DNA from: Streptomyces olindensis | GTDB lineage: Bacteria > Actinomycetota > Actinomycetes > Streptomycetales > Streptomycetaceae | NCBI GenBank assembly: GCA_000696115.1 | Contig: JJOH01000005.1 | Coordinates: 124,001-188,000, forward strand | DNA: 64,000 nt | Direction: 5' to 3' | The notes under the pieces: model-generated | Told to the model about the DNA's origin: nothing | Seen by the model: the letters and a program-made list of their open reading frames with translations, nothing else | The model's database searches: none | Made by a program: the position numbers and the translations under genes | Shown: positions 1 through 64,000 of the stretch, piece after piece | Layout of the letters: every line of letters starts with the position of its first letter | How positions within the stretch are numbered: the first letter of the stretch is position 1

Positions 1-393
1 CTTCGTCAGCGCCACCGCCGTGTTGACGTTGATGTTCACCACGTCCGGCAGCGTGCAGCCCTGGGCGTCCGCGACCAGGCGCTGGGTGAAGGTGGCGTCG
101 CCCGGGTCGTCGATCCAGTTGATCTCGGTGCCCGGGTGGGCCTGCTCGAAGGCGTCGATGACGCCGTTGAAGTACGTCCCGAAGTCCTTCTTCAGGTTGG
201 TGGTCTGGAAGGTGATCTTCCCCTTGACCTCGCCGGAGAGCTTGCCGGAACCGACGTTGCCCTTGTCGACCTTGCAGCCGCCGGCCGTGGCGTCACCGCC
301 GTCGGATCCGCCGCCGGACAGGCCGCAGCCGGCGGCCGTCAGCGTCAGGACGACCAGACAGGTCAGGGATCCGGTGAGTCTTCTTGCGTGCAT
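1..393 (-). CDS. Sugar ABC transporter substrate-binding lipoprotein (N-terminal part; runs off the window)
   Basis: This is the N-terminal 131 residues of a family 1 extracellular solute-binding protein that captures a sugar or oligosaccharide outside the cell for an ABC importer. The ATG at 393 has an AGGAGG ribosome site about 8 bases upstream. A short basic N-terminus (MHARR) precedes a hydrophobic stretch and a lipobox (TAAGCG), so it should be a lipoprotein. The following LSGEVKGKITFQTTNLKKD region is typical of the first beta strand of the carbohydrate-binding family. Permeases, if present, would lie beyond base 1. It sits next to an alpha-mannosidase and shares an upstream motif with it, so the ligand may be a mannose-containing or N-acetylhexosamine-containing glycan; that is inference. 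Confidence 0.85.
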   Translation of the reverse strand, partial: MHARRLTGSLTCLVVLTLTAAGCGLSGGGSDGGDATAGGCKVDKGNVGSGKLSGEVKGKITFQTTNLKKDFGTYFNGVIDAFEQAHPGTEINWIDDPGDATFTQRLVADAQGCTLPDVVNINVNTAVALTK

Positions 394-423
394 TGCTGCC
401 CTCCTGGGACCAGTCGGTGCTGG

Positions 424-480
424 CTCAAATCACCAAGTTGGACTTCGATTGATGAAAAGGTGGACCAGAATTCATCGGAG
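424..480. promoter_or_regulatory. Candidate operator upstream of the sugar-binding lipoprotein
   Basis: The 128-base gap between the lipoprotein and the next gene contains CACCAAGTTGGAC (431-443), then CGATTGATG (446-454) and AAAGGTGGACC (457-467). The halves CACCAAGTTG and AAGGTGG reappear in the same order upstream of the alpha-mannosidase gene, read in the direction of that gene's transcription. The TTGATG element resembles the TTGATT/TCAATC motifs around the RpiR regulator. A shared regulator is inferred from these repeats; no footprint is known to me. Confidence 0.4.
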
Positions 481-521
481 GTCAATGGTTTGCCGTGTTG
501 CTGTTCGGTTGCGTACGGCGG

Positions 522-1175
522 TCAGTGACGGTGTTCGTGGTCCTGATGCGTGGGGTCGCCGGGGTGTTCGTGGCCTTCGGCGTACTCGACGTCGGCTCGG
601 GCTTCGTCCAGCCAGTCGAAGAACGCGCGGCGGGCTGCGGCCTGGCGCAGTTCCTGTGCGATGCCGTTGCGGACGTGCTCGTAGGGGTGGATGTCGGAGG
701 GCGCCGGTTCGTCGAAGGGGTCGACGCCGCGGCGTAGCGCCTCGGGGGTGAGGTAACGGTCCCGGTTGCGGTCGTAGTAGTCCCGTACGGCCGTTTCCGG
801 GATGTGCTGCTCGCCTTCCAGGTCGGCGAGGAGGGCTCGGGCGGCGGGGGAGTGGGCGAGTGCTGCCGCGACGATGCTGCCCAGGTCGGCGACGTCGGCT
901 TCGGGGATGGTGAGCATCTGCGCCGGCGAGACGTCTTCCGGTGTTGCGAGGCCCCGTTCCGTGCAGGTGCGGCGGGCGAGTTCGTCTGTGACGACTACCT
1001 GGGTCGCCCAGCGCCGTTGTTGGCGGTGTCGTCTTGCGGGTGCGGCGTCGTTGTGGCTGGGCGCGCAGTTCCCCGCGCCCCTAAGGGAGGCTGCCCCTCC
1101 GGCATCCAAGAAGGCGGCCACGCGTTCCTTCGGGATCGGCTCGCCGCGGATGCTTGCTGCGTAATCCCCCGTCAT
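522..1175 (-). CDS. PpiC/SurA-like small protein coupled to the alpha-mannosidase
   Basis: This is a 217-residue protein of uncertain function. The C-terminal half (IPETAVRDYYDRNRDRY, then an alpha-helical LRQAAARRAFFDWLDEA segment) resembles the helical N-domain of SurA/PrsA/PpiC-type peptidyl-prolyl isomerases, but I see no complete parvulin catalytic domain. The extreme C-terminus is His-rich (GHEHPGDPTHQDHEHRH) and could bind metal. There is no signal peptide. The ATG at 1175 overlaps the stop of the mannosidase gene (ATGA), so the two are translationally coupled and probably work together; whether it is a chaperone for that very large enzyme is a guess. Residues about 26-47 are encoded by what looks like a dispersed Streptomyces repeat inserted in frame. 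Confidence 0.6.
   Translation of the reverse strand: MTGDYAASIRGEPIPKERVAAFLDAGGAASLRGAGNCAPSHNDAAPARRHRQQRRWATQVVVTDELARRTCTERGLATPEDVSPAQMLTIPEADVADLGSIVAAALAHSPAARALLADLEGEQHIPETAVRDYYDRNRDRYLTPEALRRGVDPFDEPAPSDIHPYEHVRNGIAQELRQAAARRAFFDWLDEARADVEYAEGHEHPGDPTHQDHEHRH
1036..1100. repeat. Streptomyces dispersed GC-rich repeat inside a coding region
   Basis: The stretch includes CGCAGTTCCCCGCGCCCC followed by TAAGGG and, upstream, CGTCGTTGTGGCTGGGCG. It looks like the short dispersed element commonly seen between genes of many Streptomyces genomes (a core of GCGCAGTTCCCCGCGCCCCT followed by an A/G-rich tail). Here it lies inside the PpiC-like gene and keeps the frame open, encoding a Gly/Ala/Arg-rich insert. 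Identification is from memory of the element, without a search. Confidence 0.6.
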
Positions 1176-4100
1176 GGCGTCACCTCCAGCTCCACCGCCT
1201 TCGTGTACGCCACGCATCCGTGCCAGGCCACCTTCGCCATCAGCCAGTACGAACCGGGTGGGATCGCGGCGCCGTCCACCTCGATCGCGGACTCCAGTTG
1301 CTCCCCGCCCGGCACCGTGAAGCCCTGGCAGCCCGGGCTGACGCCGGGCCAGGTGCCCCAGGAGGAGACGGCCCACAGGGTGCCGTCGACGGGGCCGTGG
1401 GTGGTGTTGTGCAGGGTCACGGGGACCCTGGCCCGCTCGCCGCGGCGCACGGACACCCGGTCCACTCCCAGATCCGCCAGCAGCGTCGGGCCCTTGTGCC
1501 CGCCCGGCACGTCCAGGGCCACCACGTCCTCGTAGGTCTGGCCGCCGTAGGACAGGCGCGCCGCGAGACGGTGGCGGCCGGGTGTCGCGTCCGGGGGCGG
1601 GGTCACCGTGATGTCCGTGAGGGTGAAGCCGCCGGGGCCGAGGGCGTAGGGGAGTTCAGCGGGTTCGGTGGTCCAGCCGGGAGGTGTCTCGAAGGTCACC
1701 GTGCCGGACGCCGGTGCGTCGGTCAGCTCCGAGGAGACCCGGACGGTCGCGGTGACCGGGCCGTCGGCGGTGAGGGTGGAGGGGGAGAGGTACACCGCGA
1801 CCGGCATGTTGCCGCGCGGGGCCGGTCCGCAGTTGTGGAGCCAGTAGCGGGTGGCGACCGGCTGGGCGGGCTCGTGGGCGTCGATGCCGGGGCCGGGCGC
1901 CGGGTCCGGCGCGTGGGCCGGTGTGGCGAGGACGGTGGCGACCTCGAAGCCGGTCAGGTCGACCTCGAGGCCACCGTCCCCGTCCGGGGCCAGCGGCTCC
2001 CCGGGCGTCTCCAGGACGTCGGCGCGGGAGCCCGCCGCCCAGGCCACCGGTCCGGTCACCCGGGCCGTGGCGGGCCGGCCGTCCACCTCGTGCACGCGGA
2101 CCACGACGCCCTGCCCGGGGTCCACGCGCGCCGCGCTGCCGCGGGCCAGCGGGGAGCCGGCCGGCTTGAGCGCGTCGAGGAGCACCTCGCCGGCGGGCTC
2201 CAGCCGCAGCAGGGCCGTGTCGCGGGGGAGGGAGCCGCCGGGGGACCGGCGGACCCGGGCCGTGAGCGGGTGGTTGTAGGCGTGCCCGGCCCGGGGCAGC
2301 CGCAGCGCGCGCCAGTCGCCCGGGCCCGCGACGACGGCGTACTCGAAGGTGTGCGACCAGCGCTGGAGCTGGAAGCCGGAGCCGTCCGGGGCGGTCCGGC
2401 GCGGCGGGTCGATCCAGATGCCGGACGGCCAGCCGGTGCATGAGCGCATCAGGGACATGTAGAGGTCGCCGGAGGCGGTGACCACGCAGCCGGGCGTGCC
2501 GCGGTTGAGGATCGCGAAGCTCCGGCCGTCCCAGGCGTCGCCGGGCGGCAGTGCCTCGCCGCCGCCGGCGGCCGTGGCCGTCACCGTGAAGTCGTCCAGG
2601 TCGGCGACGACCGCGTCGACCGCCTTGGCGTCGTCCTCGGGGCGGGCGCCCGCCACCACCAGCAGCGGCAGCCGTTCCAGGTCGCGCAGGTCGGCCCCGG
2701 GCACCCACTCCTCGCGCAGGCAGGCGCGCGGCGCGACCCACACGGCCGCCACGCCCCGCTCGGCGAGCTGACGCCGCAGTTCCCGGCCGGCCGCCGGGTC
2801 CCAGCCGAGGGCCTCGGCGACCACGGCGTTGCGGTCGGGGCCGCCGACGGCGATCCGGATGTCGGGCAGGTTGGAGTCGACCTCCAGGTCGCCGTAGCGG
2901 GGGCCTCCGGCGACGGTCGAGGTCGCCGTGACCCCGGCGCGGACCAGGGCCGCCGCCAGCGGCGCGCCGAGGTCGCCCGCGCTGTCCCAGTCGGAGTGGA
3001 CGAGTTCGGCGACGCCGATCGCGCGGTGCCCGAGGAGCGTGCCGGAGTCGTCGTGGACGGCGACGCGGGCGGTGGAGCCGAGGCCGAACCAGGTGTTCGC
3101 CGGGTTGTCCAGCGTCCACGGGAACCGTTCGCTGTCCACCTCCACGAACCCGAACCCGCGCCCGATCACCGCGTCCGCCACCTCGTGCACCGGCAGTCCG
3201 CCCCGCACGTCCGACGGCCAGCGCACCCGGATCAGCCGGTCGGCGCCGTCGTACCCGTCGACGGTCGTGGTGACGTCGAGCCGGTCGACGCCCTGCCACA
3301 GCGTCAGCCGCTGGGTGTAGCGGAACAGGCCGAGGTCGGCGGTGACGGTGATCCGGGAGCCGGCGGCGGAGTGCTCGGTGCGGACCTCGGCCGGCACGTC
3401 CCGGCTGCGGGCGGCGGTCGTGCCGGTCGGGGTGAGGTGCCAGGGGCCCTCCCCGAAGCGCGGATGTCTCGGGTACTCCTCCTGGACGACGATCTCGTTG
3501 CCGACGTCCCCGTCCCGGAGCAGTTCCCGGCCGCCCTCGGTGAGCGCGCGCAGACTCCTGACGCCGCCGCCGCGCGCCGGGTCGACCGTCACCTCGTAGA
3601 ACTCGTTGCGGATGGTGAGGCCCTCGCCGGGTGCCCAGCCGGGGACGGTCCCCTCGGTGAGCGGGAGCGCCTTGAGGCCCATGCCGGGCGACTCCGGCAC
3701 GACGACGTGGAGCCGGCCGTCCTCCCGGACCGCGGGCAGGCCGTCCGGCACCAGACCCGGGTCGTCGATCGTCAGCACGTCCTGCCGCGTCCAGGTCGCG
3801 GAGTTGAACACGACGAGGTCGGGTCCGTCGCCCGGGGCGACCTCGTCGGCCAGGGCCTGGGTGGCGTCGGCGTGCACGCTCACGGCCAGGTCGTGCAGCT
3901 CCCGCCAGCCGGTCATCAGGTCGATGTACACCTGGTCCGACTCCGAGCCGGTGATGGCGTCGTGGTGGGCGCCGTAGACCAGTTGCCGCCAGGCCTTGTC
4001 GAGGGCCGCGTCCGGGTAGGGGTGGCCGGTCACGAGGGAGGCGAGCGTCGCCCAGGCCTCGGCGTCGGCGAGGAGGGTCTCGCCGAAGCGCTGGGCCTGC

Positions 4101-5383
4101 TTGGTGTCGATGTAGGAGACGTCCTTGCCGGTGTAGATCGGGTTCATGTCGCGGGTCTGCGGCGATGCCTTGCGGCCCTCGGCCCGGAGTTCCGCGCGGA
4201 CGGCGGCGAAGAAGTCCCGGGGGATCGCGCTGATGAAGCGCGGCCAGACGTAGCGGGCGTTCCAGTCGCGGTGGATGTCCATCACCCAGCGGCACGGCGG
4301 CGCGTAGTCCCCGCCGACGGGGAGGAGCACGTTGCGGGTGAGGGCGACCTGCTTGAGCCGCTGGAAGAGCTGGTACGCGGCGGCCTCCGCCTGGGGCAGG
4401 GTGGGCGCGTTGTCGATCGCCCAGCCGGCGCCGTAGTGGTTCACCATGTACGCGGTGAGCAGCCCGCGGCCGGAGGGGGCGATCCAGTCGAACTCGGCCG
4501 GGAACTGCATGCGGTTCGGATCGCGCGGCTCCTCGCCGAAGACCGACAGCGTCGGCCCCCACTGGTGGAACGGCCCGCGCGCCCACGAGCTGGAGGTCAC
4601 CCCCGCGTCCGCCATCAGCCCCGGGAACTGCGGGTCGTGCCCGAAGGCGTCCAGCTGCCAGGCGGTCTCCGGGGACGCGCCGATGACGCCACGCTGGAAG
4701 CCGTCGCCGTACAGGGCGTTGCGGATGGTCGCCTCGGCGCCGGTGAGGTTGGTGTTGGGCTCGTTGTAGGTGCCGCCCATGATCTCCACGCGGCCGGTGC
4801 GGATCAGCTGCCGCAGGAAGGCGCGTTCCTCCGGGAAGGCGTCCCAGTAGGGCTTGAGGTAGTCGACCTCGGCGAGCACGAAGGTGTAGGCGGGGTCGCG
4901 GCGGGCCAGGTCGCAGTGGGCCCGCACGAGGCTCATGCCGGACTGTCCGCGCGAGTCGAAGGTGCGGGCCGGCAGGCCGGTGGCGGCGGGGTCGTCGGCG
5001 ACGTCCCAGGTCTCGGTGTAGGCGCCCTGGGTGTTCCACCAGACGGGGTCGTAGTGGAAGTGGCTGACCATGAACATGGTCCAGCCGGGTTCGGCCGCCG
5101 TGAACACGCCCGTGTGCGAGGCGGACGCGTCCCCGTCGACGGCGGTGACCGTGATCTCGCGGCGGTCGCCGGGGACCAGGTCCGCGCCGGTCACGGGTAT
5201 CTCGGCGCGCGCCGTGCCGTCCTCGCCCACGGAGGTCTCCGCGGTGCCGGTGAGGCCCGGGCCCTCGACGGTGAGCCGGACGGTCCGGCCCGGGGTGTGG
5301 CTCAGCTCGACGGCGACCACCTGGCGCGGCTGCTCGGTGGTCCCGGTGAAGAGCTCGGTCGACTCGACAGAGGTGACGCGCAT
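1172..5383 (-). CDS. GH38 alpha-mannosidase, large multidomain form
   Basis: The enzyme hydrolyses alpha-mannosidic bonds in glycans with retention. It has 1403 residues, against about 1000 for the usual family member. The GH38 catalytic signature HFHYDPVWW lies near residue 108 and the nucleophile motif QLDAFGHDPQF near residue 243. The middle-domain motif HHDAITGSESDQ follows near residue 475, then long beta-sandwich domains and a C-terminal NEW3-like region (PPGWTTEPAELPYALGPGG). No signal peptide is evident from the ATG at 5383, which has AGGAG 5 bases upstream, so it is probably intracellular or exported by another route. It begins a two-gene unit with the PpiC-like protein. An open frame continues 25 codons upstream, but that stretch overlaps the putative promoter and lacks a ribosome site. 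Confidence 0.9.
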   Translation of the reverse strand: MRVTSVESTELFTGTTEQPRQVVAVELSHTPGRTVRLTVEGPGLTGTAETSVGEDGTARAEIPVTGADLVPGDRREITVTAVDGDASASHTGVFTAAEPGWTMFMVSHFHYDPVWWNTQGAYTETWDVADDPAATGLPARTFDSRGQSGMSLVRAHCDLARRDPAYTFVLAEVDYLKPYWDAFPEERAFLRQLIRTGRVEIMGGTYNEPNTNLTGAEATIRNALYGDGFQRGVIGASPETAWQLDAFGHDPQFPGLMADAGVTSSSWARGPFHQWGPTLSVFGEEPRDPNRMQFPAEFDWIAPSGRGLLTAYMVNHYGAGWAIDNAPTLPQAEAAAYQLFQRLKQVALTRNVLLPVGGDYAPPCRWVMDIHRDWNARYVWPRFISAIPRDFFAAVRAELRAEGRKASPQTRDMNPIYTGKDVSYIDTKQAQRFGETLLADAEAWATLASLVTGHPYPDAALDKAWRQLVYGAHHDAITGSESDQVYIDLMTGWRELHDLAVSVHADATQALADEVAPGDGPDLVVFNSATWTRQDVLTIDDPGLVPDGLPAVREDGRLHVVVPESPGMGLKALPLTEGTVPGWAPGEGLTIRNEFYEVTVDPARGGGVRSLRALTEGGRELLRDGDVGNEIVVQEEYPRHPRFGEGPWHLTPTGTTAARSRDVPAEVRTEHSAAGSRITVTADLGLFRYTQRLTLWQGVDRLDVTTTVDGYDGADRLIRVRWPSDVRGGLPVHEVADAVIGRGFGFVEVDSERFPWTLDNPANTWFGLGSTARVAVHDDSGTLLGHRAIGVAELVHSDWDSAGDLGAPLAAALVRAGVTATSTVAGGPRYGDLEVDSNLPDIRIAVGGPDRNAVVAEALGWDPAAGRELRRQLAERGVAAVWVAPRACLREEWVPGADLRDLERLPLLVVAGARPEDDAKAVDAVVADLDDFTVTATAAGGGEALPPGDAWDGRSFAILNRGTPGCVVTASGDLYMSLMRSCTGWPSGIWIDPPRRTAPDGSGFQLQRWSHTFEYAVVAGPGDWRALRLPRAGHAYNHPLTARVRRSPGGSLPRDTALLRLEPAGEVLLDALKPAGSPLARGSAARVDPGQGVVVRVHEVDGRPATARVTGPVAWAAGSRADVLETPGEPLAPDGDGGLEVDLTGFEVATVLATPAHAPDPAPGPGIDAHEPAQPVATRYWLHNCGPAPRGNMPVAVYLSPSTLTADGPVTATVRVSSELTDAPASGTVTFETPPGWTTEPAELPYALGPGGFTLTDITVTPPPDATPGRHRLAARLSYGGQTYEDVVALDVPGGHKGPTLLADLGVDRVSVRRGERARVPVTLHNTTHGPVDGTLWAVSSWGTWPGVSPGCQGFTVPGGEQLESAIEVDGAAIPPGSYWLMAKVAWHGCVAYTKAVELEVTP

Positions 5384-5429
5384 GGGGCTCCTACGAGTGC
5401 TCTGGGGGAGCCCCATCCTGTACGGCAGG

Positions 5430-5470
5430 AGTGATTCAAACAACCACCTTCGCGTCAACTTGGTGGTTCA
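5430..5470. promoter_or_regulatory. Inverted-repeat operator upstream of the alpha-mannosidase
   Basis: A perfect 7-base inverted repeat, AACCACC (5442-5448) and GGTGGTT (5462-5468), with a 13-base spacer lies about 60 bases upstream of the mannosidase start. Read toward the gene it contains ACCAAGTTGAC and AAGGTGG, matching the element upstream of the first gene of the window. GTGATTCAAA (5431-5440) next to it recalls the RpiR-region motifs. The site also lies just past the 3-prime end of the RpiR gene. Confidence 0.5.
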
Positions 5471-5491
5471 TCCATGCATGCCCGGCCGGGG

Positions 5492-6376
5492 TCACCTGCC
5501 CCGCCGGTTCCTCACCGCATGCTGCCCGGCGATGTGGTCGGTCAGTGCCAGCGAGGCGCTCGCCCGCTGGTAGGAGAGCTGGGCGACCCGGACGTAGAGG
5601 CAGTCGATGAGCACCAGCACGCTGTGCCGGGCGCCGATGCTGCCGGTGCGGAAGCTGGTCTCGGAGGACGAGGAGACGAGCCGGACGTCGGCGGCCCGGG
5701 CCAGCGGCGAGCGCGGGTCGGCCGTGATCGCGACGGTGGTGGCACCGCGCTCCTTGGCCAGTTCGAACGGCTCGATGGTCTCGCGCGTCGCCCCCGAGTG
5801 GGAGATGCCGATCGCCACGTCGGCCGGGGTGAGCAGGGCGGCGGAGGTCGTCGCGGCGTGCACCTCGGTCCAGCCGCGCACCGCGCAGCCGATCCGGAAC
5901 AGCCGGGTCTCGGTCTCCTGTGCCACGGCGCCGCTGCCGCCGACCCCGTAGACGTCGATCCGGCGGGCCCGGGCGGTCGCCTGCGCCGCGCGCTCGACGG
6001 CGTCGAGGTCGATGCGGTCGATGGTCTGCTGCACCGCCCGCAGGTCCGCGGTGCCGACGACCTGCACGACCCGTTCCAGGCTGTCGTCGGGCGAGATGTC
6101 CGGGCCGATCTCGGCGGTGCCCCAGTCGGAGGCCTCCCCGCGGCCACGCTCCTGGGCCAGTTCGATCAGCAGGTGCTGGTAGGAGTCGAGCCCGATGGCG
6201 CGGCAGAAACGGGTCACCGTCGCCTGGGAGGTGCCGGTGCGGCGGCCCAGCTCGGCGGCCGAGCAGTGGGTGACGGCGGCCGGATCCTCCAGGATCAGCT
6301 CGCCGACCTTCCGCAGGGAGCCCGCCAGCCGGGGCAGCTCGGTGCGGATCAGTGTCGTGACGTCCGTAGGAGGCAT
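5492..6376 (-). CDS. RpiR-family transcriptional regulator (HTH + SIS)
   Basis: This is a sugar-phosphate-sensing repressor or activator of 294 residues. The N-terminal HTH_6 domain spans about residues 1-77 (AELGRRTGTSQATVTRFCRAIG). The C-terminal SIS domain (about 110-260) carries GVGGSGAVAQ and GISHSGATRETIE, the phosphosugar-binding loops. Length and domain order are standard for the family. It is transcribed toward the mannosidase gene and divergently from the SIS-protein gene, so it is the natural regulator of this glycan locus. No Shine-Dalgarno sequence is visible before the ATG at 6376. A GATACC hexamer lies 8 bases upstream of that ATG, so the message could be leaderless or nearly so. 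TTCAAT motifs in its own promoter suggest autoregulation. Confidence 0.92.
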   Translation of the reverse strand: MPPTDVTTLIRTELPRLAGSLRKVGELILEDPAAVTHCSAAELGRRTGTSQATVTRFCRAIGLDSYQHLLIELAQERGRGEASDWGTAEIGPDISPDDSLERVVQVVGTADLRAVQQTIDRIDLDAVERAAQATARARRIDVYGVGGSGAVAQETETRLFRIGCAVRGWTEVHAATTSAALLTPADVAIGISHSGATRETIEPFELAKERGATTVAITADPRSPLARAADVRLVSSSSETSFRTGSIGARHSVLVLIDCLYVRVAQLSYQRASASLALTDHIAGQHAVRNRRGR

Positions 6377-6546
6377 GGGGAGAAGGTATCAGCCACCTAT
6401 TGCGGCACGGATTGAATACCAGGACCCGATTGCCCGCGGGCCCGAGCGTGTGATTTATTGATTCATCGATGGAGATGTATAGGGTGGTTCAATCCATCAG
6501 GACTCAATCCAATCCATCAGGGCCGTCCATCAGTGGGGAGTGTCGC
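6377..6546. promoter_or_regulatory. Divergent control region of the RpiR regulator and SIS gene, with direct repeats
   Basis: AATCCATCAGG occurs at 6491-6501 and again at 6511-6521, exactly 20 bases apart (two helical turns), and a weaker copy of the core TCCATCAG lies at 6526-6533. Further related elements are ATTGATTCATCGATGG (6457-6472), TTCAATCC (6488-6495), TCAATCCAATCC (6504-6515) and ATTGAATACC (6411-6420, facing the regulator gene). This is the densest cluster of the motif in the window and is the best candidate for the RpiR operator; the assignment is inference. Confidence 0.55.
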
Positions 6547-7311
6547 GTGTCCGTCGAGTCTGTGAGCGCCCAAGGGTTCGCGCGGGAGAGCCTCGCCGTC
6601 CTCCAGAAGGTCATCGCGTCCTCCCGCGACGACGTGGCCGCCGCCGCGGAGCTGGTCGCCGCGTGCGTGCGCTCCGACGGTGTCGTCCAGGCCTTCGGCA
6701 CCGGCCACTCGCAGGCCCTCGTCCTCGAACTCGCCGGCCGCGCCGGCGGACTGGTCCCCACCAACCGGCTCAGCATCGCCGACCTCGTGCTCTACGGCGG
6801 TGAGGACCCCTCCGCCCTGGACGACCCGCTCCTCGAACGCCGGGCCGGGGTGGCCGCGCGGATCTACGAGCTCGCCGCCCCGCGCCCCCAGGACCTGTTC
6901 GTCGTCGTCTCCAACTCCGGGGTCAACAGCGTCATCGTCGAGATGGCCCTGCACGCCAAGGAGCGCGGCCACCGCGTCCTGGCCCTCACCTCCCTCACCC
7001 ACACCCGGGCCGTCCCCGCCGCCCACCCCAGTGGCCGGAAGCTGGCCGACATCGCCGACGTCGTCCTCGACAACGCGGCCCCGCGCGGCGACTCGCTGCT
7101 CGAACTGCCCGGCGGCGGCTCGGTCTGCGCCCTGTCCACGCTCACCGGCGTGATGCTGGTCCAGATGACGGTCGCCGAGGCGGCCGGCCGCCTCCTCGCC
7201 GCCGGCGAGCGCCCCCCGGTCTACGTCTCGGCCAACGTGCCCGGCGGTTTCGAGGGCAACCTGGAACTGGAGAAGAGGTACGCGGGCCGGATCCGCCGCA
7301 CGGCGAGCTGA
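6547..7311 (+). CDS. SIS-domain sugar-phosphate isomerase-like protein (UPF0309 type)
   Basis: This 254-residue protein is a single SIS domain. FGTGHSQALVLELAGRAGG holds the first phosphosugar loop and VVSNSGVNSVIVEMA the second (S-N-S-G). Proteins of this family accompany amino-sugar and N-acetylhexosamine catabolic genes and are thought to isomerise or sense sugar phosphates; the exact substrate is unknown. The GTG at 6547 follows GGGGAG with a 6-base gap, and the protein then has family length; the upstream ATG at 6469 would add a tail encoded by the operator repeats. It is divergent from the RpiR regulator and convergent with the GH84 gene. Confidence 0.88.
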   Translation: MSVESVSAQGFARESLAVLQKVIASSRDDVAAAAELVAACVRSDGVVQAFGTGHSQALVLELAGRAGGLVPTNRLSIADLVLYGGEDPSALDDPLLERRAGVAARIYELAAPRPQDLFVVVSNSGVNSVIVEMALHAKERGHRVLALTSLTHTRAVPAAHPSGRKLADIADVVLDNAAPRGDSLLELPGGGSVCALSTLTGVMLVQMTVAEAAGRLLAAGERPPVYVSANVPGGFEGNLELEKRYAGRIRRTAS

Positions 7312-7329
7312 TCCGCGCCGACCCGGACC

Positions 7330-7365
7330 GGACGGCCGGGGCCCGCCACCGGGCCCCGGCCGTCC
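7330..7365. terminator. Bidirectional hairpin terminator between SIS and GH84 genes
   Basis: A perfect 15-base-pair stem (GGACGGCCGGGGCCC at 7330-7344 with its complement at 7351-7365) and a 6-base loop lie in the 58-base gap between two convergent genes. There is no U tract, which is common for Streptomyces terminators. Confidence 0.85.
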
Positions 7366-7369
7366 CGCG

Positions 7370-10300
7370 TCACTCAGCCGGCACCGGCACCGGCGTCAGC
7401 GCCACGGCCAGCGGATAGGCGCCGGTCGCCAGCGGTGTCCCGACGGCACCGGAACCCGTGTCGACCGGGACGAGTTCACCCGCGTCGGCCGTCGTGACGT
7501 ACGCCGTGGCGCCGTTCCAGTCCAGGGCGACGTCGAAGGCCGACCTGCCGACCGTCACCCGCTTCCCCGGGACGCCGGTGACGGTGTCGACGGGCGTGAC
7601 GGTGTCGCCGGTGCTCGGGCTGACCCACAGGGTCCGGCCGTCCGGCGACAGGGCGAGACCGTAGGCCTGGCCGGAGACCAGGAGCGTCGGCTCGGTGCCC
7701 TGCGTGGCCGTGTCGATCGGAGTGATGGTCGAGCCGCCGGAGTTGGACACGTACACCCGCTTCCCGTCGGGCGCGGCCACGATGTTGAAGGGGCTCGGCC
7801 CCACCGGGACGGGGGCCCCGGCCTTCCGGGTGGCCAGGTCGACCGGCGTGACGGTGTCGTCCTTGATGTTGGGCACGTAGAGGGTGCGGCCGTCCGGGGT
7901 GATCGCCATGTTCTCGGGCCCGTTGCCGACCCGGACGGGTGTGCCCGGGGTGAGGGAGGCCGTGTCGACGGGCTGGACCGTGCCGTCCCCGTAGTTGGCG
8001 ACCCAGAGGGTGCCGCCGTCAGGGGTGAGCGCGAGCCCGGCGGGGACCTTGCCGACCGGGACCGTGGCGGTGACCCTGCCCCGCGCCACGTCGATCACGT
8101 TGACCGTGTTCGAACCCTGGGCGGCCGCGTAGGCGGTGCGCCCGTCGGCACTCGTGACCACCTCGCCGGGGTTGGCGCCCACGGGGATGTTCGTGGACTT
8201 CTTCGAGGCCAGGTCGATCGAGGTGACGGACGCGCCGCTGAAGTCGGCCGTCAGCGCCCGTGGACTGCCGGTGCCGTCGCTCACCTGGACGGGCAGCGCG
8301 CGGCCCACGAGCCCGTCGCCCGACACCACGACGGAGCGCACTCCGGCGGACGCGCCGTCCGCGGCCGTCACGGTCACCGTCGCGGACGCACTGCCTCCGG
8401 CCGGGACGGACACGGAGCCCTCGGCGGGCGAGACGGTGACACCGTCCGGGGCGCTCAGCTTCCACGCGACCGTCCGGGCGGCGGTGTCGGAGAAGGAGAG
8501 GGTCACCCGCGCCGAACCGCCCGGCTTCAGACCGACGGATCCGGGCGCGAACGCGGCGTCCACGCCCGGGTCGGGCGCGTTCTCGGTCTCCGCCGCGTAG
8601 AGGAACTGGTCGATCACGCCCGGGGCCACCTGCTGGGGTAGCGCGTCCAGCTCCTTGCGCTGGGCCCTCAGCCGGTTCCAGGAGGCGGTGACCGCGTCGC
8701 CGTCGCCCCGCTCGGCGGCAAGCAGCAGGTCCACGGCCGTCTGCCCGGCGGTGCCGTAGCGGCCCAGCTTGTCCAGCCAGGGCGAGGTCTCCGCGAGGAA
8801 GCCCGGATTGTCGAGGCGGGCCCGGAGTTCGGCGGGCGTGGCCGCCATGCGGGCGAAGTACGAGCGGAGCGCGGCGGCGGCGCGGTCGAGGCCGGAGTCG
8901 TCGTCGTAGGCCGTGCGGAACCTGGCGATGAGCGCGCTCAGCGTGGGGGACTCGGTCGGGTCGAGCTGGGACGAGTGGTTGTTCTCGGCGAAGATCCGCA
9001 GCCACGGGGCCGCGTCCGCCCCGGCGAGGTCCCGGACGGAGGCGAGGAAGGCGGCCCGCGGGTCGTAGTCGTCCGGGTTCCACAGATAGGCGGCGGAGGT
9101 GAACAGGGCGATCCGGCTGGCCTCGCCCTGCACCATCGGGTTGGCGGTCACGCCGGCCGCCGCCTTCGCCACCCCGGGCTCGCGGCCGGTGTACGGGCCG
9201 AGGAGCAGGCGGCTGGTGACGTAGTCGTTCACCGGGTAGTTGTCCCAGATCAGGATCGGATGGCCGTAGACCTCACGGGCCTTGGCGACCTGCTCGGCGG
9301 TGATGGCCGGGGCGATGACGCCGACGCCGGTCCACTCCACGACCACGGACGGGTCGAGCCGCTCCCGCAGCGCCTTCTTGTAGGGGGAGTCGGCGAGGTC
9401 GGAGTACTCGGTGGGGACCATCTCCAGCGGCTCCAGCCCCGGGTGACCGGCGGAGAAGTCCCGCCACGCCCGGTTGAGCAGGTGGGCCTGGGCCGCTCCG
9501 GCGGCGCCGCCTCCCGTGCCGAACTCCCGCTCGTCGGCGGCACAGTTCCACTTGGTGTAGCTGATGTCGTCCAGCGGGATCGCGAAGGAGCGCACGCCGA
9601 TGGCGTACAGCGAGTCCAGCTTGCGGACGAGGGCCTGGAGGTCGGCGTCCGAGGAGTAGCAGACGGACAGCCCGGGGGAGAGGGCGTAGGTGGAGCGGAC
9701 GTGGTCGGCGGCGGCCCGGTCGACCAGTTCCTTCAGCCGCTGGAGTTCGGCGGCCGGGTACGGATCGCGCCAGCGGGCGCGCAGGTACGGGTCGTCCTTG
9801 GGGGAGTAGACGTACACGTTCTGCTTGGTGCGGCCGTAGAAGTCGAGCTGGGCCAGCCGCTCGGCGTGTGACCAGGGGGTGCCGTAGAACCCCTCGATCA
9901 CGCCGCGCAGCGCCGCCGCGGGCCAGTCCCGGACGGTCACCTCGGGCACGGTCCGGGTGACCAGCTGACGCAGGGTCTGGGCGGCGTAGAAGGTGCCGGT
10001 GCGGTCGGCGCCGGACAGGGCGAGCAGGGTGCGGCCGTCCCGGCGGCCGGAGGCCAGGACGTAGCCGCCGGACGGCAGTCCGGCCGGGGACGGGGCCTTC
10101 AGGCGCCTCAGGGCCGGGGCCGTCGCGGCGTTCTCCTCCGGTCCGCCGAGGAAGACGGTGAAGGCGGCCCGTGCGGGCGGGCGGGTGACCGTGTCGATCC
10201 GCCGGGCTCCGGCGTCGCGCAGGACGGTCTCGACGACCCGCCGGGCCGACGGGTCGGTGCCGCGCCCGACGACCGCCACGACCCGGTCGGGGACCGTGAG

Positions 10301-10468
10301 CCGGCCCGGCCCGGTGCGCATGCTCTGCGGCTGCGGCCACACCTGGGGCGGTGCGCTCTTCGGGGGCTGGTCCGGTGCGGCGGCCGCGGGCGGCACCGGT
10401 GTGAGCGTGAGGCCCAGGGCCAGCAGCGGCGCGGCGGCGAGCCGTCCGAAACGGGTGGCTGAGAACAC
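7370..10468 (-). CDS. Secreted GH84 beta-N-acetylglucosaminidase with YVTN beta-propeller
   Basis: The enzyme removes terminal beta-GlcNAc (hyaluronidase/O-GlcNAcase family) by substrate-assisted catalysis. It has 1032 residues. A signal peptide ends near AAAAPD (about residue 32). A family 20/84-type N-domain follows (about 40-175), then the catalytic barrel beginning RGVIEGFYGTPWSHAERL and continuing with VYSPKDDPYLR. The catalytic Asp pair D300-D301 sits in IPLDDISYTKW, and WDNYPVNDY follows. A helical region leads to a NEW3-like beta-sandwich (about 640-735) and about seven YVTN/NHL blades (about 745-1025) with repeats such as ALTPDGGTLWVANYGDGTV. The GTG at 10468 has AGGAG 6 bases upstream. 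The propeller fusion is unusual and may mediate binding at the cell surface or to the glycan. Neighbouring mannosidase and SIS genes suggest degradation of GlcNAc/mannose glycoproteins. Confidence 0.92.
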   Translation of the reverse strand: MFSATRFGRLAAAPLLALGLTLTPVPPAAAAPDQPPKSAPPQVWPQPQSMRTGPGRLTVPDRVVAVVGRGTDPSARRVVETVLRDAGARRIDTVTRPPARAAFTVFLGGPEENAATAPALRRLKAPSPAGLPSGGYVLASGRRDGRTLLALSGADRTGTFYAAQTLRQLVTRTVPEVTVRDWPAAALRGVIEGFYGTPWSHAERLAQLDFYGRTKQNVYVYSPKDDPYLRARWRDPYPAAELQRLKELVDRAAADHVRSTYALSPGLSVCYSSDADLQALVRKLDSLYAIGVRSFAIPLDDISYTKWNCAADEREFGTGGGAAGAAQAHLLNRAWRDFSAGHPGLEPLEMVPTEYSDLADSPYKKALRERLDPSVVVEWTGVGVIAPAITAEQVAKAREVYGHPILIWDNYPVNDYVTSRLLLGPYTGREPGVAKAAAGVTANPMVQGEASRIALFTSAAYLWNPDDYDPRAAFLASVRDLAGADAAPWLRIFAENNHSSQLDPTESPTLSALIARFRTAYDDDSGLDRAAAALRSYFARMAATPAELRARLDNPGFLAETSPWLDKLGRYGTAGQTAVDLLLAAERGDGDAVTASWNRLRAQRKELDALPQQVAPGVIDQFLYAAETENAPDPGVDAAFAPGSVGLKPGGSARVTLSFSDTAARTVAWKLSAPDGVTVSPAEGSVSVPAGGSASATVTVTAADGASAGVRSVVVSGDGLVGRALPVQVSDGTGSPRALTADFSGASVTSIDLASKKSTNIPVGANPGEVVTSADGRTAYAAAQGSNTVNVIDVARGRVTATVPVGKVPAGLALTPDGGTLWVANYGDGTVQPVDTASLTPGTPVRVGNGPENMAITPDGRTLYVPNIKDDTVTPVDLATRKAGAPVPVGPSPFNIVAAPDGKRVYVSNSGGSTITPIDTATQGTEPTLLVSGQAYGLALSPDGRTLWVSPSTGDTVTPVDTVTGVPGKRVTVGRSAFDVALDWNGATAYVTTADAGELVPVDTGSGAVGTPLATGAYPLAVALTPVPVPAE

Positions 10469-10550
10469 GGAAGCTCCTTCCGGGGGCCGGGGTCACCGGC
10501 CCGTGGCCAGAGAGGGAGGTGAATGGAGCCACCGAGTGATGCTAGAGATG

Positions 10551-10570
10551 CTGAATGGATCAATCAATGG
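10551..10570. promoter_or_regulatory. Candidate RpiR-type motif upstream of the GH84 gene
   Basis: TGAATGGATCAATCAATGG (10552-10570) lies about 85 bases upstream of the GH84 start. Its complement reads CCATTGATTGATCCATTCA, containing the same TTGATT and GATTGA cores as the RpiR promoter cluster. This ties the secreted N-acetylglucosaminidase to the mannosidase/SIS locus. Confidence 0.4.
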
Positions 10571-10603
10571 CGCCTGCTCGGAGGACCGTTCGCGTCGCGC
10601 CTC

Positions 10604-10694
10604 TTGACGCGGCCCGCACCGGCTCACACACTGGCGTGACTACGTAGTCATCAGGAGCCGCGCATGCAGGGGCCTGGGAGTGACTGCGTAGTCA
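10604..10694 (+). promoter_or_regulatory. lacI-type promoter with two palindromic operators
   Basis: A sigma-70-like promoter, TTGACG (10604-10609) and CACACT (10627-10632) with a 17-base spacer, is followed immediately by the perfect 14-base palindrome TGACTACGTAGTCA (10637-10650). A second copy, TGACTGCGTAGTCA (10681-10694), starts 44 bases further on, about four helical turns. Both lie upstream of the LacI-family gene at 10739, so autorepression with looping or cooperative binding is likely. The divergent GH84 gene starts 170 bases away. Confidence 0.75.
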
Positions 10695-10738
10695 AACAAG
10701 GTGGCCTCAACGGACCGGCCGACCCCCTGGGAGCGACC

Positions 10739-11821
10739 ATGACGACGAGCGGAGCCGACGGCACCCCGGCCGCCGGCGGGCGTCGCCGCCGCGGACCCGG
10801 CATGACCGAGGTCGCCCGGGCCGCCGGGGTGTCGCAGAAGACCGTGTCCCGAGTGGTCAACGGCGAGCCGCACGTCAGCCCCGAGGTGCGCGACCGCGTC
10901 CTCCGGGCCATCCGCGACCTGGACTACCGTCCCAACACCGCGGCCCGCGCCCTGCTCCTCGGCCGCTACCGCCGGATCGGCGTGGTCTCGCTCGGCAGTT
11001 CGCTCTACGGCCCGTCGACCCTGCTCATCGCCCTGGAGCGGGCCATGCAGCGCGCCGGGTACTCCGTCGCCCTGGCCAGCACCCTGGAGGGGCAGCGCGT
11101 CTCGGTGGCCGTGGACGCGCTGCTGGAACAGGGCGTGGACGGGATCGTGCTGTCCGAGCCCATCGACGACGGCACACCGCTCAGACTCAGCGCGGACGTG
11201 CCGGTCGTCAGCCTCGGCGAAGGCGTGGAGCTGACCCGGGGCACGAGTGCCGTGGTCGGCGCCGACGGCGTCGCGGCCGCCCGGATCGCCACCGAGCACC
11301 TGCTCTCCCTGGGCCACCGCACCGTCTGGCACCTCCCCGGGCCGCAGGACTGGTGGGCCGCCCGCGACCGCCTGCGCGGCTGGCGCGAGGCCCTCGCCGC
11401 CGCCGGCGCGCCCGAACCGCCCCTGCCGTCACCGGGCGACTGGAGCCCGGCCTCCGGATACGCCGCCGGACGTCAGCTCGCCCGACTCTCCGACGTCACG
11501 GCCGTGTTCGCCGCCAACGACGACATGGCCATCGGCGCCCTGCGCGCGTTCGCCGAGGCCGGTCGTGCCGTCCCCGGTGACGTGAGTGTCGTCGGCTACG
11601 ACGACATCCCCGCCGCCGCCTACCTCTCCCCGCCGCTGACCACCGTCCGGCAGAACTTCGCCGCCGTCGCCGACCGCGCCGTCGACGTACTGATCGCCCT
11701 GATCGAGGGCCGCCCCGCCCCGGCCGCACCGGCCGACCGGGCGGTCGAACTGACCGTACGGGCCTCGACCGGGCCGGTACGCGACCCCGGCGCCGCGCCC
11801 CAACCCGCCCCGGCGCCCTGA
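10739..11821 (+). CDS. LacI-family transcriptional regulator of the GH42 operon
   Basis: This 360-residue repressor has an N-terminal LacI HTH (MTEVARAAGVSQKTVSRVVN, about residues 22-41, then DRVLRAIRDLDYRPN as the hinge approach). Its C-terminal periplasmic-binding-like sugar domain carries typical motifs (GVDGIVLSEP, FAANDDMAIGALRA, VVGYDDIPAAAYLSPPLTTV). The ATG at 10739 follows GGGAG; an in-frame start at 10664 would place codons across the second operator and is less likely. The ligand should be a galactoside or a derivative, given the downstream importer and GH42 enzyme. It is separated from them by 321 bases of repeats but lies on the same strand. Confidence 0.93.
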   Translation: MTTSGADGTPAAGGRRRRGPGMTEVARAAGVSQKTVSRVVNGEPHVSPEVRDRVLRAIRDLDYRPNTAARALLLGRYRRIGVVSLGSSLYGPSTLLIALERAMQRAGYSVALASTLEGQRVSVAVDALLEQGVDGIVLSEPIDDGTPLRLSADVPVVSLGEGVELTRGTSAVVGADGVAAARIATEHLLSLGHRTVWHLPGPQDWWAARDRLRGWREALAAAGAPEPPLPSPGDWSPASGYAAGRQLARLSDVTAVFAANDDMAIGALRAFAEAGRAVPGDVSVVGYDDIPAAAYLSPPLTTVRQNFAAVADRAVDVLIALIEGRPAPAAPADRAVELTVRASTGPVRDPGAAPQPAPAP

Positions 11822-12142
11822 CCGCCCCACCCTCTGACCGCTTCCGCCCCTGACCGCTCCCGCCCACAACCCCGACCGCCCCGACCCCTGACCGCCCTCA
11901 CCCCGTCGACTGCCCCCACCCCGTCGACCGACTCAGTCCCGTCGACCACCTCCACCCCGTCGACCGCCTCCCCCGGCCGACCTCCCCCCACCCCGCCGAC
12001 CGTCGACGCCCCGGCGGCCACGGCACCCTGCCGTCGGTCCGATGTGCCCTGCCCGCGTGCGCCGTTCGGGACCGTCGCCGCGCGCGCCGCCCGCCCCGTC
12101 GGGTACCGACCGGCCCGAGCCGCACCACGTGAGGAGCCACGT
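11822..12142 (+). repeat. Non-coding gap with 18-bp tandem repeats
   Basis: This 321-base gap has no convincing gene. CCCCGTCGAC (one copy TCCCGTCGAC) recurs at 11901, 11919, 11937 and 11955, an exact 18-base period over four units. It is preceded by degenerate CTGACCGC-type units from 11819. The last part holds the ribosome site GAGGAG (12131-12136) of the next gene. A CACGT half occurs twice near it (12126 and 12139). I find no copy of the TGACTACGTAGTCA operator here. Confidence 0.7.
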
Positions 12143-13501
12143 GTGTACACCCCTCCGCCCCCACCGCCTCCCTCCCCGCCGACCCGCCGCGCCCTGCTGC
12201 GCGGAACCCTCGGCCTCGGCACCACCGCCGCCCTCGCCGCCTGCGGCGGGGACAGCACCACACCCCGCACCTCCGGCGACGTCACCCTCTCCCTGTGGAC
12301 CCACGACCCGGGCTACGAGGCGTTCTTCGCCAAGGGCGTCCCGGAGGCAGACCGCGCCACCGACTTCCGCTACCACCTGAAGGTCACCCGCGCCGGTGCC
12401 CCGGACATCGTCACCAAGCTGCTCGCCCAGGCCGTCGCCGGACGCGGCACCCCCGACCTGGTCGGCTTCGAGATCGCCAGCTTCCCGCGCATGCTGCGCG
12501 GCGACATCGCCGAACGGCTGCTGTACGACTTCACCCCGGACATCGAGGCCGTGCCCGGCCTCAAGGACGACCTGCTGCCCGCCCGGACCGCCCCCTTCAG
12601 CAAGGACGGCCGCGTCTACGCCTTCGACTCGGACACCCCGATGGTCGTCTACTTCTACCGCCACGACCTCTTCGAGAAGTACGGCCTCCCCGAGGACGTG
12701 GCGACCTGGGAGGAGTTCGCCGAGGCCGGGGCCCGGACACACCGGGACCACGGGGCCTCGATGTGCGTGGTCTCCACGGTGGGCAGCGACCCGGCCCAGG
12801 TCGTGCAGTCCTTCCAGATGCTGCTCTACCAGCGCGGCGGCACCTTCTTCGACGCCGCCGGGAACCTGCTCCTGGACTCGCCCGAGGCCGAGGAGGTGCT
12901 GCGGTTCCTCTGCGACGGGCTGCGCAGCGGCTTCGTCGTCGAGGTCTCCGACTACTACGGCGCCGGCATGCAGACCGCGCTGAAACGGGGCCGGGTCATC
13001 GGCCTGCCCATGGCCATCTGGTACAAGAACTACGGCCTGGTCACCAACGTGCCCGAGCAGAAGGGCAAGTGGCGGGTCCGCGCGCTGCCCCGCTTCGGCA
13101 ACGGCGGCGGGGTGACCGCGGCACTGGGCGGCACCGGCTTCGGCGTCGTCAAGGACCAGGCCAACACCCGCGCGGCCAGGGAGTTCCTCTTTCGGACGTG
13201 GCTCACCCACGACGGCCAGGTCCGCCGCTTCACCGAGACCGGCTATCTGCCCACCCGCCGCTCGGTGTTCGACGACCCCCGCCTGGGTGCCTACACGGAC
13301 GACTTCTGCGGCGGCCAGCGGCTCTTCCGCCTCTACCGCTCCCTGCTCCCGGACGTGCCGCCGTTCCACCAGAGCCCCGACCAGTCGATCCTCTACGACG
13401 TGCTCGGGGGGAACCTGCTGCGGGCCTACAAGGGGGATCTGTCGCCGCGTCAGGCGTTGCGGCGGACGGTGGCCGATTTCCGTGACCAGGCCGGGCGGTA
13501 G
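12143..13501 (+). CDS. Sugar ABC transporter substrate-binding lipoprotein
   Basis: This family 1 extracellular solute-binding protein has 452 residues and delivers an oligosaccharide to the two permeases that follow. The N-terminus has a Pro-rich run, a twin-arginine pair (TRRALLRG), a short hydrophobic segment and the lipobox LAAC, so it is probably a Tat-exported lipoprotein. The mature domain starts TLSLWTHDPGYEAFF. The GTG at 12143 has GAGGAG 6 bases upstream; the longer frame from 12044 would put a non-signal extension before the Tat motif. It is 21 bases upstream of the first permease gene. Confidence 0.92.
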   Translation: MYTPPPPPPPSPPTRRALLRGTLGLGTTAALAACGGDSTTPRTSGDVTLSLWTHDPGYEAFFAKGVPEADRATDFRYHLKVTRAGAPDIVTKLLAQAVAGRGTPDLVGFEIASFPRMLRGDIAERLLYDFTPDIEAVPGLKDDLLPARTAPFSKDGRVYAFDSDTPMVVYFYRHDLFEKYGLPEDVATWEEFAEAGARTHRDHGASMCVVSTVGSDPAQVVQSFQMLLYQRGGTFFDAAGNLLLDSPEAEEVLRFLCDGLRSGFVVEVSDYYGAGMQTALKRGRVIGLPMAIWYKNYGLVTNVPEQKGKWRVRALPRFGNGGGVTAALGGTGFGVVKDQANTRAAREFLFRTWLTHDGQVRRFTETGYLPTRRSVFDDPRLGAYTDDFCGGQRLFRLYRSLLPDVPPFHQSPDQSILYDVLGGNLLRAYKGDLSPRQALRRTVADFRDQAGR

Positions 13502-13522
13502 TTCGGATCAGGAGGCCCCATC

Positions 13523-14464
13523 ATGACCACCACCGTCGCCGGGCCGCCCGGCGCAGCCCGTGCGCACAGCGCCCGAGGCCGGGAGGAACACCGCCCCCGC
13601 CGGGCCTGGGCGCCCTACCTCTTCGTCTCGCCCTTCTATCTCCTCTACGTCCTGTTCATGCTGGTCCCGGTCGGCGTCTCGCTGTGGCTGAGCCTCACCG
13701 AGTGGGTCGGGCTCGGCACGCCGCACTGGGTGAGGCTGCGCAACTACCGCCTCCTCGCCACCGACATAAGCTTCCACCGGGCCCTCGGCAACACCGCCGT
13801 GTTCGTGCTGGTCGCCGTCTGCCTCGTCGTCCCGCTCGCCCTGCTGATCGCCCAGGCCCTCAACACCCGCGGCCTGCGCGTGCGCGACCTGTGGCGCACC
13901 GCCTACTTCGTGCCGATCGTGGTCTCCCCGATCCTGGTCGCCCTGATCTTCGGCCTGATCTTCGACCGGCAGTTCGGACTCGCGAACGCGGTGCTGCGCT
14001 CCCTGTTCGGCACCGGCGGCGTCGACTGGCTGGGCGACCCGAACCTGGCCAGGATCAGCATCGCCCTGGTCATGCTGTGGCGCTGGACCGGCTACCTCAC
14101 CGTCTTCTTCCTCGCCGGGCTGCAGAACGTGCCTCGGGAGCTGTACGAGGCCGCCGCCCTCGACGGGGCCGGACGGCTGCGCACCTTCACCACCGTCACC
14201 CTGCCGGCGCTGAAGCCCGTGACGGCGTTCGTCGTCGTCACGTCCTTCGTCGGCGCGGCCCAGATCTTCGAGGAGCCCTACCTGCTGACCGGCGGCGGAC
14301 CGGCCGAGTCGACCCTCTCGGTGACCATGTTCATCTACCGGGCCGCCTTCCAGCGCCAGCAGTTCGGCTACGCGGCGGCCGCCGCCGTGGTCCTCTTCGT
14401 CCTCGTCTTCGGCCTCAGCCGGCTCGTCAACCGGCTCCTCGGCATCGGGAGGGCCGCATCGTGA
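13523..14464 (+). CDS. Sugar ABC transporter permease (MalF-like)
   Basis: This inner-membrane channel subunit has 313 residues and six predicted transmembrane helices, beginning with YLFVSPFYLLYVLFML. The permease EAA loop reads YEAAALDGAGRLRTFTTVTL near residues 211-230. An AGGAGG site precedes the ATG at 13523. Its stop overlaps the next start (GTGA). No ATPase gene is in the operon; Streptomyces sugar importers usually share the MsiK ATPase encoded elsewhere. Confidence 0.93.
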   Translation: MTTTVAGPPGAARAHSARGREEHRPRRAWAPYLFVSPFYLLYVLFMLVPVGVSLWLSLTEWVGLGTPHWVRLRNYRLLATDISFHRALGNTAVFVLVAVCLVVPLALLIAQALNTRGLRVRDLWRTAYFVPIVVSPILVALIFGLIFDRQFGLANAVLRSLFGTGGVDWLGDPNLARISIALVMLWRWTGYLTVFFLAGLQNVPRELYEAAALDGAGRLRTFTTVTLPALKPVTAFVVVTSFVGAAQIFEEPYLLTGGGPAESTLSVTMFIYRAAFQRQQFGYAAAAAVVLFVLVFGLSRLVNRLLGIGRAAS

Positions 14465-15279
14465 CACGCGCCCGGCTGCCCCTCTACGCCTTCCTGGTCC
14501 TGCTGTTCGTGGGCTTCCTCGCCCCGCTGGCGTGGGCGTTGAGCGGCTCGTTCAAACCGCGCGGCGACATCTTCGGCTACCCGCCGGAACTCGTCCCGGA
14601 CCCCTTCACGCTCGACAACTACCGCACCCTGCTCACCGAGCAGCCCTTCGGCCGCTGGTTCCTGATGAGCACGGTGGTCGCCGTCGTCGCCACCACCGTG
14701 TCCGTCTTCGTGTGCGCGCTCGCCGGCTACGGCTTCGCCAAGTTCCGCTTCGCCGGGAAACGGCTGCTGTTCAACGTCATGTTCAGCTCGCTGTCGATCC
14801 CGTTCGCGGTGATCCTCGTGCCGCTGTTCGTGATCCTCGTCAAGACCGGCCTCGGCAGCCCCTGGTTCGCGCTGATCGTGCCCTGGGTGGCGCCCGCCTT
14901 CGGGATCTTCATGATGCAGCAGTACATCGTGCAGTCGGTCCCGGACTCGGTGTTGGAGGCCGCCCGGATCGACGGGGCGAGCGAGTTCGGCATCTTCCGG
15001 ACCATCGTGCTTCCGCTGCTGCGGCCGGCGCTGGGCGCCCTGGCCGTCTGGCAGTTCCTGCAGAGCTACAACAGCTTCCTGTGGCCGCTGGTGCTGGTCT
15101 CCGACAGCTCCCGGTACACCCTGCCGCTGGGGCTGCAGACGCTGTTCGTGTCGGAACAGCGGCAGTACGACCTCGTGCTCGCCGGATCCGTCCTCGCCGT
15201 CCTGCCTGCCGTCGCCCTCTTCGTGCTGCTGCGCAAGCAGCTCCTCGAAGGGCTGTCCACGGGTGCGGTCAAGGGCTGA
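14461..15279 (+). CDS. Sugar ABC transporter permease (MalG-like)
   Basis: This second channel subunit has 272 residues. A hydrophobic first helix (LYAFLVLLFVGFLAPLAWAL) is followed by SFKPRGDIFGYPP, typical of MalG-type permeases, and the EAA loop is LEAARIDGASEFGIFRTIVL near residues 165-184. The GTG start at 14461 overlaps the stop of the MalF-like gene by 4 bases, which fixes the start and implies translational coupling. The GH42 gene begins 30 bases after its stop. Confidence 0.93.
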   Translation: MTRARLPLYAFLVLLFVGFLAPLAWALSGSFKPRGDIFGYPPELVPDPFTLDNYRTLLTEQPFGRWFLMSTVVAVVATTVSVFVCALAGYGFAKFRFAGKRLLFNVMFSSLSIPFAVILVPLFVILVKTGLGSPWFALIVPWVAPAFGIFMMQQYIVQSVPDSVLEAARIDGASEFGIFRTIVLPLLRPALGALAVWQFLQSYNSFLWPLVLVSDSSRYTLPLGLQTLFVSEQRQYDLVLAGSVLAVLPAVALFVLLRKQLLEGLSTGAVKG

Positions 15280-15309
15280 CGTTCCTCTCGATCCCCCTCT
15301 AGGAGAAGC

Positions 15310-17370
15310 ATGTTCGAGCTGCCCCGACGCGTCCTGTTCGGTGCCGCCTACTACCACGAGTACCAGCCGTACGAGCGCCTCAAGGACGACCTCGACCTGA
15401 TGGCCGAGGCCCGCTTCACGGTGATCCGCGTCGGCGAGTCCGTCTGGTCAACCTGGGAGCCCGAGAACGGCCGCTTCGACCTCGACTGGCTCCAGCCGGT
15501 CCTGGACGGCGCCCACGAGCGCGGCATCTCGGTCATCCTGGGCACGCCGACGTACGCGGTGCCGCCGTGGCTGGCCCGCCTGTACCCGGAGATCACGGGG
15601 GAGACCCGCACCGGCGAGCGGCTCGGCTGGGGCGCCCGCCAGGAGGTCGACCTCACCCACCCGGCGTTCCGCTTCCACGCCGAGCGGATCATCCGCAGGA
15701 TCACCGAACGGTACGCCGACCACCCCGCGGTCATCGGCTACCAGGTCGACAACGAACCCGGCCTGCACCTGCTGCACAACCACGGCGTCTTCCAGCGCTT
15801 CACCGACGAACTGCGCGCCCGGTACGGCGACGTGGAGAGCCTCAACCGCGAGTGGGGCCTGGTCTACTGGTCGCACCGGCTGTCCACCTGGGCCGACCTG
15901 TGGACCCCCGACGGCAACGCCCAGCCCCAGTACGATCTGGCGTGGCGGCGCTTCCAGGCCCGGCTCGTCACCGAGTTCATCACCTGGCAGGCGGACCTCG
16001 TGCGCGAGTACGCCCGCCCCGGCCAGTTCGTCACCACCTGCATCTCCTACGACCGCCAGGGCGTCGAGGACGACCGGCTCACCGACCGCCTCGACGTCAC
16101 CGCCGGCAACCCGTACTACACGATGCAGGACGCCCTCGCCCTCCCGGACACCGGCGGCGACGGCCAGCACTGGACGACGAACGGCACCTGGGCGCTGTAC
16201 CGCAGCGCCGACCGCATGTACTCCTCCCGCCAGGAGTCCTTCCTGGTGACGGAGACCAACGCGCAGGCCATCGGCGGGCCCTGGGACAACCGCCCCGCCT
16301 ACGACGGCCAGTGGCGCCAGGCCGCCTGGGCGCTGATCTCCCGCGGCGCGTCGATGATCGAGTACTGGCACTGGCACACCCTGCACTTCGGCGCCGAGAC
16401 CTACTGGGGCGGCATCCTCCCGCACCACGGGCGCCCCGGCCGTGTCTACCGCGAACTGGCCGCGCTGGGAGCCGAGTTGGAGAAGGCCGGGGACCTCGTG
16501 GCGGCCCTCACCCCGGACGCCGACGTCGCCTTCCTGTACGACGGCCCCAGCAAGTGGGCGCTCCAGGGGCAGCCGCCGCTGTCCGACGCCGACGGGAACC
16601 CGGACGGGCGGTCGTACGAGCGGATCTTCGACGCCTTCTACCGGGGTGCCTTCGACGCGGGGCTCCAGGCCCGCGTGCTGCACCCCGGGCAGCTCCCGGA
16701 CGCCGACCTGCCCCCGCTCCTGGTCGTCCCCGCCTACTACGCCGCCGACGACACCGTCCTCGACCGGCTGCGCGCCCACGCCGAGGCCGGCGGCCACCTG
16801 ATCCTCGGCCCCCGCACCGGCTACGGCGACACCGAGGCCCGGGCCCGCACCGACCTCCAGCCGGGGCGGCTGGCCGAGGCGGCCGGAGTGACGTACGACG
16901 AGTTCAGCAACTTGCGCGACCCGCTGCCCGTCACCGGCACCGAGTCCCTCCCCCTGCCGGCCGACGCGCACGCCCTGCACTGGGCGGACGGGCTGCGTCC
17001 GCGGGGCGCCGAGACGCTGGCGGCGTACGTGCACCCGCACTTCGGCCGCTGGCCCGCCGTCACCACCCACCGCCACGGCGCCGGGCGCGTCACCTACGTG
17101 GGCACCGTCCCCGACCCGGTCCTCGCCCGGGCCCTGTTCGACCGGTACGCCCCCGACGGCGCCTGGCGCCCGGCGCACCCGAGCGTCACGGCCACCTCGG
17201 CGACCGCCCGGGACGGCCGCCGCGTGCGCTTCCTGCACAACTGGTCGTGGCAGGAGGTGTCCGTGCCGGTGCCCTCGGCCCTGCGGGACGCGCTGTCGGA
17301 GACCGTGTACGCCGACGCGGTGCCGCTCGGGCCCTGGGACGTCAAGGTGCTCCGCGAGCAGGACGACTAG
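15310..17370 (+). CDS. GH42 beta-galactosidase
   Basis: This cytoplasmic enzyme of 686 residues should cleave beta-galactosides brought in by the preceding ABC importer. The N-terminal barrel begins FGAAYYHEYQPYERLKDDL. The acid/base Glu is E149 in QVDNEPG and the nucleophile Glu is E315 in LVTETNAQ. These are followed by the trimerisation domain (about 395-600, VAFLYDGPSKWAL) and a small C-terminal beta domain. GH42 length and domain order are complete. TAGGAGAAGC precedes the ATG. It is the last gene of the LacI-controlled operon. Confidence 0.94.
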   Translation: MFELPRRVLFGAAYYHEYQPYERLKDDLDLMAEARFTVIRVGESVWSTWEPENGRFDLDWLQPVLDGAHERGISVILGTPTYAVPPWLARLYPEITGETRTGERLGWGARQEVDLTHPAFRFHAERIIRRITERYADHPAVIGYQVDNEPGLHLLHNHGVFQRFTDELRARYGDVESLNREWGLVYWSHRLSTWADLWTPDGNAQPQYDLAWRRFQARLVTEFITWQADLVREYARPGQFVTTCISYDRQGVEDDRLTDRLDVTAGNPYYTMQDALALPDTGGDGQHWTTNGTWALYRSADRMYSSRQESFLVTETNAQAIGGPWDNRPAYDGQWRQAAWALISRGASMIEYWHWHTLHFGAETYWGGILPHHGRPGRVYRELAALGAELEKAGDLVAALTPDADVAFLYDGPSKWALQGQPPLSDADGNPDGRSYERIFDAFYRGAFDAGLQARVLHPGQLPDADLPPLLVVPAYYAADDTVLDRLRAHAEAGGHLILGPRTGYGDTEARARTDLQPGRLAEAAGVTYDEFSNLRDPLPVTGTESLPLPADAHALHWADGLRPRGAETLAAYVHPHFGRWPAVTTHRHGAGRVTYVGTVPDPVLARALFDRYAPDGAWRPAHPSVTATSATARDGRRVRFLHNWSWQEVSVPVPSALRDALSETVYADAVPLGPWDVKVLREQDD

Positions 17371-17497
17371 CAACCATCCGTTCCGCCGGGCGAGTTCCGG
17401 TCGCCCGTTCGCTGGGCATCGTGTCAGGGGCGTGGGCCGCGCCGTCCCGGAGGGGGAGCGGGCGGGCCGCAGAGGCCGGGCGAAGGGATGGGAAGCC

Positions 17498-18436
17498 ATG
17501 ACGTCACCGCTGCCCTCGGGAGAGACGCTGTCGCAGCCGGTGCTGAATCCGCCGGCGTCGGTCGCGGTGTTCCTGGTCGCCACGATCGACCCCGGCGGGG
17601 AGGCCGCCGTACGGGAGGTGCTGGGCTCCCTCGCGGGCCTGGTGCGGTCCGTCGGCTTCCCCAGCTCCGACGGCGGTCTCGGCTGCGTCGCCGGGGTAGG
17701 GTCCCGGGCGTGGGGCCGGGTGTTCGGCGGGCCGCGACCCGCCGAGCTGCACCCCTTCCGGGAATTGGCCGGGCCCCGGCACCACGCCCCGTCCACGCCG
17801 GGCGACCTGTTCTTCCACCTCAGGGCCGCCCGCACCGACCTGTGCTTCGCCCTCGCCGCCGAGATCGTGCGGCGGCTGCGCGGCGCGGTCACCGTACGGG
17901 ACGAGACGCAGGCGTTCTCCTACTTCGACTCGCGCAACCTCCTCGGCTTCGTCGACGGCACGGAGAACCCCGTCGGCCCGGCCGCGGCGGACGCGGCCCT
18001 GGTCGGCGAGGAGGATCCCGGCTTCCGCGGCGGCAGTTACGCGATCGTCCAGAAGTACCTGCACGACGTGGACGCCTGGGAGGCCCTCGCCGTCGAGGCG
18101 CAGGAGAAGGTGATAGGCCGCACCAAGCTCACCAACCTCGAACTGGACGCGCCCGGCTCCCACAAGGACGTCAACACGGTCCTCGGCCCGGACGGCTCCG
18201 AGCAGAAGATACTGCGCTCGGCGATGCCGTTCGGCAGGCCCGGCCACGGGGAGTTCGGCACCTACTTCGTGGCCTACGCGCGCACGCCCGACATACCCGA
18301 GACGATGCTGCGCAAGATGTTCCTGGGCGGGCCCGGTTCGGGCCCCGACCCCCTGCTGGACTACTCGCGGGCCGTCACCGGCAGCCTCTTCTTCGTGCCG
18401 CCGGCGGACTTCCTGGAGTCGCTGCCCGAGGGCTGA
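17498..18436 (+). CDS. DyP-type (dye-decolorising) haem peroxidase, cytoplasmic class
   Basis: This haem peroxidase has 312 residues and no Tat signal, like the YfeX/DypB class that stays in the cytoplasm or is packaged in encapsulins. The signature GFVDGTENP contains the distal Asp D153. The proximal His is probably H222 in PGSHKDVNTVL, and the distal Arg region GTYFVAYAR follows. The ATG at 17498 (MTSPLPSGETLSQPVL) matches the family N-terminus; upstream codons in the same frame are basic and GC-rich without homology. No encapsulin gene is adjacent. It is convergent with the next gene, with a single base between the two stop codons. Confidence 0.92.
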   Translation: MTSPLPSGETLSQPVLNPPASVAVFLVATIDPGGEAAVREVLGSLAGLVRSVGFPSSDGGLGCVAGVGSRAWGRVFGGPRPAELHPFRELAGPRHHAPSTPGDLFFHLRAARTDLCFALAAEIVRRLRGAVTVRDETQAFSYFDSRNLLGFVDGTENPVGPAAADAALVGEEDPGFRGGSYAIVQKYLHDVDAWEALAVEAQEKVIGRTKLTNLELDAPGSHKDVNTVLGPDGSEQKILRSAMPFGRPGHGEFGTYFVAYARTPDIPETMLRKMFLGGPGSGPDPLLDYSRAVTGSLFFVPPADFLESLPEG

Positions 18437-18437
18437 C

Positions 18438-19448
18438 TCAGAGCACCTTGCGGTGCAGGAGGGCCGACAGCACGAGGGCGCCCGGCAGCAGAGGGAGCCA
18501 CACCGTCAGGACGCGGTAGCCGATGACGGTCGCCGTGGCCGTGGCCACGGGCGCCCCGAACGCGGCCATGGTGAAGACCAGCGCCGCGTCCACGGGGCCG
18601 ATGCCGCCCGGCGCGGGCACGGCCCCGGCCGCGGTGCCGGCCACCATCAGCGCGAGGATCAGCTGCGTCCAGGACAGCGGCAGCCCCAGCGAGAAGCCGA
18701 CCGTGGCGATCACACTGCCCTGGAGCAGCGGAGTGGCGGCCGCTCCGCCCCACAGGGCGAGCACGCGGCCGGGGCGGGTGTGCAGCTCGCGGGCGTCGGT
18801 CAGCGCGGTGCGCAGGAAGCCGAGAACGGGGCGGCGCAGTGCCCGCACGGTCACCAGGAGCACGGCGCCCGCAACGAGCGCGAGCACGGCACCGCCCGCC
18901 GCCAGGAGCAGCGTGCCGTCGTCGGGGATGAGCGCGCCGAGCCGCAGGACGTCCGGGAACGCCACCAGGAACACCAGCAGCACCAGCGTCCTGGCGACGG
19001 GCTTGACCAGCGAGTACAGGGCGATCGACGCGGTGGCCCGGGGGAGGGCGATGCCGCGGCGCTGCAGGAAGCGCAGCGTCACGGCGTGCGCGCCGAGGCC
19101 CGCCGGCAGCACCTGGTTCGCGGCACCGGCGGCGAACTGCGAGGCCACCAGCAGGCCCGGCGGCAGCCGCTCCGGCAGGGCGCCCTGCCGGACGCAGGCG
19201 GCGGCCACCCACGTCAGGCAGGTGAAGAGGAACGCGGCGAGCAGCCACCAGGGGTCGGCGGAGGCCAGCCGCGCGGCCCCGTCGTACGCGGCCCGCCGGT
19301 CGACCAGGGCCCACACGCCGATCAGCAGCAGCGGGAGCAGGACCAGGGCCGGCCGGACGAGGCGGGCGGCGGGGGAGCGCCGCGGGGCGGTGGGGCAGGG
19401 GGCGGCGGGGAGCGGTGCGGGGAGTGTTTCGAGCTGGAGCTGGGACAC
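18438..19448 (-). CDS. Flippase-like membrane protein (UPF0104 / LPG-synthase TM family)
   Basis: This polytopic membrane protein has 336 residues and about eight hydrophobic segments (for example VLLPLLLIGVWALV and LLLAAGGAVLALVAGAVLLV). The family motif ANQVLPAGLGAHAVTLRFL is present, and the C-terminal half has VPAPGGIGPVDAALVFTMA. Family members are lipid-linked transport or flippase-like proteins; the substrate here is unknown. The GTG at 19448 (VSQLQLETL) follows GGAAGGA at a longish spacing of about 11 bases. The upstream open frame to 19634 is Arg-rich and unlike a protein. Confidence 0.85.
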   Translation of the reverse strand: MSQLQLETLPAPLPAAPCPTAPRRSPAARLVRPALVLLPLLLIGVWALVDRRAAYDGAARLASADPWWLLAAFLFTCLTWVAAACVRQGALPERLPPGLLVASQFAAGAANQVLPAGLGAHAVTLRFLQRRGIALPRATASIALYSLVKPVARTLVLLVFLVAFPDVLRLGALIPDDGTLLLAAGGAVLALVAGAVLLVTVRALRRPVLGFLRTALTDARELHTRPGRVLALWGGAAATPLLQGSVIATVGFSLGLPLSWTQLILALMVAGTAAGAVPAPGGIGPVDAALVFTMAAFGAPVATATATVIGYRVLTVWLPLLPGALVLSALLHRKVL

Positions 19449-19644
19449 GGCGTACGTCGTCCTTCCGCGTCGCGCCCGGGGACAGGGCGGACGGATGCGG
19501 GGCGAGGCAAGGGGACGGCGGAAACGTGCCCGCCCGGTGTGACGGCCCGGTGTCCGCGAGAAAAAGCGCCAGGGGCGGGAGAACGACACGGCCGAATACC
19601 ACGGCCCACGCCCGCCACCGCCCACCCCCGCCACCCCTCACGGC

Positions 19645-20373
19645 CTACGCCGCCTCCACCCCCACCACCGGAAACCCCGCGCTCCGCAGGACCCGCCGCT
19701 CCGTGTCCACCGCGAACACCTCGCAGTGCTCCCGGGCCGCCGCCCACCGCACGCCGTCCGTGCCGAGGGCGAACGCCGCCGTGGCGGTCGAGTCGGCCTC
19801 GGTCAGGGTCGGGGCCACGACGGTCATGCTGAGGAGGCCGGTCGCCGGGCGGCCGGTGCGGGCGTCGATGATGTGGTCGCCGCGTTCGTAGCGGGCGGAC
19901 GTGGCGACGGCCCGGTCCGTGAGGTCCAGGACCGCGCACAGCCGGTCGGCGTGCTCCGGGTGGCGGACGCCGACGCGCCAGGGGCCGCCGGCGGCCACCA
20001 CGTCGCCGCCCGCGTTGAGGCAGAAACGCCGTGCCCCCGCGGCCGACAGCAGCTCCGCGCCCCGCTGCACCGACCAGCCCTTCACCACAGCACACGGGTC
20101 CAGGCCCCGGCCGGGCAGCCGCACGTCGAACGCGCCCCCGCTCGCGACCCGGTACTCCTCGCACAGGTCCAGGACCTCGCGGAGTTCCGGGCTCGGAGCC
20201 GACACCTCCCCGCGGTCCAGCCGCGACACCTCGCTGTCCGCCCGGAACGGACTGAACCGCGCGTCGACCTCCCGCAGCCACGCGAACAGGTCGTCCACCG
20301 GCGCCTCGGGGAAGTCCTCCTCGTCGATCCGCACCGACACCGGGAACCCCATGACGTGCTCGACGCGCCGCAT
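19645..20373 (-). CDS. apbE: FAD:protein FMN transferase (ApbE)
   Basis: ApbE attaches FMN covalently to a Thr of partner proteins, here almost certainly the FMN-binding protein encoded just upstream. It has 242 residues. Family motifs are SPFRADSEVSRLDRG, a VKGWSVQRG segment, LNAGGDVVAAG and the FAD/Mg site HIIDARTGRPA. It is shorter than typical exported ApbE (about 330) and has no signal peptide or lipobox; its start is fixed by the upstream stop only 3 bases away and AAGGG at the right distance. Flavin transfer would therefore occur in the cytoplasm unless another ApbE is exported. It is the third gene of the operon. Confidence 0.93.
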   Translation of the reverse strand: MRRVEHVMGFPVSVRIDEEDFPEAPVDDLFAWLREVDARFSPFRADSEVSRLDRGEVSAPSPELREVLDLCEEYRVASGGAFDVRLPGRGLDPCAVVKGWSVQRGAELLSAAGARRFCLNAGGDVVAAGGPWRVGVRHPEHADRLCAVLDLTDRAVATSARYERGDHIIDARTGRPATGLLSMTVVAPTLTEADSTATAAFALGTDGVRWAAAREHCEVFAVDTERRVLRSAGFPVVGVEAA

Positions 20374-20376
20374 CCG

Positions 20377-20799
20377 TCAGCCCTTCGCGTCGAGGGCGGC
20401 CTGGAGCGACTCCTTGTAGCCGTCGCTGGTGATCGTGGCGCCGGACACCGTGTCGATGTCGGCGCTCTGCGCCCGCAGCGTCTCCTCGATCAGCTTCGGC
20501 ACGGCGGCCGTGGTCTGCGGATGGTTCGGCTGCCGCAGCATCCGCACCGAGGCGATCCTGTCCCCCTCGAAGGTGACCTCGACCTGCACCGGCCCCTTCT
20601 CCGTGTCGATCGTGGCCCCCGACACGACCGTGGACGTCGTGCCACCGGACCCCGCGGACGACGACACCGACGGCGTCGCGGCCGGCGCCGCGGTCTCCGT
20701 GGTGGTCGACGACGACCCGGTGTCGGTCGAGGGGGCGTAGCGCCAGACCGGGATCAGGCCCGCGACGCTGAGGACGAGGACGGGTATGGCTCGCTTCAC
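20377..20799 (-). CDS. Membrane-anchored FMN-binding domain protein
   Basis: This is a 140-residue electron carrier. An N-terminal hydrophobic segment (IPVLVLSVAGLIPVW) should anchor it, followed by a Ser/Thr/Ala-rich linker and an FMN_bind domain (about residues 55-140). The domain ends in the flavinylation motif DTVSGATITSDGYKESL, where the Thr of SGAT is the expected FMN attachment site. The GTG at 20799 has GAGGAG upstream. It lies 13 bases after the ferric-reductase-like gene and 3 bases before apbE, an electron-donor, carrier and maturase order. Confidence 0.92.
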   Translation of the reverse strand: MKRAIPVLVLSVAGLIPVWRYAPSTDTGSSSTTTETAAPAATPSVSSSAGSGGTTSTVVSGATIDTEKGPVQVEVTFEGDRIASVRMLRQPNHPQTTAAVPKLIEETLRAQSADIDTVSGATITSDGYKESLQAALDAKG

Positions 20800-20812
20800 G
20801 ACAGTCTCCTCG

Positions 20813-22153
20813 TCATCCGGCCAGGCTGAAGCGTTCGAAGTGGACCTGCGGCTTGGGCACGCCCAGCTCGCGCAGGCTGCCGAGCACCGCGTTCATCATC
20901 GGCGGCGGACCGCACAGGTAGACGTCCCGCTCGGCGATGTCCGGCACCAGGCGCGCCAGCTCCCCCGGGGCCAGTCGGTCGGGCACGGGCGGGCCGGTGA
21001 CCAGGTGCAGTTCGGCGCCCTTGGCGACGGCGAGCTCGCGCAGCTCGTCGTAGAGGACCGCGTCCCGGTCCGTCGACACCCGGTAGATCACGACCGCGTG
21101 GCCGTGCAGTTCCTCCAGCAGGGCCCGGATCGGGGTGACACCGACGCCGCCGGCGATGAGCAGGGCGTCCGGGCGGGTGCGGTGCAGGGTGGTGAAGGCG
21201 CCGTAGGGGCCCTCGGCGAAGACGCGCGTGCCGACCTTCAGGTGCCGCAGGGCCGCGCTGCCGTCGCCCGCCCGCTTGGCGGTCAGCCGGAGCGTGCGGC
21301 CGTCGGGGGCGGCGGACAGGGAGAACGGGTTCGCCTGCCACCAGCGGTCCTTCGTCAGGAACCGCCACAGGAAGAACTGGCCGGCCCGGGCGGGCAGCCG
21401 GTCCAGGGCGCGGCCCGTGATGTGGATCGAGACGACGTCGTCGTTCTCGGGGACGACGGCCGTCACCCGCAGCCGGTGGCGCATGTTCCGCCACAGCGGC
21501 AGCACCAGCCGGCCCGTGAACACCGAGGCGAGGGCCACGCCCCACACGCCGTACCAGTACGCCTCCGCCGCCGCCGACGAGGCGAACGTCGTGCCCGCCG
21601 CGACCTGGTGCGTGAACGCCAGCACCACCGCCACGTAGGTGTACAGGTGGATGAAGTGCCAGGTCTCGTAGGCCAGCCGGCGCCGGGCGTAGCGGGCCGA
21701 CACCGCGCCCACCACGATGATGATGGCCAGCGCGACGATCGCCCGCAGCACACCCTCGACCGTCTCGGCGAGGTCCACCAGCTGGTTCACCGGGTCCAGG
21801 GACGAGGCCTGCGCGTAGCCGAACACGATGAACACGGCGTGCGCCAGCAGCAGCCACAGCACCGAGAACCCCGTCCAGCGGTGCCAGGACGTCAGCCGGT
21901 CCATGCCGATCCGCCGGTCGAACCACGGCAGCCGCGCCACCAGCAGCAGCTGGAACGCCATGAGCAGCGCCCCGAACAGCCCGGTCAGCCGGCCCAGCAC
22001 GATCAGCGCGTTCGAGGCGAAACCGGCCTGGAGGAAGAAGACGGTCACCACGACCGCGTTGGCGAGCAGCACCGCGTACAGGCCGGTGCGGCCCACCACT
22101 CTGGGCCGCACGCCCGGGCGGGTCGCCGTGGGAGGTTGTCGGAGGGTCGTCAC
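20813..22153 (-). CDS. Ferric-reductase-like transmembrane oxidoreductase (FAD/NAD(P)H)
   Basis: This 446-residue protein has about six transmembrane helices in the N-terminal half with His residues placed for haem (SWHRWTGF, LLAHAVFIVFGY, ETWHFIHLYTYVAVVLAF). A ferredoxin-reductase-like module follows: an FAD motif in RAGQFFLWRFLTKDRWWQANPFSLS, an NAD(P) site GGVGVTPIRALLEEL and the C-terminal DVYLCGPPPMMNAVLG. It would move electrons from NAD(P)H across the membrane to the FMN-binding protein. The GTG at 22153 has AAGGAG 7 bases upstream. It is divergent from a two-component system, which may control it. Confidence 0.93.
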   Translation of the reverse strand: MTTLRQPPTATRPGVRPRVVGRTGLYAVLLANAVVVTVFFLQAGFASNALIVLGRLTGLFGALLMAFQLLLVARLPWFDRRIGMDRLTSWHRWTGFSVLWLLLAHAVFIVFGYAQASSLDPVNQLVDLAETVEGVLRAIVALAIIIVVGAVSARYARRRLAYETWHFIHLYTYVAVVLAFTHQVAAGTTFASSAAAEAYWYGVWGVALASVFTGRLVLPLWRNMRHRLRVTAVVPENDDVVSIHITGRALDRLPARAGQFFLWRFLTKDRWWQANPFSLSAAPDGRTLRLTAKRAGDGSAALRHLKVGTRVFAEGPYGAFTTLHRTRPDALLIAGGVGVTPIRALLEELHGHAVVIYRVSTDRDAVLYDELRELAVAKGAELHLVTGPPVPDRLAPGELARLVPDIAERDVYLCGPPPMMNAVLGSLRELGVPKPQVHFERFSLAG

Positions 22154-22287
22154 GGTCGGCAGCTCCTTGATCGGATCCTGGGATACCGAGCTTGGCCTCG
22201 GGGAGCTGTCGGAATACTGTCGCTCAACTTTCAAGTGTTTATCGATCCCGCAGCGAAGGGGCGGACGGCTAGGGGGAGGCAGCACAG

Positions 22288-23004
22288 GTGAAGCACTATG
22301 AGCGGGTGGAGAAAGTACGACTGCTCGTCGTCGACGACGACCCGCCCATCGCCGACCTCGTCGCGACCGTCGCCCGCTACGAGGGCTGGGAGGCGGTCAC
22401 CGCGTACACCGGCGAGGACGCGCTCGAGCGGGCCGGCGAGTTCCACCCGGACATCGTGGTGCTCGACCTGATGCTGCCCGGCGTGGACGGCTTCGGCGTC
22501 CTGGACCGGCTGCGCGCCTCGGGCACGATGGTGCCGGTGGTGTTCCTCACCGCCCGCGACGGCGTCGCCGACCGGGTCGCCGGCCTCACCCGGGGCGGCG
22601 ACGACTACCTGGTCAAGCCGTTCGCCGTGGAGGAGCTGATGGCCCGGCTGCGGACCGTGCTGCGACGCAGCGCCGGCCCGTCCTTCCAGCGGTCCGTGCT
22701 CCAGGTCGGCGACCTCACGATGGACGAGGACACCCGCGAGGTGCGGCGCGGCGAGCGGCTGCTGTCGCTGACCCCGACCGAGTACGAGGTGCTGCGCTAC
22801 CTGATGCGCAAGTCGCCCACCGTGCTCACCAAGGCGCAGATCCTCGACCACGTGTGGGAGTACGGCTTCGGCGGCCGCTCCAACGTCGTCGAGCTGGTCG
22901 TCAGCCGGCTGCGCCGCAAGCTCGACGAGACCGACGACGGCGCCGCCCCGCTGATCCACACCGTGCGCGGGTTCGGGTACGTGTTGCGACAGGCCTCCGA
23001 GTGA
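22288..23004 (+). CDS. OmpR/PhoB-family response regulator
   Basis: This 238-residue DNA-binding regulator has an N-terminal receiver domain with acidic pocket DDDPP, phosphoacceptor D60 in VVLDLMLPG, T in FLTARD and K in YLVKPF. The C-terminal winged helix includes LTPTEYEVLRYLM and the recognition helix region SNVVELVVSRLRRKLDE. GGGGGAGG precedes the GTG start. Its stop overlaps the kinase start (GTGA), so the two are one unit. The 134-base divergent gap to the ferric-reductase operon contains ACTTTCAAGT, a small palindrome (22228-22237), as a possible control site. Confidence 0.95.
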   Translation: MKHYERVEKVRLLVVDDDPPIADLVATVARYEGWEAVTAYTGEDALERAGEFHPDIVVLDLMLPGVDGFGVLDRLRASGTMVPVVFLTARDGVADRVAGLTRGGDDYLVKPFAVEELMARLRTVLRRSAGPSFQRSVLQVGDLTMDEDTREVRRGERLLSLTPTEYEVLRYLMRKSPTVLTKAQILDHVWEYGFGGRSNVVELVVSRLRRKLDETDDGAAPLIHTVRGFGYVLRQASE

Positions 23005-24455
23005 TCGCCCGGCTGAGGCGGAGCTACCGCAGGATGCGCCTGGGCACCCGGCTGGCCCTGGGCCTCGGCGCCCTGTCGCTGGTCGTGTTCGCCGTGGTCG
23101 GCGGGGCCCTGACCACGTACATGCGCGACTACCTGTCGGCCCAGCTCGACACGCAGCTCGCCCAGGCCCAGATCGCCCAGTCCAAGAGCATCGCCGACTA
23201 CGGCACCCTCTCGGGCAAGAAGTACTACAGCTGGTTCTACGCCGTGTACGACGTCAAGGACGGCGGGCCCGAGCTGCGCAGGCCCGAGGACCCGGCCGAC
23301 CTGCCGAAGGACGTCGACGACTTCACCGCGCTCGCCGCGGCGCAGTCCGCCGCGCACACCGAGCTGCTGCGCACCGAGCACCTCAGGGGCGCCGGCACCT
23401 ACCGGCTGCGCGCCTGCGAGGTGGAGCCCGGGGTGGTCCTGGTCAGCGCCGCGCCCATGGAGGACATCGAGGACACGGTCGGGCAGCTGATCACCATCCA
23501 GGTCGTCACCTTCGCGCTCGCGCTGCTCGCCCTGGTCGTCTTCGGCCGGCGGATGCTGCGCCGCGGCCTGAAACCGCTCAGCGACATGGCCACCACCGCC
23601 CACGGCATCGCCTCGCACGACCTGACCGAGTCCGCGGCCCGGCTGCCGCTGCGCGCCGACGGCCGGGACGGCGGGCCGGAGGTGGACGAGCTGCGGACCG
23701 CCTTCAACACCATGCTGGAGCACATCGACGACTCCCTGGCCGTGCGCGCGGAGGCCGAGCAGCGGCTGCGCCGGTTCGTCGCCGACGCCTCGCACGAACT
23801 GCGCACACCCCTGATGTCGGTGCGCGGCTACGCCGACCTCTTCCAGTACGCCGCCGCCAACGCCCCCGAGGAACGCGAACGGCACCTGGCCCGGCTGCGC
23901 GCCGAAGCCGCCCGGATGGGCGTCCTCCTCGACGACCTGCTGCTGCTCGCCCGGCTCGACGCGGCCGAGGTGGAGACCCCGCTGCGGCTGGAGGACGCCG
24001 ACCTGACGGACCTGGTGTGCCAGGCCGCCGACGCCTTCCGCGCCGGCCGCCCCGACCACCCGCTGACCGTGCGGACGGGCCCTCCCGTGCGGCTGCGCAT
24101 GGACCCGCTCCGCATCCGCCAGGTCGTCGACAACCTCCTGACCAACGCCGCCGTGCACACCCCCGCCGGTACGAAGGTGTCCGTCGAGGTGTGCGTCACG
24201 CCCGGCACGGCCGAGGTGCGGGTCACCGACACCGGGCCGGGCATCCCGGCCGACGACCGGGACCGCGTCTTCGACCGCTTCTACCGCGTCGACAAGGCCC
24301 GCAGCCGCGACCGCGGCGGCAGCGGCCTGGGCCTCGCGGTCGCCCACTCGCTGGTCCGCGCCCACGGCGGCCGGATCGACCTGAACAGCGAGCCGGGCAC
24401 GACCGTGTTCACCGTGTGCCTGCCGTGGAACGGTGTGGGCCCTGCGGACCGGTGA
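23001..24455 (+). CDS. Sensor histidine kinase (two TM, HAMP)
   Basis: This 484-residue membrane kinase has TM1 at about 17-39, an extracytoplasmic sensor of about 120 residues, TM2 at about 160-180 and HAMP. HisKA carries the phosphoacceptor His near residue 265 (DASHELRTPLMSVRGY). The HATPase domain has an N box (NLLTNAAVHT), G1 (DTGPGIP) and G2 (GGSGLGLAVAHSL). The start is set by the 4-base overlap with the response regulator. The sensor domain gives no clue to the signal. Flanking genes suggest redox (ferric-reductase operon) or osmotic (next operon) control. Confidence 0.95.
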   Translation: MIARLRRSYRRMRLGTRLALGLGALSLVVFAVVGGALTTYMRDYLSAQLDTQLAQAQIAQSKSIADYGTLSGKKYYSWFYAVYDVKDGGPELRRPEDPADLPKDVDDFTALAAAQSAAHTELLRTEHLRGAGTYRLRACEVEPGVVLVSAAPMEDIEDTVGQLITIQVVTFALALLALVVFGRRMLRRGLKPLSDMATTAHGIASHDLTESAARLPLRADGRDGGPEVDELRTAFNTMLEHIDDSLAVRAEAEQRLRRFVADASHELRTPLMSVRGYADLFQYAAANAPEERERHLARLRAEAARMGVLLDDLLLLARLDAAEVETPLRLEDADLTDLVCQAADAFRAGRPDHPLTVRTGPPVRLRMDPLRIRQVVDNLLTNAAVHTPAGTKVSVEVCVTPGTAEVRVTDTGPGIPADDRDRVFDRFYRVDKARSRDRGGSGLGLAVAHSLVRAHGGRIDLNSEPGTTVFTVCLPWNGVGPADR

Positions 24456-24536
24456 CGGCGGCCCTCTAGACTCGACCGGCGACAGCCCGTACGACCATGG
24501 CCAAAAGTCTCCGCCAACCCGAAGGGCTCCGGCGTC

Positions 24537-25661
24537 TTGATACGGATGGAATCAGTCACCAAGCGGTACCCGGACGGCACGGTGGCGGTCGACCGGCTCT
24601 CGCTGGAGATACCCGACCGCTCGATCACCGTCCTCGTCGGACCGTCGGGCTGCGGCAAGACGACCACCCTGCGCATGATCAACCGGATGGTCGAACCCAC
24701 CGAGGGAACCATCCTCCTCGACGGCGCGGACATCCAGCGACAGCCCGTCACCACCCTGCGCCGCTCCATGGGTTACGTCATCCAGAACGCCGGCCTCTTC
24801 CAGCACCGCACCATCGTCGACAACATCGCGACCGTGCCCCGCATGCTCGGCTGGGGCAAGCAGAAGGCCCGCGCCCGGGCGGCCGAGCTGATGGAGCGGG
24901 TGGGCCTGGACGCCGCGCTCGCCAAGCGGTACCCGTACCAGCTCTCCGGCGGCCAGCAGCAGCGCGTCGGCGTGGCCCGGGCGCTCGCCGCCGACCCGCC
25001 GGTGCTGCTCATGGACGAGCCGTTCTCCGCCGTCGACCCCGTGGTCCGCAAGGGCCTCCAGGACGAACTGCTGCGCATCCAGGACGAGCTGGGCAAGACC
25101 ATCGTCTTCGTCACCCACGACATCGACGAGGCGATCAAGCTCGGCACCATGGTCGCCGTGATGCGCACCGGCGGGCACCTCGCCCAGTACGCGCCGCCCG
25201 CCGAGCTGCTCTCCAGCCCCGCCGACGCCTTCGTCGAGGACTTCCTCGGCGCCGACCGCGGCATCCGGCGGCTGTCGTTCTTCCCGTCCGCGCGGCTGGA
25301 GTTGACGACCGCGCCGGTGATCCCGCTCGACGCCACCGCCGAGCAGATCGCCGCCCCCGCCGCGGACCACCTCCTGGTCACCGACGCGGACGGCCGCCCG
25401 CTCGGCTGGGGCGCGCCCCGCGACCTCACGGCCGGTGCCATCCGGCCAGGCGAACTCCTGCCGCACGGGCGGCCGTTCGTGCCGGGCACCGACTCGCTGC
25501 GGGCCGCCCTCGACTGCGCCGTGCTCTCCCCGACCGGCTGGGCCGTCGCCGTGGACGCCGACGGGCGGGTGACCGGAGTGGTCTCGCAGCAGACCATCGG
25601 GGAGGCGATCCGCAGCGCCCACGCCGCCGACCACGCCGACGAGGCCAAGGTCTCGTCGTGA
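24537..25661 (+). CDS. Glycine-betaine/choline-type osmoprotectant ABC transporter ATPase (OpuCA-like)
   Basis: This ATP-binding subunit has 374 residues: Walker [10 protein letters not shown] (about 33-41), signature [15 protein letters not shown], Walker [13 protein letters not shown] and the H-loop VTHDIDEA. The C-terminal 120 residues form a degenerate CBS-like regulatory region ([28 protein letters not shown]), as in OpuCA-type ATPases that sense ionic strength. A TTG at 24537 gives the family N-terminus [15 protein letters not shown]; the ATG at 24546 is the alternative. It is first of a four-gene operon with overlapping junctions. Confidence 0.92.
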
Positions 25662-26365
25662 ACGGCTTCCTCGACGGTTCCTTCGACATCCCGAGCGACC
25701 TCCAGCACAGCTGGCTCGGCCTGATCGGGCTGCATCTGCGCGAGGCGCTGCTGCCGGTCCTGGCCGGGCTGCTGCTCGCGCTGCCGCTCGCCCAGCTGTG
25801 CGTCCGGTTCCGCTGGCTGTACCCGCCCGTGCTCGGCGCCACCACCGTCCTCTACGCCATCCCGTCGCTGGCCTTCTTCGTCGTCCTCATCGACTACACC
25901 GGCCAGACCGAGCTGACCGTGATGATCCCGCTGGCCGTGTACAGCCTCGTGGTGCTCGTCCCGGCCATCGTCGACGGGGTGCGCTCGGTGCCGCAGGAGA
26001 CCCTGGCCGCCGCCACCGCCATGGGCTTCGGGCCCGTACGCCGCTATCTCCAGGTGCAGTTGCCGATCGCCGTGCCCGCCATCATGGCCGGGCTGCGGGT
26101 CGCCACCGCCTCCAGCATCTCGCTGGTCAGCGTCGGCGCCCTGATCGGCAACCAGGGCGCGCTCGGCAACCTGCTCGCCGCCGCGCAGAAGTACGACCGC
26201 CCCGAACTGGCCGTCAACTCCGTGCTCACCACGGCCGCCCTGGCCATCGTGTGCGACGCCCTGCTGGTCCTGCTCCGCGTCGCGCTGACCCCCTGGATGC
26301 CGAACGGCAGGCGCCCGAGGACGGCCGCGCGGCAACGGCCCGTGCCCGAGGACGTGATCCGGTGA
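25658..26365 (+). CDS. Osmoprotectant ABC transporter permease 1
   Basis: This 235-residue channel subunit of the OpuCB/ProW type has six hydrophobic segments. The conserved permease loop is [20 protein letters not shown] and the motif [17 protein letters not shown] follows. The GTG at 25658 overlaps the ATPase stop by 4 bases and is itself followed by a 4-base overlap with the second permease, so the three products are made in balanced amounts. Confidence 0.92.
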
Positions 26366-27027
26366 ACGTACTGAACTTCGTCAACGCCTTCTTCAGCGAC
26401 AGCGCCCACTGGCACGGCTACGACGGCATCCCGCAACGCCTCCTGGAACACGTCCGGTACTCGCTGCTGGCGCTGGCGCTCGCCGCCGCGATCGGCCTGC
26501 CCGTCGGCCTGCTGACCGGGCACACCGGGCGGGGCGGCAACGCCCTCGCGTTCATCGCCACCGCCGCCCGCGCGCTGCCCAGTTTCGGTCTGCTGGTGCT
26601 CATCGTCATCCTCATGGGCTTCGGCCTGCTGCCCGTGATGATCCCGCTGGTCATCCTCGCCGTCCCGCCGATCCTGGTGACCACCTACGAGGCGGTCCGC
26701 TCCGTCGACCCCGCCCCGGTCGACGCCGCCCGCGGCATGGGCATGCGGGAGTCGCGGATCCTCTTCCAGGTCGAACTGCCCGTCGCCCTGCCGCTGATCC
26801 TCAGCGGCCTGCGCTCGGCGGCCATCCAGATCGTGTCGACCGCCACCATCGCCGCGTACGTCAGTCTCGGCGGCCTCGGCCGGTACATCGTCGACGGGCT
26901 CTACCAGCGCGACTACGAGAAGGTCGTCGGCGGCGCCACGCTGGTCGCCGTCCTGGCACTCGTCACGCTGGCCGTGTTCTGGGCGGCGGGCCGCCTGGCC
27001 GTGTCGCCGGGGGTGCGCCGCCGCTGA
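26362..27027 (+). CDS. Osmoprotectant ABC transporter permease 2
   Basis: This is the second channel subunit, 221 residues, paired with the preceding one. It has the family motif [19 protein letters not shown] and a C-terminal [20 protein letters not shown] segment. The GTG at 26362 overlaps the previous stop (GTGA). The family normally works as a heterodimer with one ATPase dimer and a binding protein, all present here. Confidence 0.92.
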
Positions 27028-27104
27028 CACCCCCACGACCTCTGCAAGAAACCGTGACCAGGCTGCTCTTGACTGACCGTAAAGCGGCTGGATTGGATCG
27101 GTGG

Positions 27105-28061
27105 ATGACTTCTACCGCGAAGAGCAGCTGGTCCAGAACGAGGCACACCGGCGCGGCGGCCGTCGCGCTCACCGCCGCTGCGGCGCTGCTCGCGGGCTGT
27201 TCGTCCGGCGACACCTCCGACAACCCCCTGGCCGGCGAGAAGGCGAAGGCCGGCACCGTCGTCGTCGGCTCCAACAACTTCGCCGAGAGCACCCTGCTCG
27301 CCGACATCTACGGCGAGGCCCTCAAGGCCAAGGGCATCAAGGTCACCTACAAGCACAACATCGGCAGCCGCGAGACCACCTACGGCCTGATGAAGAACGG
27401 CACCGTCACCGTGCTGCCGGAGTACAACGGCTCGCTGCTCGCCTACCTGGACCCCAAGGCCGAGCAGAAGTCCGCCGAGGCGGTGAACGAGGCCGTCAAG
27501 GCCAAGCTCGACAAGAAGCTGACGATCCTTCAGTCCTCGCCCGCCGAGGACAAGGACTCGGTCACCGTCAACGCCCAGACGGCGAAGAAGTACAAGCTGA
27601 CGTCCTCCTCCACGCTCGCGGACCTCAAGGAGGCCGCCCCGGACCTGGTGATCGGCGGTTCGCCCGAGTTCCAGACACGGCACCAGGGCCTGGAGGGCCT
27701 GAAGTCCGTGTACGGCCTGGAGTTCAAGTCCTTCAAGGCGCTCGACGCGGGCGGCCCGCTGACCCAGGCGGCGCTGACCCGGAACACCGTGCAGGCCGCG
27801 GACATCTTCACCACGGACCCGACCATCGTGAAGGAGAAGTTCGTCGTCCTGAAGGACCCCGAGAACCTCTTCGGGTTCGCCAACGTGACCCCGCTGGTCC
27901 ACAAGAGCGGCCTGTCCAAGGAAGGCGTCGACGCCCTCGACGCAGTCTCCGCCAAGCTGGACACGAAGACGCTCCTGGAGCTGGACGCGCAGGTGCAGCT
28001 GGAGAAGAAGGACCCGCTGGACGTGGCCAAGACGTGGCTGAAGTCGGCGGGTCTGGCCTGA
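27105..28061 (+). CDS. Osmoprotectant ABC transporter substrate-binding lipoprotein (OpuCC/ProX-like)
   Basis: This 318-residue lipoprotein binds quaternary amines such as glycine betaine or choline for the preceding transporter. Signal MTSTAKSSWSRTRHTGAAAV leads to the lipobox LLAGC. The OpuAC-type fold begins TVVVGSNNFAESTLLADIY and includes GLMKNGTVTVLPEYNGSLL and NTVQAADIFTTDP. The ATG at 27105 gives a compact signal peptide; the GTG at 27054 is possible but adds 17 residues with no clear ribosome site. A 77-base gap separates it from the second permease. Confidence 0.92.
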   Translation: MTSTAKSSWSRTRHTGAAAVALTAAAALLAGCSSGDTSDNPLAGEKAKAGTVVVGSNNFAESTLLADIYGEALKAKGIKVTYKHNIGSRETTYGLMKNGTVTVLPEYNGSLLAYLDPKAEQKSAEAVNEAVKAKLDKKLTILQSSPAEDKDSVTVNAQTAKKYKLTSSSTLADLKEAAPDLVIGGSPEFQTRHQGLEGLKSVYGLEFKSFKALDAGGPLTQAALTRNTVQAADIFTTDPTIVKEKFVVLKDPENLFGFANVTPLVHKSGLSKEGVDALDAVSAKLDTKTLLELDAQVQLEKKDPLDVAKTWLKSAGLA

Positions 28062-28185
28062 CCGCGCCGCCCGTCACGATGCGGTAACGGGCCCGGCCGG
28101 CTCCGGAGGGGACCGAACGCGGGCCGGGGGTGGGGCGTCACAGGGACGGAACCATCCCCGGTCACCGCGAACCCCTGGGAGCGTC

Positions 28186-29103
28186 ATGCGCACCGACATG
28201 ACCCGCACGGCCCGCCTCCTCCTCGTCCTCGCCCTGTCCGCCGCCGGAGCCGCTGCCGCCGCGGGGTGCGGCTCGGCGGAGGCCGGCGGCACCGAACCGG
28301 AACCGGCCCCGCGCACCGGCCAGCGCGCCCAGCAGGTCGCCGACGCCTGGGACGGCTCGCGGGCGGCCGCGAAGTGGCGCGAGGGCTACCACCCTGTGGC
28401 ACCGGTCGTCCAGCTGCCCGGGACCGGCCTCCTCCGCGACGATGCCGACCGGCGCGCCTACGAGATCGGCAACTTCGACCTGCGGACGAAGCTCCCCGCC
28501 GCCCCTGGCGGCAACGGACGGGTGACCTGGCCGGGCGGGGCCTCGCTCACCATGCCCCTCATGGACGCCGAGCAGGCCTACCGGACCCTGGACCGCGCCG
28601 ACAGCCCCGGACCGCGCCTGACCGTGACCGGGGCGAGGCGGGGCGAGATGACCGTGGCCACCAGCCGCGGCCCGGCGACCGTCCCCGCCTGGCTGTTCAC
28701 GCTGGAGGGCTACGACAGCCCGCTCGCACGCGCCGCGGTGAACCCCTCCCGGCCTCCCGCGCCACCGATCGGGCCGCTCGGGCAGGACGTGCCCACCGAC
28801 GTGCTGGCGCCGCTCGGCGGCCTGACCGGGGTCGCCGGGGACGGCCGGTCCCTCACCGTCGTGGCCCACCACGGATCCTGCGACGACGGCCCCGTGGTGG
28901 ACGTGCTGGAGACGAAGGGCAGTGTCGTGTTGTCCGCCGCCGTGACGGGCGTCCAGGACGGTCCCTGCACGACCGAGCTGCGCGGGAAGAACGTGACGGT
29001 GAGGCTGGCCGGGCCGGTCGGCGACCGCGTCGTCCTGGACGCCTTCACGGGCCGCCCCGTGCCGTACACCGACCGGACCGGGGCCGCACACGCCCGGAGC
29101 TGA
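28186..29103 (+). CDS. Hypothetical secreted lipoprotein
   Basis: I do not recognise a family in this 305-residue protein. It has a signal peptide ending in the lipobox AAGC (near residue 28), then a mature part with WDGSRAAAKWREGYHPV and later HHGSCDDGPVVDVLETKG and VQDGPCTTELRGK, where two Cys (plus the lipid Cys) could form a disulfide. The rest looks like beta-rich extracellular structure. GGGAG precedes the ATG. It is convergent with cvnD, with only 12 bases between the stop codons. Confidence 0.75.
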   Translation: MRTDMTRTARLLLVLALSAAGAAAAAGCGSAEAGGTEPEPAPRTGQRAQQVADAWDGSRAAAKWREGYHPVAPVVQLPGTGLLRDDADRRAYEIGNFDLRTKLPAAPGGNGRVTWPGGASLTMPLMDAEQAYRTLDRADSPGPRLTVTGARRGEMTVATSRGPATVPAWLFTLEGYDSPLARAAVNPSRPPAPPIGPLGQDVPTDVLAPLGGLTGVAGDGRSLTVVAHHGSCDDGPVVDVLETKGSVVLSAAVTGVQDGPCTTELRGKNVTVRLAGPVGDRVVLDAFTGRPVPYTDRTGAAHARS

Positions 29104-29115
29104 GCCTGCCTCGGC

Positions 29116-29700
29116 TCAGGCCTGCACCGCCGACGCGATCAACTGGTCGATCAGTGCGATCAGCACGTCCCGGCACGACTCCCGGTCCCGCGCGTCGCAC
29201 AGCAGCACCTTCACGTGCTCCGGCACGGCGAGCGCCTCCCGGATGTCCTCGGGCGGGTAGGGGTGCTCGCCGTGGAAGCCGTTGACGCCCACGACGAACG
29301 GGATGCCCCGGCGTTCGAAGAAGTCGATCGCGGCGAAGCTCGACTCGGGTCTGCGGACGTCGACCAGGACCACCGCGCCGAGCGCGCCGAGGGCCAGGTC
29401 GTTCCACATGAACCAGAACCGCTGCTGCCCCGGCGTACCGAACAGGTAGAGCACCAGGTCCTGGCTGATGGTGATGCGGCCGAAGTCCAGGGCCACGGTG
29501 GTGGCCCGCTTCTCCTCGATGCCGTCGAGGTCGTCGACGCCCAGACCGGCCATGGTCAGGGGTTCCTCGGTGCGCAGCGGGACGATCTCGCTGACCGACC
29601 CGACCAGGGTGGTCTTGCCGACGCCGAAGCCCCCGGCGATGAGGATCTTGACCGTGTCGGGTGCCGTGTGCGCGTCAGTGGCGGGGTCAGAGCCGGCCAA
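29116..29700 (-). CDS. cvnD: Conservon GTPase CvnD
   Basis: This Ras-like small GTPase of Streptomyces conservons has 194 residues: P-loop GGFGVGKTTLVGSV, switch region TTVALDFGRI, G3 in LFGTPGQQRFWFMW, and a GVNGFHG element at the guanine-specificity site. It starts at a TTG (29700) that overlaps the end of cvnC by 14 bases, with AGGGACGG upstream; no better start exists before the P-loop. Conservons act as membrane-linked sensing complexes that resemble eukaryotic G-protein modules and influence development and antibiotic production. Confidence 0.93.
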   Translation of the reverse strand: MAGSDPATDAHTAPDTVKILIAGGFGVGKTTLVGSVSEIVPLRTEEPLTMAGLGVDDLDGIEEKRATTVALDFGRITISQDLVLYLFGTPGQQRFWFMWNDLALGALGAVVLVDVRRPESSFAAIDFFERRGIPFVVGVNGFHGEHPYPPEDIREALAVPEHVKVLLCDARDRESCRDVLIALIDQLIASAVQA

Positions 29701-30046
29701 GGCCGTCCCTCACTTTCTGCAGCAGGTCCAGGTCCGGAGCGGTACGGGAGACGGGGCGGGGCGGGCGGACGGTGATCCGGCCCGCCTCCAGCAGGTCGCA
29801 GAGCAGGATGACGACCACACTCACCGGGAGGTCGAGCCGGGCGGCCAGCTCCGCCACGGCGACCGGCTCGGCGCACAACCGGAGGATCCGGGTGTGCTCG
29901 GGCTGCGGCCGGGTCGCCGTGTCGGGCGGCGGATCGACCGCGGTCACCGTCGCGATGAGCGTGAAGTCGGCACGGCTGGGCCGGGTCCGGCCCCCGGTCA
30001 GTGCGAACGGCCGTACGAGCCGGCCCGCCGAATCGCCTCCGCCCAC
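29687..30046 (-). CDS. cvnC: Conservon protein CvnC (DUF742)
   Basis: This 119-residue DUF742 protein starts GRLVRPFALTGGRTRPS and contains a winged-helix-like segment (VAELAARLDLPVSVVVILLCDLLEAG). CvnC is a core conservon component of unknown biochemical role. The GTG at 30046 is immediately after the cvnB stop. Confidence 0.92.
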   Translation of the reverse strand: MGGGDSAGRLVRPFALTGGRTRPSRADFTLIATVTAVDPPPDTATRPQPEHTRILRLCAEPVAVAELAARLDLPVSVVVILLCDLLEAGRITVRPPRPVSRTAPDLDLLQKVRDGLGRL

Positions 30047-30047
30047 C

Positions 30048-30479
30048 TCACACGCCGGGGTCGACGACGGGTCCGGCCACGCCCCGCGGTGCCGCGCTGA
30101 GGTGCTCGCCGATCTTCTTCACCAGCATGTTCATCTGGTACGCCACCACGCCGACGTCCGCGCCCGGCCCGGTCAGCACGACCAGATGGGCGCCCGGACC
30201 GGCGGAGGTCAGGATCAGGTAGCTGTTGGCCATCTCGATGAGCGCCTGGCGCACCGGACCGCCCCGGAAGTCCATGCTGACGCCCTTGCTGAGGCTCATC
30301 AGCCCGGACGCGGTCGCCGCGAGCCGCTCGGCGTCGTCGCGCAGGAACCCGGTGGACTTGCTGACCACCAGGCCGTCCTCGGAGAGCACCACGGCCTGGT
30401 TCACGTCGGCGACCCGCTCCACGAGTCCGGTCAGCAGCTGGTCGAGCTGGGTGTGCGTGGCGGGGATGGGGCGTGTCAT
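30048..30479 (-). CDS. cvnB: Conservon protein CvnB (Roadblock/LC7)
   Basis: This 143-residue Roadblock/LC7-domain protein (LDQLLTGLVERVADVNQAVV, then VVLSEDGLVVSKS) is homologous to MglB-type regulators of small GTPases and probably acts on CvnD. AAGGA precedes the ATG at 30479. It follows cvnA by 14 bases. Confidence 0.93.
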   Translation of the reverse strand: MTRPIPATHTQLDQLLTGLVERVADVNQAVVLSEDGLVVSKSTGFLRDDAERLAATASGLMSLSKGVSMDFRGGPVRQALIEMANSYLILTSAGPGAHLVVLTGPGADVGVVAYQMNMLVKKIGEHLSAAPRGVAGPVVDPGV

Positions 30480-30493
30480 TGCGGTGTCCTTCG

Positions 30494-32866
30494 TCAGCGG
30501 TCGGCGGGCGGAGTCGAGGGGACGGGATCGGCGGCGGCCTGCCGGGGTGGTGCGGCCGTCTCCGGAGCGGACGGCGGCTCGCCGTCGTCGTCACGGGCCC
30601 GGAGCGTGCCGCGCTGGAAGCCGGCCAGGGAGGAGGCGGCGGCTTCCGCGGTGAAGTCGTCGAGGGAGCCGTCGTCGCCCGCGGGCGCGGCCTCCTCGCG
30701 CAGCTCCTCCACCAGGCTGGTCTGCGGCACCCGGCGGGGGAGCGGGGCGAGGCCGTCGCGGCGGGGGATGACCGTGCGGGCGGCGGGCGCGGCGGCGGAG
30801 GCCGTCCGGGCCGTGACGAGCGGCCGGGGCTCGCGGGGGGACGCCGCGCCGGCCTCCGCGGCGGCGGCCGTGTCCCGCGGGGCGTCGGTGTCTGTCATGG
30901 GTTCCGTGTTCCGCGCCGTCGGCGCACTGGAGTCCGGGACCTCCCGGACCACGATCTCGTGCGGGATCAGCACGATCGCCGTGGTCCCGCCGTACGGCGA
31001 CGAGCGCAGGGTGACGGCGATGCCGTGCCGGTGGGCCAGCTGGGCGATCACGAACATGCCGAGACGCAGGTCGTCGGCGAGTGCCACCACGTCGAACTGC
31101 GGGGGCACCGCCAGCTGTTCGTTGAAGGACGTGTAGTCCTCCTCCGACATCCCCAGGCCCCGGTCCTCGACCTCGACGGCCAGGCCCTTGGCCACCATCC
31201 CGGCCCGCACGCTGACGGGGCTCGGGGCGGGGGAGTACGTCGTCGCGTTGTCGATGAGCTCGGCCAGCAGGTGGATGACGTCGGCCACCGCGGGCGGGGC
31301 GACGTACACCTCCTCCTCGGTGTGCACCTCCACCCGCTGGTACTCGGCGACCTCGCCGACCGCGCCGCGCAGGATGTCGATCAGCGCGACAGGCTCGGTC
31401 CAGCTGCGGCCGGGCCGTTCGCCGCTGACGATGACGAGGTTCTCCTCGTAGCGGCGCAACTGGCTGGCCGTGGAGTCCAGTTCGTAGAGGCCCTTGAGGA
31501 TGTCCGGGTCGGTGTGCTCGCGCTCCAGCGTGTCGAGCTTGCTCAGCTGGAGGTTGACCAGGTTCTGGCTCTGCCGCGCGATGCCCAGGATGATCTTCTG
31601 GAAGCCGCGCCGGGTGTCGGCGAGTTCGACCGCGGTGTGCACGGCCGTGCGCTGGGCGGTGTTGAACGCCTGCGCCACCTGCCCGAGTTCGTCGTGCCCG
31701 TAGTCCAGCGGCGCCGTCGCCGACTCCGGGTCGACCGTCTCGCCCCGCTCCAGCCGGGCCACCACGTCGGGCAGCCGCTCCTGCGCGAGGCTGACGGCGG
31801 CCCGGCGCAGGCCGCGCAGCCGCCGGGACAGCGAGCGGGTGATCCGCCAGGACATGCCGACGCACAGCAGCAGCGCGAGCAGCCCGCCGGCGCTCAGCAG
31901 CGCCGCCTTGAGCAGCAGCCCGTCGGCCTTGTCGGCGCTGCGTTCCAGCAGTCCGTTCGTCTGCTCCTGGATGAGGCCCGCGTACTGCTCGGACAGCGTG
32001 TCCATGGCGGCGTTCCACCGCTTCTGCGTGTCCGGCAGGGCGATCCGGTCCGCGTCGGCACTGGAGTTCCGGGCCGCCAGCACCTGGTCCTCGATGGACT
32101 GCAGCGTCTGCCACTCCCGGCTCGCCAGGATCCGCTCGGTCTGCGCCTTGGCACTGCCGGTCAGCTGCGGCACGACCTGGTCCTGGACCAGCCAGCGCCG
32201 CGTGTTCACCAGCTCGGTGAACTGCGTCCAGGCCTGGTCGTCCAGATGCCCCGTCGGCCAGGCCAGCGTCAGCTGCGCGTCCTCCCGGGAGACCAGCTCC
32301 GCCGCGTGCTCCAGCCCGACCAGCGGGCCGGCCTGCGAGGTGAGGTCGCCGTCGTCGACCTGGGACAGCTCCTGGAAGGCGTGGATCTGGTCGTCGATGA
32401 TCGAGGAGTACTGGTCCAGGGCCTGCTGGGGGGTGATGTCGGTGGGCTGGTCGACCTGGTCCCGGTAGTACTCCAGGCTGCCCACCGAGCCCAGCACCGA
32501 GTACAGCCGGTCGGAGATGCGCGAGGGCGCCTTCTCGATCGCGTCCGCCTGCCCGACCAGCTTCGCGACGGCCTTGTCGGTCTCCTCGCGCTGCGCGTCG
32601 AGCGCGGCCCGGGAGCCGTGCGGCGAGGCCAGCCAGGCCGCCGACAGGCTGCGCTCCCGCTGCAGCGCGAGCGTGGCGTCGGTGCCCATGGCACCGGTCG
32701 ACCGGCTCAGCTCCGTCTGGTCACGCAGCCGCAGCCCCTCCGAGAACATCTGGATGGTCGTCACGCCCCACATCGCGGCGAGGGTGACGCTGGGCACCAG
32801 GGCCAGGAGGACCAGGGAGAGGCGAATGGAACCGAGACGGCGCCGGGCACCTGTCCGTCGAGACAT
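30494..32866 (-). CDS. cvnA: Conservon sensor histidine-kinase-like protein CvnA
   Basis: This 790-residue membrane sensor has TM1 at about 15-38, a large extracytoplasmic nitrate/nitrite-sensor-like (NIT) helical domain (about 50-300), TM2 at about 315-337, HAMP and a HATPase domain (LLAELIDNATTYSPAPSPV, then VEDRGLGMSEEDY). The C-terminal tail of about 160 residues is Ala/Pro-rich and disordered. A canonical HisKA His is not evident, as in other CvnA proteins. The ATG at 32866 (MSRRTGARRRLGSIRLSL) has AGGAC upstream; the longer frame is Arg/Pro-rich. It heads the cvnABCD unit; no cytochrome P450 (cvnE) gene follows. Confidence 0.92.
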   Translation of the reverse strand: MSRRTGARRRLGSIRLSLVLLALVPSVTLAAMWGVTTIQMFSEGLRLRDQTELSRSTGAMGTDATLALQRERSLSAAWLASPHGSRAALDAQREETDKAVAKLVGQADAIEKAPSRISDRLYSVLGSVGSLEYYRDQVDQPTDITPQQALDQYSSIIDDQIHAFQELSQVDDGDLTSQAGPLVGLEHAAELVSREDAQLTLAWPTGHLDDQAWTQFTELVNTRRWLVQDQVVPQLTGSAKAQTERILASREWQTLQSIEDQVLAARNSSADADRIALPDTQKRWNAAMDTLSEQYAGLIQEQTNGLLERSADKADGLLLKAALLSAGGLLALLLCVGMSWRITRSLSRRLRGLRRAAVSLAQERLPDVVARLERGETVDPESATAPLDYGHDELGQVAQAFNTAQRTAVHTAVELADTRRGFQKIILGIARQSQNLVNLQLSKLDTLEREHTDPDILKGLYELDSTASQLRRYEENLVIVSGERPGRSWTEPVALIDILRGAVGEVAEYQRVEVHTEEEVYVAPPAVADVIHLLAELIDNATTYSPAPSPVSVRAGMVAKGLAVEVEDRGLGMSEEDYTSFNEQLAVPPQFDVVALADDLRLGMFVIAQLAHRHGIAVTLRSSPYGGTTAIVLIPHEIVVREVPDSSAPTARNTEPMTDTDAPRDTAAAAEAGAASPREPRPLVTARTASAAAPAARTVIPRRDGLAPLPRRVPQTSLVEELREEAAPAGDDGSLDDFTAEAAASSLAGFQRGTLRARDDDGEPPSAPETAAPPRQAAADPVPSTPPADR

Positions 32867-32989
32867 CGTCGTCCTAGGGCGATCAGCGGGGAGCGAGGAA
32901 CGGGGAAGCGGAACGGTCGTGCGGGCGGGGGGACGGGCGCGGGAGGGGTGGCGTGCCGGGCGCGGCACATGGGATGCGCAGGATGTTAT

Positions 32990-33009
32990 CCGTACAAGTG
33001 GACGTACGG
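32990..33009. promoter_or_regulatory. Dyad between cvnA and the sugar-binding lipoprotein
   Basis: CCGTAC (32990-32995) and GTACGG (33004-33009) form a 6-base inverted repeat with an 8-base spacer, 124 bases upstream of cvnA. On the cvnA strand TTGTACGGATAACAT overlaps it, and TAACAT could be a -10 box. It is a possible operator in the cvnA promoter. Confidence 0.35.
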
Positions 33010-33057
33010 GCCGGGCCTGACCGAATCTTTGGCGACACCGTCACAGGAAGGACCCGG

Positions 33058-34062
33058 TCACCGGGTCCCCGCGGCGGCGAACCGTGCCACCGCGGACACG
33101 TTCGACCGGGTCACGAAGGCCGGACCGGTGAGCACGGGCGACACCCCGCCGCCGCTGATGTTGCCGTTGGTCCGGTACAGCCACAGGGCGTCCACCGCCA
33201 GGTAGCCCTGCAGATACGGCTGCTGGTCCACGGCGAACTGCACCTCGCCGCGCCGGACCGCCTCGACCACGTCCTTGTTGAGGTCGAAGGTGGCGACCTT
33301 GGCCCTGCTGCCGGCCTGCCGCACCGCCTTGACGGCGCTGAGCCCGTACTGGGCGCCCAGGGTGACGACCTCGTCGATGCTCGAGTCCTGCCGCAGCCGG
33401 GACGCGATCGTGGCGGTCACCGCGTTCATGTCGCTGCCGTCCACGTACAGGTTGTCGGTCTCGCCGCCGAACGACTTGCGCACCCCGGCGCAGCGGGCCT
33501 CCAGCGCCACGTTGCCCCGCTCGTGCACCACGCACAGGGCGTGCTTGGCCCGGAGGCCGTCCAGCTTGTCGCCGACGGCCCGGCCCGCGACGGACTCGTC
33601 CTGCCCGAAGTACTCCAGCAGCCCTGTCGGCCGCCAGGCGTCGATGCCGGAGTTGAGCCCGACGACGGGTATGCCGGCGGCCTTGGCCTGGGCGACGGGG
33701 CCGCGCATCGCCGCCGGCTTGGCCAGCGTCACGGCGATGCCGTCGACCTTGTCGTGGACCGCGTCCCGCACCAGATCGGCCTGCGCGAGCGGGTCGGCGT
33801 CGCTGGCGTACGTCAGGTCGATGCCGTCCTTGGCGGCCGCCGCCTCGGCACCCCGGCGCACCAGGTCCCAGAACGCGTCGCCCTTGCCGCCGTGCGTGAT
33901 GAGGGCGACCTTCATCCCGGCGCCGGACCCGCCCGCGGGGTCCGCGTCGTCCCCGGTCGTGCCGAGGACGGAGCAGCCGGACACGAGCAGGCACACGGCG
34001 GACGCCAGGGCCGCGAGACGGGCGAGTCTCCCGGCGGCGTGCGGCGGGGGAGGAGTGTTCAT
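33058..34062 (-). CDS. Orphan sugar-binding lipoprotein (periplasmic-binding protein 4 type, RbsB-like)
   Basis: This 334-residue lipoprotein has a lipobox VSGC (about residue 29) and a periplasmic-binding domain of the ribose/galactose type (KVALITHGGKGDAFWDLVRRG, VDGIAVTLAKPAAM, GIPVVGLNSGIDAW, VATFDLNKDVVEAV). No permease or ATPase gene is next to it, so it is either a receptor or works with a distant importer. Its position just upstream of cvnABCD and on the same strand raises the possibility that it feeds a ligand signal to CvnA; that is inference. The ATG at 34062 follows GAGGTCC; the very long upstream frame runs through other genes and is spurious. Confidence 0.88.
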   Translation of the reverse strand: MNTPPPPHAAGRLARLAALASAVCLLVSGCSVLGTTGDDADPAGGSGAGMKVALITHGGKGDAFWDLVRRGAEAAAAKDGIDLTYASDADPLAQADLVRDAVHDKVDGIAVTLAKPAAMRGPVAQAKAAGIPVVGLNSGIDAWRPTGLLEYFGQDESVAGRAVGDKLDGLRAKHALCVVHERGNVALEARCAGVRKSFGGETDNLYVDGSDMNAVTATIASRLRQDSSIDEVVTLGAQYGLSAVKAVRQAGSRAKVATFDLNKDVVEAVRRGEVQFAVDQQPYLQGYLAVDALWLYRTNGNISGGGVSPVLTGPAFVTRSNVSAVARFAAAGTR

Positions 34063-34265
34063 GAGGGGCGGACCTCGCTGTGCGGCCGAGCAAGAGCAGG
34101 AGGAGAGCGCGGGCGGGCCGCGGGATGGGCGCCGGCCGGATGACTCTCGCTGGCCCGGAGCCAACCGTGTGTGACCACCGGTCGTCAAGTGAGCGGCCAC
34201 ATGCCGTGAGTTGATGCTGCCGCATCGTGATGATCTGTCCGACCGGCCGAACGGCGAGGTTCCGC

Positions 34266-34590
34266 TTACGGCTTGCGCGCCACCGCCCCGTACATCGCGA
34301 TGTCCTCGTCGCGGATGGTCTGGCCTGCGCTTTCCATACCGTCCGTGCGGTTCGGACGCCACTTGTGGACCTGCACCACGCCGGGCTCCGCAACGTCGAG
34401 CCCCTCGAAGAACCGTGCGGCCTCCGCATGGGTGCGCGGCCGCATCGGCATGCCGCGCGCGGCGTACTCCCGGGCCACCCGGCCCAGTCCGGGGCGAAGT
34501 CGGCGGTGCCGAGGAACTGGCGTATCCCCGCCTCCGCGGCGAGATCCGCGCCGAGTGCGCGCGCTCGGTGTCGGTACGCTGCTCCGGCAT
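34266..34590 (-). pseudogene. Remnant of an S-adenosyl methyltransferase (DUF574/Methyltransf_19)
   Basis: The ATG at 34590 with GGGAGG upstream starts MPEQRTDTERAHSARI, a good match to the N-terminus of the Streptomyces S-adenosyl methyltransferase family (..AHSARIYDYFLGG..). Right after, the frame shifts; ADLAAEAGIRQFL appears in another frame, and then the family C-terminus MRPRTHAEAARFFEGLD, VEPG-like VAEPGVVQVHKWRPN and the final YGAVARKP appear in the frame ending at 34266. A complete member is about 270 residues; this one is about 108 codons, so the SAM-binding core has been deleted. Confidence 0.8.
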
Positions 34591-34713
34591 CCGGGCCTCC
34601 CGATGCTCTCCTGTCCCCGGGGGGGGAACCGCTTCCTCCGGTGGGCTGCGGGGCCCGCCTAGACTGGTGCGGCTCACGGGACGACAGGGCGCGGCGACAG
34701 GAGGGCGGCGACG

Positions 34714-35061
34714 GTGGCGGCAGCCGGCAGTGGCTTCGAGGACCCGTCCGCCGACGTGCTCGCCCGGGCGGCCGCGGCCTTCGGGCTGCTGGCCTCGCCC
34801 GCCCGGCTGCACATCGTCTGGGCGCTGGCCCAGGGCGAGAGCGACGTCACCGGGCTCGCGGAGCGGGTCGGCGGCGCGCTGCCCGCCGTCAGCCAGCACC
34901 TCACCAAGCTGAAACTGGCGGGGCTCGTCCGCTCCCGCCGCGAGGGCCGCCGCCAGGTGTACTACGTCGACGACCCGGACATCGTCGACGTCGTACGGCT
35001 CCTGGTCGGCCGGCTCGCCGACCGCGCCGCACCGGCGCCCCGCCGCCTCCATGGCCTCTGA
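34714..35061 (+). CDS. ArsR-family transcriptional regulator
   Basis: This 115-residue winged-helix metalloregulator-type repressor has DNA-binding helices LAERVGGALPAVSQHLTKLKLAGLVRSRR and wing GRRQVYYVDDPDIVD. It contains no Cys, so an arsenic/cadmium alpha3 thiolate site is absent; Asp/His residues of the C-terminal helix (DDPDIVDVV, RRLHGL) could bind a hard divalent metal. The GTG at 34714 follows AGGAGG. Its last 11 bases overlap the start of the P-type ATPase gene, so the two are translationally coupled and the ATPase is its likely target. Confidence 0.9.
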   Translation: MAAAGSGFEDPSADVLARAAAAFGLLASPARLHIVWALAQGESDVTGLAERVGGALPAVSQHLTKLKLAGLVRSRREGRRQVYYVDDPDIVDVVRLLVGRLADRAAPAPRRLHGL

Positions 35062-37534
35062 GACCACCCTGGGAGTGCTGCGGCGGCTGGAGTCGGGCCC
35101 GCGGGGGCTGACCGACACGGAGGCCGCGTCCCGGCTGGCCGCCGGCGGCGAGAACACACTGCCGGAGGCGCGGACGCCGACCTGGCCCCGCCGGTGCGTA
35201 CGGGCCCTGCGCGACCCCTTCACCGCCGTCCTGCTCTGCCTCGGCCTGGTGTCCGCCGCCGTCGCCTCCTGGGGCACGGCCGTGGTGATCCTCGCCCTGG
35301 TCGCGGTCAGCTGCGTGCTGCGCGCCGGCGGGGAGCACGCGGCCGACCGCTCCCTGGCCGCCCTGCGCGAACTGGTCGCCGGCACCGCCACCGTGCTGCG
35401 CCGCGCCGACGCCCAGGACCCGCCGGAACCCCGGGAGGTGCCGGTCGCCGAGCTGGTGCCCGGCGACGTCCTCCGCCTCGGCCCCGGCGACCTGGTCCCG
35501 GCCGACGTCCGCCTGCTCCGGGCGCGCGGGCTCACGGTCCACCAGGGGGCAATCACGGGGGAGTCGGCGCCGGTGGGGAAGACGGCGGCCGACCCCGGCG
35601 CCGCCGACGAGTCCCACCTCTGCTTCCAGGGCAGCACCGTCGCCTCGGGCAGCGCGACCGCCGTCGTGGTCGCGACCGGCGCCGCAACCCGCTTCGCCGC
35701 CGCCCACCGGGTGCCGGACGCCCGCCGGGAGGGCGGCGCCTTCGACCGGTCGGTGCACGGGATCTCCTGGGTGCTGATCCGGTTCATGCTGCTGACGCCG
35801 CCGCTGGTGCTCATGGCCAACGCCACGCTGCGCGACCGCGGCCTGGAGACCCTGCCCTTCGCCGTCGCGGTCGCCGTCGGGCTGACGCCCGAGATGCTCC
35901 CCGTGATCGTCACGACCTGCCTGGCCCGGGGCGCCGCCTCCCTCGCCCGCACCCAGGGCGTGATCGTCAAGCGGCTGCCCGCGCTGCACGACCTGGGCGC
36001 CGTCGACGTGCTGTGCGTCGACAAGACCGGCACCCTCACCCAGGACCGGCCGGTCGTCGAACGGTCCCTCGACCCGGCCGGCCGGGACGACCCGGAGGTG
36101 CTGCGCCGGGCCGCCGTCGGCGCCTGGTGGACCCTCCAGCTCGCCGAACTGCCGACCCCGGACGCCCTCGACGAGGCCCTGCTGGAGGCGGCCGGGCCGG
36201 TGGGCGAGGAGTACGACGGCGTGGAGGCCGTGCCCTTCGACCCCGTACGGCGGATCGCCACGGCGGTGGTCCGAGGCGAGCTCGGGCGGCACACCGTCGT
36301 CGTCACCGGCGCCGTCGAGGCCGTCCTGGAGCGCTGCGCGACGCCGCCCGGCGAGCACGACCGGCTGCTGTCGCTCGCCGCCCGGGAGGCGGACGCCGGG
36401 CTGCGGGTGCTCGCCGTCGCCACCGCCGACCGCCCCGCCGGCCCGGGTGCGCCGACCGATCCCCGGGGCCTCGACTTCCAGGGGCTGGTGACCTTCCGGG
36501 ACGCCCTCGCCCCGACCGCCGCCGAGGCCCTGCGCGGCCTGGCCGACCGCGGCGTCACCGTGAAGGTCCTCACCGGCGACCACCCGGCCACGGCGGCCCG
36601 GGCCTGCCGGGAACTGGGCCTGGACCCGGGCGAGGTACGGACCGCCGGACAACCGGACGACGCCGGCGCGGCGACCGTCGTCGCCCGCTGCACCCCGGAG
36701 GACAAGGCCCGCGTCGTCGCCGCCCTGCGCGCCGCCGGGCACACCGTCGGCTTCCTCGGCGACGGCGTGAACGACGTGGCCGCGCTGCGCACGGCCGACG
36801 TGGGCATAGCGCCCCGCTCCGCCGTCGGCGTGGCCCGGGACAGCGCCGACGTCGTGCTCGCCGAGAAGGACCTCACGGCCATCGGCCACGCCATCACCTC
36901 CGGCCGGCACGCGAGCGGCAACATCGCCTCCTACCTGCGCGTCACGCTCTCCTCGAACCTGGGCAACGTCGTCGCCATGCTCGCCGCGGGCCTGCTCCTG
37001 CCCTTCCTGCCGATGCTCCCGGCCCAGGTCCTCGCGCAGAACCTGTGCTTCGACGCGGCCCAGCTCGCCTTCGCCCACGACCGACCCGGCGCGGCGGCGC
37101 TGCGCGGCCCGGCCGGGCTGCGGCCGCGCTCCTTCCTCCGGTTCGTCATCGCCTTCGGCGTGCTCAACGCGGTCGCCGACCTCGCCACCTTCGCCGTCCT
37201 CGCCCTCGCGCTGCACGGCCCCGACGCCCTCGACGACGAGGCCGTGTTCCACTCCGCGTGGTTCACCGAGAACCTGCTCACCCAGGCCGTGGTGATGCTG
37301 CTGCTGCGCACCGGCCGGCCCGCCGGGGGTGGCCGCGCGCCGGGCCCGGTCGCCCTGGCGGCGGCCGGACTCGCCGCCGTCGGACTGCTGCTCCCGCCGA
37401 GCCCCCTCGGCGGTGCCCTCGGCATGACGGCCCTGCCTCCCGCGTACTACCTGCTGCTGGCGCTGGTCCCGGGGCTGTACGCCCTGGCCCTGGCCGCGGC
37501 CCGGGCCGGGTACCGGCACGTCAGCCGTAGGTGA
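35051..37534 (+). CDS. mgtA: MgtA-like P-type cation ATPase
   Basis: This 827-residue P3B-type ATPase is predicted to import magnesium or a similar divalent ion. An N-terminal cation ATPase domain precedes the actuator motif ITGESAPV (the TGES loop). TM4 has VGLTPEMLPVIVTTCLARGA, very close to the PEMLPMIV motif of MgtA. The phosphorylated Asp is D324 in DKTGTLTQD, with LTGDHP and the hinge FLGDGVNDVAALR. TM5-6 include QNLCFDAAQLAFAHD. It is a little shorter than MgtA (about 900). It starts inside the ArsR gene and its last 14 bases overlap the convergent LytR-CpsA-Psr gene. Confidence 0.85.
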   Translation: MASETTLGVLRRLESGPRGLTDTEAASRLAAGGENTLPEARTPTWPRRCVRALRDPFTAVLLCLGLVSAAVASWGTAVVILALVAVSCVLRAGGEHAADRSLAALRELVAGTATVLRRADAQDPPEPREVPVAELVPGDVLRLGPGDLVPADVRLLRARGLTVHQGAITGESAPVGKTAADPGAADESHLCFQGSTVASGSATAVVVATGAATRFAAAHRVPDARREGGAFDRSVHGISWVLIRFMLLTPPLVLMANATLRDRGLETLPFAVAVAVGLTPEMLPVIVTTCLARGAASLARTQGVIVKRLPALHDLGAVDVLCVDKTGTLTQDRPVVERSLDPAGRDDPEVLRRAAVGAWWTLQLAELPTPDALDEALLEAAGPVGEEYDGVEAVPFDPVRRIATAVVRGELGRHTVVVTGAVEAVLERCATPPGEHDRLLSLAAREADAGLRVLAVATADRPAGPGAPTDPRGLDFQGLVTFRDALAPTAAEALRGLADRGVTVKVLTGDHPATAARACRELGLDPGEVRTAGQPDDAGAATVVARCTPEDKARVVAALRAAGHTVGFLGDGVNDVAALRTADVGIAPRSAVGVARDSADVVLAEKDLTAIGHAITSGRHASGNIASYLRVTLSSNLGNVVAMLAAGLLLPFLPMLPAQVLAQNLCFDAAQLAFAHDRPGAAALRGPAGLRPRSFLRFVIAFGVLNAVADLATFAVLALALHGPDALDDEAVFHSAWFTENLLTQAVVMLLLRTGRPAGGGRAPGPVALAAAGLAAVGLLLPPSPLGGALGMTALPPAYYLLLALVPGLYALALAAARAGYRHVSRR

Positions 37535-39116
37535 GGTTCGAGCAGGGGTTGTCGGCCGCGGAACGGGCTCCGTCGGCGACCCGGGACGGCACGGCGGTCG
37601 GGGCCGGGGAGGCCGACGCGCCGGCCGATGTGTCGGCCGATGTGTCGGCGTACGCCTGTCCCAGGACGACACTGACGCCGCTGCCGGTCACCGACTGGAG
37701 CTCGGCGCCGGGGAAGGCCCGGGCCACGGTCCGGGCCTCGTCCTCCAGGCCGGGGCCGTACTCGACCAGCGTGGTGGTGTGGTCCTGGGCGGACGCCGTC
37801 GCCGTCCCCGTGACGGTGAAGCCGTCCGCGGTGAGGGCGGCGGCGGCCCGGGCGGCCAGGCCCGGGACCGACGTGCCGTTGTAGACGGCGACGTCGATGC
37901 CGTCACCGGAGACCGGCGCGGGAGAGGCGGAAGGCGTGCCGGAATTAGACACTCCGGTTTTCTTCTCGCCGCTCTTCTTCTCGTCGGTCTTCCTCCCGCC
38001 GGCGTCCTTGCCGTCGATCGTGCGGTCGGCCCGGAGCGCCGCCCACAGCGCGTCGGCGTCCGGCTGCACGAGCGCCACCCGGGACCCCTCGTAGCGCCAG
38101 GGCACGGTGACGAACTCGGTGTTGTGCAGGTCGATGTCCTTCAGGGACATCGCGAAGGAGATCAGCTTGTCGGCGGAGCCGAGGCCGGGGTCGACGGTGA
38201 GCGACTGCGTGGCGGCCTCGGCCAGCGGCAGCAGGTTCGTCGGGGTGAGGCCCTTGCTCTTCACCTCCTTCAACAGGCTTGCCACGAACGCCTGCTGGCG
38301 CTTGATCCGGCCGATGTCGGACCCGTCGCCGATGCCGTGCCGGATCCGCACGTAGTCCAGGGCCTTCTGGCCCGACACCGTCTGCTCGCCCTTGTGGAAC
38401 AGCAGCTTGCCCGGAGCCGTGAGGTGCGGGTTGAGATCGTTCTCGTAGACGTCCTGCGGCAGACACACCTTCACGCCGCCCACCACGTCCGTCAGCCGGG
38501 CGAAGCCCTTGAAGTCGACGACCACGGTGTGGTCGACGCGCAGCCCGGTGAGCTGCTCGACCGTGTTCTGGGTGCAGGCGGGGTTGCCCTTGGCGGTCTG
38601 GCCGACCGAGTACGCGGCGTTGAACATGGTGTCCGGCTGGGCCTTCGTCCAACTGCCGTCGGGCAGCCGGCAGGGCGGGATGGTGACCAGGGTGTCGCGG
38701 GGGATGGAAACGGCGATGGCGTGTCGGTGGTCCGCGTAGACGTGGAGCAGGAACGCCGTGTCGGAGCGGCCGACGTCGTCCTTGTCGCCACCGCCGAGGG
38801 CCTCGTTGCCGCCGGTGCGGGTGTCGGAGCCGATCACCAGGACGTTCTCGCCGGTCGACGAGCCGGCCTCGGGGCGGTCGTCGGACAGGCCGCCGGAGTC
38901 GAACGTGCTGATGTCGCCGTCCAGTTTCAGGTACAGCCAGCCGGCGCCGCCCGCGAGGAGCACCAGCAGCGCCAGGCAGACCAGCAGCGCGGTGCGCACG
39001 CCGCGGCGGCGACCGCGCCGGCGCCCGCGGTCGCGGGGTGCGGCCCGGCTGCCCCGGCCCGCACCCCCGCTCCGGTGCCGCGGCGGCTGTGTCGTGCGGT
39101 TGCTGGTCACCGTCAT
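37521..39116 (-). CDS. LytR-CpsA-Psr family cell-wall polymer ligase
   Basis: This 531-residue membrane protein probably transfers teichoic-acid-like or glycan polymers onto peptidoglycan outside the cell. A long basic cytoplasmic N-terminus ([13 protein letters not shown]) precedes one TM (about 44-66) and the LCP domain with [36 protein letters not shown] and a Lys/Arg-rich catalytic segment ([20 protein letters not shown]). A Lys/Thr linker leads to a LytR_C domain ([20 protein letters not shown]). The ATG at 39116 ([12 protein letters not shown]) is chosen over a GTG at 39137. It is divergent from tatA. Confidence 0.92.
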
Positions 39117-39148
39117 CGGCGTCTGCTCGCCTTTCACCCGGGGGTTGT

Positions 39149-39172
39149 ACAGTTGCGCAATGTAGCAACTGT
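39149..39172. promoter_or_regulatory. Perfect inverted repeat between LCP and tatA genes
   Basis: ACAGTTGC (39149-39156) and GCAACTGT (39165-39172) form a perfect 8-base inverted repeat with an 8-base spacer, in the middle of the 77-base divergent gap. TTGCGCAA inside it is itself palindromic. Its position, overlapping any promoter for either gene, fits a dimeric repressor site. Confidence 0.55.
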
Positions 39173-39193
39173 CGAGGTGAGGGAGAGCATGAC

Positions 39194-39415
39194 GTGCTGC
39201 GCAACGGACTGGAGCCCTGGCACCTGCTGATCGTGGCGATCGTCGTGATCGTCCTGTTCGGCTCGAAGAAACTGCCGGACACGGCACGTTCGCTCGGCCG
39301 CTCGATGCGGATCCTCAGGAGCGAGGCCAAAGCGCTGAAGGAGGAGAGCGCCGCGGACGCGGCACCCGGGACACAGGCCCAGGCCCGGACCGCGGCGCCC
39401 GTGGATGCCGACTAG
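39194..39415 (+). CDS. tatA: TatA/E-family twin-arginine translocase protein (paralogue)
   Basis: This 73-residue protein has the TatA layout: a short N-terminus, one TM helix ([15 protein letters not shown]), the conserved [23 protein letters not shown] amphipathic hinge split over residues about 22-44, and an acidic/Ala-rich tail. The GTG at 39194 follows GGGAGAG. No tatC or tatB is adjacent, so it supplements the main Tat system. Its TAG stop overlaps the TAG stop of the convergent DUF6114 gene by 3 bases. Confidence 0.9.
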
Positions 39416-39849
39416 GGCTGTGCCGGGATCGCGGTCTTCGCCGCCCGGGCCGCCTTCCGGCGCCGGCGGCGGCTGACGCGCGGTTCCTGGTCCGGGAGCC
39501 AGCCGAAGGCGAGGCAGCTGCCGACCACGCCCAGGAGCAGGCCGACGAAGAAGCCGCCCAGGTTGGACGTCAGCCAGGTGCCCAGGGAGACCAGCACCCC
39601 GATGACCGAGTAGAACAGGCGCTGGGTGGGGTTGAAGAGGACCAGCAGCCCGCACAGCAGCATCACGGCGGGGAGCAGATAGCCGGCCAGCCCCTGCATG
39701 CCGACGTGCAGGATGACGTCCAGGGACGCCTTCAGGGTGAGCAGGATCTCGGCGCCGCCCAGGGCGAGCAGCAGCCCGCCCCAGAACGGCCGGCCGGCCC
39801 GCCACCGCCGGAAGGCGGGCCGGAGGTTCCCGCGTGGGCGGCCGGGCAT
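39412..39849 (-). CDS. DUF6114 membrane protein
   Basis: This 145-residue protein has about four hydrophobic helices ([62 protein letters not shown]) and a basic C-terminal tail ([13 protein letters not shown]). Function is unknown. The ATG at 39849 overlaps the stop of the DUF6230 gene, so the pair is coupled. DUF6114 and DUF6230 genes occur together in actinomycetes. Confidence 0.82.
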
Positions 39850-40520
39850 CAGCAACCCGACCCGCTGAAGCCCAGTTTCAGCCCGGGCAGCTTGAACACA
39901 CCGGCGGTCGTGGCGTAGTTGGTCTGCCGCAGATTGGCGATGTGCACGGTGTCGGACTGCTGGCTGAAGACGCCCTTCGGGCCGCGGCCCAGCGGCCCGG
40001 CCTTGTCGAGGGTGCTCGCGTCGTTGCCGATCTCGATGTTGTTGAACGCCGCGTCGCCGGACAACTGGGTCGAGTCGGTCGTCAGATCGCTGGCGGTGAC
40101 CTTCTGCGAGCCCTCTCCCGCCCGGATGACCAGATTCGTGCCGCCCAGGTCCACGCTCTGGCACAGCTTGGTGAGCGTCGCGTTCTTGATCACGGACGTG
40201 ACGACCAGCACCTGACCGCCGGTGTCGCCCGCGTTGGGGCTGCCCTCGGCCATCTCGTCCAGGGCGCCGAACTGCGCGAACCCGGTGCCGTTCAGCTCGG
40301 TCGCGGTGACCGTGAACGGCATGCCCGAGATGGCGAACTGCACGCCCAGCGCCCCCTCGGCGGTGAGGATCGCGAGGCCCGCGGCGACCGCGGCGGCCGG
40401 CACCGCCATCACCGCGGCCCGGCGCGCCCGGACCCGCCCGCGCCGCGCGGGGACGTCGCCGACGTCCGTGGCGGCGGGGCCTTCCGGTCTTTCGGGGGTG
40501 TGCTCGGCGGAGGAGGTCAT
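39849..40520 (-). CDS. DUF6230 family exported/membrane protein
   Basis: This 223-residue protein has a basic cytoplasmic start, one N-terminal hydrophobic segment (AAVMAVPAAAVAAGLAIL) and a beta-rich extracellular domain (VQFAISGMPFTVTATEL, NNIEIGNDAST, KLPGLKLGFSGSGC with a C-terminal Cys). The function is not known to me. TGGAGC precedes the ATG at 40520. It forms a two-gene unit with DUF6114, next to the tatA/LCP pair. Confidence 0.82.
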   Translation of the reverse strand: MTSSAEHTPERPEGPAATDVGDVPARRGRVRARRAAVMAVPAAAVAAGLAILTAEGALGVQFAISGMPFTVTATELNGTGFAQFGALDEMAEGSPNAGDTGGQVLVVTSVIKNATLTKLCQSVDLGGTNLVIRAGEGSQKVTASDLTTDSTQLSGDAAFNNIEIGNDASTLDKAGPLGRGPKGVFSQQSDTVHIANLRQTNYATTAGVFKLPGLKLGFSGSGC

Positions 40521-41781
<1,261 letters not shown>

Positions 41782-41799
41782 CCGCACCCACGCGCTGGT

Positions 41800-42699
41800 T
41801 CAGCGCCGTCGCAGACGGACGGCCAGGGCGGCGCCGCCGGTGAGCACCAGCACCGCAGCGGCGCCGCCCGCCAGCATGGGCGTGGACGGGCCGGAGGCCG
41901 GGCGACCGGGCGCGGAGGCCGGCGGCGACGGAAGGGCGACCGCGCCCTTCGTGTCTTCCGTCCCCTCCGACTTCTCCGTCTCCGCTGCCCTCTCCGGCTC
42001 CTCTGTTTTCTCCAACTCCTCTGCCTTCTCTGTCTTCTCCGTGGTCTTCTCGGCCTCCCGGTCCGGGAAGACCACGTCCGAGCACGAGTAATAGGTGTCC
42101 GGCGTACTGCTGTTCTGCCACACCGTGTACAGCACGTGCCGCCCCGTGCGGTCGGACGGCAGGGTCGCCTCCATGCGGTACGCGCCGTCCGTCAGGGCCG
42201 GGTCCGTCACCTCCGCGAACGGCTTCTCGGGCAGATCGGCCCAGGACAGCGGCCCGGCCGGGTCATAACCCGGCTTCGTCAGGTACATCCGGAACGTGCC
42301 CGTGTGCGGGATCGTCGAGACGTACCGCAGGGTCAGTCTCGCGCCGGGCGCCACCTCGGTCGCCGGCCAGTCGGCGCGGGCCAGGTCGAGGCCCCGGTAG
42401 GCGGGCAGGCCGCCGCTGCACAACCGGCCGTCGGGGATCGTCTGCCGGTCCCGGCCGTCCACGTTCGCCACCCGCAGGTTGTCCCACGCCGTGAAGGGCG
42501 CGCCGTTCGCGGCCACGGCCGCGCGGCACGCGGCCGAGCCGGCGCGGTCACCGCCCTTGGGGGAGCAGGCCACCACCCGGCTCACCGGATCCGTCGGCGC
42601 GCCGTGCGCCCGCGCCGGGCCCGCCGCCCACAGCGGCAGCAGCAGCGGAGTCACCAGGGCGGCCGCCAGCGCGGTGCGGTGTGCGGTCGTACGGGGCAT
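41800..42699 (-). CDS. Membrane-anchored AA10 lytic polysaccharide monooxygenase
   Basis: This copper enzyme oxidatively cleaves chitin or cellulose. The signal peptide ends ARA, leaving His32 as the mature N-terminus (HGAPTDPVSR), the first histidine-brace ligand. The second is His132 in STIPHTGTFRMYL. Core motifs NLRVANVDGRD and HVLYTVWQNSSTPDTYYSCSDVVF end the AA10 domain near residue 215. A Glu/Lys/Thr-rich linker of about 40 residues, a Pro-rich piece and a C-terminal TM helix (LAGGAAAVLVLTGGAALAV) with RLRRR follow, a cell-surface anchor unusual for secreted LPMOs. GAGGAG precedes the ATG. I see no DasR-type palindrome upstream. Confidence 0.9.
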   Translation of the reverse strand: MPRTTAHRTALAAALVTPLLLPLWAAGPARAHGAPTDPVSRVVACSPKGGDRAGSAACRAAVAANGAPFTAWDNLRVANVDGRDRQTIPDGRLCSGGLPAYRGLDLARADWPATEVAPGARLTLRYVSTIPHTGTFRMYLTKPGYDPAGPLSWADLPEKPFAEVTDPALTDGAYRMEATLPSDRTGRHVLYTVWQNSSTPDTYYSCSDVVFPDREAEKTTEKTEKAEELEKTEEPERAAETEKSEGTEDTKGAVALPSPPASAPGRPASGPSTPMLAGGAAAVLVLTGGAALAVRLRRR

Positions 42700-43059
42700 G
42701 CCTCTGTGTCTCCTCGGCCGGGATGGGAGCAGTCGGTGATGCAGTACGGGAAACCGGCCCGGCGCGTTCACCTCGCCACGAGCCGTTCGAAAAGGGGCCA
42801 TACACGCTCGACGGCCCGCCACAGAGGGTGCGGATCCGGCCGGATCGAGGGTTTCCCCCGTATCCCGATGACCTTCCCTTTGCCTATCGTTCGAGCACAG
42901 CTGACCCACAGGTAACCCCGAACGGTCCGCTCCCCACTCGCGCCTGGCCGGCCATCGCGTCGCTCTTCGCTTTTCGAACCACCCCCCTCCGCTTCGACGA
43001 CGAAGCGACTCCACCGCCGCTCCGCCCAGCCCGGAGTCCGGCCACGAAAGGCAACGACC
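42700..43059. other. Divergent gap between LPMO and subtilisin genes
   Basis: No gene is seen in these 360 bases. A perfect small hairpin, CGCTTCG (42990-42996) and CGAAGCG (43001-43007), lies 53 bases before the protease start. TTCGAAAAGG (42788-42797) and CTTTTCGAAC (42970-42979) form a widely spaced inverted pair. Promoters for both flanking genes must be here, but I cannot place them with confidence. Confidence 0.4.
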
Positions 43060-44859
43060 GTGCGTACCTCCCCAGAGCTCAGACGGAAGCTGATATCCGT
43101 CGCCGCCGTCTCCGTCGCCCTGCTGACCGCCGCCCCCGCCTCGGTCGCCGTCGCCCAGGAGTCCGCGCCCACCCCCGCCGCCGTCCCGGCCGCGCAGACC
43201 GAGGCCGCCCCCGGCACCACGGCCGAGCGGCTCATCGTCGGCTACAAGTCGGGCGCCACCGAAGCCAAGTCCAACAAGGCCGCCGCCGCCGACGCCGCGT
43301 CCAAGGCCGAGAAGACCGGCGAGGACGTCGACTTCCAGCGCCGCCTCGGCACCGGTGCCGCCCTCGTCGACCTGGGCGCCGACCCCAGCCGGGCGTCCGT
43401 CGCCGATGTGGTCGCCGCGTACCAGGCCGACCCGCAGGTCGCCTACGTCGTTCCGGACCGCCTGAACAAGCCGACGGCCGTCACCCCGAACGACACCGAG
43501 TACAGCAAGCAGTGGGACCTGTTCGAGTCCACCGCGGGCATGAACGTCCCGGCCGCCTGGGACACCACCACCGGCACCGGCGTCACCGTCGCCGTCATCG
43601 ACACCGGCTACGTCGCCCACTCCGACCTGGCCGCGAACATCGTCGGCGGCTACGACTTCATCTCCGACACGGCCGTCTCCGTCGACGGCAACGGCCGCGA
43701 CAGCAACCCGGCCGACCCGGGCGACTGGTACAACGCCAATGAGTGCGGCGCGGGCATCCCGGCGTCCAACTCCTCCTGGCACGGCACGCACGTCGCCGGC
43801 ACGATCGCCGCCGCCACCCACAACGGCAAGGGCGTCGCCGGCATCGCCTACGGCGCGAAGATCTCCCCGATCCGCGTCCTCGGCAAGTGCGGCGGCTACG
43901 ACTCCGACATCATCGACGCCATCACCTGGGCGTCCGGCGGCACCGTCTCCGGCGTGCCGGCCAACACCAACGTCGCCAAGGTCATCAACATGAGCCTCGG
44001 CGGGGGCGGCGCCTGCTCCACCGCCACCCAGAGCGCCATCAACGGCGCCGTGAACCGCGGCACCTCGGTCGTCGTCGCGGCCGGCAACGAGAACACGAAC
44101 GCCTCCAGCTCCTCCCCGGCGAACTGCAGCAACGTCATCACCGTCGCCGCGACCAACCGCGCCGGCAGTCGGGCCTCGTACTCCAACTACGGCTCGATCG
44201 TCGACATCTCCGCCCCCGGCGGCGAGACGCGCACCTCCACCGCCAACGGCATCCTGTCCACGCTGAACTCCGGCACCAAGACGCCGTCGAGCGAGAACTA
44301 CGCCTACTACCAGGGCACCAGCATGGCCACCCCGCACGTCGCGGGCCTCGCCGCCCTGATGAAGTCGGCCAACTCGGCCCTCACCCCGGCGCAGATCGAG
44401 TCGGCCATCAAGGCCAACGCCCGTCCGCTGCCCGGCACCTGCTCCGGCGGTTGCGGCGCCGGCCTCGCGGACGCCGCCAAGACGGTCCAGGCCGTCAAGG
44501 GCGGTACGCCGACCGGCGCGACGTTCTCCAGCACCACCGCCGTGGCCATCCCGGACAACGGCTCCGCGATCGAGTCGCCGATCAGCGTCACCGGCCGCAC
44601 CGGCAACGCCCCTTCGGCCCTCCAGGTCGGCGTGGACATCACCCACACCTACCGCGGCGACCTCGTCATCGACCTGGTCGCGCCGGACGGTTCGACGTAC
44701 CGCCTGAAGTCCGCCGCGTCGGACTCCGCCGACAACGTGAACACCACCTACACCGTGAACGCCTCCAGCGAGGTCGCCAACGGCACCTGGAAGCTGCGCG
44801 TCCAGGACACCGCGGCGCAGGACACGGGCACGCTCAACAGCTGGAAGCTCACCTTCTGA
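43060..44859 (+). CDS. Secreted S8 subtilisin-like serine protease with P-domain
   Basis: This 599-residue extracellular protease has a signal peptide ending near VAVAQE (residue 33), an I9-type prosequence and then the S8 catalytic domain with triad D181 (VAVIDTGYV), H241 (SWHGTHVAGT) and S421 (GTSMATPHVAG). A C-terminal proprotein-convertase P-domain follows (about 500-599, HTYRGDLVIDLVAPDGSTY, GTWKLRVQD). AAAGG is 9 bases before the GTG. Domain order is that of Streptomyces and Lysobacter extracellular alkaline proteases. It ends in a strong terminator. Confidence 0.94.
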   Translation: MRTSPELRRKLISVAAVSVALLTAAPASVAVAQESAPTPAAVPAAQTEAAPGTTAERLIVGYKSGATEAKSNKAAAADAASKAEKTGEDVDFQRRLGTGAALVDLGADPSRASVADVVAAYQADPQVAYVVPDRLNKPTAVTPNDTEYSKQWDLFESTAGMNVPAAWDTTTGTGVTVAVIDTGYVAHSDLAANIVGGYDFISDTAVSVDGNGRDSNPADPGDWYNANECGAGIPASNSSWHGTHVAGTIAAATHNGKGVAGIAYGAKISPIRVLGKCGGYDSDIIDAITWASGGTVSGVPANTNVAKVINMSLGGGGACSTATQSAINGAVNRGTSVVVAAGNENTNASSSSPANCSNVITVAATNRAGSRASYSNYGSIVDISAPGGETRTSTANGILSTLNSGTKTPSSENYAYYQGTSMATPHVAGLAALMKSANSALTPAQIESAIKANARPLPGTCSGGCGAGLADAAKTVQAVKGGTPTGATFSSTTAVAIPDNGSAIESPISVTGRTGNAPSALQVGVDITHTYRGDLVIDLVAPDGSTYRLKSAASDSADNVNTTYTVNASSEVANGTWKLRVQDTAAQDTGTLNSWKLTF

Positions 44860-44925
44860 GGCTTCCGGGCCTTCTGAGCCTTCTGATCCTCTCTCGGGAA
44901 CGCTGAACGAGGCAGGCCGCGAACG

Positions 44926-44970
44926 GGCGGGCCGGCCGGTGCGGATGGGGCACCGGCCGGCCCGCCTTTA
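44926..44970 (+). terminator. Strong intrinsic terminator after the subtilisin gene
   Basis: A perfect 17-base-pair stem (44926-44942 with 44950-44966; left arm begins GGCGGGCCGGCC) with a 7-base loop is followed by TTTA. It lies 67 bases past the protease stop in the 307-base gap before cprB. Confidence 0.92.
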
Positions 44971-45120
44971 CGTCTGCCCGCACAACCCCCACGGTTAGAT
45001 ACCGAACGCGCTGTTTTCTTTCACCAGTTGCGCTTGTTTTGCCGGATGTGCACCCGCACTCCGGCACACTGGTGTGGTGAGCGCCGTCTCAGGGTGAGTT
45101 ATCGTGTACGGGGGGTAAAA

Positions 45121-45142
45121 ACAAACGGCATGACCCGTTCAT
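45121..45142. promoter_or_regulatory. Candidate CprB autoregulatory operator
   Basis: The site has half-sites ACAAACGGCAT and GACCCGTTCAT. It agrees at 17 of 22 positions with the CprB recognition sequence I recall (ACATACGGGAC followed by GCCCCGTTTAT), and its AACGG/CCGTT arms are perfectly symmetric. It ends 24 bases before the cprB start, just upstream of the ribosome site GGGAGAG, where a bound repressor would block transcription. The consensus is quoted from memory. Confidence 0.75.
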
Positions 45143-45166
45143 TTCCGTCCCGGGAGAGTTCAGTCG

Positions 45167-45814
45167 ATGGCGAGGCAGTTGCGAGCCGAGCAGACCCGCT
45201 CGACGATCATCACGGCCGCCGCTGACCTGTTCGACCGTCGCGGCTACGAATCGACCAGTCTCAGCGACATCGTGGAGCACGCCCAAGTCACCAAGGGCGC
45301 CCTCTACTTCCACTTCGCGGCGAAGGAGGACCTCGCCCACGCGATCCTCGAACTCCAGTCGCACACCGCCCGCCGGCTGGCGACGGAGACGGACAACCGC
45401 GGCCACACGTCCCTGGAGGCGCTGATGCGCCTCACGTTCGGCATCACCCGCATGTCCGTCGAGGACCCGGTGCTGCGGGCCGGCCTGCGGCTCGCCACCG
45501 GCGGTATCCGGCCCCGGCCGCCGCTGAGCCATCCGTTCACGGAGTGGCTGGACATCGTCACGGCCCGGCTCGTCGGCGCGGTCAAGGAGTCCGACGTCCA
45601 CCCGGACATCGACATCGACGTCGTGGCCCACTCCCTGGTCTGTTTCTTCGTCGGCACCCGCGTCGTCGGACGCTCCCGCGAGCCGGTCGCGCGCCAGCCC
45701 CGCCGGACGGCCGAGATGTGGAACATACTCATCCGCGGCCTGGTCCCGGTGACCCGCCGCGCCCGCTACCTCAGCCTGGCCGCCCGCCTGGAGCGGGAGA
45801 TCGCGCCGGTGTGA
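45167..45814 (+). CDS. cprB: CprB, TetR-family gamma-butyrolactone-receptor homologue
   Basis: This 215-residue dimeric repressor has the N-terminal HTH LSDIVEHAQVTKGALYFHFAAKEDLAHAIL of the ArpA/ScbR group. The N-terminus MARQLRAEQTRSTIITAAAD and several C-terminal stretches (RLTFGITRMSVEDPVLRAG, AEMWNILIRGLVPVTRRARY) are very close to S. coelicolor CprB as I remember it, and geosmin synthase is nearby in both genomes. CprB negatively affects antibiotic production and sporulation timing and controls its own gene; a near-consensus operator lies just upstream. Cys/Val positions in the ligand pocket cannot be judged without a structural alignment. Confidence 0.92.
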   Translation: MARQLRAEQTRSTIITAAADLFDRRGYESTSLSDIVEHAQVTKGALYFHFAAKEDLAHAILELQSHTARRLATETDNRGHTSLEALMRLTFGITRMSVEDPVLRAGLRLATGGIRPRPPLSHPFTEWLDIVTARLVGAVKESDVHPDIDIDVVAHSLVCFFVGTRVVGRSREPVARQPRRTAEMWNILIRGLVPVTRRARYLSLAARLEREIAPV

Positions 45815-45889
45815 CCGCGGGCAGGCGCCGAGGGCTCGGCGGCGGCCGGTGCGAGGGACGCGGCGCGCGATGCCGTGCGGGGCACGCGC

Positions 45890-45984
45890 GGTGCCGTGCC
45901 GGGCTCGCGGTGCCGCACCGGACTCCAGGTGCCGCACCGGACTCCAGGTGCCGTGACGGGCTCACGGTGCCGTGACGGGCTCAC
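45890..45984. repeat. Five tandem 19-bp repeats downstream of cprB
   Basis: GGTGCCG-type units of exactly 19 bases start at 45890, 45909, 45928, 45947 and 45966. Units 2 and 3 are identical to each other (GGTGCCGCACCGGACTCCA), and units 4 and 5 are identical to each other (GGTGCCGTGACGGGCTCAC). The last two units can each fold as CCGTGA-loop-TCACGG hairpins, so the array may serve as the cprB terminator. The 204-base gap between cprB and the next gene otherwise looks empty. Confidence 0.88.
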
Positions 45985-46018
45985 GGTGCCGCTGCGAGCG
46001 CGCGTTACGGTGAGGCAC

Positions 46019-47206
46019 ATGCCCGACACCCCCTCCGCGCCCGTGCTCCTCGGCAACCGGCCGGGCTCCTTCCCCCACAGCGTGCTGGCCGAGCGGCACC
46101 CCGCGATCATCCGGCAGGTCCGCGAGGCCTTCCCGTACGAACCCGGACAGCACCGCGCGCTCGACGAGCTGCTGGCGAACTGCACCAAGGGCGAGATCGA
46201 ACCGCTCCCCGCCGACGCGCACGACCGGGACCACTGGGAGACCTGGGGACTGCGCGCCCACACCGGCCGGTCCTGGTTCGACGTGCCGTGGCTGTGGGCC
46301 GAGAGCTGGTTCTACCGCCGACTGCTCCAGGCCGTCGGCTACTTCGGCCCCGGCCCCTGGCAGGGCATCGACCCCTTCCGCCCCTTCAAGCTGGCCGAAC
46401 TCGACTCCGCCGAGACCGACGAGGAACTGGCCGCGCTCGACGACCTCGCCGGCCGGCCCGCCGCCGAACAGGAACAGGCCCTGCTGCACGGCTCCCTCTG
46501 GGGCAACCGCGCCGACCTCGGCTTCCGGCTCTCCGCCGAAGGCGCCCGGGACGCGGACGCCGCCCCCGGGCTGGTGGCCGACGACGGCGACCGGCTCTGG
46601 TCACTCCTCGACACCACGGGTCGAAGCCCGGGCACGCTGTGCCTCGTCGCGGACAACGCCGGCCGCGAACTCGTCCCCGATCTGCTCCTCATCGCCCACC
46701 TCCTGGCCAGCGGCCGCATCGGACAGGCCGTCCTGCACGTCAAGCCCTACCCCTACTACGTCTCCGACGCCACGACCGCCGACGTCGTCGACGCGCTGCG
46801 CCGGCTGACCGGCGCCGGGGGAGCGGCCGCCGCGTACGGGCGGCAGCTGTGGTCCGCCTTCGCCGACGGCCGCCTCACCCTGCGCGCCCACCCCTTCTCC
46901 GCCGCCCCGCTGCCGTACGCGGACATGCCCCGCGATCTGCGCGACGAGTTCGCCTCGGCCACGCTCACGATCGTCAAGGGCGACCTCAACTACCGCCGCC
47001 TGGTGGGCGACCGGCTCTGGGCCCCGACCACGCCCTTCCCGGACGTCACCGCGTACTTCCCCGGCCCGGTCGCCGCCCTGCGCACCCTGAAGTCCGACGT
47101 GATCACCGGCCTCGACCGCCGTACCGAGGCGGAACTGGTCGCGGCCGAGGACCAGCGCTGGCGCACCAGCGGCACCCACGCGCTGATCCAGGTGCGGACG
47201 CCCTAG
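46019..47206 (+). CDS. DUF89/ARMT1-like damage-control phosphatase family protein
   Basis: This 395-residue protein resembles subfamily III DUF89 proteins, metal-dependent phosphatases thought to remove damaged or toxic sugar and nucleotide phosphates. The metal-binding signature is in LCLVADNAGRELVPDLLL (the D-N pair), followed by IGQAVLHVKPYPYYVSD, SATLTIVKGDLNYRRLVGD and AALRTLKSDVITGL, which match the family order. The ATG at 46019 follows GTGAGG. It lies between cprB and a convergent secreted endonuclease-fold gene, the position of a conserved hypothetical in S. coelicolor. Confidence 0.82.
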   Translation: MPDTPSAPVLLGNRPGSFPHSVLAERHPAIIRQVREAFPYEPGQHRALDELLANCTKGEIEPLPADAHDRDHWETWGLRAHTGRSWFDVPWLWAESWFYRRLLQAVGYFGPGPWQGIDPFRPFKLAELDSAETDEELAALDDLAGRPAAEQEQALLHGSLWGNRADLGFRLSAEGARDADAAPGLVADDGDRLWSLLDTTGRSPGTLCLVADNAGRELVPDLLLIAHLLASGRIGQAVLHVKPYPYYVSDATTADVVDALRRLTGAGGAAAAYGRQLWSAFADGRLTLRAHPFSAAPLPYADMPRDLRDEFASATLTIVKGDLNYRRLVGDRLWAPTTPFPDVTAYFPGPVAALRTLKSDVITGLDRRTEAELVAAEDQRWRTSGTHALIQVRTP

Positions 47207-47222
47207 GGGGGCACACCCTAGG

Positions 47223-50811
<3,589 letters not shown>

Positions 50812-50856
50812 GACGGCACTATCCAGCCAGATCATCCCGGAACGGGACAGGACGGA

Positions 50857-50883
50857 ACCCCCGGCGGCGAGCCGGGGGTCTTC
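50857..50883 (+). terminator. Hairpin terminator after geosmin synthase
   Basis: ACCCCCGGC (50857-50865) pairs with GCCGGGGGT (50871-50879) around a 5-base loop and is followed by CTTCC. It lies 46 bases past the geosmin synthase stop, separating it from the multicopper oxidase gene. Confidence 0.75.
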
Positions 50884-50925
50884 CAGGGTGAGGAAGAAGA
50901 CACCGCACCACACGGGGGAACCACT

Positions 50926-52803
50926 GTGACCGACATCATCGAAAGGCCCGCCGATCTCACGGAGCCGCGAGCACAGGCACCCGCACCGGCCGAACTGACG
51001 CCGTACGTCGCGCCGCTGCCCGTCCCGCCCGTCCTGCGCCCCGCCTCCGGCGACGTCCTGCGCGAAACCGAGATCGCCCTGCGCCCGGCCTGGGTGCGCC
51101 TGCACCCGCAGCTCCCGCCGACCCTGATGTGGGGCTACGAAGGCCAGGTGCCGGGCCCGACCATCGAGGTCCGGCGCGGGCAGCGCGTGCGCATCGCCTG
51201 GACCAACCGCATCCCGAAGGACAGCGAGTACCCGGTCACCTCCGTCGAGGTGAAGCTGCGCCGGGACGGCCGCCCGCAGTCCAGTACCGAGCCCGGGCGC
51301 GACGGAGTCGAACCGAACAAGGACGTCGCCGCCCTGCCCGCCTGGTCCGTCACCCACCTGCACGGCGCGCAGACGGGCGGCGGCAACGACGGCTGGGCCG
51401 ACAACGCGGTCGCCTTCGGCGACGCCCAGCTCTCCGAGTACCCGAACGACCACCAGGCGGTGCAGTGGTGGTACCACGACCACGCCATGAACATCACGCG
51501 GTGGAACGTGATGGCGGGCCTGTACGGCACCTACCTCGTGCGCGACGAGGAGGAGGACGCCCTCCACCTCCCGTCCGGGGAGCGGGAGATCCCGCTGCTG
51601 CTCGCCGACCGCAACCTCGACACCGACGAGGACGGCCGCCTCAACGGCCGGCTGCTGCACAAGACGGTCATCGTCCAGGACCGGAACCCGGAGACGGGCA
51701 AGCCGGTCTCCCTCCCGTTCACCGGCCCGTACACCACGGTCAACGGCCGCATCTGGCCGTACACCGACATCGACGCCGGCTGGTACCGGTTCCGGCTGGT
51801 CAACGCCTCCAACGCGCGCATCTACGACCTCGTCCTCGTCGACGAGGAGAACACCCCGGTCCCGGGCGTCCTCCACCAGATCGGCAGCGACGGCGGGCTG
51901 CTGCCACGCCCCGTCCCGCTCGACTTCGACGCGGCGCTGCCGACCCTGACCGCGGCCCCGGCCGAACGCTTCGACCTGCTGGCCGACTTCCGGGGCCTGG
52001 CGGGCCGGACGCTGCGCCTGGTCAACAAGGGCCGCAACCAGCCGCCGGGCGTGCCGGACCCGCAGGGCGACGTGCCGTATCCGGCCGTCATGGAGTTCCG
52101 GATCGGCGACTTGTGCGAGCCGGACACCTTCGAGCTGCCCACGGTGCTGTCCGGCTCCTTCCGCCGCCTCAGCCATGACATCGGGCACGGCCACCGCCTG
52201 GTCGTCCTCACCCCGCCCACCACCAAGGGCGCCGGCGGGCACCCGGAGATGTGGGAGATGACGGAGGTCAAGCACCCGGGCGACATCCAGGTGCCGACGG
52301 ACGGGATCATCCAGATCACCGGCCCGGACGACAAGACCCGCACCTACCGGCGCACGGCACGGACGTTCAACGACGCCCTCGGCTACACCCTCGCCGAGGG
52401 CAGCCACGAGCAGTGGAGCTTCCTCAACCTCGCGCCCATCGTCCACCCCATGCACATCCACCTGGCCGACTTCCAGCTCCTCGGCCGCGACGCGTACGAC
52501 GTGTCGGGCTTCGACCCGGAGGTGGGCGGCACGCGCACGCCGATCCGGTACGACGCCGGCACACCCCTGCCCCTCGCGCCCAACGAGCTCGGCTGGAAGG
52601 ACGTCTTCCGGGTGCCCGGGAACCAGATGCTGCGCGTCATGGGGAAGTTCGACGGCGCGCACGGCCGGTTCATGTACCACTGCCACCTGCTGGAGCACGA
52701 GGACATGGGCATGATGCGGCCCTTCGTCGTGATGCCCGCCCAGGTGCTGAAGTTCGACCACGGAGGGGCCCACGGCGGGCACGGGGAGGGCCACCCGGGC
52801 TGA
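50926..52803 (+). CDS. Multicopper oxidase (CotA/phenoxazinone-synthase-like), no signal peptide
   Basis: This 625-residue copper oxidase would couple one-electron oxidation of phenols or metals to reduction of oxygen to water. Copper-ligand motifs appear in order: [43 protein letters not shown] and [14 protein letters not shown]. Size, the long inter-domain segments and the lack of a signal peptide resemble phenoxazinone synthase and CotA rather than exported small laccases. A His/Gly-rich C-terminal tail ([14 protein letters not shown]) may aid copper loading. GGGGGAA precedes the GTG. It lies on the same strand as geosmin synthase but behind its own terminator. Confidence 0.92.
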
Positions 52804-52831
52804 CCGGCGGACCGGCCCTTCCGAGCAGGAC

Positions 52832-52869
52832 GCTCGTACCGCACCCGTGGCGCCGGGTGCGGTACGAGC
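52832..52869 (+). terminator. Hairpin terminator after the multicopper oxidase
   Basis: GCTCGTACCGCACCC (52832-52846) pairs perfectly over 15 bases with 52855-52869 around an 8-base loop, 28 bases past the stop. Confidence 0.88.
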
Positions 52870-52978
52870 CACGCCTGTCTTCCGGGCCCCCGCATCGGCA
52901 TCCGCCCCAGGTCAGTCTCACTCGTTCGTGGCTCATCGGGCGCCGACGGGCCGGGTAGAGCACCAGCCGTGATCGTTC

Positions 52979-52995
52979 CGCATCCGACGGATGCG
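52979..52995. promoter_or_regulatory. Palindrome just upstream of the PDZ-protein gene
   Basis: CGCATCCG and CGGATGCG form a perfect 8-base inverted repeat with a single A between, flanked on both sides by direct GATCG copies (52971-52975, 52994-52998). It lies 25 bases before the start codon, between a possible -10 (TAGAGC, 52956-52961) and the ribosome site GGAGG, a classic repressor position. Confidence 0.5.
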
Positions 52996-53020
52996 ATCGT
53001 GCACGACCTGGAGGCGAGCC

Positions 53021-53578
53021 ATGGAACAGACCGCGCTGCGACCCAAGCCGATGCCGGGCCAGGAGCCCGACGGGGCGGCGCCGACGACGACCCGCCCCGT
53101 ACGACCGCGACCGCACGCCGCCCGGCGGCGCGGGCGGCGGCTTCTCAACGTGCTGCTCGCCGGGTTCGTCGGCGCGGTCCTGGTGCTGTCCGGGGTCGGC
53201 CTCGGCGCGATGGGCGCCACGGTGATCGGCCCGGGCGGGGTCCTCGACCCGCGAGCGCGCACCACGCCGTCGCCCGCCGGACCCTCACCGTCCGCCGTGC
53301 CGTCCGCGCCCGCCGCCGTGACCCTCGGCGTGCAGGTCATGGACGCCCGCAAGCCCGGGGCCCTGGTCGTCGGGCTGCACGTCCCCGGCCCGGCACAGCA
53401 GGCGGGCCTGGTGCGCGGCGACATCCTCCTCGCCTTCGGCACGACCCGGATCGACACGGCCGCGGACCTGGTGCGCGCCGTCGCCGACGCGCGTCCCGGC
53501 CGCGAGGTCAAACTGACGGTGCGCCACCGCAGCGGCGGCTACCAGCAGCTGACGGTCGTCCCCGCCGTCGTCACGTGA
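53021..53578 (+). CDS. Membrane-anchored PDZ-domain protein
   Basis: This 185-residue protein has a basic cytoplasmic N-terminus, one TM helix (LLNVLLAGFVGAVLVLSGVGLGA, about residues 44-66), an extracellular Pro/Ser linker and a C-terminal PDZ domain (GVQVMDARKPGALVVGLH, GPAQQAGLVRGDILLAFG, KLTVRHRSGGYQQL). It is like the PDZ part of HtrA/DegP but without a protease domain, so it is probably an adaptor that binds C-terminal peptides outside the cell. GGAGG fixes the ATG at 53021. Its last 8 bases overlap the convergent phosphoesterase gene. Confidence 0.9.
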   Translation: MEQTALRPKPMPGQEPDGAAPTTTRPVRPRPHAARRRGRRLLNVLLAGFVGAVLVLSGVGLGAMGATVIGPGGVLDPRARTTPSPAGPSPSAVPSAPAAVTLGVQVMDARKPGALVVGLHVPGPAQQAGLVRGDILLAFGTTRIDTAADLVRAVADARPGREVKLTVRHRSGGYQQLTVVPAVVT

Positions 53579-54326
53579 CCACGCGGAAGTGGCTGGTGAG
53601 CCGCCCGGCGTCGTCCAGGACGTGGAAGGCGAACCCGGGCGGCGCGTCCCGGTCCGCGACCCGCTCGCCCTCCCAGGGCAGCCGCAGCGTCCAGGTCACA
53701 CCGGGCCCGACGACCAGCGGCCGGCCCGCGAACGAGGTGGCGGCGGGGGAGTGCGCGTGGCCGGTGACCAGCCCGGCGATCTCGGGCCGGCGGTCCAGCA
53801 GGCCGGCCAGCCGGCCGGGATCCCGCAGTCGGCAGGAGTCGGGCAGCGGGTGGTGCAGCGCCAGCGGCGGATGGTGGAAGGCGAGCAGGGCCGGAAGGCT
53901 GCCGTCGAGTTCGTCGAGGGTCGCCTCGATCCAGTCGTACGTCTCCTCGTCCAGCTCCCCGTCGTCGCTGCCCGGGACGCTGGAGTCGCACATCAGCACG
54001 GCACCGTCGTCGAAGATCTGCACCCTGTTGACCGGCCCCTCGGCTCCCGGCAGCCCCAGCAGTCCCTTGCGGTAGGGGGCGCGGCTGTCGTGGTTGCCCG
54101 GGCAGGTCAGCACCGGGAACGGGGCGTCGCCCTCGCGCAGCCCCAGGATGCGGGCGGCCTCCTCGTACTCCGGTTCCGTGCCGTGGTCCGCGATGTCGCC
54201 CGTCACCAGCAGCGCGTCCACCTGCCCCGGCAGCTCCCACAGCCGGTCGCGCACCCGCTCGGCGCGCTGCGTCGCCCGCGCGCTCCCGTCCAGATGCAGA
54301 TCGCTGATGTGTGCGAGTACGAGCAC
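53571..54326 (-). CDS. Calcineurin-like metallophosphoesterase (CpdA type)
   Basis: This 251-residue cytoplasmic phosphoesterase has all the dinuclear metal motifs in order: ISDLHLDG, LLVTGDIADHG, TCPGNHDSR, FHHPPL and GHAHSPAA. The arrangement resembles the class III cyclic-nucleotide phosphodiesterase CpdA, but substrate cannot be assigned. The GTG at 54326 starts MLVLAHISD, the usual N-terminus. Confidence 0.9.
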   Translation of the reverse strand: MLVLAHISDLHLDGSARATQRAERVRDRLWELPGQVDALLVTGDIADHGTEPEYEEAARILGLREGDAPFPVLTCPGNHDSRAPYRKGLLGLPGAEGPVNRVQIFDDGAVLMCDSSVPGSDDGELDEETYDWIEATLDELDGSLPALLAFHHPPLALHHPLPDSCRLRDPGRLAGLLDRRPEIAGLVTGHAHSPAATSFAGRPLVVGPGVTWTLRLPWEGERVADRDAPPGFAFHVLDDAGRLTSHFRVVT

Positions 54327-54510
54327 GGCCCGACGCTCCCTCGGTCGAGGATCTAATGGATAACGGGAATCTAAGCATTAGCCTTTGTGTGGGGGCAATC
54401 CTCCGCCGCCCGCGGAGACGCGCGGGTGATGCCCGCAGACGGCTCGCGCCGCCCCCTCCGTCCGGGCAGGATGCTGCCCGTAGCCCCTTCGTCCGTCCTG
54501 GGAGGCCCGG

Positions 54511-55638
54511 ATGACCTCGAGCACGGCCGCGTCCTTCACCGCAGACGTCTACCGGGCCCGCATGGAGCGTGCGGCGCGGGCGGCCGCCGAGGCCGGTCTC
54601 GCGGGCCTGCTCGTGGCCCCGGGCCCCGACCTGGTGTGGCTCACCGGCTACACGCCCCCGGCGGTCACCGAGCGGCTCACTCTGCTGGTCCTCGCCGCCG
54701 GGCAGGACCCCGTCCTCGTCGTCCCCGCCCTGGAGGCCCCGGACGCGCGGCAGGCGGCCGGGGCGCCCGCGCTGACCCTGCGCGACTGGACCGACGGCAA
54801 GGATCCCTACGCCGCGACCGCCGCGCTCCTCGACGCCCGGGGCCGGTTCGGCATCAGCGACAACGCCTGGGCCCTGCACCTGCTGGCTCTGCGACAGGCC
54901 CTGCCCGGCAGTTCCTACGCCTCGCTCACCGAGGCCCTGCCCATGCTGCGCGCCGTGAAGGACGCGGCCGAGCTGGAGCTCATGACGGCCGCGGGAGCCG
55001 CCGCCGACGCCACCTTCGAGGAGATCCGGAACGTCCCCTTCGCCGGCCGTCGGGAGTCCGACGTGGCCGCGGACCTCGACCGGCTGCTGCGCCGGCACGG
55101 CCACGAACAGGTCGACTTCACCATCGTCGCCTCGGGACCGCACGGCGCCGACCCGCACCACGAGGCCGGCGACCGCGTCATCGAGCGCGGCGACATGGTC
55201 GTCCTCGACTTCGGCGGCCTGAAGGACGGCTACGGCTCCGACACCTCCCGCACGGTCCACGTCGGCGAACCCACCGACGAGGAACGCCGCGTCCACGACG
55301 TCGTGCGCGCCGCCCAGGAGGCCGGTTTCCGCGCCGTGCGGCCGGGCGCCGCCTGCCAGGACGTCGACCGGGCCGCCCGCGCGGTCATCGCGGACGCCGG
55401 GTACGGCGAGTACTTCATCCACCGCACCGGGCACGGCATCGGCGTCACCACCCACGAGCCGCCGTACATGATCGAGGGCGAGGAACGGCCCCTGGTGCCC
55501 GGCATGTGCTTCTCCGTGGAACCCGGCATCTACCTGCCCGGCCGGTTCGGCGTGCGCATCGAGGACATCGTGACCGTCACCGAGGACGGCGGGCGACGCC
55601 TGAACACCACCACCCGCGAGCTGGTCATAGTGGAGTGA
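54511..55638 (+). CDS. M24 family metallopeptidase (Xaa-Pro aminopeptidase/PepQ-like)
   Basis: This 375-residue cytoplasmic peptidase removes N-terminal residues next to proline or cleaves Xaa-Pro dipeptides. A creatinase-like N-domain (about 1-140) precedes the pita-bread domain with metal ligands in VVLDFGGLKDGYGSDTSRT (two Asp), HRTGHGIGV (His), FSVEPGIYLP (Glu) and FGVRIEDIVTV (Glu). GGGAGG precedes the ATG. The next gene starts 47 bases after its stop and may be co-transcribed. Confidence 0.94.
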   Translation: MTSSTAASFTADVYRARMERAARAAAEAGLAGLLVAPGPDLVWLTGYTPPAVTERLTLLVLAAGQDPVLVVPALEAPDARQAAGAPALTLRDWTDGKDPYAATAALLDARGRFGISDNAWALHLLALRQALPGSSYASLTEALPMLRAVKDAAELELMTAAGAAADATFEEIRNVPFAGRRESDVAADLDRLLRRHGHEQVDFTIVASGPHGADPHHEAGDRVIERGDMVVLDFGGLKDGYGSDTSRTVHVGEPTDEERRVHDVVRAAQEAGFRAVRPGAACQDVDRAARAVIADAGYGEYFIHRTGHGIGVTTHEPPYMIEGEERPLVPGMCFSVEPGIYLPGRFGVRIEDIVTVTEDGGRRLNTTTRELVIVE

Positions 55639-55685
55639 CGCCACCGATGTCCCCACCACGCCTCCCGAACGGCAACGGCGCGACC

Positions 55686-56678
55686 ATGACCCAGGCACCC
55701 ACACCCACCGAGGACACCGTCCGCCGACTGGTCCGTTCCCTGCTGAAAGACGGCACGGACGGAACGGACGGCAAGGACGGCAGGAACAACGAGGGCGGCG
55801 CGGGCGGCCGGGCGACCGCGAAGAACAGCGGCCCCGACGTCCGGCCCGCCACCGAGGGCACCGAACCCGCCACCTGGTGGGTCGGCACCCGCCACGTGCT
55901 GCGCCTCGCCCCCGACCGCGAGGCCACCGCACGCCAGCGCCGCGAACTGCGCCTGCGCGACCTCGTCCGCCCGCACGTCCCGGTGGCGGTGCCGGCCAGC
56001 GTGGCCCACGGCGAGTGGGCGGCCGGGCTGAGCTACACGCTGGACACCAAGGTGCCGGGCGGCTCGGGCGAGGAGCACGACGTGTCCGCCCTCGGCGAGG
56101 CCGACCTCGCCGGACTGCTCACGGGACTGCGCGAGGTACCGGTCCGGCAGGCCGAGACCCTCGGCGTGCCCCGCGTCGCGCCGCGGTCCCTGGAGGCGCT
56201 GCGCCGGGCCGCCGTACGCGCCGCCGAACGCCTCGCCGAGGCCGACGAGTTCGACCCCGTCCGCCTGAACCAGCTCACCCCGCCCGGCGCGGCCCAGCTC
56301 GCTGCCCAGGCCGGCTCGGCGGTCCTCACCCACCACGCCCTCACCGGCGGGCACCTCGTCGTCAGCGCCGACGGGCGGGTACGCGGCGTCCTGGGCTGGG
56401 CGGGCGCGGTCGTCGGTGACCCGGCCGAGGACATCGCGGGCCTCGCCCTCGCCGTCGGCTCACCCGCCGCCGTACGCGCCGCCACCCTCGCCGGCTACGG
56501 CGCCCGCCCCTGCCTGCGCGGCCTGTGGCTCGCCCGCTGCGACACCGTCGTCCACCTCGCCGATGCCCTCGCCACCGGCAAGGACGCCACCCTGCGGAGG
56601 ACCCGGCTGCGCCGCGCCTGGGAGCCGATCCTGCTGGAACGGGTGACGGACCTGAGGGACACCGACGACGCCCTGTAG
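55686..56678 (+). CDS. Aminoglycoside phosphotransferase-like protein
   Basis: This protein of 330 residues has an APH-like small-molecule kinase fold. TWWVGTRHVLRLAP is the N-lobe strand pair, AVLTHHALTGGHLVVSADG replaces the usual catalytic HGDL loop, and VRGVLGWAGAVVGDPAEDIAGLAL replaces the IDWE/DPxxDLA loop. Both the catalytic Asp (HHALT instead of HGDLH) and the metal-binding Asp (GWAGA instead of IDWE) look altered, so it may be a non-canonical kinase or pseudokinase. A low-complexity insert (DGTDGTDGKDGRNNEGG) lies near residue 22. The ATG at 55686 is preferred for homology of the N-terminus; ATG 55647 has a weak GGAG upstream. Confidence 0.78.
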   Translation: MTQAPTPTEDTVRRLVRSLLKDGTDGTDGKDGRNNEGGAGGRATAKNSGPDVRPATEGTEPATWWVGTRHVLRLAPDREATARQRRELRLRDLVRPHVPVAVPASVAHGEWAAGLSYTLDTKVPGGSGEEHDVSALGEADLAGLLTGLREVPVRQAETLGVPRVAPRSLEALRRAAVRAAERLAEADEFDPVRLNQLTPPGAAQLAAQAGSAVLTHHALTGGHLVVSADGRVRGVLGWAGAVVGDPAEDIAGLALAVGSPAAVRAATLAGYGARPCLRGLWLARCDTVVHLADALATGKDATLRRTRLRRAWEPILLERVTDLRDTDDAL

Positions 56679-56809
56679 CGGGCCGGGCGGCGGGATGCCG
56701 TGCGACTGTCCTCCGCCCCTGAAGCGCCCCGCCGCGGCCGCGTTCCTCGCGAGGCCCGGGCTTCTCACGCCCGTGATCGAGGCGCGGGAAGGGAAGCTCG
56801 GCTGACCGC

Positions 56810-58555
56810 TCAGTCCTGGATCAGCACCACGCCCGACTCCCCGGGCAGGTGCAGCACCCCGTCGTCCCCGGGGGTCTCGACGGGCTCCCACGCGGCCAGT
56901 ACGCGCGCGTGGGGCACGCCGAGCGACAGCGCGGCCGGCTCCGGGGCCAGGTTCACCGCCACTAGGACGTCCCCGCGCCGGAAGGCGATCCAACGGTGCT
57001 CCTCGTCGTAGGCCACCTTGGTGTCGGCGAGGTCCGGATCCGTCAGGTCGGCCTGTTCGTGGCGCAGGGCGAGGAGCCGCCGGTACCAGGCCAGCACGCG
57101 CGCGTGGGGCTCGCGTTCCGGCTCGGACCAGTCGAGGCAGGAGCGGTCCCGGGTCGCCGGGTCCTGCGGGTCGGGCACGTCCTCCTCCTTCCAGCCGTGC
57201 GCGGCGAACTCCCGCCGCCTGCCCCGCCGTACGGCGTCCGCCAGCTCCGGGTCGGTGTGGTCGGTGAAGAACTGCCAGGGCGTGCCCGCCGCCCACTCCT
57301 CGCCCATGAACAGCATCGGCGTGAACGGCGCCGTCAGGACCAGCGTGGCCGCGCAGGCGAGCAGCCCCGGGGAGACCAGGGCCGAAAGCCGGTCTCCCTG
57401 GGCGCGGTTGCCGACCTGGTCGTGGGTCTGGCTGTAGCCGAGCAGCCGGTGCCCGGCCACGCGCGTGCGGTCCAGCGGGCGTCCGTGGTGCCGTTGACGG
57501 AAGCTCGAGTACGAGCCGTCGTGGAAGTAGCCGCCCGTCAGGGTCTTGGCGAGCCCGGCGAGGGGAGCGCGCGCGAAGTCGGCGTAGTAGCCCTGCGACT
57601 CGCCCGTCAGCGTGGTGTGCAGAGCATGGTGGAAGTCGTCGTTCCACTGCGCGTGCAGCCCGAGGCCCCCGTCGGCGCGGGCGGTGATGAGCCGCGGGTC
57701 GTTCAGGTCCGACTCGGCGACCAGGAACAGCGGCCGGTCCACCTCCGCGGCCAGGGCGTCCACGGCCGCCGACAACTCCTCCAGGAAGTGGCACGCGCGC
57801 GTGTCCGCCAGCGCGTGCACGGCGTCCAGGCGCAGCCCGTCCAGCCGGTAGTCCCGCAGCCACGCCAGGGCGCTGCCGATCAGGTACGCGCGCACCTCGT
57901 CCGAGCCGGGCGCGTCCAGGTTGACCGCGGCGCCCCAGGGCGTGTGGTGCGTGTCGGTGAGGTACGGGCCGAAGACGGGCAGGTAGTTGCCGGACGGGCC
58001 GAAGTGGTTGTGCACCACGTCGAGCACCACGCCCAGGCCGAGTTCGTGGGCCCGGTCGACGAAGCGTTTCAGCGCCTCCGGCCCGCCGTACGGCTCGTGC
58101 ACCGCCCACAGGGAGACGCCCTCGTAGCCCCAGCCGTGCGTGCCCGGGAAGGGGCACAGCGGCATCAGCTCCACGTGCGTCACGCCCAGTTCGGCGAGAT
58201 GGCCGAGCCGCTCGGCCGCCGCGTCCAGGGTGCCCTCGGACGTGTACGTCCCCACGTGCAGCTCGTACAGCACCGCCCCGGCCAGCGGCCGGCCCCGCCA
58301 ATCCGCCCGCCACGCGTACCGCTCGTGGTCGACGACCGCGCTCAGCCCGTCCGGACCGTCCGGCTGCCGGCGCGAGCGCGGATCGGGCAGCACGGGACCG
58401 TCGTCGAGCGCGAAGCCGTACCGGGACCCGTCGCGCGCCTCGGCCTCGCCCCGCCACCACCCCACCCGTTCCGGATCGCGCTCCAACGCGCGCGTGACGC
58501 CGTCGCACTGGAGCGTCACTCGGCCGGCCTGCGGTGCCCACACCTCGAACTGCAC
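56810..58555 (-). CDS. treZ: Malto-oligosyltrehalose trehalohydrolase TreZ
   Basis: TreZ (GH13) releases trehalose from maltooligosyl-trehalose made by TreY from glycogen-like glucans. It has 581 residues: an N-terminal CBM48-like domain (EVWAPQAGRVTLQCDG), barrel motifs LDVVHNHFGPSGNY, DGLRLDAVHAL (nucleophile Asp), LVAESDLNDPRL (acid/base Glu) and SQTHDQVGNRAQG, then FMGEEWAAGTPWQFFTDH, typical of TreZ. The GTG at 58555 follows AGGGGAA. TreY is not adjacent in this window. Confidence 0.93.
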   Translation of the reverse strand: MQFEVWAPQAGRVTLQCDGVTRALERDPERVGWWRGEAEARDGSRYGFALDDGPVLPDPRSRRQPDGPDGLSAVVDHERYAWRADWRGRPLAGAVLYELHVGTYTSEGTLDAAAERLGHLAELGVTHVELMPLCPFPGTHGWGYEGVSLWAVHEPYGGPEALKRFVDRAHELGLGVVLDVVHNHFGPSGNYLPVFGPYLTDTHHTPWGAAVNLDAPGSDEVRAYLIGSALAWLRDYRLDGLRLDAVHALADTRACHFLEELSAAVDALAAEVDRPLFLVAESDLNDPRLITARADGGLGLHAQWNDDFHHALHTTLTGESQGYYADFARAPLAGLAKTLTGGYFHDGSYSSFRQRHHGRPLDRTRVAGHRLLGYSQTHDQVGNRAQGDRLSALVSPGLLACAATLVLTAPFTPMLFMGEEWAAGTPWQFFTDHTDPELADAVRRGRRREFAAHGWKEEDVPDPQDPATRDRSCLDWSEPEREPHARVLAWYRRLLALRHEQADLTDPDLADTKVAYDEEHRWIAFRRGDVLVAVNLAPEPAALSLGVPHARVLAAWEPVETPGDDGVLHLPGESGVVLIQD

Positions 58556-58728
58556 GGACGGTTCCCCTTCGTCTGCTCACCGTGATGTAGCCCGTCCATG
58601 GTGCGTCAAACGAGATCAATCCGCCGGTGCATCCACCCTTTTGCGGCGGGTCTCACCGGGTACGCGCGCGTGGCGGGCGTTTTCCCGTTTCCTGGACAGC
58701 CCGGCCGCGCTGCCCGACAATCACGAGC

Positions 58729-59280
58729 GTGACGTCGTCCTTCGAGTTCAACACGTACCCCGCGCGGCTCTCCGACGCGGAGCGCGACAGGGCGCTGAAG
58801 GTGCTCCGTGACGGCGTCGCCGTGGGCCGCCTGTCCCACGACACGTTCGTCCGCCGCATGGAACTGGCGCTCGCCGCCCGCCGCCCGGACGAGCTGGCGG
58901 TGCTCACCGCCGACCTGCCCACGGAGAGCCGGCTCTCCCGCATGGTGTTCGGCACCGTCGAGGCGGTCTCCGGGTTCACCGTACGGCTGCGCAGGGCCTG
59001 GCAGGCCGAGAAGCTGCCCAAGCTGCTGCTGCCCCACCCGGCGCACGGCCATCCGCTGCGCATAGGCCGCGACCCCGCCAGCGGACTGCGCCTGAACCAC
59101 GAGACGGTCTCCCGTGTCCACGCCGAACTGCGCCACCAGGGCGGCATGTGGGTCCTGCGGGACCTCGGCTCCACCAACGGCACGACGGTCAACGGACGGC
59201 GTGTCGTCGGCGCCGCGGTCGTCCGCGAGGGCGACCAGGTGGGCTTCGGGCGGATCACGTTCCGGCTGTCGGCGGGCTGA
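58729..59280 (+). CDS. DUF1707 + FHA domain protein
   Basis: This 183-residue protein joins an N-terminal DUF1707 domain (LSDAERDRALKVLRDGVAVGRLSHDTFVRR split across about residues 11-45) to a C-terminal FHA phosphothreonine-binding domain with the signature GRDPASGLRL, SRVHAEL and DLGSTNGTTVNG. FHA proteins read Ser/Thr kinase phosphorylation, often for cell-wall and developmental proteins. The start GTG at 58729 has only a weak ribosome site (CACGAG). The 3-prime end of the gene is the first unit of a 23-base tandem repeat. Confidence 0.9.
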   Translation: MTSSFEFNTYPARLSDAERDRALKVLRDGVAVGRLSHDTFVRRMELALAARRPDELAVLTADLPTESRLSRMVFGTVEAVSGFTVRLRRAWQAEKLPKLLLPHPAHGHPLRIGRDPASGLRLNHETVSRVHAELRHQGGMWVLRDLGSTNGTTVNGRRVVGAAVVREGDQVGFGRITFRLSAG

Positions 59281-59325
59281 CGTTCCGGCTGTCGGCCGGA
59301 TGACCTTCCGGCTGTCCGTCGGCTG
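59257..59325 (+). repeat. Three 23-bp tandem repeats spanning the FHA gene stop codon
   Basis: Units at 59257-59279, 59280-59302 and 59303-59325 share the core TTCCGGCTGTC and each ends in a TG that with the next A makes TGA. Unit 1 encodes the last FHA residues (TFRLSAG) and its stop. The repeats look like recent duplications of the gene end. The rest of the gap to 59502 appears empty apart from the next ribosome site. Confidence 0.88.
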
Positions 59326-59502
59326 ACCGGAAACCGAGCCCGGCCTCAGCTCTGGCCTGGGGATTACCAGTTGTCGATGACCGGGGCGTGGCTCAAATGG
59401 CTTTGCCCTCCATGGTGTTGACGTACCCCTGAAGTCGTGACTGACTGTGCGTACGCCATCTACACCTGGTGAACCGACGGCATCGCATGGGGGAGGTGTG
59501 CC

Positions 59503-60864
59503 CTGCCGCCCCTCCTGCGCTACCCGACCGTCGACGAACTGGACGCCCGGGCCGCCGCCCTCGTCGCCCGCCGTCCCCGGGACGCCCGGCTGCGCCGGGT
59601 CGGCACCTCCCGCGCGGGCACGCCGATGTGGCTGCTCTCCGTCGGCCACGGCAGCCGCCAGGCCCTCGTCGTCGCCGGCCCCCACGCCAACGAGCCGGTG
59701 GGCGGTGCCACCGTGCTGCGCCTGGCCGAGCGGGCCCTGGCCGACCCGCGGCTCACCGAGGGCGCCGACGCCACCTGGAACCTGCTGCTGTGCCTCGACC
59801 CGGACGGGTCGCGCCGCAACGAGGGCTGGCTGACCGGCCCCTACACCCTCGGCCGGTACTTCCGGAACTTCTTCCGGCCCGGCTTCCTGGAACAGCCCGA
59901 GTGGCTGCCCGACGGCGCGGCCGCGGCCGCCCTGCCGGAGACCCGCGCCCTCCTCGACGTCCAGGATGAACTGCGGCCCTTCCTCCAGTGCTCCCTGCAC
60001 GGCGTCGACGTCGGCGGCGGCTTCGTCGAGCTCACCCACGACCTGCCCGGCCTCGACCGGCGCCTCGCCCACATCGCCGCCCGGCTCGCCATCCCCCGCG
60101 AACTCGGCGCCTACGACGCCCTGTACTGGCCCGGCCTCGGACCCGCCGTCTACCGGATTCCGCCGCCGCGCCGGGCCGACCTGGCCGCGGCCATCACCGA
60201 GGCCGCCGTCGAGTCGACGTGGTTCCACCCGCACCGGCACGGCACCGTCACCGCGGTCGTCGAGGCGCCCATGTGGGGCGTGGCGGCCGTGTCGGACGGC
60301 TCCCCGCCCACGGACCGGGACGGGGCGCTGCGGGCCGTCAGCCGCGCCCTGCGCCACGACACGGCCCTCCTGCGGCAGGTGTTGGCCCGGGTCCGGCCGC
60401 ACCTCGCCGGCGTACCCGACGCGGCGCGGCTGCTCGCCCCGGTCGACGACTATTTACTGGTCTGCCCCGGCCTCGCCGACGCCTGGGACCCGGACACCGG
60501 CGACGGGACGGCCCATCCCCTCCCGCCCCTGAGCAGCGCCCACCTGGCCGCGCTGCGCATCTCCGGGCGACGGCTGGTGCTGCGCACCGCGGGACTGCTG
60601 CACCAGCTCGTGCGGGCCGCCGGCCGCGACCCGGCCGGGGCCCTGCCGGAGCTGGACCTGCTGATCGACGAGTGGTGCGCCGACTACCGCGACGGCTGCG
60701 GGGCCCGTTGGATCCCGGTGGCCCGCCAGGCGGAGTACCAGGCGCGCGTGGTGCTCTGCGCGTTCGAGCTGGCCGGGCGGCACCCGCGCGCGGGCTCCGG
60801 CCCGGCGGAGCCCGGAGTGGCCGTCCGGGGCGGCGGTGCCGACGCGGCCGGACTGACGCCCTGA
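59503..60864 (+). CDS. M14 zinc carboxypeptidase (TTA-containing, non-canonical start)
   Basis: This M14-type peptidase of about 453 residues has zinc ligands HANEP (His61, Glu64) and the later His in CSLHGVDVGGG, with the catalytic Glu probably in VVEAPMWG. There is no signal peptide. Similarity to the convergent paralogue starts at LRYPTVDEL, upstream of any in-frame ATG, GTG or TTG. The only start with a proper ribosome site is a CTG at 59503, 6 bases after GGGGGAGG, so either CTG is used or a one-base change separates GTG 59496 from this frame. A TTA codon at 60454-60456, the only one I find in any gene of the window, makes it a likely bldA-dependent developmental gene. Confidence 0.82.
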   Translation: MPPLLRYPTVDELDARAAALVARRPRDARLRRVGTSRAGTPMWLLSVGHGSRQALVVAGPHANEPVGGATVLRLAERALADPRLTEGADATWNLLLCLDPDGSRRNEGWLTGPYTLGRYFRNFFRPGFLEQPEWLPDGAAAAALPETRALLDVQDELRPFLQCSLHGVDVGGGFVELTHDLPGLDRRLAHIAARLAIPRELGAYDALYWPGLGPAVYRIPPPRRADLAAAITEAAVESTWFHPHRHGTVTAVVEAPMWGVAAVSDGSPPTDRDGALRAVSRALRHDTALLRQVLARVRPHLAGVPDAARLLAPVDDYLLVCPGLADAWDPDTGDGTAHPLPPLSSAHLAALRISGRRLVLRTAGLLHQLVRAAGRDPAGALPELDLLIDEWCADYRDGCGARWIPVARQAEYQARVVLCAFELAGRHPRAGSGPAEPGVAVRGGGADAAGLTP

Positions 60865-60874
60865 CAGGGTCTGT

Positions 60875-62134
60875 CTAGTCGGCTTCCTCGCGCGCGTGCA
60901 GCGCCGCCGCGACCACCGTGCGGGACTGGTGCTCGACCTGGTGCTGCAACGGCACCCAGCGGGCGCGGAAACGTTCCGCGAAAGCATCGCTCCAGGTCGC
61001 GACGAGTTCCTCCAGCTGTCCCGCCGCCCGGTCGTCGGTCCCGCGCAGCACCCGCCGCAGCATGGCCGCCGCCCGCAGCGGCACCCGCCGCGCGAACGCG
61101 TCCACACTGCCCACGTACGCCCGGGTGCGGTCGGCGGGCGGGGTGTGGACCAGGTCGGCGGCCAGCCCCGGCACCAGCTCCAGCCCCCACCGGGCGGCCC
61201 GCAGCAACGGCCCGTCCAGGTCCGCCAGCCGGGGCAGCGCCCCGTCGAGCACGCGCGTCACCTCCAGCGCGTCGCGCTGCAGCCGGCGCGCGAGCCGGCC
61301 GATCGCCGCCGCCGGGGCAGGGTGCGGGGCCGGGTCGTCCACGAGGTCGCTCGCCCACATCGGCACCTCGACCACCGCGGTCAGCCCGCCGTACCGGTGG
61401 GCGTGGTACCAGGTGCTGTGCCGCGCGTCGTCCGGCAGGCTCGGGTACGCCGGTCCGGCCTCCGGGGCCGGCATCACGTGCACGCCGGGCCCGGACGCGG
61501 GCCAGCCCGCGGCGTCCGACGCGCCGGTCTCCACCGGGATGTGCAGCTCGGCCGCGGACTTGGCGAACGGCTCGGCGAGCCCGGGCACGTCCTTCGTCAA
61601 CTGCACCCAGCTGCCGCCCAGATCCGTGCCGTGCAGGGTCACCTGGAGGTAGGGGCGCAGCTCGTCGATGACGCCCGTCAGGGCCCTGGTCTCGGGCGGC
61701 AGCCGGTCCGGCGGCAGCAGGGACGGGGCCCACTCCGGCTGCTCGGGGCCGGCGGGGCGGAAGAAGCCGAGGTGGTAGTCGAAGAGGCTGCGCGGCGCCG
61801 GCGTCACGTGCAGGCTCGCCCCGTCGGGGTCCGCGCACAGCAGGAAGTGCCAGGAGATGCCGTCACGCAGCTCCCGCTGCTCCAGAACCCGCCGGGCGAG
61901 CGCGAGCAACGTGCAGGAGCCGGTCGGCTCGTTGGCGTGGGCTCCGGCGACCACGAGCACGGCGCGGCGGGCCCGGCCCACGGACAGCAGGTGCAAAGGT
62001 CTGCCCGCCCGCGAGGAACCCACCTGCCGCAGGGTGGACACACCGGGGCGGTGGGCGGCCAACGCCCGGGCAGCTGAGACCAGTTCGGTCACCGTCGGGT
62101 AGCGCAGCTCCGGCAGGACACTCACCCCCGTCAC
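60875..62134 (-). CDS. M14 zinc carboxypeptidase (paralogue, convergent)
   Basis: This 419-residue paralogue of the facing gene shares LPELRYPTV at its start, VVAGAHANEPTGSCTLLAL (zinc His and Glu), VTLHGTDLGGSWVQLTKD (zinc His) and AVVEVPMWASDLVDD (catalytic Glu). It has no signal peptide and no TTA codon. The GTG at 62134 with GGGCGG upstream is chosen; GTG 62125 is also possible. The two genes end 10 bases apart tail to tail, an inverted duplication that has diverged. The substrate may be peptidoglycan peptides or murein tripeptides, which is inference. Confidence 0.88.
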   Translation of the reverse strand: MTGVSVLPELRYPTVTELVSAARALAAHRPGVSTLRQVGSSRAGRPLHLLSVGRARRAVLVVAGAHANEPTGSCTLLALARRVLEQRELRDGISWHFLLCADPDGASLHVTPAPRSLFDYHLGFFRPAGPEQPEWAPSLLPPDRLPPETRALTGVIDELRPYLQVTLHGTDLGGSWVQLTKDVPGLAEPFAKSAAELHIPVETGASDAAGWPASGPGVHVMPAPEAGPAYPSLPDDARHSTWYHAHRYGGLTAVVEVPMWASDLVDDPAPHPAPAAAIGRLARRLQRDALEVTRVLDGALPRLADLDGPLLRAARWGLELVPGLAADLVHTPPADRTRAYVGSVDAFARRVPLRAAAMLRRVLRGTDDRAAGQLEELVATWSDAFAERFRARWVPLQHQVEHQSRTVVAAALHAREEAD

Positions 62135-62279
62135 ATCCGCCCGAGTTCGCAATCGCAGTACCCCATGGCCATGGTGCGGTGTCAAGGGCGCGATGGGGGA
62201 GGCTCCAGGGGGCGCCCGGAAGCACGGGCCCGGGCGACGCGGGCTCCGTCACCGGTACGAGGCGACCGGTACGACGTGC

Positions 62280-63701
62280 CTACTGCTGGTGCAGCCCCCG
62301 TCCCGCCAGGGTCAGGAACGCCTCGCCGACCGCCTCGGACAGGGTGGGGTGCGGGTGGACGTGCCGGGCCACGTCGGACGGCTCGGCGTCCCAGCCGACG
62401 ACCAGCTGGCTCTCGGCGATCATCTCCGACACGTGCGGGCCCACCAGGTGCACGCCCAGTACGCGTCCGCCGCCGGCCTCGGCCACGACCTTCACCATGC
62501 CGCCCCGCCCGTGCACCATGCCCTTCGCCACGGCGGTCAGCGGCATGCTGTTGGTCACCACCTCGTGCCCACGCGCGCGTGCCTCGGCCTCGGTCAGCCC
62601 CACGGCCGCGGTCTGCGGCGAGGAGTACGTGACGCGGGGCACCGCCGCGTAGTCCACCGGCGCGGAGGGCACACCGGCCAGCGTCTCGGCCACCAGCAGC
62701 CCTTCCGCGAACGAGGCGTGGGCCAGTCCGAGCGACGGCGGCGGCAGCAGGTCGCCCACGACGTGGATCCCGGGCACCGCCGTCTCCAGCCGGTCCCAGT
62801 CGGCCGGCACGACGTAACCGCGCTCGTCCGTGGCGAGACCCGCGGCGGTCACGTCCAGGCCGTCGGTGACCGGGGCCCGCCCGACCGCCACCAGCAGCCG
62901 CTCGGCCACGACCGTGAGCGTCTCGCCGCGGGCCGTGCGCACGCGTGCGCGCACCCCGTCGTCGAGGACCTCGGCGTCCAGCAGCCGCGCGCCGGCCCGG
63001 ACGTCGACGCCGCGCTTCTTCAGACCGCGGGCCAGATGACGGCTCACCTCGACGTCCTCCAGCGGCACGATCCGGTCCGCGGCCTCCACGAGGGTGACCT
63101 CGGCGCCCAGGGAGCGGTGGAAGGAGGCGTACTCCACGCCGATCGCGCCCCCGCCGAGCACCAGCACGGACGCCGGGAGCCCGGGCGCGAAGAGGGCGTC
63201 GTCGCTCGTCACCACGCGCCGACCGTCCGGGCGGAGCCCCGGGAGCGTGCGCGGTCGTGAGCCCGTCGCGAGCACCAGCCCGCGGCGCGCGGCGAAGTCC
63301 CGCACGCCGGGTTCGCCGTGCACGCCCTCCACGCGCACGGACCGCGGGCCCGTCAGCCGGGCACTCCCCGCGATCACCCGCACGCCCGCCTGCGCGAGAT
63401 GCGCCTCCACCCCCCGGTGGTTGCGGGCCACGATGTCGTCGCGGGTGGCCACCAGCGCCGGCCAGTCCACGGCGTCCAGCGTCGCCTTCACACCCCAGCG
63501 TTCGCGCGCCTCGGCGATGGAGTCGACGAGCCCGGCCGCGTGCAGCATCGCCTTGCTGGGGATGCAGCCGCGGTGCAGACACGTCCCGCCGATCTTGTCG
63601 CGCTCGACGAGCACGACCCGCAGGCCGAGGGCCGCGGCGCGCAGGGCGGTGCTGTAGCCGCCGGTGCCGCCGCCGATGACGATGACGTCGGGTGAGTCCA
63701 T
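62280..63701 (-). CDS. lpdA: Dihydrolipoamide dehydrogenase
   Basis: This 473-residue flavoprotein disulfide reductase, the E3 subunit of 2-oxo-acid dehydrogenase complexes, has FAD motif VIVIGGGTGGYSTAL, the redox-active pair Cys41-Cys46 in GGTCLHRGCIPSK, NAD motif VLVLGGGAIGVEYASF, the FAD-binding GIHVVGDL and the C-terminal catalytic HPHPTLSEAVGEAF (His-Glu). GGAGG precedes the ATG at 63701. No E1/E2 genes are beside it. It is divergent from a LysR gene. Confidence 0.93.
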   Translation of the reverse strand: MDSPDVIVIGGGTGGYSTALRAAALGLRVVLVERDKIGGTCLHRGCIPSKAMLHAAGLVDSIAEARERWGVKATLDAVDWPALVATRDDIVARNHRGVEAHLAQAGVRVIAGSARLTGPRSVRVEGVHGEPGVRDFAARRGLVLATGSRPRTLPGLRPDGRRVVTSDDALFAPGLPASVLVLGGGAIGVEYASFHRSLGAEVTLVEAADRIVPLEDVEVSRHLARGLKKRGVDVRAGARLLDAEVLDDGVRARVRTARGETLTVVAERLLVAVGRAPVTDGLDVTAAGLATDERGYVVPADWDRLETAVPGIHVVGDLLPPPSLGLAHASFAEGLLVAETLAGVPSAPVDYAAVPRVTYSSPQTAAVGLTEAEARARGHEVVTNSMPLTAVAKGMVHGRGGMVKVVAEAGGGRVLGVHLVGPHVSEMIAESQLVVGWDAEPSDVARHVHPHPTLSEAVGEAFLTLAGRGLHQQ

Positions 63702-63720
63702 GCCCCCAGCCTCCGCCCGG

Positions 63721-63742
63721 CCTTGCCATGAGTCCAAGGCAA
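63721..63742. promoter_or_regulatory. Dyad between lpdA and the LysR gene
   Basis: CCTTG (63721-63725) pairs with CAAGG (63735-63739) and, offset, TTGCC (63723-63727) pairs with GGCAA (63738-63742). Overlapping dyads of this size in the 84-base divergent gap fit a LysR recognition site. Confidence 0.45.
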
Positions 63743-63785
63743 TGTTCTTGTGGAACCGATGCAGGACGTTTATGGGGGAGGGGCG

Positions 63786-64000
63786 TTGAGCCTGCGGCAG
63801 ATGGAGTACTTCCTGACGGTCCTGGAGGAGGCGTCCTTCACCCGCGCGGCGCAGGTCCTGCACGTCTCGCAGCCCGCGCTGTCCCACCAGATCAAGGCCC
63901 TGGAGCGGTCGGTGGGCGGCGCGCTCCTGGAGCGCCTGCCGCGCGGCGTGCGCCTGACCCCCATGGGACGCGCGTTCCGGCCGCACGCCGAGCTGGCCGT
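63786..64000 (+). CDS. LysR-family regulator (N-terminal part; runs off the window)
   Basis: The first 71 residues are a standard LysR HTH: LRQMEYFLTVLEEASFTRAA, then HVSQPALSHQIKALERSVGG and LERLPRGVRLTPMGRAF. The TTG at 63786 is 4-5 bases after GGGGGAGG and gives the family N-terminus; ATG 63801 would cut into helix 1. It is divergent from lpdA and, by the usual LysR layout, a candidate regulator of it. Confidence 0.9.
   Translation, partial: MSLRQMEYFLTVLEEASFTRAAQVLHVSQPALSHQIKALERSVGGALLERLPRGVRLTPMGRAFRPHAELA

Follow-up and report, generated by a model that had tools for sequence, protein, structure and literature searches.

Two questions are raised by the cluster of glycosidase and regulatory genes analyzed here: which glycan is it directed at, and what controls it? 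The window, a stretch of 64,000 nucleotides of the Streptomyces olindensis genome, opens with genes for an ABC sugar-binding lipoprotein (SBP), a GH38 alpha-mannosidase, an RpiR-family regulator, a SIS-domain protein and a GH84 beta-N-acetylglucosaminidase. A preliminary description made from the sequence had grouped these five genes together, and all are present, as evidenced through Pfam and NCBIfam matches (Table 1). The glycoprotein-glycan degradation proposed at that stage is also supported. Its target can be narrowed to the N-glycan core on the strength of further genes in the locus, which encode a GH5_18 enzyme close to ScGH5_18, a NagK-like kinase and ABC permeases. It is fairly likely that the locus serves the catabolism of eukaryotic N-glycan cores and is under the control of its own RpiR repressor.

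Whilst the genes had been named correctly, the bounds of the locus had not, as orfX, between the SBP and GH38 genes, was skipped and the left-hand genes were missed. The locus extends approximately 9 kb to the left of the window, with genes for a GH3, the GH5_18 protein, a BadF/NagK-like kinase, a second GH3 and two ABC permeases. One of these GH3 proteins is NagZ-like, scoring 205.8 bits where the cutoff is 207, and no GH20 was seen in the locus. The closest match of the GH5_18 protein is ScGH5_18 (PDB 7lr7; E 4e-146), followed by BlGH5_18 and BlMan5B of Bifidobacterium and a C. acnes enzyme. The whole SBP gene matches SBP_bac_8 (1.5e-27) and SBP_bac_1 (3.9e-26). A signal peptide is not apparent on GH38, which has an NPCBM-associated domain close to its C terminus. 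The N terminus of GH84 is hydrophobic and signal-like, and its residues 300–301, in an LDDI motif that starts at 299, keep a DD pair, which we take to be catalytic. C-terminal to the catalytic part of GH84 are a NEW3-type domain and YVTN/YncE-like beta-propeller repeats. Further to the left, a 963-aa frame on the reverse strand (L009 3850–6741) lies between msrB and a GH3 gene and, judged by eye, has membrane-like stretches and a binding-protein-like part. To the right, forward-strand genes at 10739–17370 encoding a LacI regulator (10739–11821), an SBP, permeases and a GH42 beta-galactosidase are probably a separate sugar locus.

Table 1. Genes and operator-like sites of the locus within the window.
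Feature	Coordinates	Strand	Details
SBP gene, 5' part	1–393	-	Whole gene 457 aa, L009:15020–16393
orfX	522–1175	-	217 aa; start overlaps GH38 stop, ATGA at 1172–1175
GH38 alpha-mannosidase	1172–5383	-	1403 aa; Glyco_hydro_38N 3.7e-46, Alpha-mann_mid 9.4e-13
RpiR-family regulator	5492–6376	-	294 aa; HTH_6 8e-12, SIS 1.4e-21
NagS-like SIS-domain (SIS_2) protein	6547–7311	+	254 aa; NCBIfam PRK02947 1.9e-83
GH84 beta-N-acetylglucosaminidase, secreted	7370–10468	-	NAGidase 5.3e-113, NagJ_C 6e-32
Operator-like palindrome, SBP promoter	421–436		10.3 bits; promoter block conserved in orthologues
Weaker operator-like palindrome, SBP promoter	445–460		7.7 bits
Operator-like palindrome, GH38 promoter, first of pair	5428–5443		12.0 bits
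Operator-like palindrome, GH38 promoter, second of pair	5460–5475		11.7 bits
Operator-like palindrome, rpiR/SIS divergent promoter	6454–6469		13.7 bits; block conserved
Operator-like palindrome, rpiR/SIS divergent promoter, TGGTTCAATCCATC block	6481–6496		13.8 bits; block conserved
Weaker operator-like site, downstream in GH84 promoter	10520–10535		7.8 bits
Operator-like palindrome, GH84 promoter	10552–10567		17.1 bits, best of 80 kb

The arrangement is conserved within Streptomyces. RpiR is found at a minimum of 85% identity in 22 of 150 Streptomyces genomes besides this one, with one more at 64%, and the close named matches of the SIS gene are from Streptomyces. Counted within the 22 related stretches fetched (L043–L064), where gaps are partly contig or stretch ends, RpiR is present in 22, SIS in 21, GH38 in 19, orfX and SBP in 18 each, NagK in 16, GH5_18 in 13 and GH84, which is accessory to the locus, in 11. 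In L044 and L046, NagK and GH5_18 are displaced beyond the stretch by an insert of ~5 kb, and the 2.1 kb preceding NagK in L053 contain no GH5_18. The gene order recurs in named species including S. cyaneus, S. tibetensis and S. pseudovenezuelae, and 43 named loci include 32 with GH38 and 31 with orfX. Four loci without GH38 between NagK and RpiR (L049/L097, L064, L113, and L114) keep NagK, RpiR and SIS. No RpiR match was found beside the SIS gene in Kutzneria (L130) or Verrucomicrobia (L138).

Under the proposed route, glycan fragments freed outside the cell would enter via the SBP and the two permeases. In the cytoplasm, GH38, helped by co-translated orfX, would remove alpha-mannose, GH5_18 would cleave Man-beta-1,4-GlcNAc, and GlcNAc would be released by the NagZ-like GH3, and by GH84 outside the cell. 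The NagK-like kinase would phosphorylate GlcNAc, with the NagS-like SIS protein acting on GlcNAc-6P or a product. For the matched GH5_18 enzymes, the available parts of two papers give Man-beta-1,4-GlcNAc of the N-glycan core as the substrate (PMC6160142, PMC12691653). GH85 was considered as the glycan-releasing enzyme and rejected, as there is none in the genome.

That absence, together with the presence of GH5_18 in 13 rather than all of the related loci, would also suit a substrate other than N-glycan cores, namely fungal mannan or mannoprotein, or the organism's own mannosylated envelope. GH38 enzymes are a broad class, and the mycobacterial alpha-mannosidase Rv0648 has been discussed for mannan remodeling, as far as the available part of that source goes (PMC8035080). 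Such a substrate is nonetheless unlikely, as a GH5_18 of the Man-beta-GlcNAc type, the NagK-like kinase, the NagZ-like GH3 and GH84 suit GlcNAc-containing cores better than pure mannan.

With regard to control, short cores had previously been noted upstream of four of the genes. The exact cores (TTGATT, GATTGA, and their complements) occur eight times in the window, at 447, 6410, 6458, 6489, 6504, 10560, 10562 and 58616, and seven of the eight lie inside the four intergenic stretches named (676 bases in total); dinucleotide shuffles of these stretches gave a mean of 0.60 cores and reached seven in 0 of 1000 cases. At 5431–5440, a site that had been called weaker, an exact core is indeed absent. 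The enrichment thus holds, but the literal strings are poorly kept in some orthologous promoters: they are present in 17/19 SBP and 20/22 rpiR/SIS promoters, against 2/20 for GH38, 2/11 for GH84 and 4/15 for GH5_18/NagK, and were rejected as the motif for this reason. What does pass the check on orthologous loci is a wider, degenerate palindrome recovered by motif search, roughly TTGnTnnATnnAnCAA, which contains the cores and is conserved at the SBP, GH38, rpiR/SIS and GH84 promoters and at the GH5_18/NagK promoter to the left of the window. The blocks conserved in orthologues include GGTGGTTCAATCCAYC before SIS, TGGTTCAAACAACCA before GH38, TTGGTGAATTGAACCA before SBP, and TTGAATGAAGCATTCA and GGTGGATACATTCACC before GH84. 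Before the SBP gene, where a site had been placed at 446–454, the weaker palindrome of Table 1 does score, but it is not the best site of that promoter.

The bit scores of the sites come from a model whose training set excluded this genome and the most similar locus (L056). Across 80 kb of contig, the top eight matches are all in locus promoters (10552, -6373, 6481, 6454, -6342, 5428, 5460, and 421, negative positions being left of the window), the ninth scores 8.7 bits and is outside the locus, and no match of at least 9 bits was found outside the locus in this 80 kb. Models trained on four promoter classes recognized the fifth every time, for all five classes, with the held-out class mean reached by 0/200 shuffles and 0/200 coding samples in each, the starting matrix, which had already seen all classes, having been flattened by half prior to retraining. 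Among named Streptomyces loci other than those used for training, 9 bits or more were reached in 30/30 SBP, 31/31 GH38, 8/8 GH84 and 33/33 RpiR promoters; the SIS count, which also takes in distant named loci, was 33/38, and 39 such matches occurred in the 643 kb outside. The RpiR and SIS counts are read from a common intergenic stretch and so depend on each other. L097 and L111, being identical to training loci, are left out of these counts, and so, for SIS, are L136 and L138, whose match either fell short at the start or had too low an identity. The rpiR start has no strong site of its own and is counted via the shared rpiR/SIS stretch, and the only NagK promoter available for this test beyond the training loci had no site of at least 9 bits.

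The five SIS promoters below this threshold belong to distant loci (L128–L131 and L133), and no site of at least 9 bits was found in six distant actinobacterial loci, these five and L136. This is thus an operator of the Streptomyces clade, and it was not observed in other genera. Many matches in the verrucomicrobial L138 were discarded as meaningless, since they fit its AT-rich DNA. The two best sites in each promoter are usually paired at a variable distance of 24–37 bp, and a fixed 32-bp spacing was therefore rejected. Beside the best site, a second of at least 5 bits occurs in 15/19 SBP, 20/20 GH38, 22/22 rpiR/SIS, 15/15 GH5_18/NagK and 8/11 GH84 promoters. A genome-wide scan using a relaxed pattern returned 53 matches versus 27 for a reversed control, and an in-gene test of these matches was non-discriminating, calling the locus's own promoter sites coding-like too. 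Before the NagZ-like GH3 gene, TGGCTCAACGAGCCA (L009 6881–6895) may be another site. The idea of a shared operator at the locus promoters is, through the held-out models and the conservation in named loci, strongly supported.

It is quite improbable that the conserved blocks are instead mainly sigma-factor promoter elements (-35 TTGA type, -10 TAGCAT type). TTGAAT in the GH84 promoters is probably a -35 element, because 10 of 11 of these fit TTGAWY-N15-18-TASVDB, but the same pattern fits only 3 of 22 rpiR/SIS promoters, and it was on that count that -35/-10 elements were rejected for the SIS promoter; moreover, the blocks are palindromes longer than a hexamer and come two to a promoter, with varying distance between them, for example GGTGGATACATTCACC after the GH84 -10. 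Binding of the palindromes by another regulator, be it a global one or the LacI whose gene adjoins GH84 here, with RpiR controlling little, is highly improbable, since LacI at >50% identity was found in 0 of 43 named and 1 of 22 other related loci (it was rejected as a locus member, several stretches ending near its expected place), whereas all 22 related loci have RpiR, as do the motif-bearing Streptomyces loci, and the motif keeps to the locus in the 80 kb of contig. A local repressor probably controls the locus through repeated conserved DNA sites, and RpiR, in which HTH_6 and SIS domains both exceed the cutoff as in RpiR/MurR regulators, would be the protein that binds them. It would occupy the paired palindromes at the SBP, GH38, rpiR/SIS and GH5_18/NagK promoters, as well as at that of GH84 in loci that have it, and would leave the DNA once its SIS domain binds an amino-sugar phosphate.

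Our best guess is that an amino-sugar phosphate, e.g., GlcNAc-6P, is both the effector of RpiR and the substrate of the SIS protein. This stems from the loci that lack GH38 but keep NagK, RpiR and SIS, from the amino-sugar genes that neighbor RpiR-SIS elsewhere, and from a NagK-like gene often being near. In other genera, the neighbors include NgcE above the curated cutoff in L129, L133 and L136, with MurQ and NamZ also in L129, and in S. flaveolus (L128) they are GH20 and an alpha-L-fucosidase. RpiR-SIS pairs lie near NagK, NgcE, MurQ or NamZ genes in L129, L131, L133, and L136. It is possible that RpiR-SIS is an amino-sugar-phosphate control module that is wider than this locus.

The SIS protein shares its fold with NagS (SCO4393, GlcNAc-6P dehydratase), and retains the NagS residues H53, S54, R64, E94, S119, S121, D179, and N228, but S91 is replaced by Pro and G227 by Ala. 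In all 37 locus SIS proteins the S91 position is Pro, with H53, R64, E94, D179 and N228 kept. The available part of one paper describes H53, R64, E94 and D179 as essential in NagS, reports a 40-fold loss in kcat/Km for S91A and inactive or negligible activity for three homologues of 25.7–35.7% identity, and gives at least 58.7% identity and linkage to dmdR1 as criteria for NagS (PMC12680351). The locus protein was rejected as NagS, being 35% identical to the genome's own copy and not beside dmdR1, with NagS itself elsewhere (C6:231649–232362, L012; E 5e-141 to SCO4393). That copy adjoins a DtxR-family repressor gene, as reported for nagS-dmdR1. Given the Pro at S91, the inactive low-identity homologues and the separate NagS, NagS activity is not assumed for the locus protein. 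The locus ties a NagS-like enzyme to one operon and one regulator.

The gene skipped in the preliminary description, orfX, matches neither a Pfam nor an NCBIfam family at E ≤ 0.001, and its product ends in the window in the tail GHEHPGDPTHQDHEHRH. In 48 of 49 loci, this genome included, a 4-nt overlap joins an in-frame orfX start to the GH38 stop, in a test that also required the tail and whose 49 GH38 ends include at least one sequence twice (L045 and L111). Across 27 aligned orfX proteins the common tail is G-x-EHPGDP-x-(H)-x-DHEHRH, with 14 positions invariant, and the first H after DP is Q in 2 of 49 tails. Of 296 genomes of the class, a profile search picked out 23 with orfX, which belong to five of 114 genera and to three families. 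GH38 of this type adjoins orfX in all 19 non-Streptomyces genomes that have it, and in these together with one Streptomyces locus the ORF always starts at the identical overlap (20/20), with the tail present in all except L178 (19/20). Conversely, this GH38 type occurs in 9 of 148 genomes, all nine of which also carry orfX. The second GH38 of this genome (C95) is without orfX, there being a single orfX match in the genome.

The AF2 model of orfX has a mean pLDDT of 84.7, and the top 12 rows of its structural matches are SurA, PpiD or related chaperones (Z 5.9–8.2), which is moderate evidence; Foldseek returned no match at E ≤ 0.001 (best E 0.51). Rotamase_2 falls below cutoff in the window protein (P0005; E 0.34) and above it in two longer homologues (1.3e-10 and 5.2e-11) of the five proteins scanned, the same two having SurA_N_3 below and NifM far below cutoff. 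DUF7158, of unknown function, is matched by four of these five proteins, P0005 being the exception. With its predicted SurA-like fold, orfX would resemble the SurA, PpiC and NifM-type chaperones, but unlike these the window protein is without a recognized PPIase domain, is cytoplasmic by appearance, and has a His/Asp-rich tail tied to one glycosidase class. The SurA/PpiC-like predicted fold and the conserved tail suggest that orfX is probably a dedicated maturation factor for GH38. A fuller version remains tentative, and somewhat doubtful, in which orfX would be a co-translated SurA/NifM-like maturation factor that lost its PPIase domain in Streptomyces and whose almost invariant His/Asp tail loads or guards the metal site of one class of actinobacterial GH38 zinc mannosidase, with the SIS enzyme making or removing the amino-sugar-phosphate inducer of RpiR. 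NifM is the maturation factor for the nitrogenase Fe protein, and should mannosidase activity depend on orfX, this protein would be a comparable, private glycosidase chaperone, relevant to anyone expressing these GH38 enzymes. Mycobacterial Rv0648/Rv0649, we presume, may be an orfX-GH38-type pair. A full-text literature search turned up work on NagS and on N-glycan pathways, but no SurA-like GH38 partner among the matches listed.

N-glycan pathways of gut and soil Actinobacteria are reportedly, to go by its title, the subject of Higgins et al. 2021. The locus had been described as no recognized system, which stands in part. GH38, GH5_18 and an ABC transporter make up a known actinobacterial N-glycan-core pathway, and all are found together in this genome, the transporter as the SBP and two permeases; in the available part of PMC6160142, such loci are described in Cutibacterium acnes and the GH38+GH5_18 gene pair is noted in Bifidobacterium. 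The RpiR regulon with its NagS-like SIS protein is a variant of this pathway, and an RpiR operator for such a locus was not found in the full-text literature among the matches listed. For soil Streptomyces, the variant predicts an N-glycan utilization regulon whose operators are exactly specified. Most worth following is the orfX-GH38 pair, and after it the conserved operator and the NagS-like enzyme. As in C. acnes locus 1, so far as the available part of its description goes (PMC6160142), GH38, GH5_18, SBP and permease genes lie together and the mannosidases have no apparent signal peptide. Unlike C. acnes, the Streptomyces locus has an RpiR with a multi-promoter palindrome, a NagS-like SIS protein, a NagK-like kinase, two GH3 proteins and orfX, and where the C. 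acnes system is described there as having GH20/GH18, it has an accessory secreted GH84.
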